Below, in pieces: positions 1 through 64,000 of a stretch of DNA of 64,000 nt. Position numbers and translations under genes: made by a program. The stretch covers positions 1 through 64,000 of the IMG/VR virus record IMGVR_UViG_3300042301_005010; one strand, 5' to 3'. The notes beneath the pieces are model-generated. The model worked only from the letters and a program-made list of their open reading frames with translations. It was not told where the DNA came from and made no database searches. Each line of letters opens with the position of its first letter. Within the stretch, counting starts at the first letter, position 1. Source of the stretch: a virus.

Positions 1-330
1 CTGCCGCGGGATCTCCGGCCACAGCCCGGCGTGCGTGTCGCCGCGGCGAACTGCGCACACCGCTTCATGAGAGCAGCCCAGTTGCCTGGCCAGGCTGCAG
101 CTGCTCAACTCCGACAGCAGGATCAGGCGCACCTCATCAGGGCTCAGAGGGCGGCGCTGCCGCTTCTTGGGTGGCGACTGGCTGCGTTCGCCCTCCCAGG
201 CAGTCCAGCGATATTCACAGCTGTGGCACCGATACCGGCGGCGGCGGCGGCCATCTCGATTCAGCCGGGAGTCAGCTGTTCGGAAGCTGTGGCCGTGGCA
301 GCTGGGGCATTCGGTTGGAGGGTGGGTCAT
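1..330 (-). CDS. Zinc-ribbon plus helix-turn-helix protein, truncated by window edge
   Basis: An ATG at 330 opens a frame of 110 codons with no stop before the window edge, so the C-terminus is missing. Cysteines at residues 8 and 11 (CPSC) and 35 and 38 (CHSC), with an arginine-rich stretch between them, look like an NrdR/transposase-type zinc ribbon. Residues about 80-100 (LARQLGCSHEAVCAVRRG) look like a helix-turn-helix. The start overlaps the stop of the preceding minus-strand ORF as ATGA, the coupling seen across this operon. The likely role is nucleic-acid binding. Target and function are unknown. Confidence 0.6.
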   Translation of the reverse strand, partial: MTHPPTECPSCHGHSFRTADSRLNRDGRRRRRYRCHSCEYRWTAWEGERSQSPPKKRQRRPLSPDEVRLILLSELSSCSLARQLGCSHEAVCAVRRGDTHAGLWPEIPRQ

Positions 331-443
331 GGATGCACCGATTGCCCGGCTCCCGGCGTGTGGCAGCCCACCCCATCAAGCCAGTCGGCTGTGGCGCTGC
401 TGCCGTAGCGCTCTCGCAGTTGCCGGGCAATCTCGTGGGCCAC
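327..443 (-). CDS. Possible 38-residue small protein
   Basis: A GTG at 443 opens a 38-codon frame whose stop overlaps the next start (330) as ATGA. The peptide has amphipathic helix character (HEIARQLRERYGSS). It overlaps the previous gene by 68 bp in the +1 frame, which is unusual. The same frame is open upstream to an ATG at 596, so the true start is uncertain. No family is recognised. The start/stop coupling is the main support. Confidence 0.3.
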   Translation of the reverse strand: MAHEIARQLRERYGSSATADWLDGVGCHTPGAGQSVHP

Positions 444-639
444 GGCGGCGGCAGTCGCGGCGGCAGTCGCTGCAGATCGCCTCGACCGGGCATGGGCCAC
501 CGGTTGGGCAAGCGCCACGGCACACCGCCAAGGCCAGGCGGTCGGCAGGGGTGGGAGCGAGGTCAGGTGGCCGGGGCCGGTCCATCGGCTTTCCATTGAT
601 CGCGGCCAGCTGGTTGATGTGGTCGGGGTTGGTGGTCAT
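376..639 (-). CDS. Small cysteine-rich protein, 87 aa
   Basis: The ATG at 639 overlaps the upstream stop (636-638) as ATGA, indicating translational coupling. The middle of the protein carries a cluster of cysteines (pattern CRGACP, CPVEAICSDC, C) consistent with a small zinc-binding fold. The C-terminus is arginine-rich and overlaps the next ORF. Phage early operons often carry such small metal-binding proteins. No specific family is recognised. Confidence 0.5.
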   Translation of the reverse strand: MTTNPDHINQLAAINGKPMDRPRPPDLAPTPADRLALAVCRGACPTGGPCPVEAICSDCRRDCRRRGPRDCPATARALRQQRHSRLA

Positions 640-1169
640 GGTTGAACCACCGCCGCAGGATCGGGCCGGCTGTAATCAAAGCGCCACCAGCAAGCACCAG
701 TGGGAAGATCGTTGTTGAGGACATTCTCACGGCAAGCGATGGGCCAGCCGTTGTTGTTGAAGAAGATCACCGCCAACTCATTCATGCCCATATCGAAATA
801 GATGTGCTGCTTGCGGGACCAGCCGCTGCAGGGTGTGGTGGCCACCCGCTCAGGCATCGGCAGGGTGGTGGTGTCGTCGATGATCTGCCGGTCGTGCTCA
901 TCCACGATCAGCTGCAGCGACCCCGGCGGGAAGTGCCGGCCCTCCTCGGGAATGTTGATGCCTGGGAAAGGTGCATGAAGCGTGAAATCCCCATCATTGA
1001 TCGTGATCTGCTGCAGGGCTTCCGGTTCATGTGGAGCGCGCATCAGCAGCACCGAGCGGGCGTTATAGATCAGTCGCCGCTCCTGGCCCGCTTCGGAGGG
1101 ATTTGAGTTCCTGACGGAGATCCACTCGATCCCGTTGAGCACGCCTTTTCCGAGGCGCGGTCTGCCCAT
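636..1169 (-). CDS. Hypothetical protein, 177 aa
   Basis: The protein-like part of this frame starts near an ATG at 1169 (MGRPRLGKG). A longer reading to 1496 is possible, but its first hundred residues are a low-complexity shadow of the endonuclease gene. The C-terminal half is rich in aromatic and acidic residues (FDMGMNELAVIFFNNNGW). The stop is coupled to the next gene by ATGA. The 5' end overlaps the endonuclease frame by 107 bp. No recognisable domain, and no function assigned. Confidence 0.6.
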   Translation of the reverse strand: MGRPRLGKGVLNGIEWISVRNSNPSEAGQERRLIYNARSVLLMRAPHEPEALQQITINDGDFTLHAPFPGINIPEEGRHFPPGSLQLIVDEHDRQIIDDTTTLPMPERVATTPCSGWSRKQHIYFDMGMNELAVIFFNNNGWPIACRENVLNNDLPTGACWWRFDYSRPDPAAVVQP

Positions 1170-1656
1170 GCTGTTTCGATCCAACGGCCAACGGGTCAGC
1201 CACGGTTTGAGGATGTGATGGTTGCGGTCCAGGGCCACACCAGCGAGTTGCACCTCCGGCGGTGGCCAGGACACGCTGGGATCTGCGACTCTCGATGAGG
1301 TCTGCAATGAGCGAGAGCCAGTAGGGGGTGCCATCGAAGATGTGTGCGTCGGAAAGGGGGATGAGGACCCAACCGGAGAGCTGGGCGAGCATGGTCTTGG
1401 TGATGTCCCTGCTGATGCCTTGGCCTGTGGAGTGCCCCCCGGGCCGCCAGATGCCGCCGTTGACTTCGACGGCCACCTGCGCATCCGGCCAGGCAAAGTC
1501 AGCGCGAAAAAAAGTTCTACGCGACCTCAGCCCTTCCTGCTTCTTGTACAAGGCCCAGGTGTCCCACACGGGCAGGATGAACTCTCGCTGGAAGGGCAGG
1601 CCGGGGAAGCAGAACAGCCACTGGTTGGCAAAAGCTTCCTCTAGATGGCTTGGCAT
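1063..1656 (-). CDS. Putative PD-(D/E)XK (DUF559/Vsr-like) endonuclease
   Basis: From the ATG at 1656 the first ~110 residues look like a small phage endonuclease: an aromatic N-terminus, then FRADFAWPDAQVAVEVNGG, which matches the D...ExN/K core of DUF559/Vsr-like folds, followed by GISRDITKTMLAQLSGW and a hydrophobic strand. Such proteins nick or cleave DNA and are common in phage replication operons. The frame stays open beyond the domain to 1063, but the last ~35 residues overlap the next gene and are compositionally poor. The 5' end overlaps the upstream gene by 140 bp. A frame error joining it to a neighbour cannot be excluded. Confidence 0.65.
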   Translation of the reverse strand: MPSHLEEAFANQWLFCFPGLPFQREFILPVWDTWALYKKQEGLRSRRTFFRADFAWPDAQVAVEVNGGIWRPGGHSTGQGISRDITKTMLAQLSGWVLIPLSDAHIFDGTPYWLSLIADLIESRRSQRVLATAGGATRWCGPGPQPSHPQTVADPLAVGSKQHGQTAPRKRRAQRDRVDLRQELKSLRSGPGAATDL

Positions 1657-2008
1657 TGGTAGCCTCGGTGCAATCGATCGCGATAGGGAACGGGCGAACC
1701 CAAACCAACACCGGGCTGGTGATCGGGTTAGGGGGATCGCCTGCAATGAGCGAGAGCCAGTTGGCGTGGGAAAGGGCCATCACCCGCAACAACGACTGGA
1801 TGGATTCCGGCATGGTCTGCTGAAGCTCGTTGTGGCAGGCGCCGAGGGCGGCCTCGATGACCCACAGCAAGCTCTTGAAATCGTTGGCCGGGAGCTGGTC
1901 AGGGCAGCAGGGTTGAAACTGCTGCTGGCCGTAGCCGCGCTGCAGGTGAAGGCTGCCATCGGCAAACAGGGCAAACCCTGTGATGGGCTGATCGGTGGAG
2001 GAATTCAT
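1517..2008 (-). CDS. Hypothetical protein, 163 aa
   Basis: Starts MNSSTDQPITGFALFADG. Residues 1-110 have normal composition with a helical segment (SLLWVIEAALGACHNELQQ). The last ~45 residues lie on top of the endonuclease gene in another frame and look like a shadow (proline/arginine rich). The natural protein may therefore be shorter, or continue into the endonuclease through a frameshift. No domain recognised. Confidence 0.55.
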   Translation of the reverse strand: MNSSTDQPITGFALFADGSLHLQRGYGQQQFQPCCPDQLPANDFKSLLWVIEAALGACHNELQQTMPESIQSLLRVMALSHANWLSLIAGDPPNPITSPVLVWVRPFPIAIDCTEATNAKPSRGSFCQPVAVLLPRPALPARVHPARVGHLGLVQEAGRAEVA

Positions 2009-2041
2009 GGCTGCAATGCGGTGGGGAGGGCTTGATGCAGA

Positions 2042-2458
2042 TCAAGCGCTGGCCTTATCGCTGTCGCTGCGATCGGTTGCGATGGGAATGCCGGAGCGCG
2101 GGCGCATGGGGATGACGCCCAGTTCCAGCTCCCGCTGGTTGGGGTCTCTGCGGCTGAGACCTCGCTGGCCCGCGTTGTAGAACCAGATGCTGGATTCCCT
2201 GGGCGGCCGAGGTGCTTTCATGACCACCTCGTCGCGGACGACCAGGCGGTTTTCGTGGCCCAGCTGCGTCACGGTCACCTTCAGGGTGATGGTGCCGGTG
2301 CCACCGTTGGCCAGTACCGCCTCGCTGACCTTGGAGAGGGCGTCGGACAGCTCGGTGTGAGTGCGTCCGTCGCGTTGGGAGAAGAGGAACTGCCCGAAGG
2401 GAGAGGCCTCCAAGGCTTCCTCGCTTTCGGTCTGGCTGTCGATGATGTCGTCGTTCAT
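2042..2458 (-). CDS. Conserved-looking phage protein, 138 aa
   Basis: Start ATG at 2458 (MNDDIIDSQTESEE). The N-terminus is acidic. It is followed by alternating hydrophobic strands (TITLKVTVTQLGHENRLVVRDEV) and a C-terminus with many prolines and arginines. The layout suggests a small beta-rich nucleic-acid- or protein-binding phage protein. It lies directly downstream of the DUF2303 gene, in the same direction, with a 38-bp gap. Specific function unknown. Confidence 0.7.
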   Translation of the reverse strand: MNDDIIDSQTESEEALEASPFGQFLFSQRDGRTHTELSDALSKVSEAVLANGGTGTITLKVTVTQLGHENRLVVRDEVVMKAPRPPRESSIWFYNAGQRGLSRRDPNQRELELGVIPMRPRSGIPIATDRSDSDKASA

Positions 2459-2496
2459 GGAGAGAGAGATCGGAGTGGATGCAGAAGGGGAAGGCC

Positions 2497-3456
2497 TCAG
2501 ACCTTCCCGTAGAAGACGGGCATCCCCAACAGGTTGGAGACCTCGTCAACCACTTCCTTAAAGGCGTGCTCGATTGCCATCTCCGGGTCCACCAGCAGGA
2601 CAGAGAGTTTCACGGCGGAGTCCACAATCCGGTAGCGGAGGCGAGCCTTCACGGCGTAGGCCTTGCCGTACTTAAACAACGGCATGGCGACGGTGAGCAC
2701 CTCGGGGATGGAGATGTCAGCGCGCTCCCCTGCGGTGGCGTTGATCTGCTCCTCCCGCTTCAGCTTGATAGCGCCACTGGAAAGCCGAACGGCGCTGCTG
2801 AAATCGACGGTGGACTTGGCGTTGAAGGTCTGGGCGATCTCCAGGATCGTGGCGGCATCCGGGCTGGAGAAGGTCTCCAGGTTCAGCTCACAGAACTCGG
2901 CGAAATCTTGCTGCGCCATGTACGTGCCGCTGGCCTTCGCCCACCGCATCGACTCGGAGCTGCCGACCAGCTTCAGGTCGGCGTAGACGGTGCCCCATTC
3001 GTTGGGCTGTGCGTCGAAGATCAGCCTAACGGTGCCTTGGGCCTCGTCAGCGATGCAAAGGGCCCTGCTGCGCCTGGGCCGGTAGGCATCATCATCGAGG
3101 CCTTCGGGGTCGTTGTCGAAGACGCTCAGCACATAGGACGTGAAGCTCTGGATGCCGTGGAAGGCGTAATTGGCCTGAGGTCTGAGCCGCTTACAGCCGG
3201 CGGCATTCAGCAACTCAGGCTTTGTCAGGTCGATGGGTTTGAAACCCTCCCTGGTGCGGACGACATAGAAGTGGCCGGGGAGGAGCTCTATGGGCTCCAC
3301 ACCCAGCAGGGTCTGCTCGATTACGGCGTCAGCCTCGGTTCTGATCGTTGATTCGCTAGGTGGTGAGACCAGCGGCATGGGCCTGGCCGCGGCGATCGCT
3401 TTCGCCGATGTAGAGGGGGACGGGACCGCTGCTGATCTGATCGTTGATTCGCTCAT
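2497..3456 (-). CDS. DUF2303 (YfdQ-like) family protein
   Basis: From the ATG at 3456 the frame gives 319 residues. Residues ~55-319 match the DUF2303/YfdQ pattern: an N-terminal PGHFYVVRTREGFKPIDL region, NEWGTVYADLKLV, an ASGTYMAQQDFAEFCE helix, a long helical middle, and a strand-rich C-terminus ending PVFYGKV. DUF2303 genes usually sit beside recombination genes in phage early operons, and here an ERF gene is adjacent. The exact biochemical role is unknown. The N-terminus carries a 26-residue insertion between two copies of SESTIR, encoded by a 78-bp copy of ERF-gene DNA (see repeats). The ancestral N-terminus was probably MSESTIRTEADAV. A longer start at 3645 is in frame but low-complexity. 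Confidence 0.85.
   Translation of the reverse strand: MSESTIRSAAVPSPSTSAKAIAAARPMPLVSPPSESTIRTEADAVIEQTLLGVEPIELLPGHFYVVRTREGFKPIDLTKPELLNAAGCKRLRPQANYAFHGIQSFTSYVLSVFDNDPEGLDDDAYRPRRSRALCIADEAQGTVRLIFDAQPNEWGTVYADLKLVGSSESMRWAKASGTYMAQQDFAEFCELNLETFSSPDAATILEIAQTFNAKSTVDFSSAVRLSSGAIKLKREEQINATAGERADISIPEVLTVAMPLFKYGKAYAVKARLRYRIVDSAVKLSVLLVDPEMAIEHAFKEVVDEVSNLLGMPVFYGKV
3340..3453. repeat. 78-bp insertion flanked by 18-bp direct repeats
   Basis: TCTGATCGTTGATTCGCT occurs at 3340-3357 and again at 3436-3453. The 78 bp between them (3358-3435) are identical to 4099-4176 in the ERF gene. Mismatches begin exactly at both ends of the 78 bp. Eighteen and 78 are both multiples of three, so the DUF2303 frame is kept, but the inserted piece is read in a different frame from the one used in ERF. 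The arrangement looks like an insertion with target duplication, or a template-switch event. Confidence 0.95.
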
Positions 3457-3721
3457 GGGGATGGGGATGAAAGGGGAACAGAAGGGAAGACGGGTTGTGT
3501 TGCTGCAAATGGCCTTGGTCCGGTCCAGTCGGGTGCAGTCCCCCTGGAGCCAACCGGATCCCTCGATGGGGCCCGTTACCGGAGAGAGGCCAGCAGCGTC
3601 CACCGCTTGGTCCGAGCAGTGGGCTGGCGTCACCTGGGAGGCCACAACACGCGCAAGCGCGGCAGCACCAGCAGCAGGGCCTAGGGGCCCCGTGCTGGGG
3701 AAAGGCTGAGGCTGGTTCCTG

Positions 3722-4744
3722 TCATGGCGCGTTGCCCTGTGATGCGGCCGCGGCGTTCTTGGCCAGCAGCTGATCAGCGGCCAGGAGCTTCGACTCGATC
3801 TCCTGGAAGCGTTCCGGAGTGATGGCTGGATCCGTCAGTTCCTGCTCGAGGGCGCGGCGATCGTCCTTGCTGATCCACCCAGGCGGTGGGCCCTGACGAA
3901 CTACGGCGGCAGGACCGCGCTGGGTGGCGCTGGCTGGGCCTGCAGCGGAGCGGGAAGGTGTCGTGACGGTCCGCACCGGTTGTTGCTGTGGACCGTTGCC
4001 CTGGCGCGCCTGGCGGGGCTGGCTGTCGCCTGAAGCGTTGAAGTCGTCATCACGCTCAGCGGCGAGGCCTAGCACCATCTGCAGGGCCAACCGGCGGCAG
4101 GTGGTGAGACCAGCGGCATGGGCCTGGCCGCGGCGATCGCTTTCGCCGATGTAGAGGGGGACGGGACCGCTGCTGACGCAACCGCCGCCGGAATGGATCA
4201 GGTAGCCAGTGACCACCGGAGTGCCGTTGTCGTCCAGCTCCTGGCGGGTGACAGCGCAGAGGCCCATGGCGGCAGCGCTCTGGCCGGCGGCGATCACGCT
4301 GGCGAGATCGGCGTAGCCGTAGGAGATCGTCCCGCCTTTTTTTGTGGCGTACTCCGCCTGGCGGTTTTCGACAAGGCGCGGCTCGGTTGCGTGCCATGCT
4401 GCAAGTGCAGCAAACAGCTGCATCTGCTGTTCTGCTGTCGGTTCGTAGTTGAGGAACTCGATCAACCGCCGCCGCTGGTCGTCCTTGAAAACGTGGTCTT
4501 GGCGGCTGGTCTGGTCGTGTTGGGCCTGCGCTTCGGCCAGCACGTGGATCTCTGAGCGGAGCTGGGCGATCACGCCCTCCTGTTTGCGAATCTGCTGGTC
4601 GTGAAAGCCGATTTGCTGGTTGGCGCGGTGGGCGAAGTCTTCCAGTGCCCTGTGGGAGAGCTGTGGACTGGCCGCGGCCGGCGCCCCGGAGAAAGGCGGT
4701 GGAGGATGCGGCGATGGCGCCCCTGACTGGGTACTGGAATCCAT
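3722..4744 (-). CDS. ERF-family single-strand annealing recombinase
   Basis: 340 residues. A proline-rich N-terminus and a coiled-coil-like helix (HDQQIRKQEGVIAQLRSEIHVL) precede the ERF core: AALAAWHATEPRL, YGYADLASVIAAGQSAAAMGL, DDNGTPVVTGYLIHSGGG, then the glycine-poor GQAHAAGLTTCRRLALQM segment and LGLAAERDDD, matching the family's conserved end of the DNA-binding core. The C-terminal tail is Gln/Pro rich, then a helical region. ERF proteins anneal complementary single strands during phage recombination and genome circularisation. Residues 185-210 or so are encoded by the 78-bp stretch that reappears in the DUF2303 gene. Because it fits the ERF family pattern here, this copy is the likely source. 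Confidence 0.88.
   Translation of the reverse strand: MDSSTQSGAPSPHPPPPFSGAPAAASPQLSHRALEDFAHRANQQIGFHDQQIRKQEGVIAQLRSEIHVLAEAQAQHDQTSRQDHVFKDDQRRRLIEFLNYEPTAEQQMQLFAALAAWHATEPRLVENRQAEYATKKGGTISYGYADLASVIAAGQSAAAMGLCAVTRQELDDNGTPVVTGYLIHSGGGCVSSGPVPLYIGESDRRGQAHAAGLTTCRRLALQMVLGLAAERDDDFNASGDSQPRQARQGNGPQQQPVRTVTTPSRSAAGPASATQRGPAAVVRQGPPPGWISKDDRRALEQELTDPAITPERFQEIESKLLAADQLLAKNAAAASQGNAP
4099..4176. repeat. Source copy of the 78-bp duplicated segment
   Basis: Identical over 78 bp to 3358-3435 at a fixed offset of 741 bp. The first differing bases are 4098/3357 and 4177/3436. It lies inside the conserved ERF core. It contains one GGCCGCGGC and one GCGATCGC palindrome side by side. Confidence 0.95.
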
Positions 4745-5095
4745 TCGAGCCGTTGCGAGAGAGGTTGGTAGTGCATCGGTTACGCTGCACCGATCCGCCC
4801 ACCGAACATTAGCACCATTGTGACTTCGTAATGTCGCAGGTTCATGCCGTCGTGAATCAAGTCCCTAACGGCCCTCCTGGCTGCGTCATGGCCACCAGTA
4901 ATGGCGTGCTTTCTGTCACAGTTCTTCATGCCACGGCTGCCGATTTTTTCTGGCAACAGCGGCAGGTGCTGACAGAAGCTTTCAGCTGCAGTGCTTTGCG
5001 CCTACTGATGCTGAGGCCAGAAAACAGCAGCGCTGAACCGATCCAGATGGAATGGAGCCGACCGCCGGAGGCCAGGCCACTGAACGATCCACCGA
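4745..5095. promoter_or_regulatory. Intergenic region upstream of ERF; possible small plus-strand ORF
   Basis: About 350 bp between two minus-strand genes. On the minus strand, GCTAATGTTCGG (4804-4815) resembles ACTTATGTTCGG (6055-6066) upstream of the next operon gene, so both could be promoter -10 regions or operators. A 92-codon plus-strand ORF (4831-5109) is present, but it runs against the operon and has no recognisable domain. I rate it unlikely to be a gene. Nothing else is evident. Confidence 0.35.
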
Positions 5096-6010
5096 TCAGT
5101 CGACACTGATCGCCGTTTCCGACCCCTGCTGCTTGGCTGAGGCCTTTGCAAGCTGCTGCGCCTTTCGATCTTCCAAGCGCTGCAGCAGCACCTGGGTGGC
5201 GAGCTGCTCACCCTCTACCTGCTCAGGCCCCCAGGTTTCCGTGCCAAGCAGCACCAACCGGAGAAACTTCTGCCGCTCGGGCTCCTTGCCTGGGTAGAGC
5301 TCGACGATCTGGGCCCAGTCCTCAACGATGTCCAGGCCTGCGTCGATGGCGGCTTTGCGCAGCGTGCGGCCTGAGATGCACTCCGGAGGCCTCTCTTGCT
5401 CTGCTGCGGCCTGCTTTTTGACGAGTGGCTCTGGGGTGAGGCGACTGATGGCAATGGACAGGAGCTCCTCGGGCCCAAAAACGCCCTGCTGATCGCGCAG
5501 CACGTGCGCGCTGGCGACGCAGTCCCGGAGTCGCTGATCTGTCGGTGCCGCTTGCTTGCCAGCTTGCACGGCCGCAACCCATTCATTCAGCCGCCCAAGC
5601 TCCAAGAAGAAGGTGCTGGCGAGAGAGCGGCTTTTGCGCCGCAGAAACAGGTTGAGCCCACTCGAATGCAGGCGGCTGGTCAGGCTGACCTCCCGCCAAC
5701 CGGGGACATCATCTGCAGGCTCAGAGGCTGGAGTTCCGATCGCCTCCCAGACATGGCCGCGGTGGTTGACCCATTGCCCGGCCTGCAGAGACATTCCAGC
5801 GACCCACTCCGAGATCGGTTCCGAGGATCGCGCCAGCAGGGCCAGCTCAGCAAGTCGTGAGGTGACAGCCAGGCTCCAGCCGTTGTAGTCCAGCCACTGC
5901 TCGATCAACGAGCGCAAGACCTCACGGCCGCTCTGCTCAGTGATCAGCCAGTGGTCTCGAGCAACAGGCTCTGACCCTGGCGGCCTCGACATTTGCTGCT
6001 GCTGATCCAT
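5096..6010 (-). CDS. Hypothetical protein, 304 aa, first gene of the minus-strand early operon
   Basis: Start taken at the ATG at 6010 (MDQQQQMSRPPGSEP). An ATG at 6061 is also in frame but adds an arginine-rich shadow. Residues ~90-120 (AGQWVNHRGHVWEAIGTP) look like a small beta hairpin motif. Residues 170-300 are largely helical with acidic/basic patches (ELLSIAISRLTPEPLVKKQAA, VEDWAQIVELYPGKEPERQ). No known family. As the promoter-proximal gene of the recombination operon it may have a regulatory or replication role, which is inference only. Confidence 0.7.
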   Translation of the reverse strand: MDQQQQMSRPPGSEPVARDHWLITEQSGREVLRSLIEQWLDYNGWSLAVTSRLAELALLARSSEPISEWVAGMSLQAGQWVNHRGHVWEAIGTPASEPADDVPGWREVSLTSRLHSSGLNLFLRRKSRSLASTFFLELGRLNEWVAAVQAGKQAAPTDQRLRDCVASAHVLRDQQGVFGPEELLSIAISRLTPEPLVKKQAAAEQERPPECISGRTLRKAAIDAGLDIVEDWAQIVELYPGKEPERQKFLRLVLLGTETWGPEQVEGEQLATQVLLQRLEDRKAQQLAKASAKQQGSETAISVD

Positions 6011-6389
6011 GGGTGCTCTGAGGCGTGAGGGCCGGGATCGGGTCCATCTGGAGCCGAACATAAGTGCTAGGCGAAATCACGCCGCCACCCTACGAAGCGC
6101 ACTCGCAACAACCACATAGCGCCATGCAGCAGAAGCGCGGCAACGGTGTGGAATCAGATTTGAGACAGCATGGGTCCATACCATCTCGAATCCGCTACGG
6201 TCCAGATGTGCTGGTCGGTTTCCCGCAAACAACAAAGGCCCCGCCGAAACGGAGCCAGTGTTGCCCTTGCGGGCTGCGACCACCGGGCACGCTCCCCAGC
6301 AGGACCAATGGTCGCAACAGGGCAATCCTACTGCAACAGCCGCGATCCGCAGGCTCCAGGGAGTGGAACCATCCATCTCAGATCCTGAC
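6011..6389. promoter_or_regulatory. Divergent intergenic region between early operon and replication gene
   Basis: About 380 bp between divergently transcribed genes with no convincing ORF. It must hold the promoters of both directions. ACTTATGTTCGG on the minus strand (6055-6066) is shared in part with the ERF upstream region. An origin or operator could lie here, but I see no iterons or strong palindromes. Confidence 0.4.
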
Positions 6390-7673
6390 ATGCCAACCAA
6401 AGATTTCAGCGGTGAGTTGCACCGCGCTCTGTTTGCACAGATTCCGCTCGACTTGCTGAGCAGCTGTGCACAGATAGGGCGCAGGAGGTTGGTATTCGTA
6501 TATGCCTGGCTCTGGTTTTATGCCGGTCAAGCGGATGACGGATTCCCTTCCGTCCCTCGGCTTGCCCTGGAGTGCGGCATGAAGGAACGGGACATCAGAA
6601 CGGCACTTTCGACCCTCCTCAGTGAGGGTTGGATCATCAAATCGGGCACAGGACCCAACGGGACTAACCGGTATCGGATCCGTATGGAAACAGGCCGCAA
6701 AAAGCGAACATCGAAACCCATTGCAGTGCAACGCAAGTCAGCACACCCCCTCCCCCCAGAGGGGACCCCCCCCCAGGGCCCCCCCCCTCCCCCCAGAGGG
6801 GACTCCCCCGGAAGGGGACCCCTCCCCCCAGAGGGGACTCCCCCTGGGGGGGACCCAATCAATAAACCCTTAAACGAAGAAGAAGAAATCCAAGAAGGGT
6901 TAAATGATTACTCCACTACATATATCCACCAACGCGGCGAAAAAATCGATGCCACGGCGCCAACGGTCACGACGGCCGAGCCCGTCGCGACAGCGGTCGA
7001 GATCGTGATAGCCTCAGCTCACAACGACGCTCCCCAGCGCCATGCCCAACCGGCAACCCAGCCCCCGGCAGCCGCCTCAACCCTCCCCGACTGCGCCCAC
7101 CCGCACCGCCAGCTGCTGCGCGAGTGGTGGCTCAGGCGCCGCAGCAAGCACCCCGCCGCGGCCAACGAGCTCAGCGCTGGCGACATCCAGGCCATCCAGC
7201 ACGCCGACGCCCTGGGGGTCCTCCGGCCGTTTCTCGAACACGCTGCCGCCAGCGGCTGCAAAACCCTCGTCACCGGTTACCGGCGTCGCTGTGAACAGCT
7301 CCGCGCCGGCCCTGCAGCCGCTGAGGCCTTCGACACCCTTCGCAGCGCCTACCTGGCGGCGCCCCGTCGGGTCCCCTGTCAATCTCTGCCCGCTGCCCAG
7401 AGAGAGTTTTCCGCCGTGCTGGCTGAGGGCCACACCGCCGAGCAGCTGGTAGCGGCCCTGGCCGCTGAAATCCGCGCTCAGGACCAGCAGCACGCCTCCA
7501 CGGGTTTTGCCCCATCCCTGCCTGATATCGCTCGCTGGCTGAAGGAGCGCCGGTTCGCCGCCTACCTGCAGCAGAACCAGCCCGCCGCCCCCGCCGCATT
7601 TGAGGCCCCGATCGATCCAGAAACCGGCGCCCCAGACCCCTTCGCCTACCACCGTCACATCACAGGCCAATGA
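6390..7673 (+). CDS. Winged-helix replication-initiation-type protein
   Basis: From the ATG at 6390, 427 residues. The N-terminus (~1-105) is a winged helix-turn-helix: RRLVFVYAWLWFYAG, DGFPSVPRLALECGMKERD, IRTALSTLLSEGWIIKSG, NRYRIR. This is the HTH type found in phage and plasmid replication proteins. A low-complexity Pro/Gly linker (~120-160) is encoded by three C-rich hairpin repeats, then an acidic stretch. The C-terminal half contains a helical domain (HRQLLREWWLRRRSKHP, DIQAIQHADALGVLRPFLEHA). The DnaD-like layout suggests it binds the origin or recruits host helicase. No polymerase or helicase is seen in the window. A longer upstream start (6258) is in frame but lacks protein-like character. 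Confidence 0.6.
   Translation: MPTKDFSGELHRALFAQIPLDLLSSCAQIGRRRLVFVYAWLWFYAGQADDGFPSVPRLALECGMKERDIRTALSTLLSEGWIIKSGTGPNGTNRYRIRMETGRKKRTSKPIAVQRKSAHPLPPEGTPPQGPPPPPRGDSPGRGPLPPEGTPPGGDPINKPLNEEEEIQEGLNDYSTTYIHQRGEKIDATAPTVTTAEPVATAVEIVIASAHNDAPQRHAQPATQPPAAASTLPDCAHPHRQLLREWWLRRRSKHPAAANELSAGDIQAIQHADALGVLRPFLEHAAASGCKTLVTGYRRRCEQLRAGPAAAEAFDTLRSAYLAAPRRVPCQSLPAAQREFSAVLAEGHTAEQLVAALAAEIRAQDQQHASTGFAPSLPDIARWLKERRFAAYLQQNQPAAPAAFEAPIDPETGAPDPFAYHRHITGQ
6750..6838. repeat. Three C-rich hairpin repeats inside the replication gene
   Basis: CTCCCCCCAGAGGGGAC occurs at 6750-6766, 6787-6803 and 6822-6838. Each copy folds on itself (CCCC, AGA loop, GGGG), and runs of seven to nine C separate them, so the minus strand has many G-tracts. 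The block encodes the Pro/Gly linker. It is prone to slippage, and to hairpin or G-quadruplex formation. Confidence 0.9.
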
Positions 7674-8152
7674 CGCTCTCGCTCCCCTCAGCCCCAGCAC
7701 CTGAGCCCCTAGCCCCGCACAAGCGCCGCCCAGCCGCCGGCCCCGCTTTCGTCCTGCCTGGTTTCGCGTGTTTTGCCTGCTCGGACACCGGCATCGTCGG
7801 CAACCACGACCGGGCGATCAACGAGTTCATCCCCGACTACGACGTCCTCCCTTCCGGGGAGGTCGGTCCTGGGTCTGATCCGGCGATCATCTGCTGCTGC
7901 AATGCCGCCTACCCCAGGGAAGGCCGCGGCGGCTTTCGCGATTCCGCCGGCCCTCGCCGTCTCGAGACCGCGGCCGGTCCTCGCATGGTGGGCTGTGAGC
8001 TGGATCAGCAGGCCATCGAGGCCATCCACCGCAATCGCCGCCAGCGCGCCCTCGCTGGTGTTCAGGCCACCGCTGAGCAGGCCCGCCAGTTGAAGGCCAA
8101 CACCCAGGCCGCTGTCGCCGGCCTGTTGCCCTCCATGCCCGGGAGCCTCTGA
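7670..8152 (+). CDS. Hypothetical protein, 160 aa, cysteine-containing
   Basis: The ATG at 7670 overlaps the upstream stop (ATGA), so it is coupled to the replication gene. Residues ~34-80 contain CFACSDTG and an IICCCNAAYP segment that could bind metal. The C-terminus is helical (DQQAIEAIHRNRRQRALAG). No family recognised. The stop overlaps the next start as TGATG. Confidence 0.7.
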   Translation: MTLSLPSAPAPEPLAPHKRRPAAGPAFVLPGFACFACSDTGIVGNHDRAINEFIPDYDVLPSGEVGPGSDPAIICCCNAAYPREGRGGFRDSAGPRRLETAAGPRMVGCELDQQAIEAIHRNRRQRALAGVQATAEQARQLKANTQAAVAGLLPSMPGSL

Positions 8153-8490
8153 TGGCCACCCACATCGCCCCCGCCCGCCCGCTGCCAGATATCGGCGCCG
8201 TGCTGCTATGCCTGGAGCGTGGCTCCACTGCCGCCTATCCCGTCACGGTTGATCGGCACCTGGGCCGTTACTTCTTCGCCGGAGATCACCGTTTCCACGT
8301 CTACGACGATTGGAAGGTGGGCACCACCAGGCACACCTGGCTCACGGCCGCGGCCATGGTCTGGCTTGCCAGCCCTGAGGAGCAGGTTTCCCTGGAGAAC
8401 CTCCACGAGGAGCTGGCCACGGCTTCTCGGGCCCCCTGGCAGCCCCCCGCGTCACCGGTTGGCCCTCCAGAGCCCACCGAGAACTGGTAA
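8152..8490 (+). CDS. Hypothetical protein, 112 aa
   Basis: Coupled to the previous gene by a TGATG overlap. Contains a strand-rich middle (YPVTVDRHLGRYFFAGDHRFHVYDDWKVG) and a helical end with a Pro-rich tail. Unknown function. It is part of the plus-strand early operon. Confidence 0.65.
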   Translation: MATHIAPARPLPDIGAVLLCLERGSTAAYPVTVDRHLGRYFFAGDHRFHVYDDWKVGTTRHTWLTAAAMVWLASPEEQVSLENLHEELATASRAPWQPPASPVGPPEPTENW

Positions 8491-8509
8491 CCCCACGCTC
8501 CCCACCCCC

Positions 8510-8665
8510 ATGCTCATTTTCTGCAGAACCCGAGAGGTGCACCCCTTTGGTGCCCGTTGGCGTCACAAGCTCCCCTTCGGCTGGGAGCTCCGCTGGCAGC
8601 GCCCAAACCGCCCGGTCGTTGCCGTGTGCAGCCACAGCAGCTGGAAGCACGTAAAGCCATGGTGA
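8510..8665 (+). CDS. Small basic protein, 51 aa
   Basis: The ATG at 8510 gives 51 residues rich in Trp, His, Arg and Cys, ending SSWKHVKPW. The stop lies inside ATGGTGA, so termination overlaps the next start at 8659, as in neighbouring genes. The composition suggests nucleic-acid binding, but no family is recognised. Confidence 0.5.
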   Translation: MLIFCRTREVHPFGARWRHKLPFGWELRWQRPNRPVVAVCSHSSWKHVKPW

Positions 8666-9321
8666 ACACCTTGTTTCGACCGGAGCCAACCACCTGGCTG
8701 CCAGCCCAGGAGCTGCCCGTTCAACCGGCCGCGGCCGGTGGCTACTTAACCCCCAGCGGAGAGGAGCTGTTCTCCGCCCGAGGCATCCTCGATCGGGTCT
8801 ATCCCCCCCCTGCCCTGCAGCTGGCCCGCAACCCGGTGGTGCATCGTGCCTGCATCGCTTATGCCAACAGTCTCCACAACCCGGAGGTGAGCGGAGCGGG
8901 GCCCTGGTCGCCCGCTGTGGCGCCGTTCACCGATCAGCTCAGCACCATCGCCCCGCTTATCGGCCATCCCTTCTGGGCCAACCTGGAGGTGCTGGCAGCA
9001 CCGATCCATGTGCGGCACCGCCGCCTGCCGATAGCCACCACAGCAGAGCTGCTGGTCCGTTTCTCCAATGGCGGGGAAATCGGCATTGGCCTCTGCCAGA
9101 GCGCTGCCAGCAATCAGCTTGACCCGTTCCGCATTGCCGCCGAAGTTGGAGCAGCTATTGCCCTGCTCGGGGACAGCTGCTTCTGGTGGCCGCGGCGTGC
9201 GTTCGTCCTGTTCTGCAGTCCTGAGCGCACCACGGTGGAAATGATCGATGTAGACACGGCCCTGGGCTGCTGGATCGATGCGATCGATGCCTACCGCTTC
9301 ATGGCCAGAACCATGAACTGA
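8659..9321 (+). CDS. PD-(D/E)XK nuclease-fold protein, apparently lacking the active site
   Basis: 220 residues from the ATG at 8659. Residues ~100-215 follow the order of phage RecB/Cas4-like nuclease domains: a strand region before an AELLVRFSNGGEIGIGL hairpin, then a helix where these proteins have QLxxY (RIAAEVGAAIALLG), then FVLFCSPERTTVEMIDV and a helix. Where active relatives carry D...(D/E)xK, this protein has AEL and GLCQSA, so the catalytic acid and lysine appear to be lost. It may act as a structural or inhibitory paralogue. The fold assignment is inference from pattern, not from a search. Confidence 0.45.
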   Translation: MVNTLFRPEPTTWLPAQELPVQPAAAGGYLTPSGEELFSARGILDRVYPPPALQLARNPVVHRACIAYANSLHNPEVSGAGPWSPAVAPFTDQLSTIAPLIGHPFWANLEVLAAPIHVRHRRLPIATTAELLVRFSNGGEIGIGLCQSAASNQLDPFRIAAEVGAAIALLGDSCFWWPRRAFVLFCSPERTTVEMIDVDTALGCWIDAIDAYRFMARTMN

Positions 9322-9359
9322 AAGGTGCGGTTTTGAGCCCCTCGAAGCCGCGGCCGCCC

Positions 9360-9587
9360 ATGGTGCAGGTGTGGGTCTGGTTTGTGGGCCAGGCTGAGTG
9401 GAAGCGGATGAGCATCCGGGAGAGCGATCTGCCCCTGATTGGATCGCCCACAGCACTGATCACCGTGGAGGGCGATGGGTTCCAGGCCACGCCCATGCCG
9501 GGCTGGCGAGTGACCCGGGAGCGGCCTGGCCATGGTGGCCCACCTCTCCAGGCCAGCACTTTGATGGGGAGGCCTGGAGATGGCTGA
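9360..9587 (+). CDS. Hypothetical protein, 75 aa
   Basis: Start at the ATG at 9360 (MVQVWVWFVGQAEWKR). A TTG at 9333 is in frame upstream. A strand-rich N-terminus precedes ALITVEGDGFQATPMPGWR. It overlaps the next gene by 8 bp. No family recognised. Confidence 0.6.
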   Translation: MVQVWVWFVGQAEWKRMSIRESDLPLIGSPTALITVEGDGFQATPMPGWRVTRERPGHGGPPLQASTLMGRPGDG

Positions 9588-9879
9588 GGGAACTGTGGTT
9601 TTTCACGTCGGCACAGGCCCCGCCTGGCCGAGGCTGCAGCAGGCCAATCCGCTGGCCGCGGCCCGTGAGCAGCTGGATGCAGCGGTCGCCGGCCTTCTTG
9701 AGGCAGCCACCGCTGAGCTGAGCGGTGATGTTCTGCTCCGCAAGGCCCTGGCCGATGGCCAGCAGATGGAGCGCCATCGCGTGATGGCCCTGCTGCTAGA
9801 TCGCCTGGAGCAATACCCCCGGCCCTCTGACACCCGCCGCATGCTCCTGCTCGACCTGCTGGAGGACGTGAAGGGATGA
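9580..9879 (+). CDS. Hypothetical helical protein, 99 aa
   Basis: A mostly alpha-helical small protein (AAAREQLDAAVAGLLEAA, RHRVMALLLDRLEQYPRP). The stop is coupled to the next gene by ATGA. No domain recognised. Confidence 0.65.
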   Translation: MAEGTVVFHVGTGPAWPRLQQANPLAAAREQLDAAVAGLLEAATAELSGDVLLRKALADGQQMERHRVMALLLDRLEQYPRPSDTRRMLLLDLLEDVKG

Positions 9880-10364
9880 GCACCACCAAATCACTACAAC
9901 CGAGGCCTGAGACCATGTTCAACTGGAGCAAAGACGACATAGCCCTCTTTGAGGCCTACGTCACAGGAGTTAAGGGAGCCCTGCCCGGGGACACGGAAGC
10001 TCTGTTTACGCTTCGAGGACTGCGGGCCGTTGAGTACCTGGTCGCTCAGCGCATGGCCTCCCCCATTCGCGCCATGACCGCCCTGGAAGCCTGCCTGGAA
10101 GTCGTGAAAGCTGAGGTAGAGCGTGCCCAGAAGTTGCACCCCGCCTGGCCCTCTGACCCTCTCCACGCCCTTGCGATCCTCGGCGAAGAGTTTGGCGAGC
10201 TCACCCGAGCCATGGTTCAGCTGACCTACGAACGGGAGAAAGTCAGCAGCCCAGCTGGCGTGGCTGAGGAGGCCCTGAAAACCGCTGCCATGGCCCTCCG
10301 CTTGCTGCTTCACCTCAACGACTACCGCTACATCCAGCGGTTTTCGGGTAAGAGGCCGACATGA
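9876..10364 (+). CDS. MazG-like nucleotide pyrophosphohydrolase
   Basis: 162 residues with an all-alpha layout. LHALAILGEEFGELTRAMV carries the EExxE metal-binding motif, and a second helix with conserved Glu (GVAEEALKTAAMALRLL) supplies the other ligands, as in MazG/dUTPase-like NTP pyrophosphohydrolases. Such phage enzymes hydrolyse non-canonical or (p)ppGpp-related nucleotides and are frequent in cyanophages. It sits between small replication-operon genes, coupled on both sides by ATGA. Substrate cannot be told from sequence. Confidence 0.72.
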   Translation: MSTTKSLQPRPETMFNWSKDDIALFEAYVTGVKGALPGDTEALFTLRGLRAVEYLVAQRMASPIRAMTALEACLEVVKAEVERAQKLHPAWPSDPLHALAILGEEFGELTRAMVQLTYEREKVSSPAGVAEEALKTAAMALRLLLHLNDYRYIQRFSGKRPT

Positions 10365-10888
10365 GCACCACCACCACCCGCCTGCCCCTGGCCACCGCTG
10401 ATGAAGTGGCCGCCCAGGTGCTGGAGCTGCTGAAGCCTCATTGCGAGCGGATCGACATCGCCGGCAGCATTCGCCGCCGCCGGCCCACCATTGGCGACCT
10501 GGAGATCGTCTGCATCCCCAAGCCTTACGACGCCTCTCCCCTGTTCTGCTCTGGCATCGCCACCGTGGTGAACCAGTGGGAAAAGGGGAAAGGGGAGCTG
10601 CCCTGCCGCTACACCCAGCGAATCCTGCCGTGGCATGGGATGAAGCTCAATCTGTTCATGCCTCACCCGGATGGCTACGGCCTCCAGCTGGCGATCAGAA
10701 CCGGCTCTGCAGAATGGAGCCATCGCCTGCTGGCCGCGGCATGGGTCCGGGCCGGCTTCACATCGAAGGACGGCCTGATGCGCCGGAGCAGCGACGGGGC
10801 CATTTGCCCCACACCCTCGGAAGAGGCCCTGTTTCGGATGCTCGGGATATCTTGGGTTGATCCCACCGCACGGGAGATCAGGGGGTGA
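10361..10888 (+). CDS. Truncated PolX/polymerase-beta-type nucleotidyltransferase
   Basis: 175 residues. AGSIRRRRPTIGDLEIVCIP matches the GS...R...GD(D/E) core of polymerase-beta nucleotidyltransferases. RTGSAEWSHRLLAAAW and SEEALFRMLGISWVDPTARE match the end of the PolX palm/thumb region. The fingers, 8-kDa and exonuclease parts are absent. Where relatives have K-(V/L)-D-L with the third catalytic Asp, this one reads KLNLF (Asn). It may be weakly active or inactive as a polymerase, or have another acceptor. Confidence 0.72.
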   Translation: MSTTTTRLPLATADEVAAQVLELLKPHCERIDIAGSIRRRRPTIGDLEIVCIPKPYDASPLFCSGIATVVNQWEKGKGELPCRYTQRILPWHGMKLNLFMPHPDGYGLQLAIRTGSAEWSHRLLAAAWVRAGFTSKDGLMRRSSDGAICPTPSEEALFRMLGISWVDPTAREIRG

Positions 10889-11190
10889 TCGTCAGGGTTG
10901 GAGAACTGCGCAGCTACGAGGTCGAAGGCCAACTGCGCTACGGGGATCTTTGCACGGTGCGGGCCATCGCTGCCGTTGCCGCCATGGCCCGGGAGTTCAA
11001 CATCCAGTTGAGGCATGAGCTGCACCGCGTCGACAACTTGGAAGAGATGCGCCGTGCGGAGATCCTGTCCCCGCGGCCTCTCCCGCCCCTCCTGGTGATC
11101 GATGAGGTCGGCCCCCCGCATTCCTCGGCCCCTGGCCCCACACCACGGTTTGGGCAGCTGTCCTGCCTCCGGCGTCAGCGGTCCCGATGA
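10885..11190 (+). CDS. Hypothetical protein, 101 aa
   Basis: The GTG at 10885 overlaps the preceding stop (GTGA). The first ~75 residues are protein-like (a helical AIAAVAAMAREFNIQLRHEL segment). The last ~25 run into the 3' end of a convergent gene and are less convincing. Unknown function. Confidence 0.5.
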   Translation: MIVRVGELRSYEVEGQLRYGDLCTVRAIAAVAAMAREFNIQLRHELHRVDNLEEMRRAEILSPRPLPPLLVIDEVGPPHSSAPGPTPRFGQLSCLRRQRSR

Positions 11191-12068
11191 GCCGGGTGAC
11201 TCGGGGGGAGGGAGTGACGTGGCCACAGTCCTCGATCAACTGGGTCCTGCTGGGCATTCATAAGCAGTGGATCGACAAAGCGCCGCCCGAAAAGCTGGAC
11301 TCTGACCCGTTCGCCATCCCAGACGATCTTGCGGCAGAAGTAGACGGCCACCATTCGCCACTGGTGTGAGGTGGCTCCCTCCCAGGCCCCCCAGCTGCTG
11401 AACGTCCTCCCCCAGCAGTTGCGCTCAGGGGCCAACGGCTCCCCAACCTGGTCCCAGACCAGCTGCAATCGGGCTGCCATCGTCGGATAGCCCATCCGTG
11501 GCAGGCCCGCTTCATGGAGCTCCCTCCTCAGCTTCAGGAAGTCCTCCAGCTTTTGCAGCCACTGCTGCTCCCGCTGCCGCTGCATCGGCGTGCGGTGCTC
11601 GCATAGCCGGACCAGCTCCGGCAGCCGCCGCTGCAAGGCCTCAAACACCGCCCGCTTGATGGCCGCGGCCTGCACCCAATCTCGCTTGCCGCTGGGCAGC
11701 CGGCAGGCCGGGCATGCCCAGCGATGGGGCCTGGAGCAGGCCTGTCGCCTTCGGGGTCGCTGCATCCTTCGCCCGCAGCGGCAAATCATCAGGCCATCGA
11801 ACAGCTGCGGCGGACTGAATTGGTAGTTCGCTTGTATTAGCCGCTCTGCCTGTGCCAGATCAATTGGATCGGCAATGCGCCGCCCTGTCTTCTCCCACCA
11901 GTACCGGAGCTTCATGTCGGTCATGCCGAGCGCAGCTCTTGCTGCGGTCCAGTAGAAGCCAGATCGCAAAAGGGCTTCCAGCCGTTCTACTGGCCCGTAT
12001 CCCTGGCCTTCAGCCAGATCGACATCACCGCAACTCAGGCGGAAAGTCATCGCAGCATCTCGCCGCAT
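11175..12068 (-). CDS. Zinc-ribbon protein resembling a serine-recombinase C-terminal part
   Basis: Start taken at the ATG at 12068. A TTG/GTG start further up to 12122 is possible. Residues ~20-70 form a DNA-binding-like helical region (AARAALGMTDMKLRYWWEKTG). Then comes ICRCGRRM...C...WACPAC, a C4 zinc ribbon like that of large serine recombinases, followed by helices (AAAIKRAVFEALQRRLPEL). No resolvase catalytic domain is present. It is the only minus-strand gene between two plus-strand modules and converges with the gene ending at 11190. Role unknown, possibly a stand-alone DNA-binding regulator. Confidence 0.6.
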   Translation of the reverse strand: MRRDAAMTFRLSCGDVDLAEGQGYGPVERLEALLRSGFYWTAARAALGMTDMKLRYWWEKTGRRIADPIDLAQAERLIQANYQFSPPQLFDGLMICRCGRRMQRPRRRQACSRPHRWACPACRLPSGKRDWVQAAAIKRAVFEALQRRLPELVRLCEHRTPMQRQREQQWLQKLEDFLKLRRELHEAGLPRMGYPTMAARLQLVWDQVGEPLAPERNCWGRTFSSWGAWEGATSHQWRMVAVYFCRKIVWDGERVRVQLFGRRFVDPLLMNAQQDPVDRGLWPRHSLPPSHPAHRDR

Positions 12069-12127
12069 CAATAGATGAGGACGCACCTTATCCACTACGT
12101 TATGAGACAGATACGGCACCACAAGGC
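12069..12127. promoter_or_regulatory. Short divergent promoter region
   Basis: Fifty-nine bp separate divergent starts at 12068 and 12128. The stretch is less GC-rich than its surroundings and contains GTTATGAGACAGATAC, a plausible promoter region for the packaging module. No exact consensus elements are visible. Confidence 0.35.
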
Positions 12128-12778
12128 ATGGTCAAGCGCCGCACCCCCCTGGCAGCAGTCACCGCCCCGACCGAAACCACGCTGGAGGCACTGCTCCAAG
12201 ACCCCACGAACGCCCGGCGCCGCACCCAGCGCAGCACCGGGATGATCGAGCGCTCGCTGCGCGAGTTTGGCGCTGCCCGCTCCCTGGTGGTGGATGAAAC
12301 CGGCAGGATCCTCGCCGGCAATGGCACCGCCGAGGCAGCCGCCGCCATCGGCATCGAGCGGGTGCTGGTGGTCCCGGCCGATGGCCGCACCCTGATTGCC
12401 GTGCAGCGGACGGATCTTTCCCCAGCACAAAAGGCGGAATACGGGGTGGCGGACAACCGCTCCAGTGACACCTCGGAGTTCAACGGCGCGGCGCTGGCGG
12501 CCCTGCTGGAAGACCATGCGGAGCTGGACCTGAGCCCGTGGTTCACCGACGACGAGTTCAAGGCCCTGGTCGACGGGATCGATGAGCTTCCGGATCCACC
12601 AGCGCCCCCGGAGACCTCCCCGGGCCTGACGGTCCAGCTGGTGTTTCCTGACCAGGAGGCCCTGGTGGAGTTCCAGCAGCTGATGGGCCGCCTGGCGGAG
12701 GCGCTGCCGGAGGAGGAGAGCACCGAAGCCCGCCTGGCGCGTGCGGTGGAGGCCCTGCTAGCCCACCGGGGCCGCTGA
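12128..12778 (+). CDS. ParB-like (sulfiredoxin-fold) protein of the packaging module
   Basis: From the ATG at 12128, 216 residues. MIERSLREFGAARSLVVDETG, then ILAGNGTAEAAAAIGIERVLVV, and LSPAQKAEYGVADNRSSD follow the ParB/Srx fold pattern found just upstream of many phage terminases. The G-N-G-T segment replaces the usual D-G-H-R box, as in other phage-borne versions. The C-terminal third is acidic and helical with LTVQLVFPDQEALVEFQQLM. Such proteins bind DNA or nucleotides. The position suggests a role in packaging or DNA marking, by inference. Confidence 0.75.
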   Translation: MVKRRTPLAAVTAPTETTLEALLQDPTNARRRTQRSTGMIERSLREFGAARSLVVDETGRILAGNGTAEAAAAIGIERVLVVPADGRTLIAVQRTDLSPAQKAEYGVADNRSSDTSEFNGAALAALLEDHAELDLSPWFTDDEFKALVDGIDELPDPPAPPETSPGLTVQLVFPDQEALVEFQQLMGRLAEALPEEESTEARLARAVEALLAHRGR

Positions 12779-12847
12779 GCCGTGGCCGCCACCGCCTACC
12801 GCCCTGCTCTGCCCGCGGTGCCCCCACCTGCTTGCCGCGGCAGCGAC

Positions 12848-13630
12848 ATGAGCCTGAAGGATCATGACCGGGTCTATACCCTCCACCAGCAGGGCGTCTC
12901 AGCCCGTGAGATCGCGGACGAGCTGGGGCGGAGCCTTAGCTGCATCTACGGGAGCCTCGCCGATTCCCGCCGGAGCCGTGGGGAGGTGCTTAGGTTCCGG
13001 GGCTTCACCAACCACCTCCAGGCCGGTGGAGATGGGATCGTCACCCAGAAGCCCCGGCTTTCGGTGGCGGTGGTGGTGCACCGCTACCTGGCCGAGGAGA
13101 GCATCGAGGCCCTGGCCAGCAGCTATGAGGTGAGCCGTGCGGCGATTCGCCGCCTGCTGGTGACGGCCGGCGTCACCATCCGGGCGAAGAGGCGCAGCGT
13201 CACCGACCGCTACCGGCCGTGGACCCACGACGAGAGCGCCACCTGCCTGCGGTTGCGGGCGCTGGGCCATGACGCCTCGCTCATCGGGCAGATGATCAAT
13301 CGCAGCACCCTGGCGGTGCGCTGCTGGCTGCGGGAGCACGATCGCCCCAACAATTCGGCCCGGATGGTCGAGAGGGCCCGCCGCCGCCGCGGTGAGCTCT
13401 TGCCGGAGGAAATGCCATCGGATGAGGTGCTTGAGCAGCTGCGCAAGGGCTGGATCGAGGGCCAGACCGTTGCCGCCATGGCCCGTGAGTTCGCCATCCC
13501 ATCCGCCATCGTTTCCGGTGCCCTGAAGCGATCTGGGATCCTGGTGAAACGTGGCCCCAAACCCAACCCGGTTGCGCCAGGCCGCGGCCGCCCTGCCACC
13601 TCGCGGAATGCCGCTGTTTCAGGTTCCTAA
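12848..13630 (+). CDS. Multi helix-turn-helix DNA-binding protein
   Basis: From the ATG at 12848, 260 residues. A GTG at 12782 is in frame. Several HTH-like units follow one another: LHQQGVSAREIADELGRSL, ALASSYEVSRAAIRRLLVTA, RLRALGHDASLIGQMINRS, and GQTVAAMAREFAIPSAIV. Serial HTHs fit a DNA-recognition factor upstream of a terminase, perhaps marking pac/cos. It is 24 bp upstream of the small terminase candidate. Function is inferred from order. Confidence 0.65.
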   Translation: MSLKDHDRVYTLHQQGVSAREIADELGRSLSCIYGSLADSRRSRGEVLRFRGFTNHLQAGGDGIVTQKPRLSVAVVVHRYLAEESIEALASSYEVSRAAIRRLLVTAGVTIRAKRRSVTDRYRPWTHDESATCLRLRALGHDASLIGQMINRSTLAVRCWLREHDRPNNSARMVERARRRRGELLPEEMPSDEVLEQLRKGWIEGQTVAAMAREFAIPSAIVSGALKRSGILVKRGPKPNPVAPGRGRPATSRNAAVSGS

Positions 13631-13654
13631 CCTTTGAGCAGGAGGAACCCTGGG

Positions 13655-14125
13655 GTGGCAAAAAGGAAAGCCGGGGCCACCCCCCCAAAGCCACCTCAAG
13701 ATCGCACCCTATCCAGGGCGGCAGAACGCAACTACCGGGTGCATGCCCTGCTGGGCATGGCGGTGAAGCAGGGCTTCGGGCCGAAGGATCTGATGGACGT
13801 GGCCATCAGGGGCTGGCGGGTCAGCCCTGCCGTTGCCTCGAAGCTGGTCGGCGAGGCCTATGAATTGGCCGTCACCAGCACCAGCCTCTACGACAAGCTG
13901 CGGATGGCCTCCATCCAGCTTTGTCGGATGGAAGACCTCCTGAAGAAGGCCATGGCCAGCAAACAGCTGGGCGTCGCCCTGGGGGTGAACCGTGAGATCA
14001 ACCAGCTGATTCTCACCGTCGAGAAGTTTGAGAAGGCGCTGGAAGAGGTCGGCGACGGCGGTGCTGGGGCTGAACCCCTGACACCAGAGGAGCAGGAGGC
14101 CGAGGACCGGGCCGGTGATTTCTGA
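13655..14125 (+). CDS. Putative terminase small subunit
   Basis: The GTG at 13655 is preceded by AGGAGGAA at about the right distance, which decides this start over the TTG at 13634. The 156-residue protein is basic at the N-terminus and helical (YRVHALLGMAVKQGFGPKDL, REINQLILTVEKFEKALEEV). The stop overlaps the large-subunit start as TGATG. Small terminases bind the packaging site and regulate the motor. The call rests mainly on position and size. Confidence 0.6.
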   Translation: MAKRKAGATPPKPPQDRTLSRAAERNYRVHALLGMAVKQGFGPKDLMDVAIRGWRVSPAVASKLVGEAYELAVTSTSLYDKLRMASIQLCRMEDLLKKAMASKQLGVALGVNREINQLILTVEKFEKALEEVGDGGAGAEPLTPEEQEAEDRAGDF

Positions 14126-15681
14126 TGGACTGGGACGACGAGGCCTGGGCTGAATACGACGCCCAGCTCCGTAGCCAGACCTCCTGTTACAGCTGGCCCC
14201 GGACGGGTCCCGCCGGCCTGCACATCCCCCGGAAGCAAGCTGTTCTTCGCCCCCTGCTGCAGTACGCCCCCCGCCGGGGGCTCTTCTCTGCGGCGCAACG
14301 TGTGCAGCCATGGGACCAGCTTCCGAAGCGCTGGCCCGACTTCGCCGCCCGCACCTTCATCGCCTCCCAGGGCAAGTACCTCCCCTTCGTTCCCTTCGAC
14401 TACCAGCTGGATCTGATCCGCACGATCAGGACCCACCAGAACACCTACGTGCTCAAGAGCCGGCAGACCGGCGTAAGCGAGACCGTCATCTCCTACATGC
14501 TCCAGCAAGCCATCCAGCGGCCGGCGTGGACCGGGATCATTTTTTCCAAAACGGGGGATGACGCTTCAGAGCTTGCGGCTCGAATCAAGGGCCAGGCCGC
14601 ATCCCTGCGCTCCGCCTGCCCTCCCCTCCCGAAGGACAGCGCTCGGAAGCTGGTGTTTCAGGGCCGCGGCTCCCTGCACTTCCTGCCCCCCACCGAGAGG
14701 GCCGCCCGGGGCATCCCGTCAGCGTCGATGATCTTCTTCGATGAAGGCGCCTACATCGAGAAGCTGGCCGGCATCGAGACCGGCGCGATGCCGACCCTGA
14801 AGATGCTGGGCATCAGGGCCCGTGCGGTCTGGGCCACCACTCCAAATGGCCGAAGCGGCCGCTTCCACGAGCACTGGAGCACAAACCATGGAGAGATCCA
14901 GGTCGGCGATCAGCTAGTCAACGGCATCCCCACCCTGCAGTGCAGCCCTAACGGTGAGTTCGCCAAGGTGGCGATCCACTGGAGCCAACATCCGCTCTAC
15001 GTTCTGGATCCGGATTTTGCCGAGAACACCCGCCGCAAGTACCAGCTCACTGAGCAGCGCTACCGGCAGGAGTTCGAGCTCGACTTCGCCGCCACCGATG
15101 CGGAGGTCTACCCGCATCACTTGATCGAAGCGGCCGAGGCCATCGGCGGCCTGCAGCTGGCCACCAGGGGCCACTCTTACGTGATCGGAATCGACCCCAA
15201 CGGATCCGGCGACGACGAATGGGTCACCACGGTGCTCGACATCACCTCCAACCCCTGGCAGGTGGTGGCCCGTTTCAACGACGCCCGCCGCAGCCGCGAC
15301 TACGGCCTGCAGCGCACCGCCCGCCTCATCGACCAGTACAGCCCCGAGATGGTGGCGATCGAGAACAACGGCGTCGGGGCCAACGTGGGGGAGGCCCTGT
15401 CGATCCTCCGGCCCGGTGTGCCGATCGAGGAGTTCGCCACCTCCAAGCCCTCGAAGCTCCGCATGACCGACAGGGTGCTGCTGCTGCTCGAGCAGGGCGA
15501 GCTGGGGATCCCCCCGGACGACATCTACGGCAAGCAGATGCGCACCTTTCGCCAAGGGGCCGACGGCACCCGCGAGGCCGCGGCCGGCTGCCAAGACGAC
15601 GCGGTCATGTCCCTGGCTGCAGCTTGTGAAGCCGGCGCCAGAACGCGGCCGATGATGGCCGAATGGGTCAAGATGGTGTGA
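14125..15681 (+). CDS. terL: Terminase large subunit (packaging ATPase/nuclease)
   Basis: 518 residues, a normal size. The ATPase domain shows a Walker A variant LKSRQTGVSET (~110-120), Walker B MIFFDEG (~202-208) and the coupling motif WATTPNG. The RNase-H-like nuclease domain shows IGIDPNGSGDDE (~354), IENNGVGANVGEAL (~412) and QDDAVMSLAAA (~490), giving the three acidic positions. The enzyme cuts concatemers and drives DNA into the prohead through the portal (gene at 19385). The regulatory cassette lies between the two. Confidence 0.93.
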   Translation: MDWDDEAWAEYDAQLRSQTSCYSWPRTGPAGLHIPRKQAVLRPLLQYAPRRGLFSAAQRVQPWDQLPKRWPDFAARTFIASQGKYLPFVPFDYQLDLIRTIRTHQNTYVLKSRQTGVSETVISYMLQQAIQRPAWTGIIFSKTGDDASELAARIKGQAASLRSACPPLPKDSARKLVFQGRGSLHFLPPTERAARGIPSASMIFFDEGAYIEKLAGIETGAMPTLKMLGIRARAVWATTPNGRSGRFHEHWSTNHGEIQVGDQLVNGIPTLQCSPNGEFAKVAIHWSQHPLYVLDPDFAENTRRKYQLTEQRYRQEFELDFAATDAEVYPHHLIEAAEAIGGLQLATRGHSYVIGIDPNGSGDDEWVTTVLDITSNPWQVVARFNDARRSRDYGLQRTARLIDQYSPEMVAIENNGVGANVGEALSILRPGVPIEEFATSKPSKLRMTDRVLLLLEQGELGIPPDDIYGKQMRTFRQGADGTREAAAGCQDDAVMSLAAACEAGARTRPMMAEWVKMV

Positions 15682-15905
15682 ACCCAGAACATCAGTACCT
15701 GATGATGCCCCTGTCCCGCCCCACAGACTGCGCGGCAGTCGGCGGCCCCACGATCAGCCGTGTCCAAGGCTGCATCAACGACGAGATGAAGGAGTGCGTG
15801 GTTTGCGGCGATGCCGTGGTGCACGACATGACCGAAGACTCCTTCTTCGGTTTTGGCTGCTCCTGCCCCTATGGATCACCGAAAAAGGAGGAGCGCGAGC
15901 CATGA
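15663..15905 (+). CDS. Small zinc-binding-like protein, 80 aa
   Basis: Starts inside the end of terL (19-bp overlap). An ATG at 15702 is an alternative. Contains ECVVCGDAVVHDM and a later CSCP, a possible knuckle. The stop overlaps the next start (CATGA). Unknown function. Confidence 0.5.
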   Translation: MGQDGVNPEHQYLMMPLSRPTDCAAVGGPTISRVQGCINDEMKECVVCGDAVVHDMTEDSFFGFGCSCPYGSPKKEEREP

Positions 15906-16363
15906 CCGTCATCTTTGAGGCGCGCAACTGCGGCACTGCCAGCAACAATCACTGGAAGGTCGAGCTGCTGGACGAGCCTGGCCGGATCCCCGGCCTGATC
16001 CGGTTTCACATGCAGACGCGCATGGCCACCCGCCTCGATCAGGTCGCGCAGTGGCTGCCCGAGGGCCGCTGGGCTGCGGGCCGCTGGAGGCCCGATCCGC
16101 CGACCGTGCCGAAGTGGCTCATTGCCAGGGTTGAGGCCGCCCTGCAGCAGGGGGTGGCGTGTGACCCACCCCCACCTCGACCACGCCGAGGAAGGCGCAT
16201 AACCACCCCCAACTGCTCCAACTGCTCCACCCCGGTGCAGGACCCTGCTGAAAGGTGGCCGGATGAATCCAAAGGCACGCTCTGCCAGTGCTGCTGGGAG
16301 GCCTACTCCAGCCGGCTCTGGTGGGTAGCAGTTCACCCTCTGCTGATTCTCGAAGCGCGATGA
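15902..16363 (+). CDS. Hypothetical protein with C-terminal zinc ribbon
   Basis: From the ATG at 15902 (MTVIFEARNCGTAS), 153 residues. The middle has LDQVAQWLPEGRWAAGRW. The C-terminal part has CSNCS...CQCCWEAYSSRLW, a four-cysteine ribbon. One of several small Cys-rich genes between the terminase and the regulatory cassette. No family recognised. Confidence 0.6.
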   Translation: MTVIFEARNCGTASNNHWKVELLDEPGRIPGLIRFHMQTRMATRLDQVAQWLPEGRWAAGRWRPDPPTVPKWLIARVEAALQQGVACDPPPPRPRRGRRITTPNCSNCSTPVQDPAERWPDESKGTLCQCCWEAYSSRLWWVAVHPLLILEAR

Positions 16364-16491
16364 CCCACCCAATCCCCTACCAGTGCGTTACGGCCGGTGA
16401 ACCGTCACGGGCCAACCCGCCCCTCTCGTTACTTGTGCGTTACAGTATGGGCATCGGGGGGGGGAAGCCCCGCCACCGCCAACCCTCAGTC

Positions 16492-16770
16492 ATGTCAATT
16501 TTTTGTGTTTACGAGCAACAAGCCGTCTGGCTTTTTGCCAGCAAAAACGAGGCTTTGGATTTTAACCGTTCCAGATCAGAGGAACACCGATGGTCCAAGG
16601 TTTCCCCGTTTGACGGTCGCCCGTTCTCTCCCAGAGATTCCAACAGGCCAACCGAGCCCGGGCCCGGCCAGGAGCGCTGTCGCAGGATCCAGCGCCACTG
16701 CCGCAAATGGTGGCAGGCATACGAAGCCTGGAACAAGGCAGGAGGGCTAAGCAGTTCTGACTTTGCCTGA
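16492..16770 (+). CDS. Hypothetical protein, 92 aa
   Basis: From the ATG at 16492 (MSIFCVYEQQAVWLFASKN). The 5' part is less GC-rich than its neighbours, a sign of separate origin. The end is helical with WWQAYEAWNKAGG. A run of nine G lies at ~16456-16464, upstream. Unknown function. Confidence 0.55.
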   Translation: MSIFCVYEQQAVWLFASKNEALDFNRSRSEEHRWSKVSPFDGRPFSPRDSNRPTEPGPGQERCRRIQRHCRKWWQAYEAWNKAGGLSSSDFA

Positions 16771-17164
16771 CCCCCACGGGCCGCCGGGCCTGCCCCCGCC
16801 TCTCAACCAGGAGCAGCAACAGCTGCTGGATCAGTGGCAGCGAACCGCCGCTATCGAACTGAGCGAGGGCGAAGATCTCACCAACTTCAACCGCTCGGCA
16901 GCCGGCATCGCCTACATGCTCTCCAACCTCAGATCTGAGATCACCGGTGCCTCCGGCCTGCCTCACACCCTGCTATGGGGTGAATCCCCCTCCGGCCTGG
17001 GGGCCGACACCGATCAGCTGGCGGCAGCCTTCCGCCCCTTTGGCATTGCAGCCCATCGCATTGTGGCCGTGCTTGAACGCCTAATTATTCAAGCCGAGCG
17101 AGGTAGCCCCATCGGCCGCAAGCGGCGCGCACGCCGTGCCAGAGGCCGCCGCCGCCATGCCTGA
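16763..17164 (+). CDS. Mosaic ORF containing a 48-codon portal fragment
   Basis: Reads from a TTG at 16763. Residues ~35-82 match the portal protein in frame (NRSAAGIA, SEITGASGLPHTLLWGESPS), while the N-terminal Pro/Gln-rich part and the C-terminal basic tail do not. It could be expressed as a small protein, or be debris of an old recombination at the portal gene. The weak start and hybrid composition favour a relic. Confidence 0.45.
   Translation: MPDPHGPPGLPPPLNQEQQQLLDQWQRTAAIELSEGEDLTNFNRSAAGIAYMLSNLRSEITGASGLPHTLLWGESPSGLGADTDQLAAAFRPFGIAAHRIVAVLERLIIQAERGSPIGRKRRARRARGRRRHA
16865..17008. repeat. Diverged direct repeat of portal gene segment
   Basis: These 144 bp align without gaps to 20297-20440 inside the portal gene at roughly 87 percent identity by eye, in the same strand and same reading frame. 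Similarity stops on both sides. Confidence 0.85.
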
Positions 17165-17366
17165 CCCCAGCAAGTGGGCCCGCTACCGGGCCCGGCTGGC
17201 CGGCGCCCTCCCCCCGGTGCCGCTGTGCCCCACCTGCGGGAAGCAGATCCGTGGTGCGGGCCGTGATGGCCTCTGCTCCCGCTGCTGGGCTGTCACGCCA
17301 GACGGCCGGGAAGACCTTAGGCAGCGAGTTGCTCGCTCTCGTCGGCGAGCTGCAGGGGCGAGCTGA
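17157..17366 (+). CDS. Small zinc-ribbon protein, 69 aa
   Basis: From the ATG at 17157 (GTG at 17136 in frame). CPTCGKQIRGAGRDGLCSRCW is a compact C-x2-C...C-x2-C ribbon, with basic arms on both sides. It is likely a DNA- or RNA-binding phage protein and ends just before convergent minus-strand genes. Confidence 0.6.
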   Translation: MPDPSKWARYRARLAGALPPVPLCPTCGKQIRGAGRDGLCSRCWAVTPDGREDLRQRVARSRRRAAGAS

Positions 17367-17384
17367 GCAGTTTCCACCGCTTCG

Positions 17385-17690
17385 TCAGCACCACCAGCAC
17401 CACCAGGGCCGCTTGCCTGCTGGACTTAGAGCGGCTGCCACCTCCAACTCACTAATTCGCCGGGCGGCCTTCTCCACGGTCCGTTGAAGAATTGCCTCCT
17501 CCCGGGCCAGCAGCAGTGCCTGGTGCAGCACGGCCTCAGGATTGCGCTTGAACATCTTGCGCACCTCCAGCTCCTGCACCTTGAGCCGAAACTCAACCTC
17601 CTCGGTGAGCTCAGGCACCCGCCAATGGCCCCATCCCATCTCAGGCAGCCCTCCGGCGGATTTCAGCAACTGCATCAGGGTTTTCTTCAC
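17385..17690 (-). CDS. Hypothetical helical protein, 101 aa
   Basis: Start at the ATG at 17690. An ATG at 17639, one base after the upstream stop, is an attractive alternative. Long charged helix (VEFRLKVQELEVRKMF, AREEAILQRTVEKAARRI) suggests a coiled coil. Last gene of the minus-strand regulatory cassette. Confidence 0.55.
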   Translation of the reverse strand: MKKTLMQLLKSAGGLPEMGWGHWRVPELTEEVEFRLKVQELEVRKMFKRNPEAVLHQALLLAREEAILQRTVEKAARRISELEVAAALSPAGKRPWWCWWC

Positions 17691-18018
17691 GCCAGCGCTG
17701 CCAGCTTTCGTCTGTGAGCTTCAAGTTCAGCCATTCCGGCGTGTCCGGCTTCGACTTGAAGGGCGACTGTCCCGCTGTGCAGCGTTCGCACAGATTCACC
17801 CACTCTTCTTCGCCAGATGAATCTTCTCGACAGCCCATGTTCATGTGCTGATCGCAGAAGTATCGGCCGCAGCCATGCTCGTCGCCATCGTGCATCCCTC
17901 CGCAAACGTGGGAGAGCCCGCGATTGATGGGCGCTGAGCAATCGGGATGGTCGCAGACTGATGGGACGCCATAGCCGACGTCGCGGCCTTGTGCGTTTTC
18001 GCCGACAGCCCATCCCAT
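17641..18018 (-). CDS. Cys/His-rich putative zinc-binding protein
   Basis: The start at 18018 is chosen because ATG overlaps the upstream stop as TGATG. A GTG at 18051 is also in frame. Residues ~15-75 contain CDHPDCSAPI, HVCGGMHDGDEHGCGRYFC, HMNMGC and LCERC, enough ligands for two zinc sites. The second half is helical. It sits directly after the LexA-type DNA-binding gene in the same transcript. Confidence 0.65.
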   Translation of the reverse strand: MGWAVGENAQGRDVGYGVPSVCDHPDCSAPINRGLSHVCGGMHDGDEHGCGRYFCDQHMNMGCREDSSGEEEWVNLCERCTAGQSPFKSKPDTPEWLNLKLTDESWQRWREENPDAVAEIRRRAA

Positions 18019-18305
18019 CAGACCGGCCTCCGACGCTTCGGCCGGGGCCACAGCACCCGCACGGACCGAGGCACTCCATCACGCAGCTCAATGGCTCCGG
18101 CCTGCTGGAGATGCTTGAAATGGGCCTGGATCGTGGAGGTGCTGGCCAGCTCCCGCACTTGCATGACATCTCGAAACGACGGCGGAATGCCGTGCTGATC
18201 GATGTACTGCCTCACTGCGTTCAAGGTGAGCTGCTGTGATTCGCTCAGCCCGCGCTCGGTCTGGATCTTGCCTGCAGGGCCAGGGCCGTTGGCCGCTTCC
18301 GCCAT
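18018..18305 (-). CDS. LexA-type winged-helix DNA-binding domain, no peptidase
   Basis: 95 residues. SESQQLTLNAVRQYIDQHGIPPSFRDVMQ and STIQAHFKHLQQAGAIELRDG match the LexA N-terminal DNA-binding domain (three helices and wing), and the protein ends right after the wing with a basic tail. The S24 autocleavage domain is missing, so RecA-driven self-cleavage is not expected. It could compete with host LexA or regulate phage promoters. It lies 55 bp downstream of the sigma gene, on the same strand. Confidence 0.78.
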   Translation of the reverse strand: MAEAANGPGPAGKIQTERGLSESQQLTLNAVRQYIDQHGIPPSFRDVMQVRELASTSTIQAHFKHLQQAGAIELRDGVPRSVRVLWPRPKRRRPV

Positions 18306-18360
18306 GGATTCACAACGTCGTTACACCGGGATGAACTTACTCCCAACTAGCGCACCAGTG

Positions 18361-19347
18361 CTACGCGGCCAGCGGGAACAGAAGCAGCTGCTGCTCAATC
18401 TCAATCTCGATCACCAGCAGCTCCACCTGGTCCCCGCCGGGCTGGTGATCGGCGGCCATCAGGTGCTGCGCCATCGCCAGCGCTCGCTCCCACAGCCGTT
18501 CGGCGGCCAACCGGGTGATCCCCATCGCCAGGCCGGCCTCCTGGCAGGTGTGCCCGGCCAGCCGGCGCCTCATGATCTCCCGCAGATCAGGCCAGGGTTC
18601 AAGCGCCTCCAGCACTTGGGCACGCTCTGTGGTCGTAGTGTCCGCTGTTGTCGTTGGTGCCGCCACGGTGGTGATGTAGGCATCCCCTTCGCCATCGTTC
18701 ATCAAGGAATCGAGCGAAACCACCTGCCGGACGGCGGCCGCCTGCCGCAGGATCCGCAGGTCGGCGGCGCTGAGCCCCATCCCCTCCATCGCCTCCTGAT
18801 CCGTCGGTGAGCGACCCTCACGGGCTGTGAAGGCCTCCACCCATTGGCGCAGCTGGTTCATCTTCGATGCCCGCTTCACTGGGAGTCGAATCGAACCGCT
18901 GGTGTGCACCATCCGGGTCATCGACTGCCGGATCCACGGAACCGCATAGGTCGCGAAACTGAAGCCCCGCGTGGGGTCGAATTTCTCCGCCGCCCTGGTG
19001 AGCCCGATCGCACCCTCCTGGATCAGGTCCTGCGGCTCCAGGGCCACCACCGACGACACCGAGAACGAGCGGGCCTGTGTCGCCACCAGCAGCATGTTGC
19101 GAGAAACCATCTGCTCCCGCGCCCGCCGGCCGGCCCGCTGCACACCAGGCGGGGCCTCATCTGGCGCTGGATCCCAATCCAGCCACTTCCGGATGGCCCG
19201 GCCCAGCAGCACCTGCTCCTCCCTGGAGGGGATGGGCAGCTGCGCATACGCACCGAGCAGCGAATCGAGCGGGGAGCCCAACGGACTAGGGCTGATGTTC
19301 GGCCCCAGCCTATGGCGCGTAACGTCGCTTGCCAGTGATATAGCCAA
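18361..19347 (-). CDS. Phage-borne sigma-70-family RNA polymerase sigma factor
   Basis: 328 residues (TTG start at 19347, upstream limit uncertain). Region 1.2-like DSLLGAYAQLPIPSREEQVL, then region 2 with the core-binding and -10-recognition helix (DLIQEGAIGLTRAAEKFDPT, FSFATYAVPWIRQSM), IRLPVKRASKMNQL of region 3, and a weaker region 4 HTH near the end (HTCQEAGLAMGITRLAAERL). This resembles group 2/3 cyanobacterial sigma factors. It is embedded between phage terminase and portal genes, divergent from the portal with only 37 bp between them, where AGGCC/GGCCT forms a short inverted repeat. It probably redirects host RNA polymerase to phage promoters. Confidence 0.85.
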   Translation of the reverse strand: MAISLASDVTRHRLGPNISPSPLGSPLDSLLGAYAQLPIPSREEQVLLGRAIRKWLDWDPAPDEAPPGVQRAGRRAREQMVSRNMLLVATQARSFSVSSVVALEPQDLIQEGAIGLTRAAEKFDPTRGFSFATYAVPWIRQSMTRMVHTSGSIRLPVKRASKMNQLRQWVEAFTAREGRSPTDQEAMEGMGLSAADLRILRQAAAVRQVVSLDSLMNDGEGDAYITTVAAPTTTADTTTTERAQVLEALEPWPDLREIMRRRLAGHTCQEAGLAMGITRLAAERLWERALAMAQHLMAADHQPGGDQVELLVIEIEIEQQLLLFPLAA

Positions 19348-19384
19348 CTCGCCAGGCCTACCCTGGGCCTAAGCGCTAAGACCA

Positions 19385-21349
19385 GTGACGATCGGTTTCC
19401 TGCAAGACGCTGATTCCCGTTCTGAATGGCGGCTTGATGGCGCCCTGATCAACGTCCTCACCGGCCTGGGCACCGCAAAGGACCGAAACGAGGCGATCGG
19501 CGTCAAGGGCTCCCGGATCCTCTCTGAGTCTGCTGTCAATGCCCTCTATGAGCAGAGCTTTCTGATCCGCCGGATCGTGGAGAAACTCCCCCAGCAGGGC
19601 ACCCGCAGCGGCTGGGACCTGTCGGTGGGGGATGAAACCTCCAGCCGCATGAAGGCCCAGCTCGACGATGTCGTTGGTTGGACCGAAAAGCTCCACCTGC
19701 GCCAGGGCCTGGCCGCGGCCGCCACCTACAGCCGCCTTTATGGCGGTGGCGCCCTGGTGGTGATCGCCGACGACCGCACGCCGATCGACAAACCTCTGAA
19801 CCTCAGGCGGCTCCAGACCATCCACGGCTTCTACCCGATCGATCGTTGGCGCCTCTACCCCGCCGCCGGCTGGTCCGGCATCGGCGAGCCGGAAAACTAC
19901 TGGTTCTGGACTCAGGCCGATCGGGAGCTGCAGAAGCTCAACGATCAGGCGGGCAGCAAGGTAATGACCAGTGCTGGCCTGGGCCTCACCGAAGCCACCC
20001 AAATTGAGATCCACAGCAGCCGGGTGATCCGCATCGAGGGGCTCCCCTGCTCCTGGCGCTCCCAGCAACAGCGGCAGTGGTGGGGGCTTTCTGTGGTGGA
20101 CCTGGTCTGGGATGTCTTCAAGCGGTGGGAGACCGGTCAGCAATCGGCGGCCGACATCCTCCACGACTTCGACCTGGTGGTGCACAAGCTGCCGGGCCTG
20201 GCCAACATGCTCGCCAGCGGTGGGGAGGACAAGCTCCGCCAACGGCTGCAGGCCAACGCCCTGGCCCGCAGCACCATCGGCGCCTACCTCCTGAACGACG
20301 GCGAGGAGCTCACCAACCTCAACCGCTCGGCAGCCGGCATCGCCGACATCATCGCCAACCTCAAAAGCGAGATCACCGGCGCCTCCGGCCTGCCCCACAC
20401 CCTGCTATGGGGTGAGTCCCCCTCCGGCCTGGGGGCCGACGGTCGCAGTGAACAGGCCGCCTTTGGCAACGACGTGGCCGACTGGCAGGCCCAGCACCTC
20501 AAAGAGCCCCTGCGGCGGGTCTACGAGGTGGTGATGGCCTGCGCCGATGGCCCATGGGCAGGGAAAGCCCCCCCCGCCGACTGGGAGATCACCTTCCGGC
20601 CCACCTACACCCCCACGGAAGACGAACAGGCTGAGCTGCGGTCAAAGGTCGCGACAGCCGACGCCCAGTACATCCAAGCCGGTGTGCTGCAGCCCAACGA
20701 GGTGGCCCTGGCCCGCTTCGGGAAACCCCGCTTCAGCCTGGACACCACTCTGTTGAATCGGGAGGCCGATGGATCCATCCCCCAGCCGAAGCAGCCGGAG
20801 GCGGTGGAGTTTGGCGGCAGCCTCGAGGGCGCTCCAGCGGCGGCCCCTGATGCTGCCCCTGCAGAGGAGAATCCAGCCATCACCGGCCCCGCTATCCCCG
20901 AGGCCCCCCCCCGCGCCGATTCCGACGACGAACCCTGCTGCAGCGACTGTGAAACGCGATCGCAGGAGTTGGCAGAGAAGATCAGCAGCAACCGGGCCCG
21001 CCGCAAGCGGCGCCGGGATGAGGAGCCCCGCAACGATGCCACCGGCCAGGTGGTGGAGATCCTGGGGGTGGCGATCCGCATGGATGGCCCCGGAATCGGC
21101 CGCCTGCTGGGCCCCTACGGGCAGACCCTGCCCTATCCCGTGGCGGTGGGTCCTGATCTGAGCGGTGTCTGGGAGGTGTTCGAGCCCAGCAGCGGCGCCT
21201 ACCTGCTGGCCATGGGGCACCAGCACCAGCGGGGGATCCGTGATGCCATCGGCGCCGAGCCCACCATTCGCCGGATCAGTGCCATCGACCTGGTAGCCAT
21301 GGGCGCCCTGTGTGATGCCTACCTTGCCGGAGATAGGGCAGAAGGATGA
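19385..21349 (+). CDS. Portal protein (DUF1073 type) with C-terminal extension
   Basis: 654 residues from a GTG at 19385. The N-terminal 460 residues follow DUF1073 portals: YEQSFLIRRIVEKLPQQGTR near the start, YSRLYGGGALVVIADD, HSSRVIRIEGLP, the conserved SEITGASGLPHTLLWGESPS, and WEITFRPTYTPTEDEQAE. A Pro/Ala linker with CCSDC follows. The last ~110 residues (VEILGVAIRMDGPGIGRLLG onward) are an added domain. Portals form the dodecameric DNA channel. A 144-bp part of this gene is repeated at 16865-17008. Confidence 0.88.
   Translation: MTIGFLQDADSRSEWRLDGALINVLTGLGTAKDRNEAIGVKGSRILSESAVNALYEQSFLIRRIVEKLPQQGTRSGWDLSVGDETSSRMKAQLDDVVGWTEKLHLRQGLAAAATYSRLYGGGALVVIADDRTPIDKPLNLRRLQTIHGFYPIDRWRLYPAAGWSGIGEPENYWFWTQADRELQKLNDQAGSKVMTSAGLGLTEATQIEIHSSRVIRIEGLPCSWRSQQQRQWWGLSVVDLVWDVFKRWETGQQSAADILHDFDLVVHKLPGLANMLASGGEDKLRQRLQANALARSTIGAYLLNDGEELTNLNRSAAGIADIIANLKSEITGASGLPHTLLWGESPSGLGADGRSEQAAFGNDVADWQAQHLKEPLRRVYEVVMACADGPWAGKAPPADWEITFRPTYTPTEDEQAELRSKVATADAQYIQAGVLQPNEVALARFGKPRFSLDTTLLNREADGSIPQPKQPEAVEFGGSLEGAPAAAPDAAPAEENPAITGPAIPEAPPRADSDDEPCCSDCETRSQELAEKISSNRARRKRRRDEEPRNDATGQVVEILGVAIRMDGPGIGRLLGPYGQTLPYPVAVGPDLSGVWEVFEPSSGAYLLAMGHQHQRGIRDAIGAEPTIRRISAIDLVAMGALCDAYLAGDRAEG
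20297..20440. repeat. Portal copy of the 144-bp direct repeat
   Basis: Counterpart of 16865-17008, within the conserved portal core. The two copies lie 3.4 kb apart and flank the sigma/LexA cassette. Confidence 0.85.
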
Positions 21350-23478
21350 GCCTGGCGGTTTCGCTACAGCACCGGCTTGATGCCCTCAGGCGGAAATGCA
21401 CCACCGGCTATGGGTGCGGCAGCAGTTGCATCAGCCTGCGCAAGGAATGCCGCACCAGCCCCCGCAGCGCCATCGGGAAGGAGCGGATGAAGCGGCTCCT
21501 GGAGCTCGCCGGCGGCGGGGCCTCCTCCCAGCGGGGCATTGCCCCGGTGAAGGGGAAGGAAGCCGGTGATCTTGCCGGCAGCATTGCCACCCGCCGGGGG
21601 GAAAAGGCGGGCCAACTGAAGGGCGCCCGCCAGCAGGCGGCGGCTGAGAAGGCCCAGGCAGCAGCAGAGAAGCAAGCGGTTGAGGCTGCAGCAGCCAAGG
21701 CAGCCACGCCCCCCTCCAGCACTGGCACCGGCATGGCCCCAGCCGGCACGCCCCGGGGAGAAGCCGATCGGGCAGCCAAGGAAGCGGACCCCGACTACAA
21801 ATTCGCCCGGGCATCGGCCGTCGGCAACGCAGGAGAGGACATCGGCGACTCCGCCCGCCACAAGCGCAACGCATTCCGCACCATCGAAGAAGCCGAGGCC
21901 AGCGGCCAAGTGGAGAAGGTTCTCACCAGGGACAACCTGATGAAAAACTTTCCCACCGACCTGATCAGCGGTGCCAGCGAAAGCAACATCCTGTCCCGCC
22001 TGGAGGCTCATTTCAGTCTCAAGGCCTTCCCCAGCCTCTCACCCAAGGACGTGGACTCCTACGTCAAAACGCAGGAGCGCTTTCAAGACGGCGAAAGAAC
22101 ATATGCCGGCCGTCAAATACAAGAAGTTGATGCAAAGACCGTTCGCAAGCAATACTTCGATGCTTTCCAGTCCCTCCGCAAGGTCGTCGACGATGGCAAA
22201 GACTCAGAGCCAGGCGAGCTGAGGAAACAAGTACAAAGGAAACTATCAGACCTGATCTCAGAGATTCGAGGACAGGAAGGCACCGGATATTTCCGCACCT
22301 ACAGAGACCCTTACAACCCAACCGCCAATGTACTAATCTCCATGCAAAGGCGCATGTATCAAAAAGGCACTACAAGTGTCCTTGGGCAGATGAATGCGTT
22401 TGCTGTTGCCCTGAAGAAAGAAGGGCAGATGGTCGAAGCCAGGCCAACCATGGAGCGAGCCCTGGATGCTGGCACCAAGATCATGGAGGGCTCCAGCATG
22501 GCCGCGGCCTTTGGCCAGCAAGGCAACGGCAAGTGGCGCTTCAACCCTGCCGACCACTACGTCGGTTATGCACGGCGCGAGGGTGGCCGCAATGTGGGAG
22601 GCACCCCTGACGCGGCAACCGACACGATCGTGAAAGGCCTCGGGTTCCGGGGTCTCCAGTACGGCAACTCAGTCACAGACGACGAGCGAAAGCACCACGT
22701 ACAGAAGGCGGCTGAGGCCCTGGTGGACCTGGCAGATGCCACAGGCCTGCCTGACAGCGCCATCGGTTTGAACGGAACCCTTGGCCTGGCCGTCGGCGCC
22801 AGGGGCCGCGGCGGCGCCGTTGCGCACTATGAACCAACCATGAAGGTCATTAACCTCACCCGCAAAAAAGGCGTCGGCAGCCTGTCCCACGAATGGGGCC
22901 ACGCCCTGGACAACTACGCCGCCGGCGGGGGAAGCTTTTTGTCGCAAAACAGTGGTGCGCCAGAAAAGCGTGCCGCAATGAACGAGGTGAAGAGCGCCTG
23001 GACGACAAGCGGCTTCACGCGACAGGTGTATGACTCAATTCGCGAGGTCAAAAAGGCCGGGGGCCAGCTCAGTGACGATTATTGGCTGAGTGATGTGGAA
23101 ATGTTTGCCCGGTCGTTCGAGGCCCACGTCTCACTGAAGCTGGAGAAGGCTGGCAGATCCAACACCTATCTCACCAGAGAGTTTGATGACTCTGGGATGA
23201 AGAAGGGCAATGCAGCAGAGCGGCGCCTGGGTGATGGCCTGTGGCCCACCAGGAAACAGGCCGAGGCGATGGAGCCCATGTTTGATGCCCTGCTGGCCCA
23301 GATCAAGAAGGATGACTTTCCAGGAGCCAGCAACCGCCGGGACAGCCGTGAGCAGCGGATCCAGCGGCTGCTCCAGGAGGCCTACCAGGCCGCTGCCGCC
23401 GATCAGCGAGCTCATGCGAGGACGCTCCAGCAAAGGAGCGACGCCCTGCGGGCAAGCTGCACCCCCTTGAATGGCTGA
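21346..23478 (+). CDS. Polyvalent protein with four-Cys module and zincin-like LPD1 domain
   Basis: 710 residues, coupled to the portal by ATGA. Residues 11-45 hold the module RKCTTGYGCGSSCISLRKEC (Cys 18, 24, 28, 35) followed by PRSAIGKERMKRL. An Ala/Lys-rich linker follows. Residues ~470-620 match the large polyvalent-protein domain LPD1: LNGTLGLAVGARGRGGAVAH, then SLSHEWGHALDNY (HEWGH at 515-519), a metallopeptidase-like site. The C-terminus echoes the N-terminus (QQRSDALRASC). Polyvalent proteins are thought to be packaged and ejected with phage DNA to act early in the host. Residues ~240-370 are less GC-rich. Confidence 0.8.
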   Translation: MSLAVSLQHRLDALRRKCTTGYGCGSSCISLRKECRTSPRSAIGKERMKRLLELAGGGASSQRGIAPVKGKEAGDLAGSIATRRGEKAGQLKGARQQAAAEKAQAAAEKQAVEAAAAKAATPPSSTGTGMAPAGTPRGEADRAAKEADPDYKFARASAVGNAGEDIGDSARHKRNAFRTIEEAEASGQVEKVLTRDNLMKNFPTDLISGASESNILSRLEAHFSLKAFPSLSPKDVDSYVKTQERFQDGERTYAGRQIQEVDAKTVRKQYFDAFQSLRKVVDDGKDSEPGELRKQVQRKLSDLISEIRGQEGTGYFRTYRDPYNPTANVLISMQRRMYQKGTTSVLGQMNAFAVALKKEGQMVEARPTMERALDAGTKIMEGSSMAAAFGQQGNGKWRFNPADHYVGYARREGGRNVGGTPDAATDTIVKGLGFRGLQYGNSVTDDERKHHVQKAAEALVDLADATGLPDSAIGLNGTLGLAVGARGRGGAVAHYEPTMKVINLTRKKGVGSLSHEWGHALDNYAAGGGSFLSQNSGAPEKRAAMNEVKSAWTTSGFTRQVYDSIREVKKAGGQLSDDYWLSDVEMFARSFEAHVSLKLEKAGRSNTYLTREFDDSGMKKGNAAERRLGDGLWPTRKQAEAMEPMFDALLAQIKKDDFPGASNRRDSREQRIQRLLQEAYQAAAADQRAHARTLQQRSDALRASCTPLNG

Positions 23479-24859
23479 CCGCTCAATCGAGCTGATCGAG
23501 CAGCTCGACCAGGAGCTGCGGGGCCTGGAGGACCAGCAGCTGCGCAAGCTCCGGGGGATCTTCGATGAGGCCCTGCGCCGCACCATCCGCAGCCTGATGG
23601 ACCGCCTGGAGCGGATCGAGGCGCAGCCCGACTACGACCCGGCCACCACCCCCGGCGCATTCCTGGGCTCCACCCCGGATGGCCAGGTGCCGATCACCCC
23701 GTTGCAGAAGAACCAGGCCAGCCTCTACCTGCAGGGCCAGCTGGCCCAGGACTTGCAGGTGATCATCAACCGCTTCCCGGCCGATCGGGCAGCCAATGCA
23801 GCACTGAACCGCGAGCTGGCGGAGCTCTACAACAAGGCCCAGGACCTGGGGACCGAGTACGCCCTCGAGCTGTCGCGGGACATGCTCCCGCCGGCCGCCG
23901 TGCTCAGCAGCCGCCACCCGTCGCTGCAGGATCCCCAGCTGCCACCGGCGGCACCACCCCCCCCCACCGACGCCCCGGCCCCGGGCAGCCCCTACCAGGA
24001 GGGGCAGAGCTTCACCAGGCTCCTGAACCTGGGGGCCGTCATCGCCGCCTCTGAGCGGGACTTCAGGACCCTCAGCGCCAACTACCGCCGCCAGCGCAAC
24101 GCCGCCACCTCCGATCGGGTCTGGGCCTCGAAGGACTACTTCTTCCGCTGGTGGAGGGACTGGGGTGATGCCGTGCAGTTCGAGACCGCCACCCAGATGG
24201 CCACGGGCGTCGACAGCCGCGCCCTGGCCCGCAACCTCAAGGCTCGCCTCCCCCACATCAACGACGCCTTCAGGAACCGGGCCGAGACCGTGGCCCGCAC
24301 CGAGACCCACATTGCCGCCGGCGAGGCCAGGGAGCGGACGTTCCGCCGCGTCGGCGCCGGCTTCGTGCGGTTCGTGGCCACCGCTGACGATCGGGTCTGC
24401 GAGTTCTGCGCCCCCCGGATGGGATGCCTCTACTACGCCGGCAGCGTGAAGACCCCGATCCACCCCCGCTGCAGATGCGCCCTCTCCCCGATCACCCTGG
24501 AGTCGTTGGTGATCCAGAACCAGCTGGCGGCCAACCGTGGCGAGCGCTGGGAGGATCAGCAGCAGGCCCTGGCCGCGGCGACCCGCGAGAAGTTCGAGCA
24601 GGCCAACGGCATCAGGCCGTACCGGCCGATCGGCGGCACCGGCGAGCCCCGAGGGCCTCGGGACTACCCCCTGATGGAGCGCACCGCCCTGCCGGCCACC
24701 ACCCCCAGGCTCAACACCGAGAACAATCCCGCCAACGGTGGCGCCCGGCCCTGGCCATCAGGGGATCCGGTCTGGACCCCCTCCAGGGGCTGGATCAATG
24801 CCGCCGCTCGCGAGGCCTACGAGGCCATGGTCATCGAGGTGGCTGAGCTGGAGGTGTGA
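23471..24859 (+). CDS. MuF/SPP1-gp7-like minor head morphogenesis protein
   Basis: 462 residues. The N-terminal two thirds are helical. Residues ~270-345 carry the MuF domain: FRNRAETVARTETHIAAGEA, FVRFVATADDRVCEFCAPRM, and IHPRCRCALSPI, with the C-x2-C and C-x-C pairs typical of the family. MuF proteins associate with the portal and enter the head. Position after the portal agrees. The 3' end overlaps a convergent minus-strand gene by 43 bp. Confidence 0.88.
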   Translation: MADRSIELIEQLDQELRGLEDQQLRKLRGIFDEALRRTIRSLMDRLERIEAQPDYDPATTPGAFLGSTPDGQVPITPLQKNQASLYLQGQLAQDLQVIINRFPADRAANAALNRELAELYNKAQDLGTEYALELSRDMLPPAAVLSSRHPSLQDPQLPPAAPPPPTDAPAPGSPYQEGQSFTRLLNLGAVIAASERDFRTLSANYRRQRNAATSDRVWASKDYFFRWWRDWGDAVQFETATQMATGVDSRALARNLKARLPHINDAFRNRAETVARTETHIAAGEARERTFRRVGAGFVRFVATADDRVCEFCAPRMGCLYYAGSVKTPIHPRCRCALSPITLESLVIQNQLAANRGERWEDQQQALAAATREKFEQANGIRPYRPIGGTGEPRGPRDYPLMERTALPATTPRLNTENNPANGGARPWPSGDPVWTPSRGWINAAAREAYEAMVIEVAELEV

Positions 24860-25119
24860 TCAGTCCTGATCTCAGGCATCGGGTCGAGGCCGTAGAGCTG
24901 GCGGAAGGTAAAGACAAGTCCGTCCGTTGCCTCACGATGACTCCACAGCCAGCTTGCAACCGCGGCCGGCAGGTAGTCGGCTGACACGCTGACGCCGGGG
25001 AAATCCTTGTGGACCAACCACGCTGAGCCGAGGCCAGTGACGTGCTGCCTAAATCCGCGGGCGATCCATTCCCCGCCCGTTGGCGGTTCATTGATCGGTT
25101 GGGCTGCATCAGTGACCAT
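24817..25119 (-). CDS. Hypothetical protein, 100 aa
   Basis: The ATG at 25119 lies inside an 18-bp sequence (25116-25133) repeated at the next upstream gene's start. The protein has GEWIARGFRQHVTGLGSAWL and an aromatic middle. Unknown function. It belongs to a three-gene minus-strand group before the integrase. Confidence 0.6.
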   Translation of the reverse strand: MVTDAAQPINEPPTGGEWIARGFRQHVTGLGSAWLVHKDFPGVSVSADYLPAAVASWLWSHREATDGLVFTFRQLYGLDPMPEIRTDHTSSSATSMTMAS

Positions 25120-25156
25120 GGGGAGCGTGCAATGGGGGGGGAAGGGGGCCGGATGT

Positions 25157-25507
25157 TCAGCGATGCGGCGGTTTCTTTATCTCTTTCAGAGATGAGTCGA
25201 AGATGTAAGGGCTGTCGATCTTCCCAGCCTCGACGGCGGCGGCAGCGTATGCCCGGCCAAACTCAGCAAAAGCGTATTCGGCCTGCTTCATTGTCGCCAG
25301 GACCTGGTTCATCTGCTTGCCAACCGACCGAACAACTTCGGCGTAGCGCCGGATGCGTGCAGAGAACAGCTCCTCAGGCTTCGCAGGCCAGAGCTTGTCC
25401 CACTGCATCTGGCCCCAGATGGTGCCGCATCTTAAGGGGGCAGTGTTGACCCAGTGGATGCGACCGATCCGGCCTCCGGTGCTGGTGAAGGAAATGAAGG
25501 TGTCCAT
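25157..25507 (-). CDS. Hypothetical protein, 116 aa
   Basis: Start ATG at 25507 (MDTFISFTSTGGRIGRIHW). An N-terminal strand-rich half and a C-terminal helix (VRSVGKQMNQVLATMKQAEY) suggest a small structured protein. A longer frame upstream is a shadow. The start lies in a leader repeated at 25116-25133. No family recognised. Confidence 0.6.
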   Translation of the reverse strand: MDTFISFTSTGGRIGRIHWVNTAPLRCGTIWGQMQWDKLWPAKPEELFSARIRRYAEVVRSVGKQMNQVLATMKQAEYAFAEFGRAYAAAAVEAGKIDSPYIFDSSLKEIKKPPHR

Positions 25508-25562
25508 GGGGAGCGTGCAATCGGGAAGGGGTGCCGGATGGGCCCCGGCGGGCCGTGGATGA

Positions 25563-26090
25563 TCAGGCCTCGAGGGCCTTGCGGACCTGGTAGCGGGTGA
25601 GCCCCAGTGTGCCTGCAATCTCGCGCTGGCTGAGCCCCTGAGAGGCGAGGTGCCAGATCGACAGCGGGGCGACGTTGGCTGCCGTGCGGGCCGGCGGCGG
25701 GGCTGGGGCCAGCCGCTGAACGACCATCAAGTCGCACCCGGGCCGGCGCTGAACGATCGTCTGTACCGTTGCCGAGCCTTCTAGGCCTGCGAAGTCGATT
25801 CCGACGACCATGGCGGGAGCTGCCGAGGAATCCTCGGTAGCTGAACCTGTAAGCCCGGCTTTCAAGTTGCCCCCTGGCAGCCCCAGACGTGCCAGGCCGT
25901 GAAGCTGGTGCTTCTGGGCCCAGGCCACCAGCTGGTGCCAGCTCTCGCCGGCCATGAAACCCAGCGTGTAGATCAGGGCCACCACCGCACCGATGCGGCG
26001 GGCAGCGGCATGGAGCGTGGGGCCCCAGTCGGAGGAGAGCCCCCGGGTGATGGTCTTCAGATCGGGAACGGTGATGCAGATCGTGGTCAT
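25563..26090 (-). CDS. Membrane-anchored-like protein with C-terminal HTH
   Basis: 175 residues. A hydrophobic segment (~33-48, IGAVVALIYTLGFMAG) could be membrane-associated. Middle strands (APAMVVGIDFAGLEGSATVQ) precede a clear C-terminal helix-turn-helix (LSIWHLASQGLSQREIAGTL, GLTRYQVRKAL). It could be a regulator near the integrase. Specific function unknown. Confidence 0.6.
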   Translation of the reverse strand: MTTICITVPDLKTITRGLSSDWGPTLHAAARRIGAVVALIYTLGFMAGESWHQLVAWAQKHQLHGLARLGLPGGNLKAGLTGSATEDSSAAPAMVVGIDFAGLEGSATVQTIVQRRPGCDLMVVQRLAPAPPPARTAANVAPLSIWHLASQGLSQREIAGTLGLTRYQVRKALEA

Positions 26091-26245
26091 CGGTCTTTCC
26101 TATGGCGATTCCGGCGGCTGCTCAGAGCCTGCGCGGGGTGGGTTGTAAGGCGGTTTCAGCAGGGCCACTCAGGGCTCTTCTGCTGACCCAAAAACCGTAC
26201 CACGTTTTGCTGTGCGATGGGCACGGCTCAGGACAGGCACGGATT

Positions 26246-26398
26246 ATGCACCAGCCCCCAGACCCCTTGCTATCACTGGCTTGGCACTACGACATCCGCG
26301 AGATTGACGAGGATTTGTATCTTGCAGTTCTGGCCTATCGTCGCAGTCAAAACGCAGCCACTGACAGCGATCTGAGCGGCACGGCAGCACGGCCTTAA
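26246..26398 (+). CDS. Small acidic protein, 50 aa
   Basis: ATG at 26246, with MHQPPDPLLSLAWHYDIREI and a helical DEDLYLAVLAYRRSQNA. Ends immediately before three tandem 10-mers and the palindrome in front of the integrase. It may be a small lysogeny-control protein, which is inference from position. Confidence 0.5.
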   Translation: MHQPPDPLLSLAWHYDIREIDEDLYLAVLAYRRSQNAATDSDLSGTAARP

Positions 26399-26428
26399 GG
26401 GACAGGAAGGGACAGCAAGGGACTGGAA
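26399..26428. repeat. Three tandem 10-bp repeats
   Basis: GGGACAGGAA, GGGACAGCAA and GGGACTGGAA follow one another without gaps, starting at the base after a stop codon. They lie 8 bp before a perfect palindrome and 70 bp before the integrase start. Candidate recombinase arm sites or regulator sites. Confidence 0.85.
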
Positions 26429-26436
26429 AGACGTAC

Positions 26437-26459
26437 GTTATGCACGGCCCGTGCATAAC
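26437..26459. promoter_or_regulatory. Perfect 23-bp palindrome upstream of integrase
   Basis: GTTATGCACGG, one C, then its exact complement CCGTGCATAAC. The dyad centre is 26448, 51 bp before the integrase ATG. It could be an operator or the core crossover site (two 9-bp arms around 5 bp). Confidence 0.85.
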
Positions 26460-26498
26460 TGCCAGGTCTGCTCCCCGGACGTTTCGTATTCGCCGCCC

Positions 26499-27503
26499 AT
26501 GGCATCGATCACCGCCCAAAAGGGCCGGCTCTACCTGCTGGCCAACCTGCCGCGACGCGATGGGGCTCCAGGGCTGCGGCAGTCCCGCATCGCCCTGAAG
26601 CTGGACGACACGCCGATCAACCGGCGCGCCGCCTTGAAGCAAAAGCAGACCCTGGAGCGGCAACTGGAGGAGGGCTCCTTCGCCTGGGCCTACTGGCTGG
26701 ACGAGGCATCAGGGACGATCACGTGGCGCGAGGCCATTGCCAGGCTCTACCGGGCTCGGGTGGTGCTCGGCCGCACGGGGCAAAGCACGTGGGAGATCAA
26801 CTATCTGGGGAGGCTGCGGCAGATCCCGCCGACCAGCGCCTGCACGACCGCCAGCATGGCCAAGGCTCTGGAGCGCTACGACCGCAGCACGTGCAGCTAC
26901 AAGGAGCTGTTCTACCTTCTGCGGCATCTGGCCAGGTTGGTGGCGGTGCCGTTCCCGGAGGTGCCGTTGCCCACCTACAACCAGGCCCAGTTGGTGGCGG
27001 TGCCCACCGACGAGCAGATCATTGCGTGGGTGGAGGGGGCGCCCGATCCGGTGCGCTGGTACTGGGGAATGATGGCCACCTACGGCCTGCGGCCCCATGA
27101 GATCGAGGGGGCGGTGCTGATCAATCGCGATCTCTGCCAGGTGGCCGAGGGCACAAAGACGGGTTTCAGAACGGTTGTGCCGCTGCCCCGTGAGTGGGTC
27201 GGGCTGTTCGGGTTGCGGGATCGGCGGTTGCGGCCTCGCCTGGAGGGGAGCACCGATCGTCCGGATGCGGTCAGCAAGTGGTTGCACAAGGAGCTTCGGC
27301 GCCAAAGGCTGCCGTGGCGGCCTTACTCACTGCGCCATGCGTACGGCGGGAGGCTATGGCGAGAGGGCGGCAGCAGGCTTGACATCTACACCGCTGCTCG
27401 CCTGATGGGTCACACCCCAGGCCAGCACTCCCGGACCTACCGCGCTCACATTCAGCCGCATCAGGTGGCAGAGGCGGCGGAAAGGGCGTTAGGGGGAGGC
27501 TGA
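26499..27503 (+). CDS. int: Tyrosine recombinase (phage integrase)
   Basis: 334 residues from the ATG at 26499. The GTG at 26451 would start inside the palindrome. The C-terminal catalytic domain has Arg198 (YGLRPHE), Lys220 (GTKTGFR), Arg279 in PYSLRHAYGG, His305 (LMGHTPG) and Tyr314 (SRTYRAH). The first His of the usual HxxR box is Tyr here, a tolerated variant. The N-terminal part holds a basic arm/core-binding region. The protein should integrate the phage genome by site-specific recombination. No att core is identifiable without the host junction. Confidence 0.9.
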   Translation: MASITAQKGRLYLLANLPRRDGAPGLRQSRIALKLDDTPINRRAALKQKQTLERQLEEGSFAWAYWLDEASGTITWREAIARLYRARVVLGRTGQSTWEINYLGRLRQIPPTSACTTASMAKALERYDRSTCSYKELFYLLRHLARLVAVPFPEVPLPTYNQAQLVAVPTDEQIIAWVEGAPDPVRWYWGMMATYGLRPHEIEGAVLINRDLCQVAEGTKTGFRTVVPLPREWVGLFGLRDRRLRPRLEGSTDRPDAVSKWLHKELRRQRLPWRPYSLRHAYGGRLWREGGSRLDIYTAARLMGHTPGQHSRTYRAHIQPHQVAEAAERALGGG

Positions 27504-27716
27504 GGGCTGCCCCACTCCCGGCGCCACCGCCGCAACATTCACCCGCACGCAGCGCCTGCTGCTGCCCACCGGCGCCAGGTCGATCAGCTCCCGGCCCCAG
27601 CGCCAGCGGGACTTGCGGTTGGCGTCGGCTTCGTGGATGAGCCTTTTGATATGGCGTTCGGAAACCCTCAACGCCTCAGCGGCTTCCGTGACCGTCAGCA
27701 GCACGCGAGCGGCCAT
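27489..27716 (-). CDS. Excisionase-like small HTH protein
   Basis: From the ATG at 27716, which overlaps the upstream stop as TGATG, 75 residues. LLTVTEAAEALRVSERHIKR is a MerR/excisionase-type HTH followed by a basic segment (NRKSRWRWGRELIDL). It converges on the integrase with a 15-bp overlap. Likely controls direction of recombination or represses transcription. Confidence 0.7.
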   Translation of the reverse strand: MAARVLLTVTEAAEALRVSERHIKRLIHEADANRKSRWRWGRELIDLAPVGSSRRCVRVNVAAVAPGVGQPSASP

Positions 27717-27894
27717 CAGTGGCACTCCTCTGCGCGAGGCGGTAAAGGTGCGTTGTAGTCGAGAAACAGGACACCCCCTGCGTCGCCCTCTTGACTCCAG
27801 CAGCGCAGGGCGTAAGCCTCGGTTGGCGTTTCCGGCGTGATCGTCAACACGCCTTTCTCGTCAACACGCCTTTCTCGTCAATTTCGGCTTTCAT
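27716..27894 (-). pseudogene. Small operon gene broken by a 17-bp tandem duplication
   Basis: The ATG at 27894 overlaps the upstream stop as ATGA, and the TGA at 27716-27718 overlaps the downstream ATG. Removing one copy of GACGAGAAAGGCGTGTT restores a continuous 53-codon ORF with normal content (AYALRCWSQEGDAGGVLFLD). As sequenced, translation stops after 16 codons. The exact fit of both ends to the operon's coupling pattern argues that the intact gene was real. Function unknown. Confidence 0.8.
27841..27874. repeat. 17-bp tandem duplication
   Basis: Two identical 17-bp units at 27841-27857 and 27858-27874, plus seven more matching bases. Seventeen is not a multiple of three, so the duplication shifts the frame of the gene it lies in. 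Confidence 0.95.
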
Positions 27895-28286
27895 GACTGC
27901 ACCCCCGGAACATCAAAAAAGCGGAGCTGACCCTTGAAGGGAATAAACTCCAGCGGCTTTGGACCGCTCAAGACAAACCCATAAGGGCCTTGAAACCATG
28001 GTGAATCAGACTGGTAAACGCAATCAGTAAGATTTACGCTGCCAATGATGCCGCCGCGAGGCAAGTTGCCTGGTTCAAAGGAATCAAGCAAGTGTCCAAT
28101 CCTGCACAAGCCATTGGTATCGGCATAATCCATCGCATCTAGGTATTCCCTTTTTGTCATGCCTTTAGCCGCATGGATCAAGATCCGCCCTCGCACTTTT
28201 GTCTCCCATGTGCGGTTTTCGATGTTCTTGCCAGCCAGCAGGATCAAGCTGGCCCATGGCTGGCGGATGGATAGGGCAAGGGTCAT
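27891..28286 (-). CDS. ASCH-domain protein
   Basis: 131 residues. The N-terminus LALSIRQPWASLILLAGKNI with ENRTW and the strands GRILIHAAKG, then GGIIGSVNLTDCVYQS and PYGFVLSGPKPL, match the ASCH (PUA-like) fold. ASCH proteins bind RNA or cleave modified nucleosides and occur in many phages. Less GC-rich than its neighbours. Coupled by ATGA to genes on both sides. Confidence 0.88.
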   Translation of the reverse strand: MTLALSIRQPWASLILLAGKNIENRTWETKVRGRILIHAAKGMTKREYLDAMDYADTNGLCRIGHLLDSFEPGNLPRGGIIGSVNLTDCVYQSDSPWFQGPYGFVLSGPKPLEFIPFKGQLRFFDVPGVQS

Positions 28287-28612
28287 GGCTGCCCACCCTC
28301 CCCCAGCGTTGCCAGGAAGCCGCGAACCACGGCCTTGCCCTCTGGCGTGTCCAGATCAGCGGCCCGAGCCTCAGCCAGGGTCGGCGGGAGCGGCGGGGGG
28401 CTCCAAAGGCTGTTGGCGATGGCCCGCATTTTGTATTCGATTAAAAAGCCTTTGATAGCCGTTGACTGCGACTGGTCCATCGCCTCATGCATAAAGGCGG
28501 CGAGATACCGGCGATGCCAGCCAGGTTGGCTTGGATCAAGATGGCGATCCGCTTCGTGCAGTGCCCTCTCGGCCTCCGGCGTCAGCGCCGGGAACACTTC
28601 GTGCGGGCTCAT
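28283..28612 (-). CDS. Hypothetical helical protein, 109 aa
   Basis: Helical (LTPEAERALHEADRHLDPSQ, YLAAFMHEAMDQSQSTAIKG) with a Pro-rich centre. Coupled by ATGA to the gene before and the ASCH gene after. Unknown function in the lysogeny-side operon. Confidence 0.65.
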   Translation of the reverse strand: MSPHEVFPALTPEAERALHEADRHLDPSQPGWHRRYLAAFMHEAMDQSQSTAIKGFLIEYKMRAIANSLWSPPPLPPTLAEARAADLDTPEGKAVVRGFLATLGEGGQP

Positions 28613-28791
28613 GCCGCTAGCCCCTGTACGTGCAGGGCGGCGCGGATGCCCATGTCGGCGCCGAAGGCCCGGCAGATCGAACCGGCCGCGGCCCAGGCCG
28701 CAGTGCCCACGCCGGCATGGGCCGGCGCCGCATGGCAGGCGCCGAGCGTCAGCAGGGCGGTTGTGATCGCAAAGCGGAAAAACGATGTCAT
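28609..28791 (-). CDS. Small exported or membrane peptide, 60 aa
   Basis: ATG at 28791. Residues 1-26 form a signal-like segment (MTSFFRFAITTALLTLGACH then AAPAHA), and the rest is short. The cysteine after LGA could mark a lipoprotein-like site, or AHA a signal-peptidase site. First gene of the minus-strand operon. Unknown role, perhaps host-surface modification. Confidence 0.5.
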   Translation of the reverse strand: MTSFFRFAITTALLTLGACHAAPAHAGVGTAAWAAAGSICRAFGADMGIRAALHVQGLAA

Positions 28792-28887
28792 TGATCCGGG
28801 TCGGCTCAGTCCGGGGATGATCGGATCATACCCCCACAGTCGAACTGATGTATTGTTGTTACGCACTCACAACGTAGCGATCTCATC
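28792..28887. promoter_or_regulatory. Divergent promoter/operator region
   Basis: Ninety-six bp between divergent starts. Contains the perfect 11-bp dyad TGATCGGATCA and an inverted GTTGT...ACAAC around TACGCACTC. The TGTATTGTTGTTACG stretch is locally AT-rich. Likely operator and promoters for both directions. Confidence 0.45.
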
Positions 28888-29136
28888 ATGCCCACACTCC
28901 TTCTCCCCGTTCTGCCAAAGCCCGCCTCTCGGCCCCCTGCGCGGGTTCTACATCCCCAATTCCGGGCCCGCCGCCCCCAACGATCAGCCCCTGCCCCTTG
29001 CTGCAATGCCGGCCTGATTGCCATCTGCCTATCTGGTGTGGTCCTGGTCGCGGCGCTGGTGGCTTTCTCGATCGTGCGGGACATGGCGGCGCTTAATGGG
29101 CCTGCACAGCCCATGGCCGCTCCGCTTCGCCCGTGA
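28888..29136 (+). CDS. Small single-pass membrane protein, 82 aa
   Basis: Basic N-terminus, then one transmembrane helix (~42-62, GLIAICLSGVVLVAALVAFS), and a short tail. Size and shape would suit a holin- or spanin-like or regulatory membrane protein, but there is no endolysin beside it. Function unknown. Confidence 0.55.
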   Translation: MPTLLLPVLPKPASRPPARVLHPQFRARRPQRSAPAPCCNAGLIAICLSGVVLVAALVAFSIVRDMAALNGPAQPMAAPLRP

Positions 29137-29237
29137 GCTGCGGCCACAATGGCAAGGCCCTGCATTGGCATTGCCAACCAGGGTCATGCCTACCGTAAGA
29201 GCGATCCACAGTCGCCATCCATCCACCGTCGCCATCC

Positions 29238-29531
29238 ATGAGCCGTAACGAATGCGCCTACGCCGCCCAGCACTTCCTGGCCTTCCTGAAGCAGGTCGGC
29301 CCGATCGAAGCGGCATGGGCCATGAACACGGCTCTCAAAACGCTCGTGGATCTGCCTCCAGGCAATGACCACGTGGCCGCGGCGGAGAAGGCCCTTGAAG
29401 AGGCGCTGACTGAGTTTGATGAGCTGGCCCAGGATGCCAGCAGCGAGCCAGCAGACGGTGGTGGAGAAGCGCTGCTGGCTGAAGGACTCACACCAGAGCC
29501 CACCGCCAAGAAATCCGGCAAGGCCAGCTGA
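29238..29531 (+). CDS. Hypothetical protein, 97 aa
   Basis: ATG at 29238. Helical N-terminal half (AAQHFLAFLKQVGPIEAAWA) and acidic Ala/Glu-rich tail ending KKSGKAS. A short direct repeat GTCGCCATCCAT occurs twice just upstream. It precedes the first adhesin cluster. Confidence 0.65.
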   Translation: MSRNECAYAAQHFLAFLKQVGPIEAAWAMNTALKTLVDLPPGNDHVAAAEKALEEALTEFDELAQDASSEPADGGGEALLAEGLTPEPTAKKSGKAS

Positions 29532-29568
29532 TTGTGAGGCCTAGCCTGACGCCAGCTGCCCGCCAGCC

Positions 29569-29922
29569 GTGACACAGCCGCAAATCCTCACGCTCAGTGC
29601 GGTCTATGAAGGCACGACGTGGGAAGGAATTAACTCGGTAACGCTGGAGCAGCCGGTCGGGACCCCGCTGAACCTGACCAATGCGCAGCTGCGCATGGTC
29701 TACCGGCGAGTCGGTGAGAACCTGGAGAGGTTGAATCTTGTTGTTGGCGCTGGGATTCAGCTCACCAATGCGGTCGGTGGCGTCTTTCGAGTTCTCCCGC
29801 AAATCCTGCCATTGACGGCAGGAAGTTATTACTGGGAGATCATCCTTACGCAAGCCAGCGGAACGATCATCCCGCTTTTTGCTGGCACACAGGAGATCAC
29901 CAGGCTTGGGAGGGCGTCGTAA
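29569..29922 (+). CDS. Small beta-rich structural protein (baseplate/fibre N-domain type)
   Basis: 117 residues (GTG start). The order of strands (LNLTNAQLRMVYRRVGEN, GIQLTNAVGGVFRVLPQIL, AGSYYWEIILTQASGTIIPL) matches the small immunoglobulin-like modules used at the start of phage fibre loci, such as BppU N-domain-like proteins. It directly precedes the fibre gene. Structural role inferred. Confidence 0.6.
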   Translation: MTQPQILTLSAVYEGTTWEGINSVTLEQPVGTPLNLTNAQLRMVYRRVGENLERLNLVVGAGIQLTNAVGGVFRVLPQILPLTAGSYYWEIILTQASGTIIPLFAGTQEITRLGRAS

Positions 29923-29924
29923 CA

Positions 29925-31298
29925 GTGGATATTTCGGCAGTTGTTGTACTGGACGAAACCACCCTCCAGGCCACGGTGAACCCACCGCCTGGGGGAGGAA
30001 ATGGCGAAGGTGGCGCATCTCTGAGCGATGCCACACCCCAGGCCCTGGGCCCTGCAGCCGCTGGCACCGCTTTGACAGGCAGCCGCAGCGACCACCGCCA
30101 CGCCATGCCCACGGCTGCCGAAGTTGGCGCGGACGTCAGCGGGACAGCAGCGGCGGCAGTGGCGGCCCACGCCGCCGCGGCGGACCCCCACCCCAGCTAC
30201 ACCACCGGAGCAGAGGCAGCGGCAGCGGCCCCGGTGCAGTCGGTGTCGTTGTCAGCGCCCAGCGGCTGGAGCACCAGCTCCACCAACACGGGCGGCGGCG
30301 TCACCCTGACACTGGGCCTCCCCACGGGATTCAGCCTGCCCTCCAACACCAGCCAGGCCAACTGGAACACTGCCTTCAGCGAGCGGCTCCGCTGGGACGG
30401 CAGCAATACGGGGCTGAATGCCGCCACGGGGCGGACATCGCTCGGGCTTGGCTCAGCCTCGCAGCGCGATGCAGGCACAGCCGCCGGGAACGTCCCGGTG
30501 CTGGATGGAGCAGGCTTGGTGCCCTCGGCACTGTTGCCAGGGTTTGTTGATGATGTTCTTGAGTTTGCGAACATCGCCGCGTTTCCTGCAACGGGCGATG
30601 CCGGGAAGCTCTACATCAGCCAGGCGACCAACCGCCAGTATCGGTGGTCTGGGTCGGTCTATACCGAGATCAACCCGTCGCCGGGCTCTACCGATGCGAT
30701 CCCACAGGGATCGGTCAATCTATATTTCACAACCGCACTCGGCCAAAGCGCTGCGTTTTCCTGGTGGTCTGGCTACCGCTCAACGATTGGCGACCAACTG
30801 GCCACCGCTGCCAATGCTGCAGCAGCCCGCACAGCCATCGGCGCAGGCACCAGCAGCCTGGTCGTCAGCAGCAGTGCCCCCCAGCCCCTGGCGGCCATCG
30901 CATCGGCAGGTAGCACAGGGCAGGCGGCAGACGCAGGGCACGTCCACCAGCGGGACACCGATGTGCTAGTGGTCAATTTAAGCGGCAGCGCCTCCGATCC
31001 AACCGCAGCAAACACGATCGAGACGTTTAGATTTACGTTCGCTGCTGAAATCCTGGCATCAGAGCTAAGCTCTGAAACCGTGGCGTCAGGATCAGCATTT
31101 CAGGTTAATGCTCGCCTAAACGCAAGCTCAATCTATAGCGTGCGACCTCAAATAGCGATTGGAAGCACAGCTGGCAGCTCGGGGACTTTGGCAATTACAG
31201 CGGCGGCGATTGGTGACGTTTTGCGATTTGATATATCTCAGGCTGGGGGCGGGTGCCGCCTAGCAAAACTATATTTAACTATAAGGAGGACCGCGTAA
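29925..31298 (+). CDS. Tail fibre / receptor-binding protein
   Basis: 457 residues from GTG at 29925. Ala/Ser/Gly/Thr-rich repeats, two HxH-type motifs typical of fibre trimers (SRSDHRHA at ~54, GHVHQRDTD at ~340), and LFTTALGQ-like junctions near SVNLYFTTALG. The last ~110 codons are markedly less GC-rich, marking an exchanged tip. The stop and the next start overlap (TAATG) after an AGGAGG ribosome-binding site. Confidence 0.75.
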   Translation: MDISAVVVLDETTLQATVNPPPGGGNGEGGASLSDATPQALGPAAAGTALTGSRSDHRHAMPTAAEVGADVSGTAAAAVAAHAAAADPHPSYTTGAEAAAAAPVQSVSLSAPSGWSTSSTNTGGGVTLTLGLPTGFSLPSNTSQANWNTAFSERLRWDGSNTGLNAATGRTSLGLGSASQRDAGTAAGNVPVLDGAGLVPSALLPGFVDDVLEFANIAAFPATGDAGKLYISQATNRQYRWSGSVYTEINPSPGSTDAIPQGSVNLYFTTALGQSAAFSWWSGYRSTIGDQLATAANAAAARTAIGAGTSSLVVSSSAPQPLAAIASAGSTGQAADAGHVHQRDTDVLVVNLSGSASDPTAANTIETFRFTFAAEILASELSSETVASGSAFQVNARLNASSIYSVRPQIAIGSTAGSSGTLAITAAAIGDVLRFDISQAGGGCRLAKLYLTIRRTA

Positions 31299-31969
31299 TG
31301 TCTAACAACTTTGTCCTACTTGATACCACCACAGGCTTGATCCGCGACTACCCCCGCCGGGATGATGAGCCTGTCGAGGGCCTTGATCCTCGTTACGAGG
31401 TGCTGCGGATCGTGCGCGAGCCAGCGCCTGAATACGACCCCGCAACGCACAGCCTCGGCGAAACCCGCACCATCGACCTCGAGGCCGGGGAATGGCGCTG
31501 GGGCTGGCTGGCTGCACCGCTGCCGCCGGTGGCCCCGCAGCCGGATTGGCGCATCTTCAAACGCACGCTCCTGGCCCACCCTGCGATCAATCTGCTGTTG
31601 GGTGGCAGCTTGGCAACGGCCCCGGCGGCTGGCCTGAGCCTGCCCGCCACTCTGTTGGCCGCTGCGGGCGGTGGCGATGTAGACGACTTCCGGGGCGCAT
31701 GGGTGGCGCTGCGGCGCCAAGGGCTGGTGACCCCCGAGCTGCTCCAGGAGGTGCGAGGCCTGGCTCTGACGCTGCACCTCCCCGAGGCGTTCCTGGCCGC
31801 CCTCGGCGGGGCTGCCCGTCCGTCCGCGACGGCGCTGGGGCAAGAGTGGGTTGATGCCGCCGGGGATCTGTGGGTCGTCGTGCAGGCCCGCGGCGAGGAT
31901 GGTCAGTTTCTGGCCGACGACCTCACCACGCCCGAGCGTGAATCGCTGGCATGGGAGAGGCAGGCATGA
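31298..31969 (+). CDS. Fibre-locus accessory protein (possible assembly factor)
   Basis: The ATG at 31298 is preceded by AAGGAGGA at the right spacing, decisive for the start. The first ~85 residues resemble fibre assembly or proximal domains (FVLLDTTTGLIRDYPRRDDE). The middle is Ala/Leu-rich helical and the end has WVDAAGDLWVVVQARGEDGQ. It lies between two adhesin genes with ATGA coupling to the next. Role inferred from position. Confidence 0.55.
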   Translation: MSNNFVLLDTTTGLIRDYPRRDDEPVEGLDPRYEVLRIVREPAPEYDPATHSLGETRTIDLEAGEWRWGWLAAPLPPVAPQPDWRIFKRTLLAHPAINLLLGGSLATAPAAGLSLPATLLAAAGGGDVDDFRGAWVALRRQGLVTPELLQEVRGLALTLHLPEAFLAALGGAARPSATALGQEWVDAAGDLWVVVQARGEDGQFLADDLTTPERESLAWERQA

Positions 31970-32841
31970 GCGTTATTTGGATTAATTCCGGGAGATTTTC
32001 GGCGGCGCCAACTCTATGGACCCTCGCAGACACAGCCACTGAGCTACTGCTGCTGCCGGACGAAGAGGGGACGATTACAGCTACATCGGGAGCGGTAAGT
32101 CAGATACGGGACTTCAAGAACAACGGCCGGGTATTTAACGGAGCTGCTGGAAGTCGGCCCACTATCACGGCAAATGCGTTAAATGGTAAGGCTTGCCTTA
32201 CCTTTAACGGATCGCAATGGCTTACCTTTGCAGGCTTGGCATCAGTATTCAATATGCTACATACAGCCGCCGGAGCTGGTTCAACGGTCGTTGCCGTGTG
32301 GAGAGCTGGAACCAACAGCAACCCTAACGCTTTTTACGGCTTGTTAGGGAACAGTGCCTTTGGAACACCAAACCATGGCTTTGCCATGGGTTTTGACGAC
32401 AGGCTGAGCACTATCAGAAACGACTCGGTGCTTGCCCAGATTGTTCGCGGCGTCTCTGGCCAGCCTACAGCGCAAAACGCATTAGCGGATAATACGCACC
32501 CAGCAAATACACCTACAATAATTGTCCATACGTCTAACCCCGCTGCATCCCTTCCAGCCGATAGGTCCATACTCAGGATCAATGGCACAGAGTTCAAAAA
32601 GAATATAGCCATAGGTGCCGCATCTACGGCAAACGCTACGCATCCGCTGCAAGTCGGTGCAGCCGGCGGCAATGTATTCCCGCTTGTCGGCGATGTATTC
32701 ATGCTTGGCATTTTGCCGCCTGGCACCACCCAAGACACCATCCTGCGGGCGGAAGGCTACGCAGCCGGCCCGGTGGCCGGGTGGAACCTGCAGAGCAACC
32801 TTGCCGCAGGGCACCCCTGGAAGTCCGCCGCCCCAACGTGA
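31966..32841 (+). CDS. Putative concanavalin/lectin-like adhesin
   Basis: 291 residues. A beta-rich layout (DTATELLLLPDEEGTITATS, LNGKACLTFNGSQWLTFAGL, AGSTVVAVWRAGT, ILRINGTEF, VFMLGILPPGTTQDTILRAE) matches LamG/concanavalin-like carbohydrate-binding proteins of phage tails. The gene is clearly less GC-rich than the core genes, as expected for a horizontally swapped receptor-binding part. Confidence 0.6.
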   Translation: MSVIWINSGRFSAAPTLWTLADTATELLLLPDEEGTITATSGAVSQIRDFKNNGRVFNGAAGSRPTITANALNGKACLTFNGSQWLTFAGLASVFNMLHTAAGAGSTVVAVWRAGTNSNPNAFYGLLGNSAFGTPNHGFAMGFDDRLSTIRNDSVLAQIVRGVSGQPTAQNALADNTHPANTPTIIVHTSNPAASLPADRSILRINGTEFKKNIAIGAASTANATHPLQVGAAGGNVFPLVGDVFMLGILPPGTTQDTILRAEGYAAGPVAGWNLQSNLAAGHPWKSAAPT

Positions 32842-32920
32842 CCCCGGCGGCCAATCCTCCCTATCACCATGCCCATACTTGACTCAGAACGCTGCAGGCC
32901 CTGTGGATCGACGAACTGAA

Positions 32921-33163
32921 ATGGTGCAGCTGGCCACTGAGCTGCTGAGTGAACAGATCCGCCCGGTGCGGATCGTGTCGATCTCCGATGCCGGTGGTGA
33001 GCCCCAAGGCGAGTTCGTATCGAACCAGACGCGATTCACCTTCAAGTTCACCAAGGGCGGAATGGTGACCTACAAGCCCAAGGGCCAGGGCGGCGGCGGC
33101 CGGGAGGACAGCGATCTCCAGGCCCGGATTGAGCGCATTAAAACCCGTCTCGGAGCATCGTGA
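32921..33163 (+). CDS. Hypothetical protein, 80 aa
   Basis: ATG at 32921 (MVQLATELLSEQIRPVRIVS), a GTG upstream is possible. Ends in a basic, glycine-rich part (KPKGQGGGGRED) and a helix. Stop overlaps the next start (TGATG). Unknown, within the fibre locus. Confidence 0.6.
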   Translation: MVQLATELLSEQIRPVRIVSISDAGGEPQGEFVSNQTRFTFKFTKGGMVTYKPKGQGGGGREDSDLQARIERIKTRLGAS

Positions 33164-33597
33164 TGAACTGGCTCGATGGACTGCTGGAGCCCCTGCTGGA
33201 TCGCCTCGCCCTGAAGCTGGCGCTCAAGGTCCGCGCCCAGCTGGATGGTGCGATCGATGCCGCGCTAGATCGGGCGGAAGACCGGATCGACACGGCCTTT
33301 GAGGGGCTGGAGGAGCGGCTGCAGGCAGCTGCCACAAAGCCCATCGCGGAGCTGAAAGCGGCGCTGGCGCCGGTCATCACCTTGCAGCAGCAGCTCCAGG
33401 GTGATGTCTGGTCGAATGCTGCAGAGATCCAGCAGCAGGCGATTGAGGAGGCGGCCAAAGCTGCCGGGATGATCCCAGCCAAAGAAATGGAGGGCCAGAT
33501 CGGCTTCGCAGTGGCCTCGGCGCGTGCTGCCGCGGTGGATCACCTGCGCAGCCGCTTGACGCCGCCCCGGCCGTGGAAGGAGATCCCTGATCGATGA
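33163..33597 (+). CDS. Coiled-coil protein, 144 aa
   Basis: From the ATG at 33163, a long amphipathic helix (LDGAIDAALDRAEDRIDTAF, EGLEERLQAAATKPIAELKA) followed by EIQQQAIEEAAKAAGM. Looks like a fibre-associated or head-assembly coiled coil. The stop overlaps the start of the large polyvalent gene (ATGA). Confidence 0.65.
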   Translation: MNWLDGLLEPLLDRLALKLALKVRAQLDGAIDAALDRAEDRIDTAFEGLEERLQAAATKPIAELKAALAPVITLQQQLQGDVWSNAAEIQQQAIEEAAKAAGMIPAKEMEGQIGFAVASARAAAVDHLRSRLTPPRPWKEIPDR

Positions 33598-36500
33598 GTC
33601 GCCACCAGTCCCTGCTGGATCGCCTCTCGGCCATCGAGGCCCAGCTCGTCTCGACGAACCGGCAGGCCCTGCCCCGGCGGCCCATGGCCCTGCGGCATGA
33701 CGCTGGCGATCGGGTCTCCCCGGTGCTGCAGCAGCTACTGGCCGAGGTGCTTCCCGGCGCCCTGGTGCTCGACTGGCGGCAGGAGGGTGCTGCCCATGCC
33801 GGGCGGATGGCCGCCGATGGCCTGGTCTTTCAATTCCGTGTCGATGCCGAAGGCGTCGGCTATCGCCCCGCTTGGGAGGGGGTGCTGCAGCGTGGCTGGG
33901 AGCTGCGATCGGATTCGTTCCTGCAGCTGCGGGCCCCCGGCTCCCGGATGGACTTCCGCCGCACCCGGGCCGGCAGTGGCCAGAAGCGGAAATGCGCCAC
34001 CGGCTACGGCTGCGGCAACGCCTGCATCTCCCTCCAGAAGGAGTGCCGGATCGCCCCCCGTTCAGCGCTCGGCAAGGGCCGCCTGCGGCGCCTCCAACAG
34101 CTGGCTGCCGCCGGCGACCAGTCGGCCGGGGCCACCGCCAGCCAGGTGCAGGCCTCCCGCGGGGCGGCCGCAGCGGCCCTGCAGAAGGACCGCACCACCC
34201 AACGGGTGCAGAAGCTGCTCGAGCGGCCGGAGATTGCCGAGTTCCTGCGCACCGGCAAGCTCCCCGCCACGGCCAACAGCTCCACCGAGCCCGGGACCGT
34301 CCGGGAGATGAAGCCAGGGGAGATCGGCTTCGATCCCTCCCGGTTCCAGTACAAGCTCAACGCCACCGCCACCACCGGCGAGGTGGGCAGCCTGTCGGGG
34401 GTGCGCAAGTGGGACGCCAACCTTTCCGGCGTGATGGCTGTCTGGAAGGACCCAGGCGACGGCAAGGTCTACGTGATCAATGGCCATAACAGGCTGGCCC
34501 TGGCCAACCGCCTGGGGGCGGAGGCCGTCACGGTGCGGTTCCTCAATGCCGCCACCGCCACCGAGGCCCGGGCGATCGGGGCCCTGCAGAACATCGCCGA
34601 AGGGGCAGGCTCCCCCATGGATGCGGCCAAATTTTTCCGCGACACCGGCATCAAAAACCAGCAGGACGTGGAGGCCCGGGGCCTGCCCCTGGGCAGCGGC
34701 CAGGCCGCGAAGGGGCTGAGCCTCAGCAAGCTCCCCGGCGACGTGTTCAACGCCGTGGTGCGCGGGGACCTGACGGAGAACCGCGGGGCGATCATCGGCG
34801 GTAGTGGCCTCGATGACACGAAGCAGCGGGAGGTGTTCAAGATGATCGGCTCCCGCAAGGCCATCACCGATCAGACCCTGCAGGAGCTGGTGGAGCATGC
34901 CGCTGCCAGCGTGCAACGCACCCAGACCACGATGAGCCTGTTCGGCGAGACCGAGGAGGCGAAAGACAACTTGATCACCCGGGCCAAGCTCTCCGCCTCC
35001 CTGAAGGCCAAGATCAGCCGCGAGAAGAGGTTGTTCGCCACCGTCAGCAAGGCCAAGGCCGCCACCAGCCTGACCGAGAAGGGGGGGAACGTGATCAATC
35101 AGGAGCAGAGCGCCAAGGTGGCCGGCGAGGCCAGCGAGGCCCTGGGGGTGTTCGAGCGGCTGAAGAGCAGCGCCGGCCCGATCAGCTCTGCCCTCAACCG
35201 TGCCGCCGATCGGGTGGAGGCCGGCGAGGCCGAGGCCACGGTGCGGAAGGAGCTGGAGCGCGATGTCTTCGCCGCTGTCGAGCAGGAGCTGGTGTCGGTA
35301 GGGCTGCGCAAGCGGCCCCGGGCCGACAGCCTGCAGGAACGGATCGATGCCCTCAAACGGAAATGCAGCACCGGTTACGGCTGCGGGTCGGCCTGCATCA
35401 GCCTCCGGAAGGAATGTCGCACCACTCCCCGCAGCGCCATCGGGAAGGAGCGCATGAAGCGGCTGCTGGCCCTGGCCCAGGGCGAAATCAAGCCCAAGGG
35501 GATAGGTGTGCCTAAAGCAGCCGAAGCGGCCACCATGGCGGCTGATCTGCAGGGTCGGCGCACCGGCCAGGCTCAGGAGCTGCGATTCCAGCGCCAGGCT
35601 GCTCGTCGAGCCAAGGCTGGTCAAGAGAAACAAACCAATCCCTACCGGCCAACTCCGCAAATTAAGGAGGGCGTCACCTTAAAGCCAATGAGCATCGCTG
35701 CAGGAGGCGATACAAACTACGATCCAGCAGTAGAGAAGAGAAAAGCAGCGGGTGGCCTGAAGTATTACCGCACCCAGCGTGGAGGAGCCACCAAGCAAAA
35801 CTACTTTTTCCGGGATCGCCAGGCAGCAGAGCACTGGTACGCAGACCACAACGCTAAAAGTGACGCGGATGCCGAGGAGGGCACCCATAATCGCCGTGGC
35901 AACGAGTGGCAGGCCGAGTACAAGGCCTCCTATGTGGGCAATCGAAACCTTCTGCGAGACACCAGCGACCGCGAAGTGCTGGAGACAGTTGAGGCCTTTG
36001 CAGCTGCCGGCACAGCAACAAGAGGGGGGACCGCAACAGATGTGCGCATCGGTGGCAACAAGCATTCCAGGCCGATTCGAGAGGGCACGTTTGCAAATGG
36101 GAACGCATCAGAAGGCTCACCCCAGCCGGTGCTGACCAACCCCGGCCGCCAGGATCCCGGCCTAGCCCCCAACGCCAAGCAGCCAGGCCTCAACGCCCAG
36201 GACGTGACCACCAGCAAGCAGCAGGCCGCCTTCGCCCGGCAGCAGCAGCAGGCAGCCCAGGCCGCCGGGGATCAATCCGGGGCTCAGGCCTGGCAGAAGG
36301 AGGAGCGGACGGTGGAGCGCAACCGGCTGGCCACCGCCATCTCCAGCAGCAAGCAGAGCCAGAGCTCGCTGTTTGGGGTCACCGAATACGACGAGACCAT
36401 GCCGCTGTTCAAGGGACAACCCGCCAGCACCCCCAGCACCGGCGGAAGCCTGGCCGTCCAGTCCGGCGGTGGAGCAGCCGCCCGGCCCACGGCGGCCGGC

Positions 36501-37028
36501 CCTGCCTCCAAACCCGGCAGCGTCTCACAAGCCCTCAAGCAGACCCTGGGGGCCCTCAGGGCCGCCGACGCCCGGCAGATGGGCATGATTGCTGAGCAGC
36601 TCTTCGAGGCCGGCTGGACGATCGACCGCCGCACCCGCTACCGGGGCATGAGCAAGGATCAGGCCCGGGAGAAGTTCAAAATCGAGTTTGCCCAGAAGAT
36701 GCAGGCCCAGGCCAGCTCCCCTGAAGCTGCCGCCCGATCCGCGGCAATGCGCAACCGTGCCGGCGCCTCCGGAACGGTCTCTGGTGCCCTGAAGAGCGTG
36801 CTCGAGGACATGAAGGCCCAGGACAAGCGGCTGAACGATCTCCAGAAGCAGACGATCGACCTGCGCATCCAGGCAGAGGAGCAGTTTGGTGGTGAGGAGG
36901 GCGAAGATCAATCGCTGGGTGGTGGCCGGCCGCGGCGGCGCCTCGGCGGCGGCCGCCGCCGGGATGCCGACATCCTCGAAGCCCGGATTGACGCCCTGCG
37001 GGTCCAATGCGCCACCATGAGCCGATGA
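33594..37028 (+). CDS. Large polyvalent protein with ParB-like domain and two four-Cys modules
   Basis: 1,144 residues. Residues ~130-165 and ~588-625 carry the module KC-x5-C-x3-C-x6-C (Cys 134/140/144/151 and 591/597/601/608) followed by P-R-S-A-(L/I)-G-K. Residues ~240-400 are ParB-like: REMKPGEIGFDPSRFQYK, VYVINGHNRLALANRLGAEA, then helices, with SLFGETEEAKDN as a linker. After the second module comes an AT-richer segment (~690-800) with basic and aromatic residues, then Gln/Ala-rich and helical parts. The C-terminus ends RIDALRVQCATMSR, a fragment of the module start. Likely packaged and ejected with DNA, by analogy with polyvalent proteins. Confidence 0.8.
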   Translation: MSRHQSLLDRLSAIEAQLVSTNRQALPRRPMALRHDAGDRVSPVLQQLLAEVLPGALVLDWRQEGAAHAGRMAADGLVFQFRVDAEGVGYRPAWEGVLQRGWELRSDSFLQLRAPGSRMDFRRTRAGSGQKRKCATGYGCGNACISLQKECRIAPRSALGKGRLRRLQQLAAAGDQSAGATASQVQASRGAAAAALQKDRTTQRVQKLLERPEIAEFLRTGKLPATANSSTEPGTVREMKPGEIGFDPSRFQYKLNATATTGEVGSLSGVRKWDANLSGVMAVWKDPGDGKVYVINGHNRLALANRLGAEAVTVRFLNAATATEARAIGALQNIAEGAGSPMDAAKFFRDTGIKNQQDVEARGLPLGSGQAAKGLSLSKLPGDVFNAVVRGDLTENRGAIIGGSGLDDTKQREVFKMIGSRKAITDQTLQELVEHAAASVQRTQTTMSLFGETEEAKDNLITRAKLSASLKAKISREKRLFATVSKAKAATSLTEKGGNVINQEQSAKVAGEASEALGVFERLKSSAGPISSALNRAADRVEAGEAEATVRKELERDVFAAVEQELVSVGLRKRPRADSLQERIDALKRKCSTGYGCGSACISLRKECRTTPRSAIGKERMKRLLALAQGEIKPKGIGVPKAAEAATMAADLQGRRTGQAQELRFQRQAARRAKAGQEKQTNPYRPTPQIKEGVTLKPMSIAAGGDTNYDPAVEKRKAAGGLKYYRTQRGGATKQNYFFRDRQAAEHWYADHNAKSDADAEEGTHNRRGNEWQAEYKASYVGNRNLLRDTSDREVLETVEAFAAAGTATRGGTATDVRIGGNKHSRPIREGTFANGNASEGSPQPVLTNPGRQDPGLAPNAKQPGLNAQDVTTSKQQAAFARQQQQAAQAAGDQSGAQAWQKEERTVERNRLATAISSSKQSQSSLFGVTEYDETMPLFKGQPASTPSTGGSLAVQSGGGAAARPTAAGPASKPGSVSQALKQTLGALRAADARQMGMIAEQLFEAGWTIDRRTRYRGMSKDQAREKFKIEFAQKMQAQASSPEAAARSAAMRNRAGASGTVSGALKSVLEDMKAQDKRLNDLQKQTIDLRIQAEEQFGGEEGEDQSLGGGRPRRRLGGGRRRDADILEARIDALRVQCATMSR

Positions 37029-37177
37029 CCAGCACCACCCCCGCCACCCCCCAGGCCCCCCGCAGCGATGGCGAGGCCATCGACTGGGCCAACGTGGCAG
37101 TGGAGACCACCGTGATGCTGCGCTTGCAGGAGGCCCCTTCAGTGGCCGCGGCGCGCAGCCAGCGCAAGCCCCGCTGA
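37025..37177 (+). CDS. Small protein, 50 aa
   Basis: The ATG at 37025 overlaps the polyvalent gene stop (ATGA). 50 residues with DWANVAVETTVMLRLQEAPS and a basic tail. Its TGA (37175-37177) abuts the stop of the convergent HTH gene. Unknown function. Confidence 0.5.
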   Translation: MTSTTPATPQAPRSDGEAIDWANVAVETTVMLRLQEAPSVAAARSQRKPR

Positions 37178-37405
37178 TCAGAGCCCCAGCAGCAGGGCCG
37201 GATCGATCGCGAGCAGCAGGCAGATGGATCGCAGCTGGCCTGGGTTTGGATCGCGCTCGCCTGAACACCACCGGCTGACGGCGCTGCGGTGCACCTCCAG
37301 CTGCTCCGCCAGCTGCTGCTGGCTGACGCCCCGCTGTCGCAAGATCACGCCCAACCGTGCACCCAACAGCCGGCGGACCATCGCGTCAGGCAGGAGTGTT
37401 GCCAT
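37178..37405 (-). CDS. XRE-family HTH regulator
   Basis: 75 residues. LGARLGVILRQRGVSQQQLA, EQLEVHRSAVSRWCSGERDP and the following helix are a complete XRE/Cro-type HTH. Oriented against the late genes, between the polyvalent gene and the capsid protease gene. It may repress the head operon, whose GTG start lies 76 bp away on the other strand. Confidence 0.85.
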   Translation of the reverse strand: MATLLPDAMVRRLLGARLGVILRQRGVSQQQLAEQLEVHRSAVSRWCSGERDPNPGQLRSICLLLAIDPALLLGL

Positions 37406-37480
37406 GGTGCGTTTATGGCATCAACCCCATAAGCATAAAGCTGGCGGCTTCATCTTTCTGGTAGCTCCTGCTATCTGCCG

Positions 37481-38803
37481 GTGCAGTTTCGTTTCGATCG
37501 CTCAAGCCTGCCCGCCAGCTTTCTGGAAACCCCAGAGGGCTATTTGCGCGTGCGTGGGACGTTCTCCCGCAGCGGCTGCCAGACCTACACCAACCCGGAT
37601 GGGTCTAAGCGGGTCGAGTATCGCCCGCCGGAGGAGGTGTCCCGCCCGGATTCCCTCCTGTCGATGGGCGGCCTGCCGGTGACGCTGGAGCATCCGCCCC
37701 AGCTGCTCACGCCCGACACCGTGCGGCAACACACCCGGGGCCACAGCGGCACCCAGGTGGAGTTCACCGACGGCTTCGTGCATGGCACCGTCACCTTGAC
37801 GGATCGCGAAGCCATCGAGGCCGTCAAGCGCCGCGATGCGGTGGAGCTCTCTGTGGGCTACCGCTGCGACTACGACCCCACCCCAGGCACAGCCCCCGAT
37901 GGCACCCGATACGACGGGGTGCAGCGCAACATCAGCGGCAATCACCTAGCCGTCACCCGTCAGGCCCGCGCGGGCTCCGAAGTGCGGCTGCACTTCGACT
38001 CCGCCGATGCCGACGACCCGCCGATTGTTGCCGTCTCCGCCGATCTCCTCCCTTCCCTCCCTGAGGCCACCCCCATGCCCGCCCCCGCTCAAACCTCTGA
38101 CCGTGCCGACATGAAGAACCCCCCCGCCAAAGCCGACGCCAAGGCCAAGGCCAAGGCCAAGGCCGAGGAGGAGATGGACCCTGAAGCCATGGAAGGCGAC
38201 GACGGCATGGCCGGTGACGACGACCAGGAGAAGGAAGACGGCTACGACATGGCCAAGGGCAAGAAGACCCGTGGCGACTCTGCCACCCCCGGCCGCAACG
38301 TGCCCTGGGAGGTTTACAAAGCCACCGTCGATGATCTGGCCGCCGCTGAGTTGCGGTTCGACAGCCTCTCCGTGCAGCTCTCTGAGCTGGAGCAGCTGGT
38401 GGCTGAGCGCACCGATTCTTCTCCCGAGCCCGATCCTGAGCTGATCCAGCAGCTGGTGGCCGAGCGGGTCGATGTGCTGGAGAAGGCCGGCATGCTCTCC
38501 GGCAAGCGGGAGCGCCATGACGGCCTCTCCAACCGCGAGGTGATGGAGCTGGCCCTCGAGGCTGCTGAGGTGCGGATCGACGGGATCGAGGACCGCAGCG
38601 ACGAATACGTCGCTGCCCGTTTCGATGCCGCCTACGAGACCGCCGCAGCGATCCCCTACTTCCCCGGTGCCGCCAACCTGCTGGCCCGCCAGCTGCAGGG
38701 CATCACCACCCCCCGCAGCGACAGCAGCGGCGACGGCATCGCTGCAGCCGCGGCGGAGCACCAGCAGGCGGTGGCGAATGCCTGGCAGGCCACGGCCGCC
38801 TGA
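37481..38803 (+). CDS. DUF2213 prohead protease/scaffold protein
   Basis: 440 residues from GTG at 37481. The N-terminal domain (SFLETPEGYLRVRGTFSRSG, YRPPEEVSRPDSLLSMGGLP, VTLEHPP, ELSVGYRCDYD, NHLAVTRQARAGSEVRL) matches DUF2213, a family next to capsid genes that acts as maturation protease or scaffold. A Lys/Ala hexamer-repeat linker (38138-38166, AAGGCC units) and an acidic, helical C-terminal scaffold region follow. The capsid genes come directly after. Confidence 0.85.
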   Translation: MQFRFDRSSLPASFLETPEGYLRVRGTFSRSGCQTYTNPDGSKRVEYRPPEEVSRPDSLLSMGGLPVTLEHPPQLLTPDTVRQHTRGHSGTQVEFTDGFVHGTVTLTDREAIEAVKRRDAVELSVGYRCDYDPTPGTAPDGTRYDGVQRNISGNHLAVTRQARAGSEVRLHFDSADADDPPIVAVSADLLPSLPEATPMPAPAQTSDRADMKNPPAKADAKAKAKAKAEEEMDPEAMEGDDGMAGDDDQEKEDGYDMAKGKKTRGDSATPGRNVPWEVYKATVDDLAAAELRFDSLSVQLSELEQLVAERTDSSPEPDPELIQQLVAERVDVLEKAGMLSGKRERHDGLSNREVMELALEAAEVRIDGIEDRSDEYVAARFDAAYETAAAIPYFPGAANLLARQLQGITTPRSDSSGDGIAAAAAEHQQAVANAWQATAA

Positions 38804-38849
38804 TTCCGTTCCCGCCCTTCCCTGACCCCCTTTCCTTCGCATCAGACCC

Positions 38850-39413
38850 ATGGCCCAGACCTTCACCAATAACGCCGGCACCGTTTTCGCCGGTGTTGGC
38901 CGCGACTACCCCATGCAGATGGGCATCGGCCGCATCGGTGAGCTCGCCGACATCAGCAACAGCACCATCATCAGCGGCAATAACGAAACGACCGCCCGTA
39001 TCCTCTTTGGCATCCCGCTCATCCGGAACGGCTCTGGCGTCCTGCCCAACTCTGTCACCCCTGCGGTGGCCGCCTCCACGATCTTTGGCTTGAGCGTCCT
39101 GACCGACGTCCATGAGGTTTCCCACCGCCAGGCAGCGACGCCGTATCAGGAGGGCATCGAGCCCAACGATGCGGTGAACGTCCTGAAGGTCGGCGCCATC
39201 TACATCGATTGCTGGGAATCTCTCGCCCCCGGCAACGCCCTGCGCTACTTCAAGAGCGGCATCTACGCGGGCCGCTGGGGCAAAACCGCCAGCACCGGCA
39301 ACAGCCTCAACTTCTCCGCCGGTGGCTGGGAGATCGAGCGTCCGGCGGCTGCTGGTGGCCTGGCCATCGTGCGCTTCAACACCCCGGCGGCTCTGGTTGT
39401 CACCGCTGACTGA
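38850..39413 (+). CDS. Capsid decoration/cement protein
   Basis: 187 residues, beta-rich (MAQTFTNNAGTVFAGVGRDY, AVNVLKVGAIYIDCWESLAP). Size, composition and position between protease and major capsid gene match structural cement proteins of DUF2184-type phages. Call rests on context. Confidence 0.65.
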   Translation: MAQTFTNNAGTVFAGVGRDYPMQMGIGRIGELADISNSTIISGNNETTARILFGIPLIRNGSGVLPNSVTPAVAASTIFGLSVLTDVHEVSHRQAATPYQEGIEPNDAVNVLKVGAIYIDCWESLAPGNALRYFKSGIYAGRWGKTASTGNSLNFSAGGWEIERPAAAGGLAIVRFNTPAALVVTAD

Positions 39414-39468
39414 TCACTCCCCCTGACCCGATCACCATCACCCCCTGCCCTCCTCCCGGAGACGACCC

Positions 39469-40401
39469 ATGAGCCACCGCCTGGACAACTACAACGAGGG
39501 AGCGTTCCTCGCCGATCAGCTGCAGCACATCATCCCTGGTGTGCTGCGCAAGCCCTACGCCGAGATCGTCTACCCCAAAATCTGCCCCGTCAGCTTCGAG
39601 GTGAACCCCGGCGCCACGTCGATCAAGCGCACGATCTGGGACCGCACCGGCAACTACGACCTGATCTCCGATGCTGCCGACGACCTGCCGGTGTCCGGCG
39701 TGAAGGTCGGGGAGATCGTCAACGAGACGAGAGAATTTGGTGGATCATTCGTCTACACCCAGTCCGAGCTGCTGTCGGCAAAAATGGCCGGCGTGGCCCT
39801 CACCAGCGAGCGCGCCGATGCGGTGCGCGACGCCTACGAGCGCCGCAACAACACCACCTGCCTGTTCGGTCGGGCAGGCACCGGCCTGCGCGGCATGCTC
39901 AACCACCCCGCCATCGACCGTGTGGTGGTGACCGGAAACTCCTCTGATGCCTGGTTCAACGACCCCAACACCACGCCCCAGCAGATGCTCGATCTGCTCA
40001 ACTACGGGGTCACTCAGATGCGCGCCAACTCCAAGCAGGTGGAGCAGCCCGACTCCGTGCTGATGGGTGAGTCGGACCATCGGATCGTTAGCACCACCTG
40101 CCGCTCCTCCACCGACAACACCACGGTGCTGGAGCTGTTCCTGAAGATGAACCCCAGCATCAAGTCGGTGGAGCCGATCAACGAGCTCGACCCGGCCAAC
40201 TCCGGCGGCAACCTCACCGCTCGCCGGATGCTCTTCTACCGGAAGGATCCAACCAAAGGGAAGTTTCACATCCCCCTGCCCCTCACCTTTCTCCCCCCCC
40301 AGCCGAAGAACCTCAAGTTCATCGTTCCCTCGATGAGCAAGCTCGGCGGATTCATCCCCGAATTCCCCCTCGCGTTCCTCTACATCGAGGACGGCGGCTG
40401 A
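39469..40401 (+). CDS. Major capsid protein (DUF2184 family)
   Basis: 310 residues. GAFLADQLQHIIPGVLRKPY, VNPGATSIKRTIWDRTGNYD, GEIVNETREFGGSFVYTQSE, GLRGMLNHPAIDRVVV and FIVPSMSKLGGFIPEFPLAF follow DUF2184 HK97-fold capsid proteins. GGAGACGACCC precedes the ATG. Forms the icosahedral shell. Confidence 0.88.
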   Translation: MSHRLDNYNEGAFLADQLQHIIPGVLRKPYAEIVYPKICPVSFEVNPGATSIKRTIWDRTGNYDLISDAADDLPVSGVKVGEIVNETREFGGSFVYTQSELLSAKMAGVALTSERADAVRDAYERRNNTTCLFGRAGTGLRGMLNHPAIDRVVVTGNSSDAWFNDPNTTPQQMLDLLNYGVTQMRANSKQVEQPDSVLMGESDHRIVSTTCRSSTDNTTVLELFLKMNPSIKSVEPINELDPANSGGNLTARRMLFYRKDPTKGKFHIPLPLTFLPPQPKNLKFIVPSMSKLGGFIPEFPLAFLYIEDGG

Positions 40402-40453
40402 ACACGGCTGATCGGCTTCATCCCCCTGCGCACCCTTCCTCCATCCGCTCCCT

Positions 40454-41005
40454 ATGACGACGACCCATCCCCCCAAGCCCGCCACCAAGACCGAGACCGA
40501 AGCCGCACCCACCAAACCCGCACCCCAGGAGGCCATCAGCGACTCCTTGGCAGTGCCCGAGACCGAATGCGCACCCCAGGAAGCCATAACCGGGTCCTTG
40601 GCGGTGGTCTTCACCCCCGAGCTGAATGAGGCCTGCCTGCAGTCCTGCCGTGGTGGGTCACTGTCCTGGGCGTTCGGCCCGCTGAGCAATCCCACCACGC
40701 TGCGCATCAACCCGGGCCTCAATGGCCCGATCGATCGCAGCCTGTGGGAGAAAGCCAAGGAACGGCCCGACACCCAGGTGCTGATGGGGCGCGGCCTGCT
40801 TCAGGAGATCGAGCTCACCGATGGCGCCACCAACGCCGACGGTGAGCTGACCCTTGGCGCCGTTCCGGTGCCGGTGGCAATCCGCCTGGTTTACAAGTGC
40901 CGGAACACCGAGCAGCTGGAGCAGTGGCTGCGCAAGGAGGACCGCCAGCAGCTGCGCCAGCGGCTGGCGGAGCGGATCAAAGAGATCAACGACGGCAAGC
41001 CCTGA
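40454..41005 (+). CDS. Hypothetical structural-locus protein, 183 aa
   Basis: The Pro/Thr-rich N-terminus contains an internal duplication (APQEAISDSLAV and APQEAITGSLAV). The rest is strand-rich (VPVPVAIRLVYKCRN) with a helical basic end. Lies between capsid and connector genes, probable head-associated protein. Confidence 0.6.
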   Translation: MTTTHPPKPATKTETEAAPTKPAPQEAISDSLAVPETECAPQEAITGSLAVVFTPELNEACLQSCRGGSLSWAFGPLSNPTTLRINPGLNGPIDRSLWEKAKERPDTQVLMGRGLLQEIELTDGATNADGELTLGAVPVPVAIRLVYKCRNTEQLEQWLRKEDRQQLRQRLAERIKEINDGKP

Positions 41006-41010
41006 GCACG

Positions 41011-41319
41011 ATGGCAGTCCCCACCCTGGCTGAGTTCCTCGATCGGTTCCCCGAACTGGCTGTGCACACCCATGCCCAGCTGGAGCAGGCGCTGGCCACC
41101 GCCGGCCGCCGCTGCGACGAAACCGTGTGGGACACCCTTCACAGCGATGGTGTTGGCCTGTTCGCTGCCCACCTCATCGCCTGCCGGGTGCGTGAAGTGG
41201 GGGCCCAGGTGGGCCAGGCCGCTCCCTCCGCCGGCAGTGGCCTCGAGGCCACCTTCTATGGGCAGCAGTTCCTGGAGCTGCAGTCCTGCCTACCGCTCAC
41301 TTGTGGCTTTGCCATCTGA
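41011..41319 (+). CDS. DUF4054-type head-tail connector protein
   Basis: 102 residues. LAEFLDRFPELAVHTHAQLE, then a helix with DGVGLFAAHLIACRVREVG and YGQQFLELQ match small DUF4054/gp6-like adaptors that join portal and tail. Stop overlaps the next ATG (TGATG). Confidence 0.75.
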   Translation: MAVPTLAEFLDRFPELAVHTHAQLEQALATAGRRCDETVWDTLHSDGVGLFAAHLIACRVREVGAQVGQAAPSAGSGLEATFYGQQFLELQSCLPLTCGFAI

Positions 41320-41540
41320 TGAACACAATCGCCCCCATCTCTGCAGATCCCTGGGCCAACCGCTTCGAGGGAATGCGCTGCAAGACCTGCATGTGGTTCG
41401 CCCCGAAACGAACAGCTGAGCCCGGAGTGGCAATCGACATCGGCCGCTGCCGGCGTCACGCCCCCACCATGACCGGCTACCCGGTGGTGTTCGTGAACGA
41501 CTGGTGCGGCGACCACAAGCTCAACGAGAACGCCCTCTGA
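41319..41540 (+). CDS. Small Cys/His metal-binding protein, 73 aa
   Basis: MRCKTCMWFAP, GRCRRHAPT and DWCGDHK provide a C-x2-C...C-x2-H...C-x2-H set for zinc. Small proteins of this pattern recur in phage connector operons. Function unknown. Coupled on both sides by TGATG. Confidence 0.7.
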   Translation: MNTIAPISADPWANRFEGMRCKTCMWFAPKRTAEPGVAIDIGRCRRHAPTMTGYPVVFVNDWCGDHKLNENAL

Positions 41541-41944
41541 TGACCACCACCCCCCAGCCAGCCTCTGCCTACGGCAACCTCGCCAACGCCACCCTGGCGT
41601 TTGAGGTGGCTGGGGCTGCACTGACGGTGGATGCCGACACCGGCAACCAGGTGGCGGCCACGGAGGTGATTACCTACTTGGCGACCCTGCGGCTCAACCG
41701 CTCCCGCTGGGAGAAGCAGGTGGGTGTGGACGAATCCACCTTCCCCTGCACCGGCCGGCTGCTCTCCCCCGCCACCCTCGATCCCCGCATCGTGAGCGGC
41801 AGCAAGGCGGTGGCGGTGATCAACGGCCGCCGGGGCCGCTTCGAGCTGCAAGAAGACCTGGGGGCTCCCGTGGGTGCCATGCCGCTGCTGCGCCAGCAGA
41901 TCAACGGCACATTCAGGGTCACCGGAGGCCGCGGCGATGAATGA
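41540..41944 (+). CDS. Head-tail connector/neck protein, 134 aa
   Basis: Beta-rich (LANATLAFEVAGAALTVDAD, EVITYLATLRLNRSRWEKQV, ELQEDLGAPV). Position between DUF4054 and gp10-like genes suggests a neck or head-completion protein. Family not identified. Confidence 0.6.
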   Translation: MTTTPQPASAYGNLANATLAFEVAGAALTVDADTGNQVAATEVITYLATLRLNRSRWEKQVGVDESTFPCTGRLLSPATLDPRIVSGSKAVAVINGRRGRFELQEDLGAPVGAMPLLRQQINGTFRVTGGRGDE

Positions 41945-42392
41945 GCAGCTGCTGCGCGAGGTGGTGAGCGAGGCCTGGGGGCGCTTCAGCGCCCACGTGG
42001 ACTCCGAGCTGACCCGGCACATCACTGAACCGAAGTGGAACTGGCCACGTGGGGAAAGCCCCCGGGACATCGTCGACACCGGCGACCTGCGGGCTTCGCA
42101 AACGATGACGATCGATCCCCGCCCTGGCGTGATGGTCACCAAGTACCGCTGGTCGGCTCCCTATGCCCCGGCGGTGCATGACGGTGCGGTGTTCAAGGCC
42201 ACCGATGCTGAGGGCAACCCCAAGACCATGACGGCCCGGCCCTGGACCCGTGAGGTGATCAAGGACCGGGTCAAGTTGCAGCGGGTCTTCAAGTTGCACT
42301 TCACCCTGTCGGCCAAACGGCGGGGCCTCGGCGGCAACAGCGGCGGCGGGGCCCCGGCCCCGGCCATGCCGCCGGCAGGAGGTGCATCGTGA
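41937..42392 (+). CDS. HK97-gp10-like neck protein
   Basis: 151 residues. N-terminal helix (LLREVVSEAWGRFSAHVDSE), then DTGDLRASQTMTIDPRPGVM and YRWSAPYAPAVHDG, TARPWTREVIKD: the order seen in HK97 gp10-type neck proteins. The Gly/Pro tail is disordered. Overlaps both neighbours by a few bases. Confidence 0.7.
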   Translation: MNEQLLREVVSEAWGRFSAHVDSELTRHITEPKWNWPRGESPRDIVDTGDLRASQTMTIDPRPGVMVTKYRWSAPYAPAVHDGAVFKATDAEGNPKTMTARPWTREVIKDRVKLQRVFKLHFTLSAKRRGLGGNSGGGAPAPAMPPAGGAS

Positions 42393-42826
42393 CCCAGACA
42401 CGTTGCCAGGTGGAGCTGGGCGCCACCGTCCGCCAGGTGGCCGACAACCTGCGCGCCATGTTCGGCCCGCTTCTTGGCCTCTACAAGCGACCCGAAGGCC
42501 CACCGATTCAGGCCTTCTGGACGGTGGGTAAAGGCCAGGTGCGGCCTAGCTACACGGCCACAGGCATCGAGGCGGTGCTCACCAACGCCCCGGAGCGCGA
42601 GCTCCTCGGCCGCCCCACCCCGGTGCTGGCAACCATGCGGACCTGGACCCTCACCTTCACCCAGTTCGACAGCAACAGCGACCTGGAAGCTGTGCGGCTG
42701 CTGGCGTTTCGCGCCTGGCCGACGGCCCAGCAACGTCATCAGCCCCAGACTGATGACACCTACGAGCGGCTCATCATCGAGCTGCCCGATCCGGTCCTGA
42801 TCGCCTCGCTGGCCGCTTCCGGTTGA
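42389..42826 (+). CDS. Putative tail terminator/completion protein
   Basis: 145 residues, directly before the major tail protein. A mixed alpha/beta protein (RQVADNLRAMFGPLLGLY, TWTLTFTQFDSNSDLEAVRL, YERLIIELPDPVLIA). Position and size fit tail-terminator proteins. The domain itself is not recognised. Confidence 0.6.
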   Translation: MTQTRCQVELGATVRQVADNLRAMFGPLLGLYKRPEGPPIQAFWTVGKGQVRPSYTATGIEAVLTNAPERELLGRPTPVLATMRTWTLTFTQFDSNSDLEAVRLLAFRAWPTAQQRHQPQTDDTYERLIIELPDPVLIASLAASG

Positions 42827-42883
42827 TCCAGCAGCCGCCTCTGTTCATCCCCTCCTGACCCCCGACATTCCAAGGACATCGAC

Positions 42884-43894
42884 ATGGCTGATTTCGCGAT
42901 TGGGCAAGGTTTTGTAAAGGCACATCGCAGCATCATGCTGATGACGCCGCTTAAGGCCCCCTGCCGGTACTTCCCCACCCGGGATAGCTCCGGCTTCGTC
43001 ACCCGCCCCACCCACGACCCTGGCGACTGGGCGCGGGAGATGCAGACCGTGAAGCAGGTCAGCTTCTCGATCGACAACAACGATCGGGAGTTCAGGCTGA
43101 TCGGCGACGACGGTTGGAGCGACAGCGTGACGACCGGCTCCAAGGTCAGCGCCAGCTTCGACACGTTCTTCTCGAAGAGCATCGTGCAGGCGGCCACCGG
43201 CGTTTGCCCAGAGTTCCGCGGGGACTATGCCGAGGAGTTCGCCATCGTCGAAAAGTCTCGCTACGACACCGACTACGAAGTTTTTGTTGAGCTGTTCAAG
43301 GAGCTGGGCCGTGCAAACAACACCAGTGGCAACTTCATCTACGACTACGCCGGGTTCAACGCCTGCTTGCGCGGCTACAAGGAAACGACAGCGGCGGAAG
43401 ACCTGATCAACGTGACGTTCAACGGCATGAGCCGCGGCCGGGCCATCTTCGGGCGCTTTGATGCCGGCGCGGCACCTCTGACCACTGGTGCCGTCCAATC
43501 GGTGATCCTCGCCACGGCCCCCACCTCCGGCACCCGTCGGTATGCGGTGGTGCCCGTGGACAACGGCCAGGCGATCGTGGTCAGCGCGAACCAGACCGTC
43601 ACCTACACCTCCGACGGCACGGTTGCCCTCACCCAGCTGGCCCTCGGTGCTGCCGATGGCTCCGGCTTCCGCCTCGAGCTGGCCTCCAGTGGCGTCCGCG
43701 TCCCGGCGGTGGTCACCCTGGCCGCCAACGTGGTCACGATCAACCCGGTGGCCGACCTGGCCGCGGCGACCATTTACCGGCTGGTGGTGCGCGATGGGGC
43801 GATCACCCAGGCAGTCGACGCCAACCTGGTGGCCAGCGCCACCGGCATCCGCCGGCCGCTGGCGGGCTTCTCCACCACCTTCCGCACCGCCTGA
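42884..43894 (+). CDS. Major tail (tube) protein with C-terminal Ig-like domain
   Basis: 336 residues. The first ~215 form a tube-protein-like domain (KQVSFSIDNNDREFRLIGDD, SKVSASFDTFFSKS, YEVFVELFKELG, VTFNGMSRGRAIFGRF). Residues ~220-336 look like a bacterial Ig-like decoration (VQSVILATAPTSG, LELASSGVRVPAVVTLAANV, YRLVVRDGAI). Followed by a hairpin terminator, as expected for a highly expressed late gene. Confidence 0.8.
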   Translation: MADFAIGQGFVKAHRSIMLMTPLKAPCRYFPTRDSSGFVTRPTHDPGDWAREMQTVKQVSFSIDNNDREFRLIGDDGWSDSVTTGSKVSASFDTFFSKSIVQAATGVCPEFRGDYAEEFAIVEKSRYDTDYEVFVELFKELGRANNTSGNFIYDYAGFNACLRGYKETTAAEDLINVTFNGMSRGRAIFGRFDAGAAPLTTGAVQSVILATAPTSGTRRYAVVPVDNGQAIVVSANQTVTYTSDGTVALTQLALGAADGSGFRLELASSGVRVPAVVTLAANVVTINPVADLAAATIYRLVVRDGAITQAVDANLVASATGIRRPLAGFSTTFRTA

Positions 43895-43920
43895 TCCTGA
43901 TCAGGGCAGAAAGAGCACCG

Positions 43921-43941
43921 GGGGCCTGCGGGCCCCTTTTT
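43921..43941 (+). terminator. Rho-independent terminator
   Basis: GGGGCC, TGCG loop, GGCCCC, then five T. It lies 27 bp after the major tail protein stop. Confidence 0.85.
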
Positions 43942-43967
43942 CGTGGCGTCACGAAAATGATCTGACT

Positions 43968-44420
43968 TCATGCACCGCCACAGCCGTTCCGGCCGAGCTG
44001 GCCAAAGGCGGTCGCGCTGTTTCTATAGTTAGAAAGAAAGTAGATTTCCCCTCTACGGTCACCAAGTCGCTTGCGGGCTTCGCAGTTTTCAGGGATGTAT
44101 TCCATACAGACCTTCACCTTGTCATTTGCTCGATACAGGCCTTCCGCTTCGGATCGTGAGATGGGGCTGCTCTCCGGTGAAAGCCCCCACCCTGGAGTGT
44201 TTGACATTTGCAGCTTGCGATAAAGATAGACCCCTAGCCCGTTTGTGAACTCAACAGTTGATTCATCTGCTCCGAACTCTCCATCTCTGGCTCCGAATCT
44301 AGAACTCACCTCCTTAACAAACGTGTTAGAGCACTGGCCGACCCTGATGGGCGGTGGAGCGGCGAAGGCGGCTTGAGTGAAAATGCAGACTGCGCCGAGC
44401 AGAAGATGCGATGGCTTCAT
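43968..44420 (-). CDS. Secreted protein, candidate lysogenic-conversion gene (moron)
   Basis: 150 residues with a signal peptide (MKPSHLLLGAVCIFTQAAFA, cleavage before APPP). The mature part (VGQCSNTFVKEVSSRFGARD, STVEFTNGLGVYLYRK, KVCMEYIPENC, GRNGCGG) resembles widespread small periplasmic proteins of Gram-negative bacteria with four cysteines. Lower GC and the orientation against the late operon mark it as an added cargo gene. Function unknown. Confidence 0.7.
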   Translation of the reverse strand: MKPSHLLLGAVCIFTQAAFAAPPPIRVGQCSNTFVKEVSSRFGARDGEFGADESTVEFTNGLGVYLYRKLQMSNTPGWGLSPESSPISRSEAEGLYRANDKVKVCMEYIPENCEARKRLGDRRGEIYFLSNYRNSATAFGQLGRNGCGGA

Positions 44421-44453
44421 CGGAAACTGGGCAAAAGGTGTCTGGTTTGGAGA

Positions 44454-44750
44454 TCAGTAGAGGCATTTGGTCGGCACCCTGTCCCACCCTGAGCGATCTC
44501 CCCTCGCGGCGGCTTTGCGGGCCATGTCAATCCATGCAATACATATATCACGGTTTATGTTTATATATAGCTGGTTGGACTCTGCAGCTATCCCGTTGGA
44601 CTCCATGCAACTTCCAAACGCTTCCATGCTTACTCTATAAATCGAGCAATCTTGAATGCTCATTTGCGATTGAGCACTGAGCGGGAACCCGCTTTGGGCC
44701 AGTAGCAAGGTGGCGGTGAAGAGAGTTGGCAGGCAGCAGGGACGTTGCAT
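44454..44750 (-). CDS. Second small secreted protein
   Basis: 98 residues with an N-terminal signal (LPTLFTATLLLAQSGFPLSA, then QSQ). The mature part has four cysteines (IQDCSIY, GSCMES, RDICIAW, PTKCLY). Low GC compared with tail genes. It forms a two-gene cargo unit with the preceding gene. Confidence 0.65.
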   Translation of the reverse strand: MQRPCCLPTLFTATLLLAQSGFPLSAQSQMSIQDCSIYRVSMEAFGSCMESNGIAAESNQLYININRDICIAWIDMARKAAARGDRSGWDRVPTKCLY

Positions 44751-44901
44751 TTGACTGGCTAAGGGGCTGGAGGGCAGGGTGTGGCCGGGATGCCCTGTGA
44801 CTCCCGTAACGTGCGTGTGGGGTCGGCCCTACCCGCAAGGCTGGGCGCCGAGGGTGGTGCCGTAGGTCGCCACCTGGGCTCGGTATCGGAGGCCCCACCC
44901 A

Positions 44902-44931
44902 TTGACAATGCCGAACAGGTGTACCCTATCA
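44902..44931 (+). promoter_or_regulatory. Candidate sigma-70 promoter for the KilA-N gene
   Basis: TTGACA at 44902-44907 and CTATCA at 44926-44931 with an 18-bp spacer, 55 bp before the ATG. The -10 match is moderate. The rest of 44751-44986 shows no convincing gene. Confidence 0.4.
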
Positions 44932-44986
44932 AGGCCTGGCGGCGACGTTGGGTCACCTACATGCCCGCTTCGAGCGGGAGTCTCTG

Positions 44987-45976
44987 ATGGATAGCAGCCT
45001 CACCCCCAAGGGGATGGAGTCCCGCACCTGGAATGGTGTGCAGATTCAGCGTCGGCCCTCCGACGGCTATGTGAACGCTACGGCCATGTGCAAGGCCTAC
45101 GGCAAACGCTGGGAGAACTACCACCGCAACGAGCGCACCCAGCACTACATCGCCGCACTGGATCGATCCATGGCTGAGACCGGCTGCGATGCAGCCGTTA
45201 CGCGAAATCGCGTAACGGGAAAACCGGATCTGATCCAGACCATTCAGGGCGGCCTCCCTCACCTTCAAGGCACCTGGGTCCACCCCCGCATCGCGGTGGA
45301 CCTGGCCCGCTGGCTCCACCCTGAGTTCGCCGTGATGATGGACGGCTGGTTTCTGGAGAGCTTTACCCCCAAGCTCGCCGCCGATCCCAACCCGGCCACG
45401 GCGGCCCTGCCACCGCAGCAGCGAAAGCTGCTGGAGTACCAGGTCGGCGGCCCTGGCATCAACGTCCTCGGCGCCACCGCCTTCTCTGAGCCGCTGACCC
45501 AGATCCTCGACGCCTACACCACCCAGACAGAAGCCGAGCAGGAGGCACTGCCCCAACCTGAGCGCTGCCGTTCCCTGCGCTTCCCCCGCTTTGCCGCCAA
45601 GCACTTCCTTGAATGGTTCGTCGCTCAGCACGGCCAGCTGGTGATCTCCCCCGCCCCTATCGGCATCCCCGTTGGTGCGGTGGCCTGCCCTCCCCGGCCA
45701 CCGGCCCCGCCGGCACCCGCGCCGCAGCCCCCACGCAACGATCAGGCCTGGGCCATACCCCATCAGCGCTTCAATCCCGGCGACCTGATCACCGGCCCTG
45801 AGCTGGCCCACCTGCTGGGCATTGATTCGCACTCCCTCAACAAGTGGGCTGGTGCCAAGCCGATCGGAGCAGAACGCGACGGCTGGCGCCTCATCGGCCG
45901 CGGCAAGCTCTCCGCCGGAAAGCTGTGCAGCACCTATCCCCCGGGCTGTGCCAGCTGGCTGTTCATGAAGCTCTGA
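44987..45976 (+). CDS. KilA-N domain DNA-binding protein
   Basis: 329 residues from the ATG at 44987 (upstream frame to 44948 is weak). WNGVQIQRRPSDGYVNATAM, CKAYGKRWENYHRNERTQ, TWVHPRIAVDLARWLHPEFA match the KilA-N/APSES-like domain of phage regulators. A Pro-rich linker and a C-terminal HTH-like helix pair (LAHLLGIDSHSLNKWAG) follow. Probably regulates late or anti-repressor functions. A perfect palindrome lies within the gene. Confidence 0.85.
   Translation: MDSSLTPKGMESRTWNGVQIQRRPSDGYVNATAMCKAYGKRWENYHRNERTQHYIAALDRSMAETGCDAAVTRNRVTGKPDLIQTIQGGLPHLQGTWVHPRIAVDLARWLHPEFAVMMDGWFLESFTPKLAADPNPATAALPPQQRKLLEYQVGGPGINVLGATAFSEPLTQILDAYTTQTEAEQEALPQPERCRSLRFPRFAAKHFLEWFVAQHGQLVISPAPIGIPVGAVACPPRPPAPPAPAPQPPRNDQAWAIPHQRFNPGDLITGPELAHLLGIDSHSLNKWAGAKPIGAERDGWRLIGRGKLSAGKLCSTYPPGCASWLFMKL
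45195..45218. promoter_or_regulatory. Perfect 24-bp inverted repeat within the KilA-N gene
   Basis: CCGTTACGCG, AAAT, CGCGTAACGG. Arms of 10 bp without mismatch inside the coding sequence (residues ~70-77, AVTRNRVTG). Possible operator or hairpin. Confidence 0.8.
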
Positions 45977-46039
45977 GCCGCACCCTCACCACGGCCCGGG
46001 CCCTGCGCCTGGGCCACCCCATCCCCTTGTACGCTCCCC

Positions 46040-46360
46040 ATGCCCGTTCTTCCCCTCTGGTCTTCCCCTCCCCCTGACAAGTGGGAGGCCACCATGCGCG
46101 CCGAGCTGAAGGTGCTCTGCTCCACCATCCTGCGGGTGGGCCTGCTGGCCTCCGGCATGGCCTGCTCCCCTGAAGAGCGGTTTCGGCTCCAGCTGCTGGC
46201 CCACCAGGATCCCCAGGGCATCACAACGGCCAACATGATGGAGCTCGACATCCAGCTGCTGCAGCTCACCCGAGACGTGGCTGTCTACGCCCAGGCGGCT
46301 GTGAGCAAGGCCGCGGCGGCTCCAGATGATCCACGCCGGCAGGAGGGAGCACAGACTTGA
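46040..46360 (+). CDS. Hypothetical protein, 106 aa
   Basis: ATG at 46040, with MRAELKVLCSTILRVGLLAS at an internal alternative start. Helical (ANMMELDIQLLQLTRDVAVY). It precedes the tail chaperone genes. Unknown, probably tail or regulatory. Confidence 0.6.
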   Translation: MPVLPLWSSPPPDKWEATMRAELKVLCSTILRVGLLASGMACSPEERFRLQLLAHQDPQGITTANMMELDIQLLQLTRDVAVYAQAAVSKAAAAPDDPRRQEGAQT

Positions 46361-46380
46361 GACACCACTGATCGCTAGCT

Positions 46381-46626
46381 GTGCATCACCGCCTGCTGCT
46401 TACCCCGATGCAAAACGTGGTGGCGATCGACTGCCGCGCCCCTGACGGCGGCGACGTGTCGGTGGGCATGCTGGTGATCGAAGCCGGCACCATTGATACA
46501 GAGGTACTGGTGACCCCACCAACAGGCGGTAGTGAGTTCTGGATGACCCTGCCTGAGGCTGTCCTGAATCAGGGCCAGCGCTACGTTGGGTTCAAGATCC
46601 GTGCAGCCCTTCGGCCTGTTTCATGA
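46381..46626 (+). CDS. Small beta-rich protein, 81 aa
   Basis: GTG at 46381 or ATG at 46408 (MQNVVAIDCRAPDGGDVSV). Strand-rich (VGMLVIEAGTIDTEVLVTPP). Overlaps the chaperone start by ATGA. Possibly a tail-associated domain, not identified. Confidence 0.55.
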   Translation: MHHRLLLTPMQNVVAIDCRAPDGGDVSVGMLVIEAGTIDTEVLVTPPTGGSEFWMTLPEAVLNQGQRYVGFKIRAALRPVS

Positions 46627-47240
46627 CCTTCAGCAGCCGCCTTTTGGCGTCGTTCCGCACCGGTCACAAAATCATCGGCGGCAAGTTCCGCCTCGCGGTC
46701 TACGGCAAGGTGCTCCAGGGGGAAGCGGAGCTCCTCGAGCAGCACGATCGGGAGCGCTGCGTCAGCGTTGGCGCCTTCTATCAGCTGGCCGATGGCATCG
46801 CCAAGGACACGGGGATGCCCCTGGAGGAGGTGGACAAGCTGATCCAGAACATGACCGCAGCGGTGGACCCAGGCAACCCTGATTCCGTCAAAGGCGCGCT
46901 GCAGTCGTTTGGGCTGCTCTCCAGCGATCAGAGGCGGCTTCACAACTTCCTCGCCAGCCAGACCCTGCTGGGTGATCAGAAGAAGGCCCAGGTCCATAGG
47001 GTGCTGGTCGGCCGCGGCGAGGGGATGGACCCCGAAAGCCTGGAGTGGGTGAAGCTGGGGCCAGATCTCTGGGGTGAAGAGGACACCGCTCAGCTGCCGA
47101 CCGATCTGATCAACGAGATCCAGCAGTTCCTCCTCGATGAGAAAGCGGCGATGCTGGCCGCGGGAAAGCCTCCGGCACCGGCGAAGACGCCCCGTCGAGC
47201 GCCGAAGAACTCACCCGCAGCGAGCACCGCGACCGAATAG
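46623..47240 (+). CDS. Tail assembly chaperone, gpG-like short form
   Basis: 205 residues, just before the tape measure. Helical (LQGEAELLEQHDRERCVSVG, LIQNMTAAVDPGNPDS, DLINEIQQFLLDEKAAMLA) with a Lys/Pro/Ala tail after the slip site. The short form ends at 47240. A -1 frameshift at 47162-47168 would give a 343-residue fusion with the downstream frame, as in lambda gpG/gpGT. These chaperones bind the tape measure during tail assembly. Confidence 0.75.
   Translation: MTFSSRLLASFRTGHKIIGGKFRLAVYGKVLQGEAELLEQHDRERCVSVGAFYQLADGIAKDTGMPLEEVDKLIQNMTAAVDPGNPDSVKGALQSFGLLSSDQRRLHNFLASQTLLGDQKKAQVHRVLVGRGEGMDPESLEWVKLGPDLWGEEDTAQLPTDLINEIQQFLLDEKAAMLAAGKPPAPAKTPRRAPKNSPAASTATE
47162..47168 (+). promoter_or_regulatory. 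Programmed -1 frameshift site GGGAAAG
   Basis: The heptamer G GGA AAG is in exact X XXY YYZ phase with the gpG-like frame. It is the same heptamer used in lambda G-T. It lies within the region where the downstream frame is open (from 47141), and that frame has no ATG, GTG or TTG before 47288. Confidence 0.85.
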
Positions 47241-47653
47241 AGGCCTACCTCAAGACACCACCAACCGACTGGGATGAGATCCAGCTGGTGCTCACCAGCG
47301 GCCTGACACTGGATCCCCGCTGGCATGCCGAGCGGCTGCCGTTTCAACCGGTGGATGCCGTGCTGAAGGCCTACCACTGGGCCCTGAAGGAGAAGGCAAA
47401 GCGCACCAACGAGATGAGCACCACCATGGCCCGGCTGGCGGAGATGGTGGAGATCGCAGCCTTCCCAGGGCTTGGAAACAAGGCCCGGGGCCAGGACGCC
47501 TTCCTGCCGTTCAAGATCATCGACGCCCCTGGCAAGAACGCCCGGATCACTGAGGAGACGGCCAAGGTGATCCGCTGGCTGATCAGCAACGGGCAGATGC
47601 CCCAGCGGGTGTTGGTGCTGGCCCTGGCGGAGCTGGATCGCAGCGGGTTCTGA
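47168..47653 (+). CDS. Tail assembly chaperone, gpT-like extension reached by frameshift
   Basis: The -1 frame is open from 47141 and protein-like from about 47200 (AEELTRSEHRDRIEAYLKTP, TDWDEIQLVLTSGLTLDPRW), well before the first possible start (GTG 47288). The rest is helical (LKAYHWALKEKAKRTNEMST, LVLALAELDRSGF). Expected to be made only as the C-terminal part of a 343-residue fusion after slippage at 47162-47168. It contacts the tape measure in the lambda model. Confidence 0.78.
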   Translation, partial: ASGTGEDAPSSAEELTRSEHRDRIEAYLKTPPTDWDEIQLVLTSGLTLDPRWHAERLPFQPVDAVLKAYHWALKEKAKRTNEMSTTMARLAEMVEIAAFPGLGNKARGQDAFLPFKIIDAPGKNARITEETAKVIRWLISNGQMPQRVLVLALAELDRSGF

Positions 47654-47696
47654 AGATCACGGGCCCAGACTGACCTCAAGCAGTAATGAACAGGGT

Positions 47697-50600
47697 TTGA
47701 CCCAGAGCGGTGGCGGCGGCGAGTACAGCCTTGGCACAGCCACGCTGACCCTGCGCGGCGACATGCAGCCGCTGGAGCGGGACCTGGCGCGCATGCGGCA
47801 GGTGATCGCCGACATGGAGAAGCGGGGCACCAACATCCCTGCCCCCAACATTTCACCGCCATCGCCAGAGGCCCAGCGCGGTTATGAGGGGCTCCTCAAG
47901 ACCCTGGAGCGGATGCGGGGCGCTGCCCAGGGCGATGGGGAAGCGTTCAAGGCGTTGCAGGAGCAGCTTCGTGGTGCGGGCCAGGCAGCTGGCGCCGCTG
48001 GTGGTGCTGGTGGCTTCGGCGGTGCTGGCGACGCCTTGGGCGGCCTGCTTGGCATGGCCGGCAAGGCCATTCCGATGCTGGGTCAGCTGGGCCTGGCCGC
48101 CGGTGGAATCCAGGCGATCTTTGGGGGGGTGACCGGGGCAATCAATGCCGTGCTGGGCCCGCTGCAGCAGCTATCGGCAGAGGCCGGCCGGCTCAACAAG
48201 CAGGTGGCTGAGGCGGGGATCTTCGCGGCGCAGTCGTTCGCGATCCTCGGCCCGGACGGGAAGCTGGTGGAGGGCACCGCCCGCCAGATGCAGATGGTGC
48301 GCGGCGCCATCCTCAAGGAATACAAGGGGATTCAGCAGGAGGTGGCCAACATCTCCGGCGCGACAGCTGGGGAGATCTACGAGGGCTTCAACATTGTCCT
48401 GAGCAACATCAGCAGCCTCGGCGCCAAAGGCACGACGGAGAACGCCGCCAAGTTGGCCACCAGGATTGCCGCCGGAATGAACACACTTGGCGTGCCTGGT
48501 TTTCAACTGCGGCAGGAGGTGAATGCCCTGATGATGGGCAACATCGACCGCAACGCGATGATGGCCACCAAGCTGGGCATCAGCGGGGATGACGTGCGCC
48601 AGCAGCAGGCGCAGGGCACCTACTACGACTTCCTGATGGGGAAGCTGCAGAAGCTCTACGACGGCCAGAAGGTGCTGGCGCTCTCGCTGGCCAACATGAA
48701 GTCCAACTTCGACGACGTGAACGAGGCGATCTCCTCGGAAGCGGGGCAACCGCTGGAGCGCGACACGGCGACGATGATGCAGTCGATCCTGGTCACCTTC
48801 AAAAACCTGCAGCAAAGCTTCACCGGGTTCTTCAAGTCGATCGCGGAAGCGGTGGGGCCGGTGATCAAGCTCTTCGGGCCGGTGGTGTCGATCCTGGTGT
48901 CGATCGGTGCGGCGGCCTCCTCGATCGGGCAGGTGATCATGGATGTGGTCGGGACGGTCACGGCCGTGGTGGGCGGTGGCCTGATGCCAATCCTCACCGC
49001 AGTGGCGCGGACAGGTGAACTGATCGCTCGCGTGGTGGGGCTGGTGGCGGAGGCCATTGGAGCCGTGATCAACCCGATCAAGGCGCTTTTTAACGTGGGA
49101 GGCGACACGCAAACCGCCGCGGTGTCGAGCTTCTTCGATCAGATGTTCACCGGTCTGGACAAGGTGAGCGGCGCCATCGATTCGTTCAACCAGAAGTGGG
49201 CGGCGATGGTGCTCAACACCAACCTGGCGGCCGTGCGGGCAAACATGAAGCTGACCGGCAAGTCCGAGGAGGAGATCCAGGCAGCCCAAGACGACATGCG
49301 GGACCGGTACAAGCTCCAGAGCGGCCTCACGGAAGAGGTGCAGCTGCGCAGCCTCCAGGTGCCGCCGAACATCGTCACCCAGATGGAGGAGATGAACAAC
49401 CGGCTAGGCATTGGTGCCGAGCGCGCCCTGAACATCTCCAAGGTCTGGTCGGACATCAAACAGAAGGCTTACCAGAACGAGATCAAGGCGCTGGAGCAGG
49501 GGGTGACCCTGATGAACAAGCAGAAGGAGATCGCCGAAGCAATGGCCGCCGTGGGCAACGCTCGCCGGGCCCTGGTGGGCCGCAGCTATGAACTGGGGGT
49601 GCAGGTGGCCGCCTCCCCTGAGGCGCGAGCTGCTGCTGAGGCCCGTCTCGCTGACCTCAAACTCTCCCAGGAGAAGGAGGCGATTGCCGAGCGTCGGGGG
49701 ATCCTCCAAACGGAGCGGGATCTGCAGCAGCGGCAGATGGCGATCCAGCAGACCCAGATCAAGATCCAGCAGGAGCAGTTGAAGATTCAGGTGGCCGAGG
49801 CCCAGGCTGAGCAGGTCAAGGTGAGCAACGCCACTCAGGCGGTGTTGAAAGTCCGCGGCAACATGACGCCCGGCAGCGCGGAGTACCTGACGGCCACCAG
49901 GGAGCTGAACGTGCTGGCGGCAGAGCAGACCCGCAACAACGCCAAGCTGAACGGCTCCAGGGAGGCCCTGCGCCTGGCCTTCCAGGCCGAGGCCCAACTG
50001 GGCACCATCAACGGCCTGGAAGCCCAGCGGCTTGGCCTGCAGGAGCAGCAGCTCGACATCCAGGGCCAGTCGGCGCAGTACACCAGGGAGCAGCAGGCCC
50101 TGATGGCACAGATCAGCGCCGCAGAGCAGAAGATCACCAACGAGCTCACCCGGGCAACCAACATCCAGAACGAGAAGAAGCAGCGGCTGGAGGCGCAAAC
50201 CGAAGAGATCAACCGCCAGCTCAATCTCCAGGAACAGCAGGGCCGGCTGGAGAAGGCCCGGGCCGACCTGGCTGCCACCCGGGCCAAGGCTGAGGTGCAG
50301 GCTGCGCAGCGGCTCGAGGAGGTGCAGGCGGCGCAGGATCGCGCCCGCAATGGTGGCGGCACGGCGTCGGTGATCGAGGCCCAGATTGCGGCGGCCGCGG
50401 CCGGCGTGACGGGAATGGAGACGGCGGCCGAGGTGCAGAAGCGCCTCTATGACGCCCGTGAGCAGCAGATGCAGCGGGAGCACCAGCTGCAGACCCGCCA
50501 GCTGGAGGTGCAGCAGATGCGGGAGAAGAGCGAGGTGCGGATCCAGGAGCTGCAGTTGCGCGGGCAGCAGGTGGCCCTGGCGATCCAGCGGGCCCAGCTG

Positions 50601-52862
50601 GTCGCCGATCTTGGCCGGCTGGGGCTGAGCCAGAAGCGGGATGCCCTGAGCCCGCAGCTAGCGGGGGCCAGCAGTGTGCCGAGGCTGGGGGGCGTTGCAC
50701 AGCTCCCGGGCTCCATCAGTGGCCGGCTGGATGCTTCCGGCCAGAATGGTGCGGACATGCCGGTAGGGTCAAACAATGAAATGCGCAGTTACCACAATGG
50801 TGTAGTTGCCGAGATAGGCAGAGCAGGCAATAACGGAAACTATGCCGTGATCAAGTTTGTTGACGACTTGGGCAACAAACTAGAGGCTACCTATAGCCAC
50901 ATGGCTGCAATCGTGAAGGTCGGTCAGCAAGTAGTTGGCGGGCAGGTGCTGGGCCGTTTTGATGGATCAGGCCGCACGTTTGGCGCACATAACAGTGTTG
51001 ACATCAATAGCCCTGGGACGAATGGGGCTTTGCAGCGCAATGCAGAAACGGCAGCCGCCCGCCGCAGCGCTGACCTTCTGGTTGCAGGCAGGGTGCAGGG
51101 CCAGGTCGTTGGTTCCAGTGTCGGCGCCCCTGTGCTGCCTCCGCCAAATACGAACCCGAAGCTGCTGAAGTACATGCAGGCGGCCCGAGCGGCTGGGTTC
51201 ACCGGTGAGGACCTGATCAAGATGACGGCGGTGGGGATGGCGGAGAGCACCGGCAACCCTGGCGCCATCAACAACAACCCTGCCACCGGCGACCTGAGCT
51301 ATGGGGCCTGGCAGGTGAACATGATCGGCGGCATGGGCCCCCAGCGGCGCCGGCAGTTCGGCCTGGCCAACAACGACGCCCTGCTCGACCTGCCCACCAA
51401 TGCCCGAGTGGCTAAGAGCATCTTCGACAGCCAGGGGATCAATGCCTGGGGTGCGTACACCGATGGCCGCTACAAGCAGTACATGGGCCAGGCCCGTGCC
51501 GTGGCCCCCTCGGTGATGAGCAGTGGAGGTGCTGCAGCTGGCGTGAGCGGCATGGTGACGAGCACGGCCAACCAGGAACAGGCCCTCAAACAGGGATTGG
51601 AGGGCCTGAACCAGCAGGAGACGCGCCTCGCCAAGGCGCTGGAAGACCTATTGGCCTGGCTGGGGAAGCTGGGTGATGCCCAGTCGCTGGAGCAGGAGAG
51701 CCTCACCGAGCAGCAGCTGGCGGAGCGGGCCCAGTTCGAGTTCGAGCAGCGCAAGGCCCTGTTGACGGCCGAGGTGATGAAGACCTCCCAGGGCCAGCTG
51801 GGGCTGGCGGCTGGCGATGCGGTGAGCGGCAGCATCAGCGGCAGCCTGTCTGGCGCGATGCAGGCCCTGCTGAACGGCGGTGACGTGAAGCAGGCGGTGT
51901 CGGGCGCTCTGGCGCAGGCCGGCCAAGGGCTGATGCAGGCCACCATGGACGCCCTGCTGAGTCCCCTGCTGGCAGAGCTGCAGAAAGGGATCTTCAAGAC
52001 CGTCACCGGGGTGGATGTCGAAGCGCTGGCGTTGCAGAAGGCTGGCGGTGATCTCAGTAAGGCGGCCTGGGACCTGAGCCAGGCAGGGGTGGCGCTGGCC
52101 GGCAAAGGCGGCACCGGGGCCGCGGCGACGAGTTTCGCCTCCAACCCCTTCGCTATTGCTGGCAAGCTCCTCGGTGGTGTTGGGGGCTTTTCCGGTGCCA
52201 TGGGCCTGGACTTCGGCATCCCTGCCCTGACGGGAGTCCCAGATTTCTCCAGCGCCTTCACTCCTGGCCTGGCCGGTGGTGGAAATGTGCAGTACGGCCT
52301 CGACTACCTGGTGGGTGAAAAGGGCAGCGAGATCGTGCGGTTCAACAAGGACGGCGGCCGGGTCTACAGCAACCGTGCCCTCACCCAGGCCCTTGGCGTG
52401 CCGTTCCAGCGGGCACCAGGCGGTGGTGCTGCCGTGGCCGATGGTGGCGGCGGTGACAGCCTTGGGGTGCCGTTCATGGCCGGCAGCATGCCCCGTGCCG
52501 CCGGTGGCGGCGGTGACGGCGGTGACAGCCTTGGGGTGCCGTTCATGGCCGGCAGCATGCCCCGTGCCGCCGGTGGCGGCGGTGACGGCGGTGAAAGCCT
52601 TGGGATCCCGTTTCTCAAAACCACAGGTGGCAATGGAGGAGTCCCCGGCGCCTCTGGCGGTGCTGGTGCCGGCCCTGCGGCCATGCCTCGATCCGCCCCG
52701 ATCCGCCTCAGCGTCGAAAGCCAAGTCATCAACGGCGTTGAGTACGCCACCATCGAGCAGCTGCGAGAGGCCTCGGCGGCGGCTGCCCAGGCCGGCCGGG
52801 ATTCGGCCTACGACGGCATGCGCAACAACCCCTCCATTCAGCGCTCGCTGGGGATGCGCTGA
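47697..52862 (+). CDS. Tape measure protein with lysozyme-like and M23-like domains
   Basis: 1,721 residues from a TTG start. Hydrophobic segments (~100-160 and ~395-470) and long coiled coils (~640-980, LEAQTEEINRQLNLQEQQ) typify tape measures. At roughly 0.15 nm per residue this implies a tail near 250 nm. Residues ~1035-1110 resemble an M23 peptidase (VIKFVDDLGNKLEATYSHMA, KVGQQVVGGQVLG), but the usual HxH reads HNS, so it is probably inactive. Residues ~1160-1265 look lysozyme/transglycosylase-like (VGMAESTGNPGAINNN, YGAWQVNMIGG) with Glu near 1182. These may open the cell wall for DNA entry. The C-terminus holds Gly-rich 23-residue repeats. Confidence 0.9.
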   Translation: MTQSGGGGEYSLGTATLTLRGDMQPLERDLARMRQVIADMEKRGTNIPAPNISPPSPEAQRGYEGLLKTLERMRGAAQGDGEAFKALQEQLRGAGQAAGAAGGAGGFGGAGDALGGLLGMAGKAIPMLGQLGLAAGGIQAIFGGVTGAINAVLGPLQQLSAEAGRLNKQVAEAGIFAAQSFAILGPDGKLVEGTARQMQMVRGAILKEYKGIQQEVANISGATAGEIYEGFNIVLSNISSLGAKGTTENAAKLATRIAAGMNTLGVPGFQLRQEVNALMMGNIDRNAMMATKLGISGDDVRQQQAQGTYYDFLMGKLQKLYDGQKVLALSLANMKSNFDDVNEAISSEAGQPLERDTATMMQSILVTFKNLQQSFTGFFKSIAEAVGPVIKLFGPVVSILVSIGAAASSIGQVIMDVVGTVTAVVGGGLMPILTAVARTGELIARVVGLVAEAIGAVINPIKALFNVGGDTQTAAVSSFFDQMFTGLDKVSGAIDSFNQKWAAMVLNTNLAAVRANMKLTGKSEEEIQAAQDDMRDRYKLQSGLTEEVQLRSLQVPPNIVTQMEEMNNRLGIGAERALNISKVWSDIKQKAYQNEIKALEQGVTLMNKQKEIAEAMAAVGNARRALVGRSYELGVQVAASPEARAAAEARLADLKLSQEKEAIAERRGILQTERDLQQRQMAIQQTQIKIQQEQLKIQVAEAQAEQVKVSNATQAVLKVRGNMTPGSAEYLTATRELNVLAAEQTRNNAKLNGSREALRLAFQAEAQLGTINGLEAQRLGLQEQQLDIQGQSAQYTREQQALMAQISAAEQKITNELTRATNIQNEKKQRLEAQTEEINRQLNLQEQQGRLEKARADLAATRAKAEVQAAQRLEEVQAAQDRARNGGGTASVIEAQIAAAAAGVTGMETAAEVQKRLYDAREQQMQREHQLQTRQLEVQQMREKSEVRIQELQLRGQQVALAIQRAQLVADLGRLGLSQKRDALSPQLAGASSVPRLGGVAQLPGSISGRLDASGQNGADMPVGSNNEMRSYHNGVVAEIGRAGNNGNYAVIKFVDDLGNKLEATYSHMAAIVKVGQQVVGGQVLGRFDGSGRTFGAHNSVDINSPGTNGALQRNAETAAARRSADLLVAGRVQGQVVGSSVGAPVLPPPNTNPKLLKYMQAARAAGFTGEDLIKMTAVGMAESTGNPGAINNNPATGDLSYGAWQVNMIGGMGPQRRRQFGLANNDALLDLPTNARVAKSIFDSQGINAWGAYTDGRYKQYMGQARAVAPSVMSSGGAAAGVSGMVTSTANQEQALKQGLEGLNQQETRLAKALEDLLAWLGKLGDAQSLEQESLTEQQLAERAQFEFEQRKALLTAEVMKTSQGQLGLAAGDAVSGSISGSLSGAMQALLNGGDVKQAVSGALAQAGQGLMQATMDALLSPLLAELQKGIFKTVTGVDVEALALQKAGGDLSKAAWDLSQAGVALAGKGGTGAAATSFASNPFAIAGKLLGGVGGFSGAMGLDFGIPALTGVPDFSSAFTPGLAGGGNVQYGLDYLVGEKGSEIVRFNKDGGRVYSNRALTQALGVPFQRAPGGGAAVADGGGGDSLGVPFMAGSMPRAAGGGGDGGDSLGVPFMAGSMPRAAGGGGDGGESLGIPFLKTTGGNGGVPGASGGAGAGPAAMPRSAPIRLSVESQVINGVEYATIEQLREASAAAAQAGRDSAYDGMRNNPSIQRSLGMR
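52455..52616. repeat. 69-bp tandem repeats in tape measure 3' end
   Basis: Two full 69-bp units (from 52455 and 52524) and a partial third from 52593. Each encodes DSLGVPFMAGSMPRAAGG plus glycines. First and second units are nearly identical, so the duplication is recent. A looser related motif (LGVPFQRAPGG) precedes them. Confidence 0.9.
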
Positions 52863-53326
52863 TGATCGCCATCTGCGCCTACATCAGCTTCCAGGCCGTC
52901 GGTGTGCCGGTGCCTGGCTACGCCTGGCAAAACCTGTTCACCGGCCAGACCCGCACCTATGACGGCCGCTCCCACGTGTTCCAGGCCTTCAGGATCTCGG
53001 ACTCGGCCGGTGCCCGCGGCGGTGACCGCTCCCAGGGCCGGCTGGTATTGAACCGCAACCAGCTGGCCCTGAACGTGCTAGCCGAGGCCCGTGCCAACCA
53101 GTGGAAGATCCGCGCCGATGTCGTCCTCTGCGATGTTGCCGTCGGCAGTGACGTGCGCCTGCTGTCGCGGCACCTATGGCGGCTGGGCCCGATCGAGCGG
53201 CGGGAGATCATCACCGTCACCCTCACCTCTCCCCTGGATGCGCTCCGCGGCGATGCGCCGCGCCGAAGGCTGACCGAGGCGCTGGTGGGGCAGGTGCCCG
53301 ACACCGGCCAGATCTTCCTCACCTGA
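52862..53326 (+). CDS. Distal tail-region protein, 154 aa
   Basis: Between the tape measure and NlpC/P60 gene, the place of lambda gpL/DUF1833-type proteins. Beta-rich (GDRSQGRLVLNRNQLALNVL, WKIRADVVLCDVAVGSDVRL, REIITVTLTSPLDALRGD). The D-x-L-D-A-L ending is common in minor tail proteins of this slot. Stop overlaps the next start. Confidence 0.7.
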   Translation: MIAICAYISFQAVGVPVPGYAWQNLFTGQTRTYDGRSHVFQAFRISDSAGARGGDRSQGRLVLNRNQLALNVLAEARANQWKIRADVVLCDVAVGSDVRLLSRHLWRLGPIERREIITVTLTSPLDALRGDAPRRRLTEALVGQVPDTGQIFLT

Positions 53327-53766
53327 TGGCCATGCCGCACGCCAACCAGAGCGCACCCTGGATCCGCTATTTGGGGTTGCCCTACCGGTGGGGGGGGGAT
53401 CCGGATCGCCATGGCGGCACCGACTGCCTGCGCCTCACCGTCGCCGTGCTGAATCTCTACGACGCGCCCCGGCCGGCGCTGATCAAGTGCGAGTGGTACG
53501 AGGCCGCCGGCCGGGGCCGCTGGAAGCCGCTGCTCGAGGAGCTCGCCACCGGCAGCAGCACAGTGCCCGGAGCCATGCCGCTGGATGTGGCCCTGCTCGC
53601 CGGCGGTGGACCGATAGCCCTGGGGGTGTGCGTGGCTGGAGGGGTGCTCACCACCTGCCAGGGGCAGGGCGTTCACTGGCGGCCGCTTGCGGCCTGCCGC
53701 GTGCGCCGCTGGTTTCGCTTCCTGCCGTCAGCCGTCACCGTTCCCGCGCCCATCTTGATCCTGTGA
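53326..53766 (+). CDS. NlpC/P60-family tail hydrolase
   Basis: 146 residues. IRYLGLPYRWGGDPDRHGGT, then DCLRL, gives the catalytic Cys in its normal context. A His (GQGVHWRPL) follows in the second half. Tail-tip NlpC/P60 proteins cleave peptidoglycan peptides and sit before the J-like tip gene, as in lambda gpK. A run of about ten G codes for WGGD near 53390. Confidence 0.82.
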   Translation: MAMPHANQSAPWIRYLGLPYRWGGDPDRHGGTDCLRLTVAVLNLYDAPRPALIKCEWYEAAGRGRWKPLLEELATGSSTVPGAMPLDVALLAGGGPIALGVCVAGGVLTTCQGQGVHWRPLAACRVRRWFRFLPSAVTVPAPILIL

Positions 53767-56700
53767 CGCGACACCCCCGCCCCCTGCCAGGTGATGCCTA
53801 CCTGGCGCAGCTGCTCGGCTGGAGCGAAGACCAGCTGCTGCACTACCAGCTGGAACGTCAGCAGGCCGCGGCATTCGAGCTGACGCGGAATCCACCGATC
53901 GCCACCTGCGATCCCGGCACCCTGGCTGCGGTCTCGCTGGCCGTCAGCATCCTGTCGGCCGGTTACACCATCGTTTCCGCCCTGCTGGCGCCCAAGGGGC
54001 AGCCCGGCCGGGTCATCAGCAGTCAGCAACAGGGCGAGACCATCGTTGATGGCGCCCGCTATTCCCCTCGGCCTGGCTTCGATTCGCTGCAGGAGGTGGC
54101 AAGGCTTGGCAGCCTGATTCCGATCACCTTTGCCAGGCGGGAGTACCTGCCGGCCCTGAATGGCAGGCCCGAGGGTTGGTACGGCGGCTGCCGCGTCGAT
54201 CTTGGCCTGGTCTGGTCTCGGATGACCAGCCTGGGTGGTTCGCAGCTGTTCAGCGGCGTTTACGTGCTCGGCGAAGGGCCGATGGCGGAAATTGATCCGG
54301 CCGGTTTTGCGCTGGGCAACAACCTCTTGCTCTCCTACGACCTGGGCAGCGCTGCCGCCAATGAGGCCGCGGCTCGCGTCACCCTCTACAGCCGCCTGAA
54401 CGGGGGACGAATTCGATCCAGCGACCGCATCGCCGGTCGCCTGGCGGCCAACGACGTCGGCAATCTGGAAAACGCTGGTGGCGCTGATGTGTTTGAGGTG
54501 CGCAGCACCGGCGGCGTCATCCGTCCCGACGCCTGTGCTGCCTCTCGGCCCAGCAACTCCACAACCTGTGGCCTCTACGCCACCATGGGCAATGGCCTGG
54601 GGTTGCGGATCAATCCACAGCTGCGCCCCACCAGGCAATTCGCCACAAAGCCCCAGGGCACCAGTGGTGCACAGCGGATCGATCCGGCAGACGATCCGGT
54701 GGCCCTTGGCGCAGTGTGGAAGGGCCGCCTCATGTGGTCGGGTCGTTGTGGCGTCGTGGCGACATCCAGTGGCAGCACACCGGGAAGCATCACTCTCAGC
54801 GCTGGCGCCACGTTTGATTATCTGCTCTCTAACAGCACGGATGCCAACACCAAACTACGGTTTGATAACACCAACACCGACATTGGTAGTAGCAGTGCCT
54901 TTCACGTCGAAACTGGCAGCGATGTAGCCGCAACAATCAGCGGTCGCCAACGATCGATTGATGACGCTTTGGTGCTGGGTGAAATCTATAAATGTGGTAG
55001 TTGCTTGGCAGTATTGCAGCAACGCTTCCCTGCGGACGAAACATTCTCGTCTGATGGCGACAATCAACCGGTCGGCAATGGACTGTCGATCACAGCACGC
55101 TTTCGCGTCATAAAAGCTGGTGTTGTCACTGTCTCATCAGGAGCAGAGATCAATCCATCCACGACAGGAACAACGGCCTATCCCGCCCGAGTGGATGTGT
55201 CCAATAACTGGGACTGGACTTCATCTGTGGTTGACCCTGGGCCCCGCTATCCCAGCGGCACCAGCAGGGGGCATCTCCATCGCTGCGCCGTGGCTGATTT
55301 CACGCTGAACAAGCCGGCCAGGGTGATCGAGATCGGTCTGCGCAGCACGGTGGGCATTCGAGGCAGCGGGTTTGCCAACCTCAGGCAGGCGCCAACGTTG
55401 ACCGAGATCAACCGCCTGGCCGGCGGTGAACGAGAAGGGCAGACGCTTGGGTCAGGGGCGAAGATCGGTATCGCTATCTATCAGGGTGGCGCCAGAAGTT
55501 TTGTAGAAGAGCGCTATTCCTTCATTCGTATCAGCTACCGGCCCGAGGGTGCCGCCACATTTGTGGAACTGCCCTCCATCTACGGTGTGCGAGGGCTGAC
55601 CCAGCAGGCGCAGTACAACAGCCTGCAGCTGGAGCTTCCTGATGGCAGCCGCTGCGCACAGGTACGGCTTGAACCGCTCAGTGGCTGGGAGATCCGCTCT
55701 GGCGCCGCTGCTGGTCAGCTGGTGGTGCTCGATAGCCGCATGGCCAGCCTGCAGACCGTGGTGGATGGCGCCTGCACCGTTCGCTATGCCGGCGAGGCCC
55801 CCTTCACCAGATCGGCCGATCGCTTTGCTCTGAAGTCGATTGAGCCTGAACAGGATCTCGGCCTTGGCTGGACCGATGGCACGGCAATGACCGACCCCTG
55901 GGGGAAGGTGGCGGAAGCATTTGTCTACGAGGAGATCCAGAGCACGGCCAGCCAACGGCCTGAGCACGAAATTGCCTATATCAACGTCATCCAGACCAAC
56001 GCCACCGCACCCACCTACGACGGCATTGCCGGGGTGGGCATGAACATCCGCTCAGCCCTGGAGCTTCAGAGCGTCAACCAGCTATCAGCGCAGGTGATTG
56101 GCGGCCACATTTGTTCCCGCTACATCGAGGCCAACGAAGGGCCGACCCATCTGCTGCCAGACATCTTCACCCGGCTGGCGCTGAGCCCTGTTTTTGGCGC
56201 CGGGCAGGACGTGAGCGCCGAGCAGATCAATGCCGCCAGCTTCTTGGCGTCGGCGCAGTGGTGCTTTGACCGTCGCTATTTCTTCGATGGCACCCTGCCT
56301 CAGCCGGAAAACCTGCGGCAGTGGGCGGCCGATCAGGCGGGGCAGCATCTGCTGGCCTTCTATGAGCTCAATGGGCAGTTTTATTTCAAGCCGGCGCTGA
56401 GCTTTGATCCGGTGCCGATCGTTGACCTGTTCACAGCCGCCAATATCAAGGCAGGAACCTTCCAGAGCACCACCAGCGACGACGACCAGCGCCGACCGAT
56501 CCAGGTGAGCGGGCTGTATCGGGAGGAGCGCAGCAACAACGACCTGCTTTCTCCCGGTGTGTTCTCGACCGTGCGGGAGATCACGATTCGCGAGGCCTTG
56601 GGCAGCGACAGCGATCCGGTGGAACAGCTGGACATGAAGGCCAGCTGCACCAACCGCTGGCATTTGATCGATGCGGCCAAGTACCTGATCCGCTGGCGAC

Positions 56701-57149
56701 GGCTGGTGGGCGATCCGATCAGCTTCGAGACCACCTATGCCGGCATGCTGCGGCCGATTGCCCCGGAGGACCACATCGCTGTGGCCTACGACGAGACGCT
56801 GCAAGACCTCTACAGCAACGGTGCCGTGATGCCCGACGGCACCCTGGTGGCCTCTGAACCGCTGACCGACGGCAGCTATGAGGTGCTGGCCTGGGATGGC
56901 ACCACCCCGCCGGGCCCCACGATTCAGTCGCTGGTGGTCAGCGGCGGCGGCACCAGGGGCAACCTGTTGGGCTCCCAGTGGACCCGCCTTGCCGCCCCCC
57001 AGGTGCGCACCTTTCGGGTGATGCGCGTCAACCCCACCGATGACGGCCGGCAGAAGATCGAGGCGGTGCTGATGCCAACCGCTGCAGATGGCCGCCTGCT
57101 GCTTTCCCTAGATTGGGATGAGCCCACCGCCTGGGTGATCCGCGGCTGA
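53763..57149 (+). CDS. Tail tip/host-specificity protein (J-like)
   Basis: 1,128 residues from GTG at 53763, coupled by GTGA to the NlpC gene. The frame is open further upstream, but that part is a shadow. A hydrophobic segment near residue 65-85 (AAVSLAVSILSAGYTIVSAL), then a long beta-rich body with GGCRVDLGLVWSRMTSLGG, AYINVIQTN, and SVNQLSAQVIGGHICSRYIE, QWCFDRRYFFDGTLPQPENL and FETTYAGMLRPIAPEDHIAV, matching tip-attachment J-like proteins. Residues ~340-470 are less GC-rich, suggesting an inserted module. Central hub that recognises the host. Confidence 0.85.
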   Translation: MTRHPRPLPGDAYLAQLLGWSEDQLLHYQLERQQAAAFELTRNPPIATCDPGTLAAVSLAVSILSAGYTIVSALLAPKGQPGRVISSQQQGETIVDGARYSPRPGFDSLQEVARLGSLIPITFARREYLPALNGRPEGWYGGCRVDLGLVWSRMTSLGGSQLFSGVYVLGEGPMAEIDPAGFALGNNLLLSYDLGSAAANEAAARVTLYSRLNGGRIRSSDRIAGRLAANDVGNLENAGGADVFEVRSTGGVIRPDACAASRPSNSTTCGLYATMGNGLGLRINPQLRPTRQFATKPQGTSGAQRIDPADDPVALGAVWKGRLMWSGRCGVVATSSGSTPGSITLSAGATFDYLLSNSTDANTKLRFDNTNTDIGSSSAFHVETGSDVAATISGRQRSIDDALVLGEIYKCGSCLAVLQQRFPADETFSSDGDNQPVGNGLSITARFRVIKAGVVTVSSGAEINPSTTGTTAYPARVDVSNNWDWTSSVVDPGPRYPSGTSRGHLHRCAVADFTLNKPARVIEIGLRSTVGIRGSGFANLRQAPTLTEINRLAGGEREGQTLGSGAKIGIAIYQGGARSFVEERYSFIRISYRPEGAATFVELPSIYGVRGLTQQAQYNSLQLELPDGSRCAQVRLEPLSGWEIRSGAAAGQLVVLDSRMASLQTVVDGACTVRYAGEAPFTRSADRFALKSIEPEQDLGLGWTDGTAMTDPWGKVAEAFVYEEIQSTASQRPEHEIAYINVIQTNATAPTYDGIAGVGMNIRSALELQSVNQLSAQVIGGHICSRYIEANEGPTHLLPDIFTRLALSPVFGAGQDVSAEQINAASFLASAQWCFDRRYFFDGTLPQPENLRQWAADQAGQHLLAFYELNGQFYFKPALSFDPVPIVDLFTAANIKAGTFQSTTSDDDQRRPIQVSGLYREERSNNDLLSPGVFSTVREITIREALGSDSDPVEQLDMKASCTNRWHLIDAAKYLIRWRRLVGDPISFETTYAGMLRPIAPEDHIAVAYDETLQDLYSNGAVMPDGTLVASEPLTDGSYEVLAWDGTTPPGPTIQSLVVSGGGTRGNLLGSQWTRLAAPQVRTFRVMRVNPTDDGRQKIEAVLMPTAADGRLLLSLDWDEPTAWVIRG

Positions 57150-57460
57150 TGGCGATGCTCCCCAACCCTTGCAAGACGATGCCGATAGCCACGCCGAGCC
57201 GCCTGATCACGGCGATGAATATCTTGGCCGACAGTTTTTTTGACCACAGAAACAAAGGGGAAGGGATAGGTTTCACTACCCCGCTTGCCGATGGTCTGCG
57301 CCCTATCGAACTAGGCGACCATCTTCTTGTTGCTTACGAAGAAGGACTGGAGCCACAGAAATGTCGGCCTTTGCTCTATCGCACGACATTGGTGGAAATG
57401 GTTGAATACGGCATGCAACGGATCAACGCTCTCCCTGTTCCTGAATCAGCTGATACCTGA
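57149..57460 (+). CDS. Hypothetical tail-locus protein, 103 aa
   Basis: ATG at 57149 overlapping the J-like stop. Helical N-terminus (PSRLITAMNILADSFFDHRN), then GDHLLVAYEEGLEP and an end of helix. Coupled to the next gene. Slightly less GC-rich than neighbours. Unknown. Confidence 0.65.
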   Translation: MAMLPNPCKTMPIATPSRLITAMNILADSFFDHRNKGEGIGFTTPLADGLRPIELGDHLLVAYEEGLEPQKCRPLLYRTTLVEMVEYGMQRINALPVPESADT

Positions 57461-57879
57461 TGCCGATCCTCTTCCCGGCCATCGAACCCACCGCCTTTGC
57501 GTTCGTGATGCCCCGCCATCCGATTACCAGCGCGGTGTCGGAGGCCGGGATCGAGGATCAGCGTCTGTGGGGCACGGTGGCAGTCAACGGGGCCCTGGAG
57601 CTGGAGTTCGGGAACATCAGCACCTCCCAGGCAACGAAGATCCTCTCCACCTTCCGTCAGAGCTACTCCGGCCTGCTGCCCCTGACGCTGCCAGACATCC
57701 TTTTCGCCGGAGTGACGGCGGATTACAAAGCCTTCATCGAATCGGTCACCACCGGCGCCGGCCTGCGCTGGTTCTGGCCCCTCGGCCAGGGCGCACCCAC
57801 CCCCAGGAGCTCGCTCACTTTCCGCCACCGCTGCACACTGCCGGTGCAACTGCAGGCCCGGCTGCAGAACAGTCCGTAG
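57460..57879 (+). CDS. Distal tail/baseplate protein, 139 aa
   Basis: Beta-rich (LWGTVAVNGALELEFGNIST, AGVTADYKAFIESVTTGAGL, SLTFRHRCTLPV). FRxSYSG...P is reminiscent of phage minor tail proteins that fold like tube domains. Role inferred from place after the J-like gene. Confidence 0.65.
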   Translation: MPILFPAIEPTAFAFVMPRHPITSAVSEAGIEDQRLWGTVAVNGALELEFGNISTSQATKILSTFRQSYSGLLPLTLPDILFAGVTADYKAFIESVTTGAGLRWFWPLGQGAPTPRSSLTFRHRCTLPVQLQARLQNSP

Positions 57880-57935
57880 GCCCTGGGCCGATGGCCCTGC
57901 CTAGCCTCCTGATGTGGCCATGAGCTGAATCAGGG

Positions 57936-58334
57936 ATGGGCGTCCGGAATACAACCCAGAGCGACGTGTATTGGAACGGCTCGCTGGTGGGCAAGATCAC
58001 GGACGTCAGTGTCTCCGTCTCCCGCGACATCCTGCCCACCACCGGAGTGGGCCAGGTCGCCAGCACCAGCACCAAGGGCATGCGCGAATCGCAGATCAGC
58101 TGCACCCTGCTCTACGACCCGGACAACGCCCCAGCGGTGTCGATGGCGAACAGCATCTGGGACGACAGCGACGATGTCGATACCCTCCGCGTTGTCACCC
58201 GCCGGGGGTCGACCCGCGGCGACTTCACCATGAATGTCCTCAGCGCCTCCCTCGGCACCCCGGTGCGCGTGCGGGAGCTCATCTCCTGCTCGATGTCGCT
58301 GACCGTCAACGGCGATATGAGCGGCCGGTTCTGA
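57936..58334 (+). CDS. Tail tube-domain-like protein, 132 aa
   Basis: Strand pattern (GSLVGKITDVSVSVSRDILP, GMRESQISCTLLYDPDNAP, LRVVTRRGSTRGDFTMNVL, LISCSMSLTVNGDMSGRF) looks like the compact beta fold of tail tube or minor tail proteins. Begins after a 56-bp gap. Function inferred from fold and place. Confidence 0.65.
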   Translation: MGVRNTTQSDVYWNGSLVGKITDVSVSVSRDILPTTGVGQVASTSTKGMRESQISCTLLYDPDNAPAVSMANSIWDDSDDVDTLRVVTRRGSTRGDFTMNVLSASLGTPVRVRELISCSMSLTVNGDMSGRF

Positions 58335-58337
58335 GCC

Positions 58338-59420
58338 ATGGCGATCGATGGCGAGATCGGCACCCTCACCCTCAGCCGCAGCTGGCCGCGGCCGGTGGTG
58401 CTCACCGATGACCTGCTTGATGCCCCCGGCAGCGTGGTGCGGCTGCGGCTAGAGGAGCCCTGCTTTCTCAACGGCGACCAGGTGCTTATCACCGCACCGC
58501 TGGGTGTGCCGTTCGATGTGCTCGGCACCGGTTACGCCAACTGTCCCGACGGCCACAGCTTCTGGGGGGATGCCGCCTCCAGTGGGCCGGCCACCCTGCA
58601 CCGCGTCGGCGCCGATCCGCCCTTTTGGGGCTCTGACGACAACGCCACCTTCTGGGACCACCCCGGCACCGTCGGACTGAGCCAGCAGGCCACCGTCTAC
58701 ATCCACCAGGATGCCCTGGAGCGCGCCACCTTCTACAGCCTCGAGGTGGGTGCGGTGAACGGCGGCGAGCTCAGCCGCCTGCCCCTTCGATTGGTGGGAT
58801 TCGATCGGCTCATCCTCAGCGTGGCCAGCGACCGCGCCGGCTATGCCGAGGCCCTGCTGGCCCTGGCCCTCACCATCCCCCGCCCTGAGGAGGTTGAGGC
58901 GGGGCTGGAGGACATCGTGCCGGCCCTGCCGCCGGTGATCCGGGACGCAGGGGCCGCGGCGAATGAGCGGGGCTGGAAGCGGCAGGCGGATCTCTCCAGC
59001 TGGGAGGTGGAGACCGACACCACGGCCCTCGACCAGGGGGCGATCGGCGAGGCCTTCGGAGCGGTCCTCGCCGGCCAGGTGCGAGGTGCCGGGAGCTTCT
59101 CTGGAGAGATCAGCAACACCTACCACCCTGGCGTCAGCCCCAGCTCCGCCATGCTCCGCCTCGACACGCTCACCAAGAAGGGGGGCACCGGCACCATCCG
59201 CCTGCTGGTGGCCGATGGGCCCCGGGGCCACTCAAACGGTGTGTGCTTTATCCGGGAGGAGTGCCTCTTCTATGAGATGGACATCCTCCTGACCAACGTG
59301 CGCCTTTCCACCCAGGCCGGCGAAACGAAGAAGATCCGTGGCCAGTTCGCTTCGATCGGCGACGTGCGCTTCGTCATCGCTGATCGGGAACATCCATTGG
59401 CAGCAATGAGCCAGCCCTAG
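58338..59420 (+). CDS. Tail/baseplate structural protein, 360 aa
   Basis: First third is a beta module (TLTLSRSWPRPVVLTDDLLD, VVRLRLEEPCFLNGDQVLIT), centre with short repeats, and the end ILLTNVRLSTQAGETKKIRG with FASIGDVRFVIADRE, typical for phage minor tail proteins that end in an OB-like or tube-like strand set. It directly precedes the terminal fibre gene. Confidence 0.65.
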   Translation: MAIDGEIGTLTLSRSWPRPVVLTDDLLDAPGSVVRLRLEEPCFLNGDQVLITAPLGVPFDVLGTGYANCPDGHSFWGDAASSGPATLHRVGADPPFWGSDDNATFWDHPGTVGLSQQATVYIHQDALERATFYSLEVGAVNGGELSRLPLRLVGFDRLILSVASDRAGYAEALLALALTIPRPEEVEAGLEDIVPALPPVIRDAGAAANERGWKRQADLSSWEVETDTTALDQGAIGEAFGAVLAGQVRGAGSFSGEISNTYHPGVSPSSAMLRLDTLTKKGGTGTIRLLVADGPRGHSNGVCFIREECLFYEMDILLTNVRLSTQAGETKKIRGQFASIGDVRFVIADREHPLAAMSQP

Positions 59421-59443
59421 CCTGACGGCAGCAGCAGCAGCAC

Positions 59444-62400
59444 ATGGCCCGGATCAGTTTTGCGAATGCCCTCGCCGGCATCCGTAACGCATTCGGACCC
59501 GGCGGGCAGCTCCGCGCCAAAGACCAGCTGGCCGCGGTGGTGGATGCCCTGCTGCAGATGGCGGGCAACGCCAACATCGCCCCGGGCAACAGCGAGCCGG
59601 CCGATCCGCTCAACAGCCCGTTCACCATCTATCTCAACCCGTACACCGGGAGTGATCGTTTCGTCGGCGGTTCTTACAACTGGTTTGAGGAACCGGGCGA
59701 GGCCAGCGATCCCTCCAAGATTGCGGCGAAGTTGAAACGCCTCGAAAACCAGCGGTTGGTTTGCGGCTACAGCAGGCAGGCGCCCTTCCGCACCATCAAC
59801 CGCGCAGCGATCGAGATCGTTGCGATGACCAGCAAGAACTTCTTCACGATCAACTCAGAAGAGGCGAACGTCGATTGCCCATCGGTGGAGCTGAGCCCGG
59901 GGACGCACATTTTCTACAACGACCCTGGCAATTCCAGCTACGCCATCCCGGTGACGGAATGGCCAGCGGCCGGCTTCGATCCGACCCCCAATCACCTGAT
60001 CGCCTTCAATCCCAACAGCGGCGGCATCGTGTTGCCCCGCTACGCCACGGCGAGCGCTCCCCTCAGCCTGCGGCAAACCACTGTCAGGCCCTCATACGTG
60101 CCGGCCGCGGCGGATGAGGCCGCCGACTACAGCAACCGGGTGGCGATCCTCAAAATCACCTCAACCAGCTACGTTTACGGGTTCACATTCCGGGATCAGT
60201 TCCGTGCCAGCAGCAGTCACCACCTGCTGGACTGCTTTCACAACGCCAGTCAGGCGGATCTGGATCAGCTATACACCAAGGTGCGCACCGCCATGGGCGG
60301 GGCCAGCAACAGCGGCAACCTCTCCAATGCTCTGGCGGTCACCCGGCCTTCCGAATGGCAGACGGTGGGACCGATCAGCGGCAACCCATCCGAGGCCTGG
60401 GACACGGTCAAGGGAGCGAGCCCGTACATCTACAACTGCTCCCTGCGCACCGAATGGGGCATGTCGGGCGTGTTCTGGGATGGCGCACGCCTGGCTGGCC
60501 TCAAAAGCCTGGTGGCGGCCCAATTCACCGGCATCAGCCAGCAACGCGACCTGAGCTGCTGGGAGATCTACCGCTCCGGCGCCTGGCGGGCCCCGGTCAA
60601 CTACCAGGAGCTGATCGACAGCGAATCCGACGACGTGCGCATGAAGCCACGCCGGATGAGCCGACACATCAGCCTGATTAACGATGCGTTCGGCCAGTTG
60701 GTGTCGATCTTTGCCATCGGCGCCGGGCGTCACCATTTGGCGGACAGCGGCGCGCAAATGGAGTTCTCCAACTCAACCTCCAATTTCGGCGGCTGCGTTG
60801 CGGTGGCCAAGGGTTACCAGAGCGCCAGCGTGGCCCTGGATAGCAACTGGAACCTGCGGCGCCTCAGGGTGGCCCGCAGCGTGGCCGATCAGACGGGCAA
60901 CATCCGCCGCATCCCGCTGGGCCTTGTCTCGGCCATATCCGGCAGCAGCATCACCCTGCAGAATCCCCTGGCCGTGGGCGCCGATCCGGCGGTGCCGGCA
61001 GTGCTGGCGGCTGGCGGTCACAGCCTGGCCGCAGGCACCTTGATCTGGATCGAGAACCCCAACGGCGTTGATTGGAGGGCCACCCTCCAAGCAAACGCCT
61101 GGAGCAGCGTCACACCCACCGCTATTGCCATCACGGCCGCCGCCGCCCAGGCCGGCACTGGTGAAGCGATCGGAACTGATGGCGGTGTCTCTCTCGCCGT
61201 CGGCCGCAGGGTCTACGTTCGTCGGCTGATTGATACCCGCTCAAGAGCGCAGCGGCAGGTAACCCTCAAGCTGGCCAACACCACCAGCGCAAGGGTGCCG
61301 CTGCGCAATTCCATCATTCAGACCCGTCCTGGCGTTGGCGGCGGTGGCATCAGCCGCGTCCTCGCCTCCGGCGGCGCCGAGGTGCTGGCCGTCACCCAAA
61401 CCAACGCCATTCCGGCGGAAGGGAGCGGGGTGGTGCTCTCGGCAGAGGTCACGCTCCGCCGTTGCTGCCCTGATGAGGTGTATGCCGCCGGGGTCTTCGT
61501 TCGCCAGGGCCAGACGGTGAAGCATGGCGGTAAGCACTACACCGCAAAGGGCACCTTCACAACCAGCGGAAGCGTGCCGAATGCTGACCTGTGGCAGCAG
61601 AGCTACGTCCAGCAGGAGAGCTCCTACAACGCCGAGGACCCCACCACGCTGGAAGGGCCGGTTCTGATCTTCGATACCGACACCGACGCTTCCAGCGATG
61701 TGACCGCTACCTGCGGGATCAACTGGAGCACCGTCTACACCGCCAGCGGCAGCGTGCGCGATCAACTGCGCAGCGCCACCGACTACCGGGGCGCCCTGGC
61801 GCTGCTGCTGGCGCTGGGGTTCACCAGCACCGCGGCCCATGCCGCCCTGGTGCCGCGCACCGAGGCAAGCCGTGATCTGGATCCAGCAAACGCCACCCAT
61901 TTCCCCACGGCTCCCAGTGGTGGTGCTGCCAGCGAACGCGCCAACTGGGCGCTGGAGTTCAGGCAGCCGTCGTTCATTCAGCTGCTGGGTCAGAACCTCA
62001 ACGGCGTGGGCTTCTGGAACTACTCCCGAGCCTTGCCTCGCGCTCGCCGCCCGCTCAGTCCCCTCAACGAGTTCAATGCCAACTTCGCCCCCGAGCAGGG
62101 CGGCCGGGTGGAGGTGAGGGGGATCAACAAGGATGGGTATGAGGTCACCAACCAGGGGCTTGTCAGTACCGACACCGGAGAGGTGGTGGCGGTCGAGGGG
62201 ATCGGCGCCGAAGGCGATCAATCGCTGCCAACCCAGTTCAATGACATAGCAGTTGAAAACCTATCAATCACCGGAACCCTTGATGTCAGCGGGGTGGTTG
62301 CACTGGATGGTGGCGAGTCGATAGCGATGCAGACCAACCGCTACGGCTTTGGCACGCTGGCACCACTGACCGAGCTGTTAAAAACTGGGGCAGCCGCCCC

Positions 62401-64000
62401 CGTGGCCACCAGTGACGCCGCGATCAACAGCATCCCTGAGCTCATCACTGTTCCCGGTCTAAATGCTTGGAAGAATGCGAATCAACTAATTAGTGCGTTG
62501 ACGGACGAGATTATCATCTATGTCAGCAGCACGGGAGTGGATCGCAGTTTGTCTGATATGATAGCATCGCCGCCAACGGCAAAAGGAGCGGCGGTTAGAA
62601 GTTTTGGCGCAGCAGCGCAGTACGCTAATTACCTGCTAGCTGGCAGCGAGGGGACGGCGGTTGTTCGGACCAGTCCTGGCTATTACTACACGACTTGCCG
62701 CTGGTCATGCAACGTAAGGTTTGAGGCATGGAATAGCACTTTTACCGCAATGCCATTCCCAGGCGACAATTTTACTTCGGCTACTATCCCGAATAACTGC
62801 TACGACGGCACAGGTTACGACAACCCAAATCTGATTCCGCAACTGATCCCTTGGCGCCTTTACCTGAATGCTGCCAATGTATCTGGAACAACTCTAGTCA
62901 GTGGAGTAGCCAGAGTAAACTCACGTTTCAGCGTATTTCCTGGGGTAATGTATTTTGAAAAATCAGTTGAATATTTTGGTGGGTTTGCTTTTCTTGGGCT
63001 AGCCGAAACAATTAGATATGTTGCAATAAACCCAAGCGAGGTTGTAAGCAATGGTCAAACAAGGGCTCAGCTTTTAGTGCTTTCGGCTGAACCGGGGCTT
63101 TCAACAGCAGCGCAGATCAATGGCTTGAACTATTCAACCAATACCTCAACAAACGTTGATCAACTTTTAAGCAGCATCAGGACAGCGACGGCTTACATAG
63201 GGTCGTTTGCGGCATTTACCGAAGGAGCCGTAATGGAAGTAAGCTCGCGGGACTTCGATTTATTCAATCTGCGGGATTGCATTTTTGGCCCTGGCCTGCC
63301 ACATCACAAGGAGTCCCAGCAAATCTTTTCTTCGCCTTACATTGACATTCGCACCGAAGTTCCAGTTGATGTTGCAAACATATACCTAAGGGGGAATACA
63401 ACCATAACAAGTGCTGGTATTGGCTGCGCAAGCCCTATTGATTCTTCCGGTATTGCTCATTACGGAGCAGCTGTTTCCGCTCCTTGGACGCATAGGCAGT
63501 TCTATCATACTTTTATTGGCACCACTTCAACTAACAAAATCAATATCAGGAAGTTAGGCGGTTTGGGCGAATTTACAGTACAAAGAACAGGCGCCGGGAC
63601 CGTAGGGGGTTTGTTTCTTGATTACTACGCTGATCTGACGGGCAAGCTGCTGCCAAACCATATCCATCTGCTTACTAATAGCACAACGCCGACCGCTCCC
63701 AATAGTTTTACTCCAGCAGCGGGCTTGGCTTACCCTGCGGCAGGGGACAATGACAGCGGACCATTTTTGGATCAGTTCATCCATGCAAAATATGGTATAA
63801 CTTTCGATTACGTCTGGTTTAATAATTATTCCCGTAACAACGCTAGACCAGTGTGGCAGGGATTTCTGGGGCGGTTTGGTTCCAACGGCCATAATAGCGT
63901 TAAAACACGAGGCGTTTTACTGGGAAATGCTCAGGGAGAGATAGAGGGAGGATGTGAAGTTTTAGCAGGCAACCGCTGGTGGTATGGGGACTCGCCTTTT
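59444..64000 (+). CDS. Giant fibre/spike structural protein, 3' end beyond window
   Basis: From the ATG at 59444 the frame stays open through 1,519 codons to the last base, ending LAGNRWWYGDSPF. The N-terminal half (IYLNPYTGSDRFVGGSYNWF, LENQRLVCGYSRQAPFRTIN, ELSPGTHIFYNDPG, PYIYNCSLRTEWGMSGVFWD) resembles large virion structural proteins of cyanophages with right-handed beta-helix repeats. The middle has VRGINKDGYEVTNQG. From about 62,400 the base composition turns AT-richer, marking an exchanged host-recognition region. Probably the main receptor-binding spike. Confidence 0.75.
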   Translation, partial: MARISFANALAGIRNAFGPGGQLRAKDQLAAVVDALLQMAGNANIAPGNSEPADPLNSPFTIYLNPYTGSDRFVGGSYNWFEEPGEASDPSKIAAKLKRLENQRLVCGYSRQAPFRTINRAAIEIVAMTSKNFFTINSEEANVDCPSVELSPGTHIFYNDPGNSSYAIPVTEWPAAGFDPTPNHLIAFNPNSGGIVLPRYATASAPLSLRQTTVRPSYVPAAADEAADYSNRVAILKITSTSYVYGFTFRDQFRASSSHHLLDCFHNASQADLDQLYTKVRTAMGGASNSGNLSNALAVTRPSEWQTVGPISGNPSEAWDTVKGASPYIYNCSLRTEWGMSGVFWDGARLAGLKSLVAAQFTGISQQRDLSCWEIYRSGAWRAPVNYQELIDSESDDVRMKPRRMSRHISLINDAFGQLVSIFAIGAGRHHLADSGAQMEFSNSTSNFGGCVAVAKGYQSASVALDSNWNLRRLRVARSVADQTGNIRRIPLGLVSAISGSSITLQNPLAVGADPAVPAVLAAGGHSLAAGTLIWIENPNGVDWRATLQANAWSSVTPTAIAITAAAAQAGTGEAIGTDGGVSLAVGRRVYVRRLIDTRSRAQRQVTLKLANTTSARVPLRNSIIQTRPGVGGGGISRVLASGGAEVLAVTQTNAIPAEGSGVVLSAEVTLRRCCPDEVYAAGVFVRQGQTVKHGGKHYTAKGTFTTSGSVPNADLWQQSYVQQESSYNAEDPTTLEGPVLIFDTDTDASSDVTATCGINWSTVYTASGSVRDQLRSATDYRGALALLLALGFTSTAAHAALVPRTEASRDLDPANATHFPTAPSGGAASERANWALEFRQPSFIQLLGQNLNGVGFWNYSRALPRARRPLSPLNEFNANFAPEQGGRVEVRGINKDGYEVTNQGLVSTDTGEVVAVEGIGAEGDQSLPTQFNDIAVENLSITGTLDVSGVVALDGGESIAMQTNRYGFGTLAPLTELLKTGAAAPVATSDAAINSIPELITVPGLNAWKNANQLISALTDEIIIYVSSTGVDRSLSDMIASPPTAKGAAVRSFGAAAQYANYLLAGSEGTAVVRTSPGYYYTTCRWSCNVRFEAWNSTFTAMPFPGDNFTSATIPNNCYDGTGYDNPNLIPQLIPWRLYLNAANVSGTTLVSGVARVNSRFSVFPGVMYFEKSVEYFGGFAFLGLAETIRYVAINPSEVVSNGQTRAQLLVLSAEPGLSTAAQINGLNYSTNTSTNVDQLLSSIRTATAYIGSFAAFTEGAVMEVSSRDFDLFNLRDCIFGPGLPHHKESQQIFSSPYIDIRTEVPVDVANIYLRGNTTITSAGIGCASPIDSSGIAHYGAAVSAPWTHRQFYHTFIGTTSTNKINIRKLGGLGEFTVQRTGAGTVGGLFLDYYADLTGKLLPNHIHLLTNSTTPTAPNSFTPAAGLAYPAAGDNDSGPFLDQFIHAKYGITFDYVWFNNYSRNNARPVWQGFLGRFGSNGHNSVKTRGVLLGNAQGEIEGGCEVLAGNRWWYGDSPF

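Follow-up and report, generated by a model that had tools for sequence, protein, structure and literature searches.

A 78-bp piece of a phage ERF gene copied between 18-bp direct repeats in the neighboring DUF2303 gene, consistent with a replication template switch

The window analyzed here, that is, the whole stretch of DNA under study, comprises bases 1-64000 of a 67,340-bp IMG/VR virus record whose two ends share 125 identical bases, as expected for a complete circular assembly. Two genes of one gene block lie on its minus strand in the same orientation: an intact 340-aa gene (3722-4744) for a single-strand annealing protein of the ERF family (PF04404, E 1.1e-6; phrog_2324, the PHROG Erf-like annealing protein, E 1.2e-12) and, transcribed downstream of it, a 319-aa DUF2303 gene (2497-3456) whose match to PF10065 (E 1.1e-29) covers the residues that follow an insertion at codon 8. 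The ERF gene is the donor of the inserted DNA and the DUF2303 gene its recipient, at a distance of 741 bp. An earlier note on this DNA had reported that positions 3358-3435 equal positions 4099-4176 over 78 bp and that the copy is bounded by 18-bp direct repeats, and both statements proved exact. Sequence comparison gives identity at 78 of 78 positions, in the same orientation and in a different reading frame, and the insert is flanked by two perfect copies of TCTGATCGTTGATTCGCT, one on the left at 3340-3357 and one on the right at 3436-3453, adjoining the ATG. With chance expectations of 1e-35 for exact 78-bp pairs and 6e-11 for an abutting 18-bp repeat, coincidence is excluded for the repeat structure. 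Another exact 78-bp repeat in the window (52448-52525 and 52517-52594) has a 69-bp period and forms a tandem repeat within the longest coding gene; its equal length appears to be a coincidence.

Junction homology amounts to 0 bp on the left and 0-1 bp on the right. The base directly after the donor segment is C in the window and T in the two nearest relatives, contigs G001 and G002 (GCTGCTGAT), and a T also follows the insert. If the copy was taken from this ancestral form of the donor, the match may therefore once have been 79 bp long, the right junction then overlapping by 1 bp.

The net gain of 96 bp (78 copied and 18 duplicated) adds 32 residues in frame, of which 26 are new, being the ERF segment read in another frame, and six form a second SESTIR. 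The earlier figure of 26 added residues thus holds for the insert itself, as do the retained host frame and the duplicated SESTIR, while the full gain is 32. All three frames of the coding strand are open across the copied 78 bp, and since the same would be true of 76% of all 78-bp segments of the ERF gene, the in-frame outcome needs just a one-in-three length and no special selection. Alignments of DUF2303 homologues identify the N-terminus before RTEAD as the most variable part of the family, which marks it as a tolerant site for insertion. Survival of the insert can accordingly be attributed to a length that is a multiple of three, the lack of a stop codon and a freely varying N-terminus. 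The predicted structure of the DUF2303 protein has a mean pLDDT of 36. Repeats of another kind occur at 6746-6853, where three hairpin-like tandem units of 35-37 bp (CCCCTCCCCCCAGAGGGGAC) lie inside a gene for an HTH-domain protein; related units are present in G001 and G002.

Four viral contigs (G001-G004) carry close DUF2303 relatives with 71-92% protein identity, and the 26-residue segment is missing from all four. Their N-termini read MSESTTRTEADA, MSELTTRTEADA, MTEPTIRTEADA or, in one case, an unrelated short stretch before RTEADA. Nor was the segment found in the homologue of G029 (59% identity) or in the more distant ones of G013, G019 and G024. When the window is aligned with G001 and G002, the alignment ends at 3357 and restarts at 3436 with an 18-bp overlap in the relative, in which the 18-bp target is single-copy; this is exactly the pattern of an insertion with an 18-bp duplication. 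Since the segment is lacking in eight of eight homologues, the insertion is derived in the lineage of the window, and an ancestral DUF2303 segment is ruled out. The comparison with related phages that the earlier note had proposed has thus yielded DUF2303 genes lacking the 96-bp addition and, on these alignments, a polarized event. Among GenBank phages, there was no DNA match to positions 2000-6000 and none for the ERF gene, and the DUF2303 relatives found there are distant only; a collection of bacterial genomes contained one very distant relative.

Given that the record is a metagenomic contig, an artefact of assembly or library preparation was weighed and is considered improbable. In favor of an artefact, no second viral contig carries either junction, in scans that may omit records very near the window. 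Against such an origin, neither junction is situated in a repeat of a kind that could mislead an assembler, and two independent chimeric joins sharing one 18-bp target, and in frame, would be unlikely. In addition, both 18-bp copies contain the window's own base where G001 differs, and the identical ends of the record are those of a complete circular assembly.

The donor stretch offers a loose estimate of age. Insert and donor are identical, whereas the ERF genes of the window and G001 differ by 8.4%. The orthologous segment is 95% identical in G002 and 100% identical in G001, and only about 1% of the 78-bp segments of the ERF gene are equally unchanged between the window and G001; the identity of insert and donor therefore dates the event loosely, and the event itself is probably recent, as judged from these sequences.

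The reading preferred here, at a probability of roughly 0.6, is a single, relatively recent round-trip template switch during replication, of the type described as serial replication slippage, FoSTeS or MMBIR. The nascent strand would have departed from its template at the start of the DUF2303 gene, used the ERF gene, 741 bp away, as template for 78 (or 79) bases and then rejoined its original template 18 bp behind the position at which it had left, so that 18 bp were copied twice. In the MMBIR model, whether a deletion or a duplication arises depends on where the strand returns, a return behind the point of collapse leading to duplication (PMC2621351), and the same explanation has been given for 118 bp of templated DNA inserted in a human gene (PMC12469571). 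The phage insertion resembles these cases in its short and nearby template, its direct orientation and a duplication that fits a return behind the departure point (PMC2621351, PMC12469571); it differs from them in its setting, namely coding DNA of a phage with the frame preserved. Two hallmarks of such a switch are present: an insert copied exactly from elsewhere in the genome (78/78 with 4099-4176) and a displaced return point, visible as an 18-bp duplication of a sequence that is single-copy in relatives. A third differs, as MMBIR junctions usually show 2-5 bp of microhomology (PMC2621351) and the phage junctions only the 0 and 0-1 bp given above, so that the insertion is better said to work like a template switch than to be a proven member of this class.

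A potential hairpin, whose 8-bp arms match perfectly, has a loop that consists almost entirely of the donor segment. The left arm (CCGGCGGC, 4091-4098) abuts the left end of the donor, and the right arm (GCCGCCGG, 4184-4191) lies 7 bp past its right end; the arms are conserved in G001 and G002. An 8-bp inverted repeat so close occurs around 0.0022 of random 78-bp segments genome-wide and around 0.0099 of those within the ERF gene, and with a wider margin around 0.6% of random segments in the genome; as the fold was noticed first, this post hoc test is modest and places chance at 0.002-0.01. The DNA fold has a z-score of -2.2, and the window contains no known RNA family and no tRNA. A connection between the bounding hairpin and the copying is suggestive only. 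In the template-switch reading, the nascent strand would have annealed in the exposed, single-stranded loop of the ERF hairpin, which likely accounts for the choice of the copied piece, and a polymerase moving from right to left would have been halted on reaching the left arm, at which the copied stretch ends. Hairpins can supply single strands in the MMBIR model, in which annealing by Rad52 is also expected (PMC2621351). Help from the phage's own ERF protein is possible. Phage Rad52-like annealing proteins are described as annealing short or diverged strands (PMC3945230, PMC8093625), and this phage resembles the phages with relaxed recombination in encoding an Erf-family protein. Relaxed recombination uses real stretches of homology, unlike the present junctions, which contain no such stretch. 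If the hairpin did bound the copied piece, it would suggest a testable rule governing the choice of copied segments.

The chief rival of the template switch is the capture of a short fragment, which is possible, if clearly the less probable of the two. Here, an 18-nt staggered cut or gap would have been joined to a free 78-nt ERF fragment, arising for example by degradation or hairpin cleavage, and fill-in would have duplicated the 18 bp. Near-blunt junctions together with a precise target duplication are the outcome of staggered-end fill-in, and a nuclease acting on hairpins could set free a donor that is placed between inverted arms. In human cells, breaks are known to be patched with distant DNA, although the experimentally made patches (class 2) show no target duplications (PMC5110952). 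Profile searches of the phage genome gave no match to Ku, and no staggered cutter was identified. A staggered cut by a cos-type terminase was considered and set aside, given that the large terminase, encoded 10 kb away, matches the T4-like type; T4-like large terminases are usually headful enzymes. In Acinetobacter baylyi, double illegitimate recombination reportedly integrates DNA segments by two illegitimate joins, unlike the phage case in leading to replacement and not to an exact 18-bp target duplication. The description of this process for Acinetobacter, cited in PMC8116780, lends fragment capture a precedent.

An enzyme-driven origin was also considered, either as a retrocopy of ERF mRNA with target duplication, similar to LINE-1-dependent class 1 insertions, or as the action of a transposase or integrase on a tiny cargo. 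The insert shares with human templated sequence insertion polymorphisms its derivation from elsewhere in the genome, and with class 1 of these a duplicated target, a duplication of at least 5 bp being the mark of that class (PMC5110952); donor and recipient also share their coding strand. It differs from class 2, which lacks target duplications, and from class 1 itself, which depends on the LINE-1 reverse transcriptase and has a poly(A) end, neither of which was found in the phage case. The insert has no poly(A)-like tail, and a profile search covering the phage's own genes across the whole 67,340-bp genome found no match to RVT_1 (reverse transcriptase). Furthermore, the cargo comes from the interior of the ERF gene and carries no terminal inverted repeats inside and no recombinase-coding content, the inverted arms (4091-4098 and 4184-4191) lying outside the copied segment. 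As no second event appeared across the 930 kb of related sequence either, these observations together make an enzyme-driven origin highly improbable.

Recurrence was assessed in 43 related contigs comprising 930,360 bases. A scan for copied segments of at least 24 bp flanked by direct repeats returned the case at 3340-3453 and, apart from it, only tandem arrays in one contig (L063). In the comparison of contig against contig, 136 candidate insertions were obtained; the insertion of the window was the only one with a distant template, and two others were of the tandem type. The further short copied segments between direct repeats for which the earlier note had proposed a search therefore did not turn up in these 43 contigs. 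Nothing in them points to an element or to a recurrent process, and a single event yields no rate, strand bias or junction statistics. With neither recurrence in the 43 contigs nor an RVT_1 match, a mobile element or enzyme-specific insertion was rejected. Both alternatives of the earlier note can now be judged: the better fit is a switch of template to the gene lying 741 bp away, whereas a tiny mobile insertion with target-site duplication found no support. The earlier note knew of no described mobile element with an 18-bp duplication and so short a cargo, but no element is needed, as a strand that resumes synthesis 18 bp behind where it left would produce an identical picture. A more novel reading, in which the phage's own annealing protein or a new phage enzyme actively places short pieces of genes into targets with an 18-bp stagger and phage genes thereby acquire new N-terminal segments, is very unlikely.

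The insertion thus belongs to a familiar kind of mutation, displayed with unusual clarity in a phage, and is no new element. If the template-switch reading is correct, it provides a clean, polarized natural example from a phage, legible in its donor, target, return point and empty site alike, and shows how a single step can extend the N-terminus of a gene product by 32 residues in frame.

Other repeated segments were observed in the window and its relatives. Positions 16859-17008 and 20291-20440 are 89% identical over 150 bp, the former reproducing, in frame, an internal part of the portal gene and situated 3.4 kb upstream of the matching part of that gene in a hypervariable region of small genes. 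Among the 43 related contigs, this copy is common only to G001 and L038; it is an older gene-fragment copy whose ends are not resolvable. Contig L036 contains two copies of a 60-bp leader ending in CCATG (73-132 and 413-472), one ahead of each of two consecutive small genes, as if such genes came with a common leader. Positions 35331-35477, within a gene for 1144 aa (33594-37028), match about 21363-21509 at the start of the gene at 21346-23478 over approximately 147 bp with 82% identity and a 26-bp exact core, which probably reflects a shared protein segment. Finally, the minus-strand gene at 18361-19347, next to the portal gene, codes for a protein with a match to sigma-70 region 2 (E 3.2e-14), which suggests a phage-encoded sigma factor.
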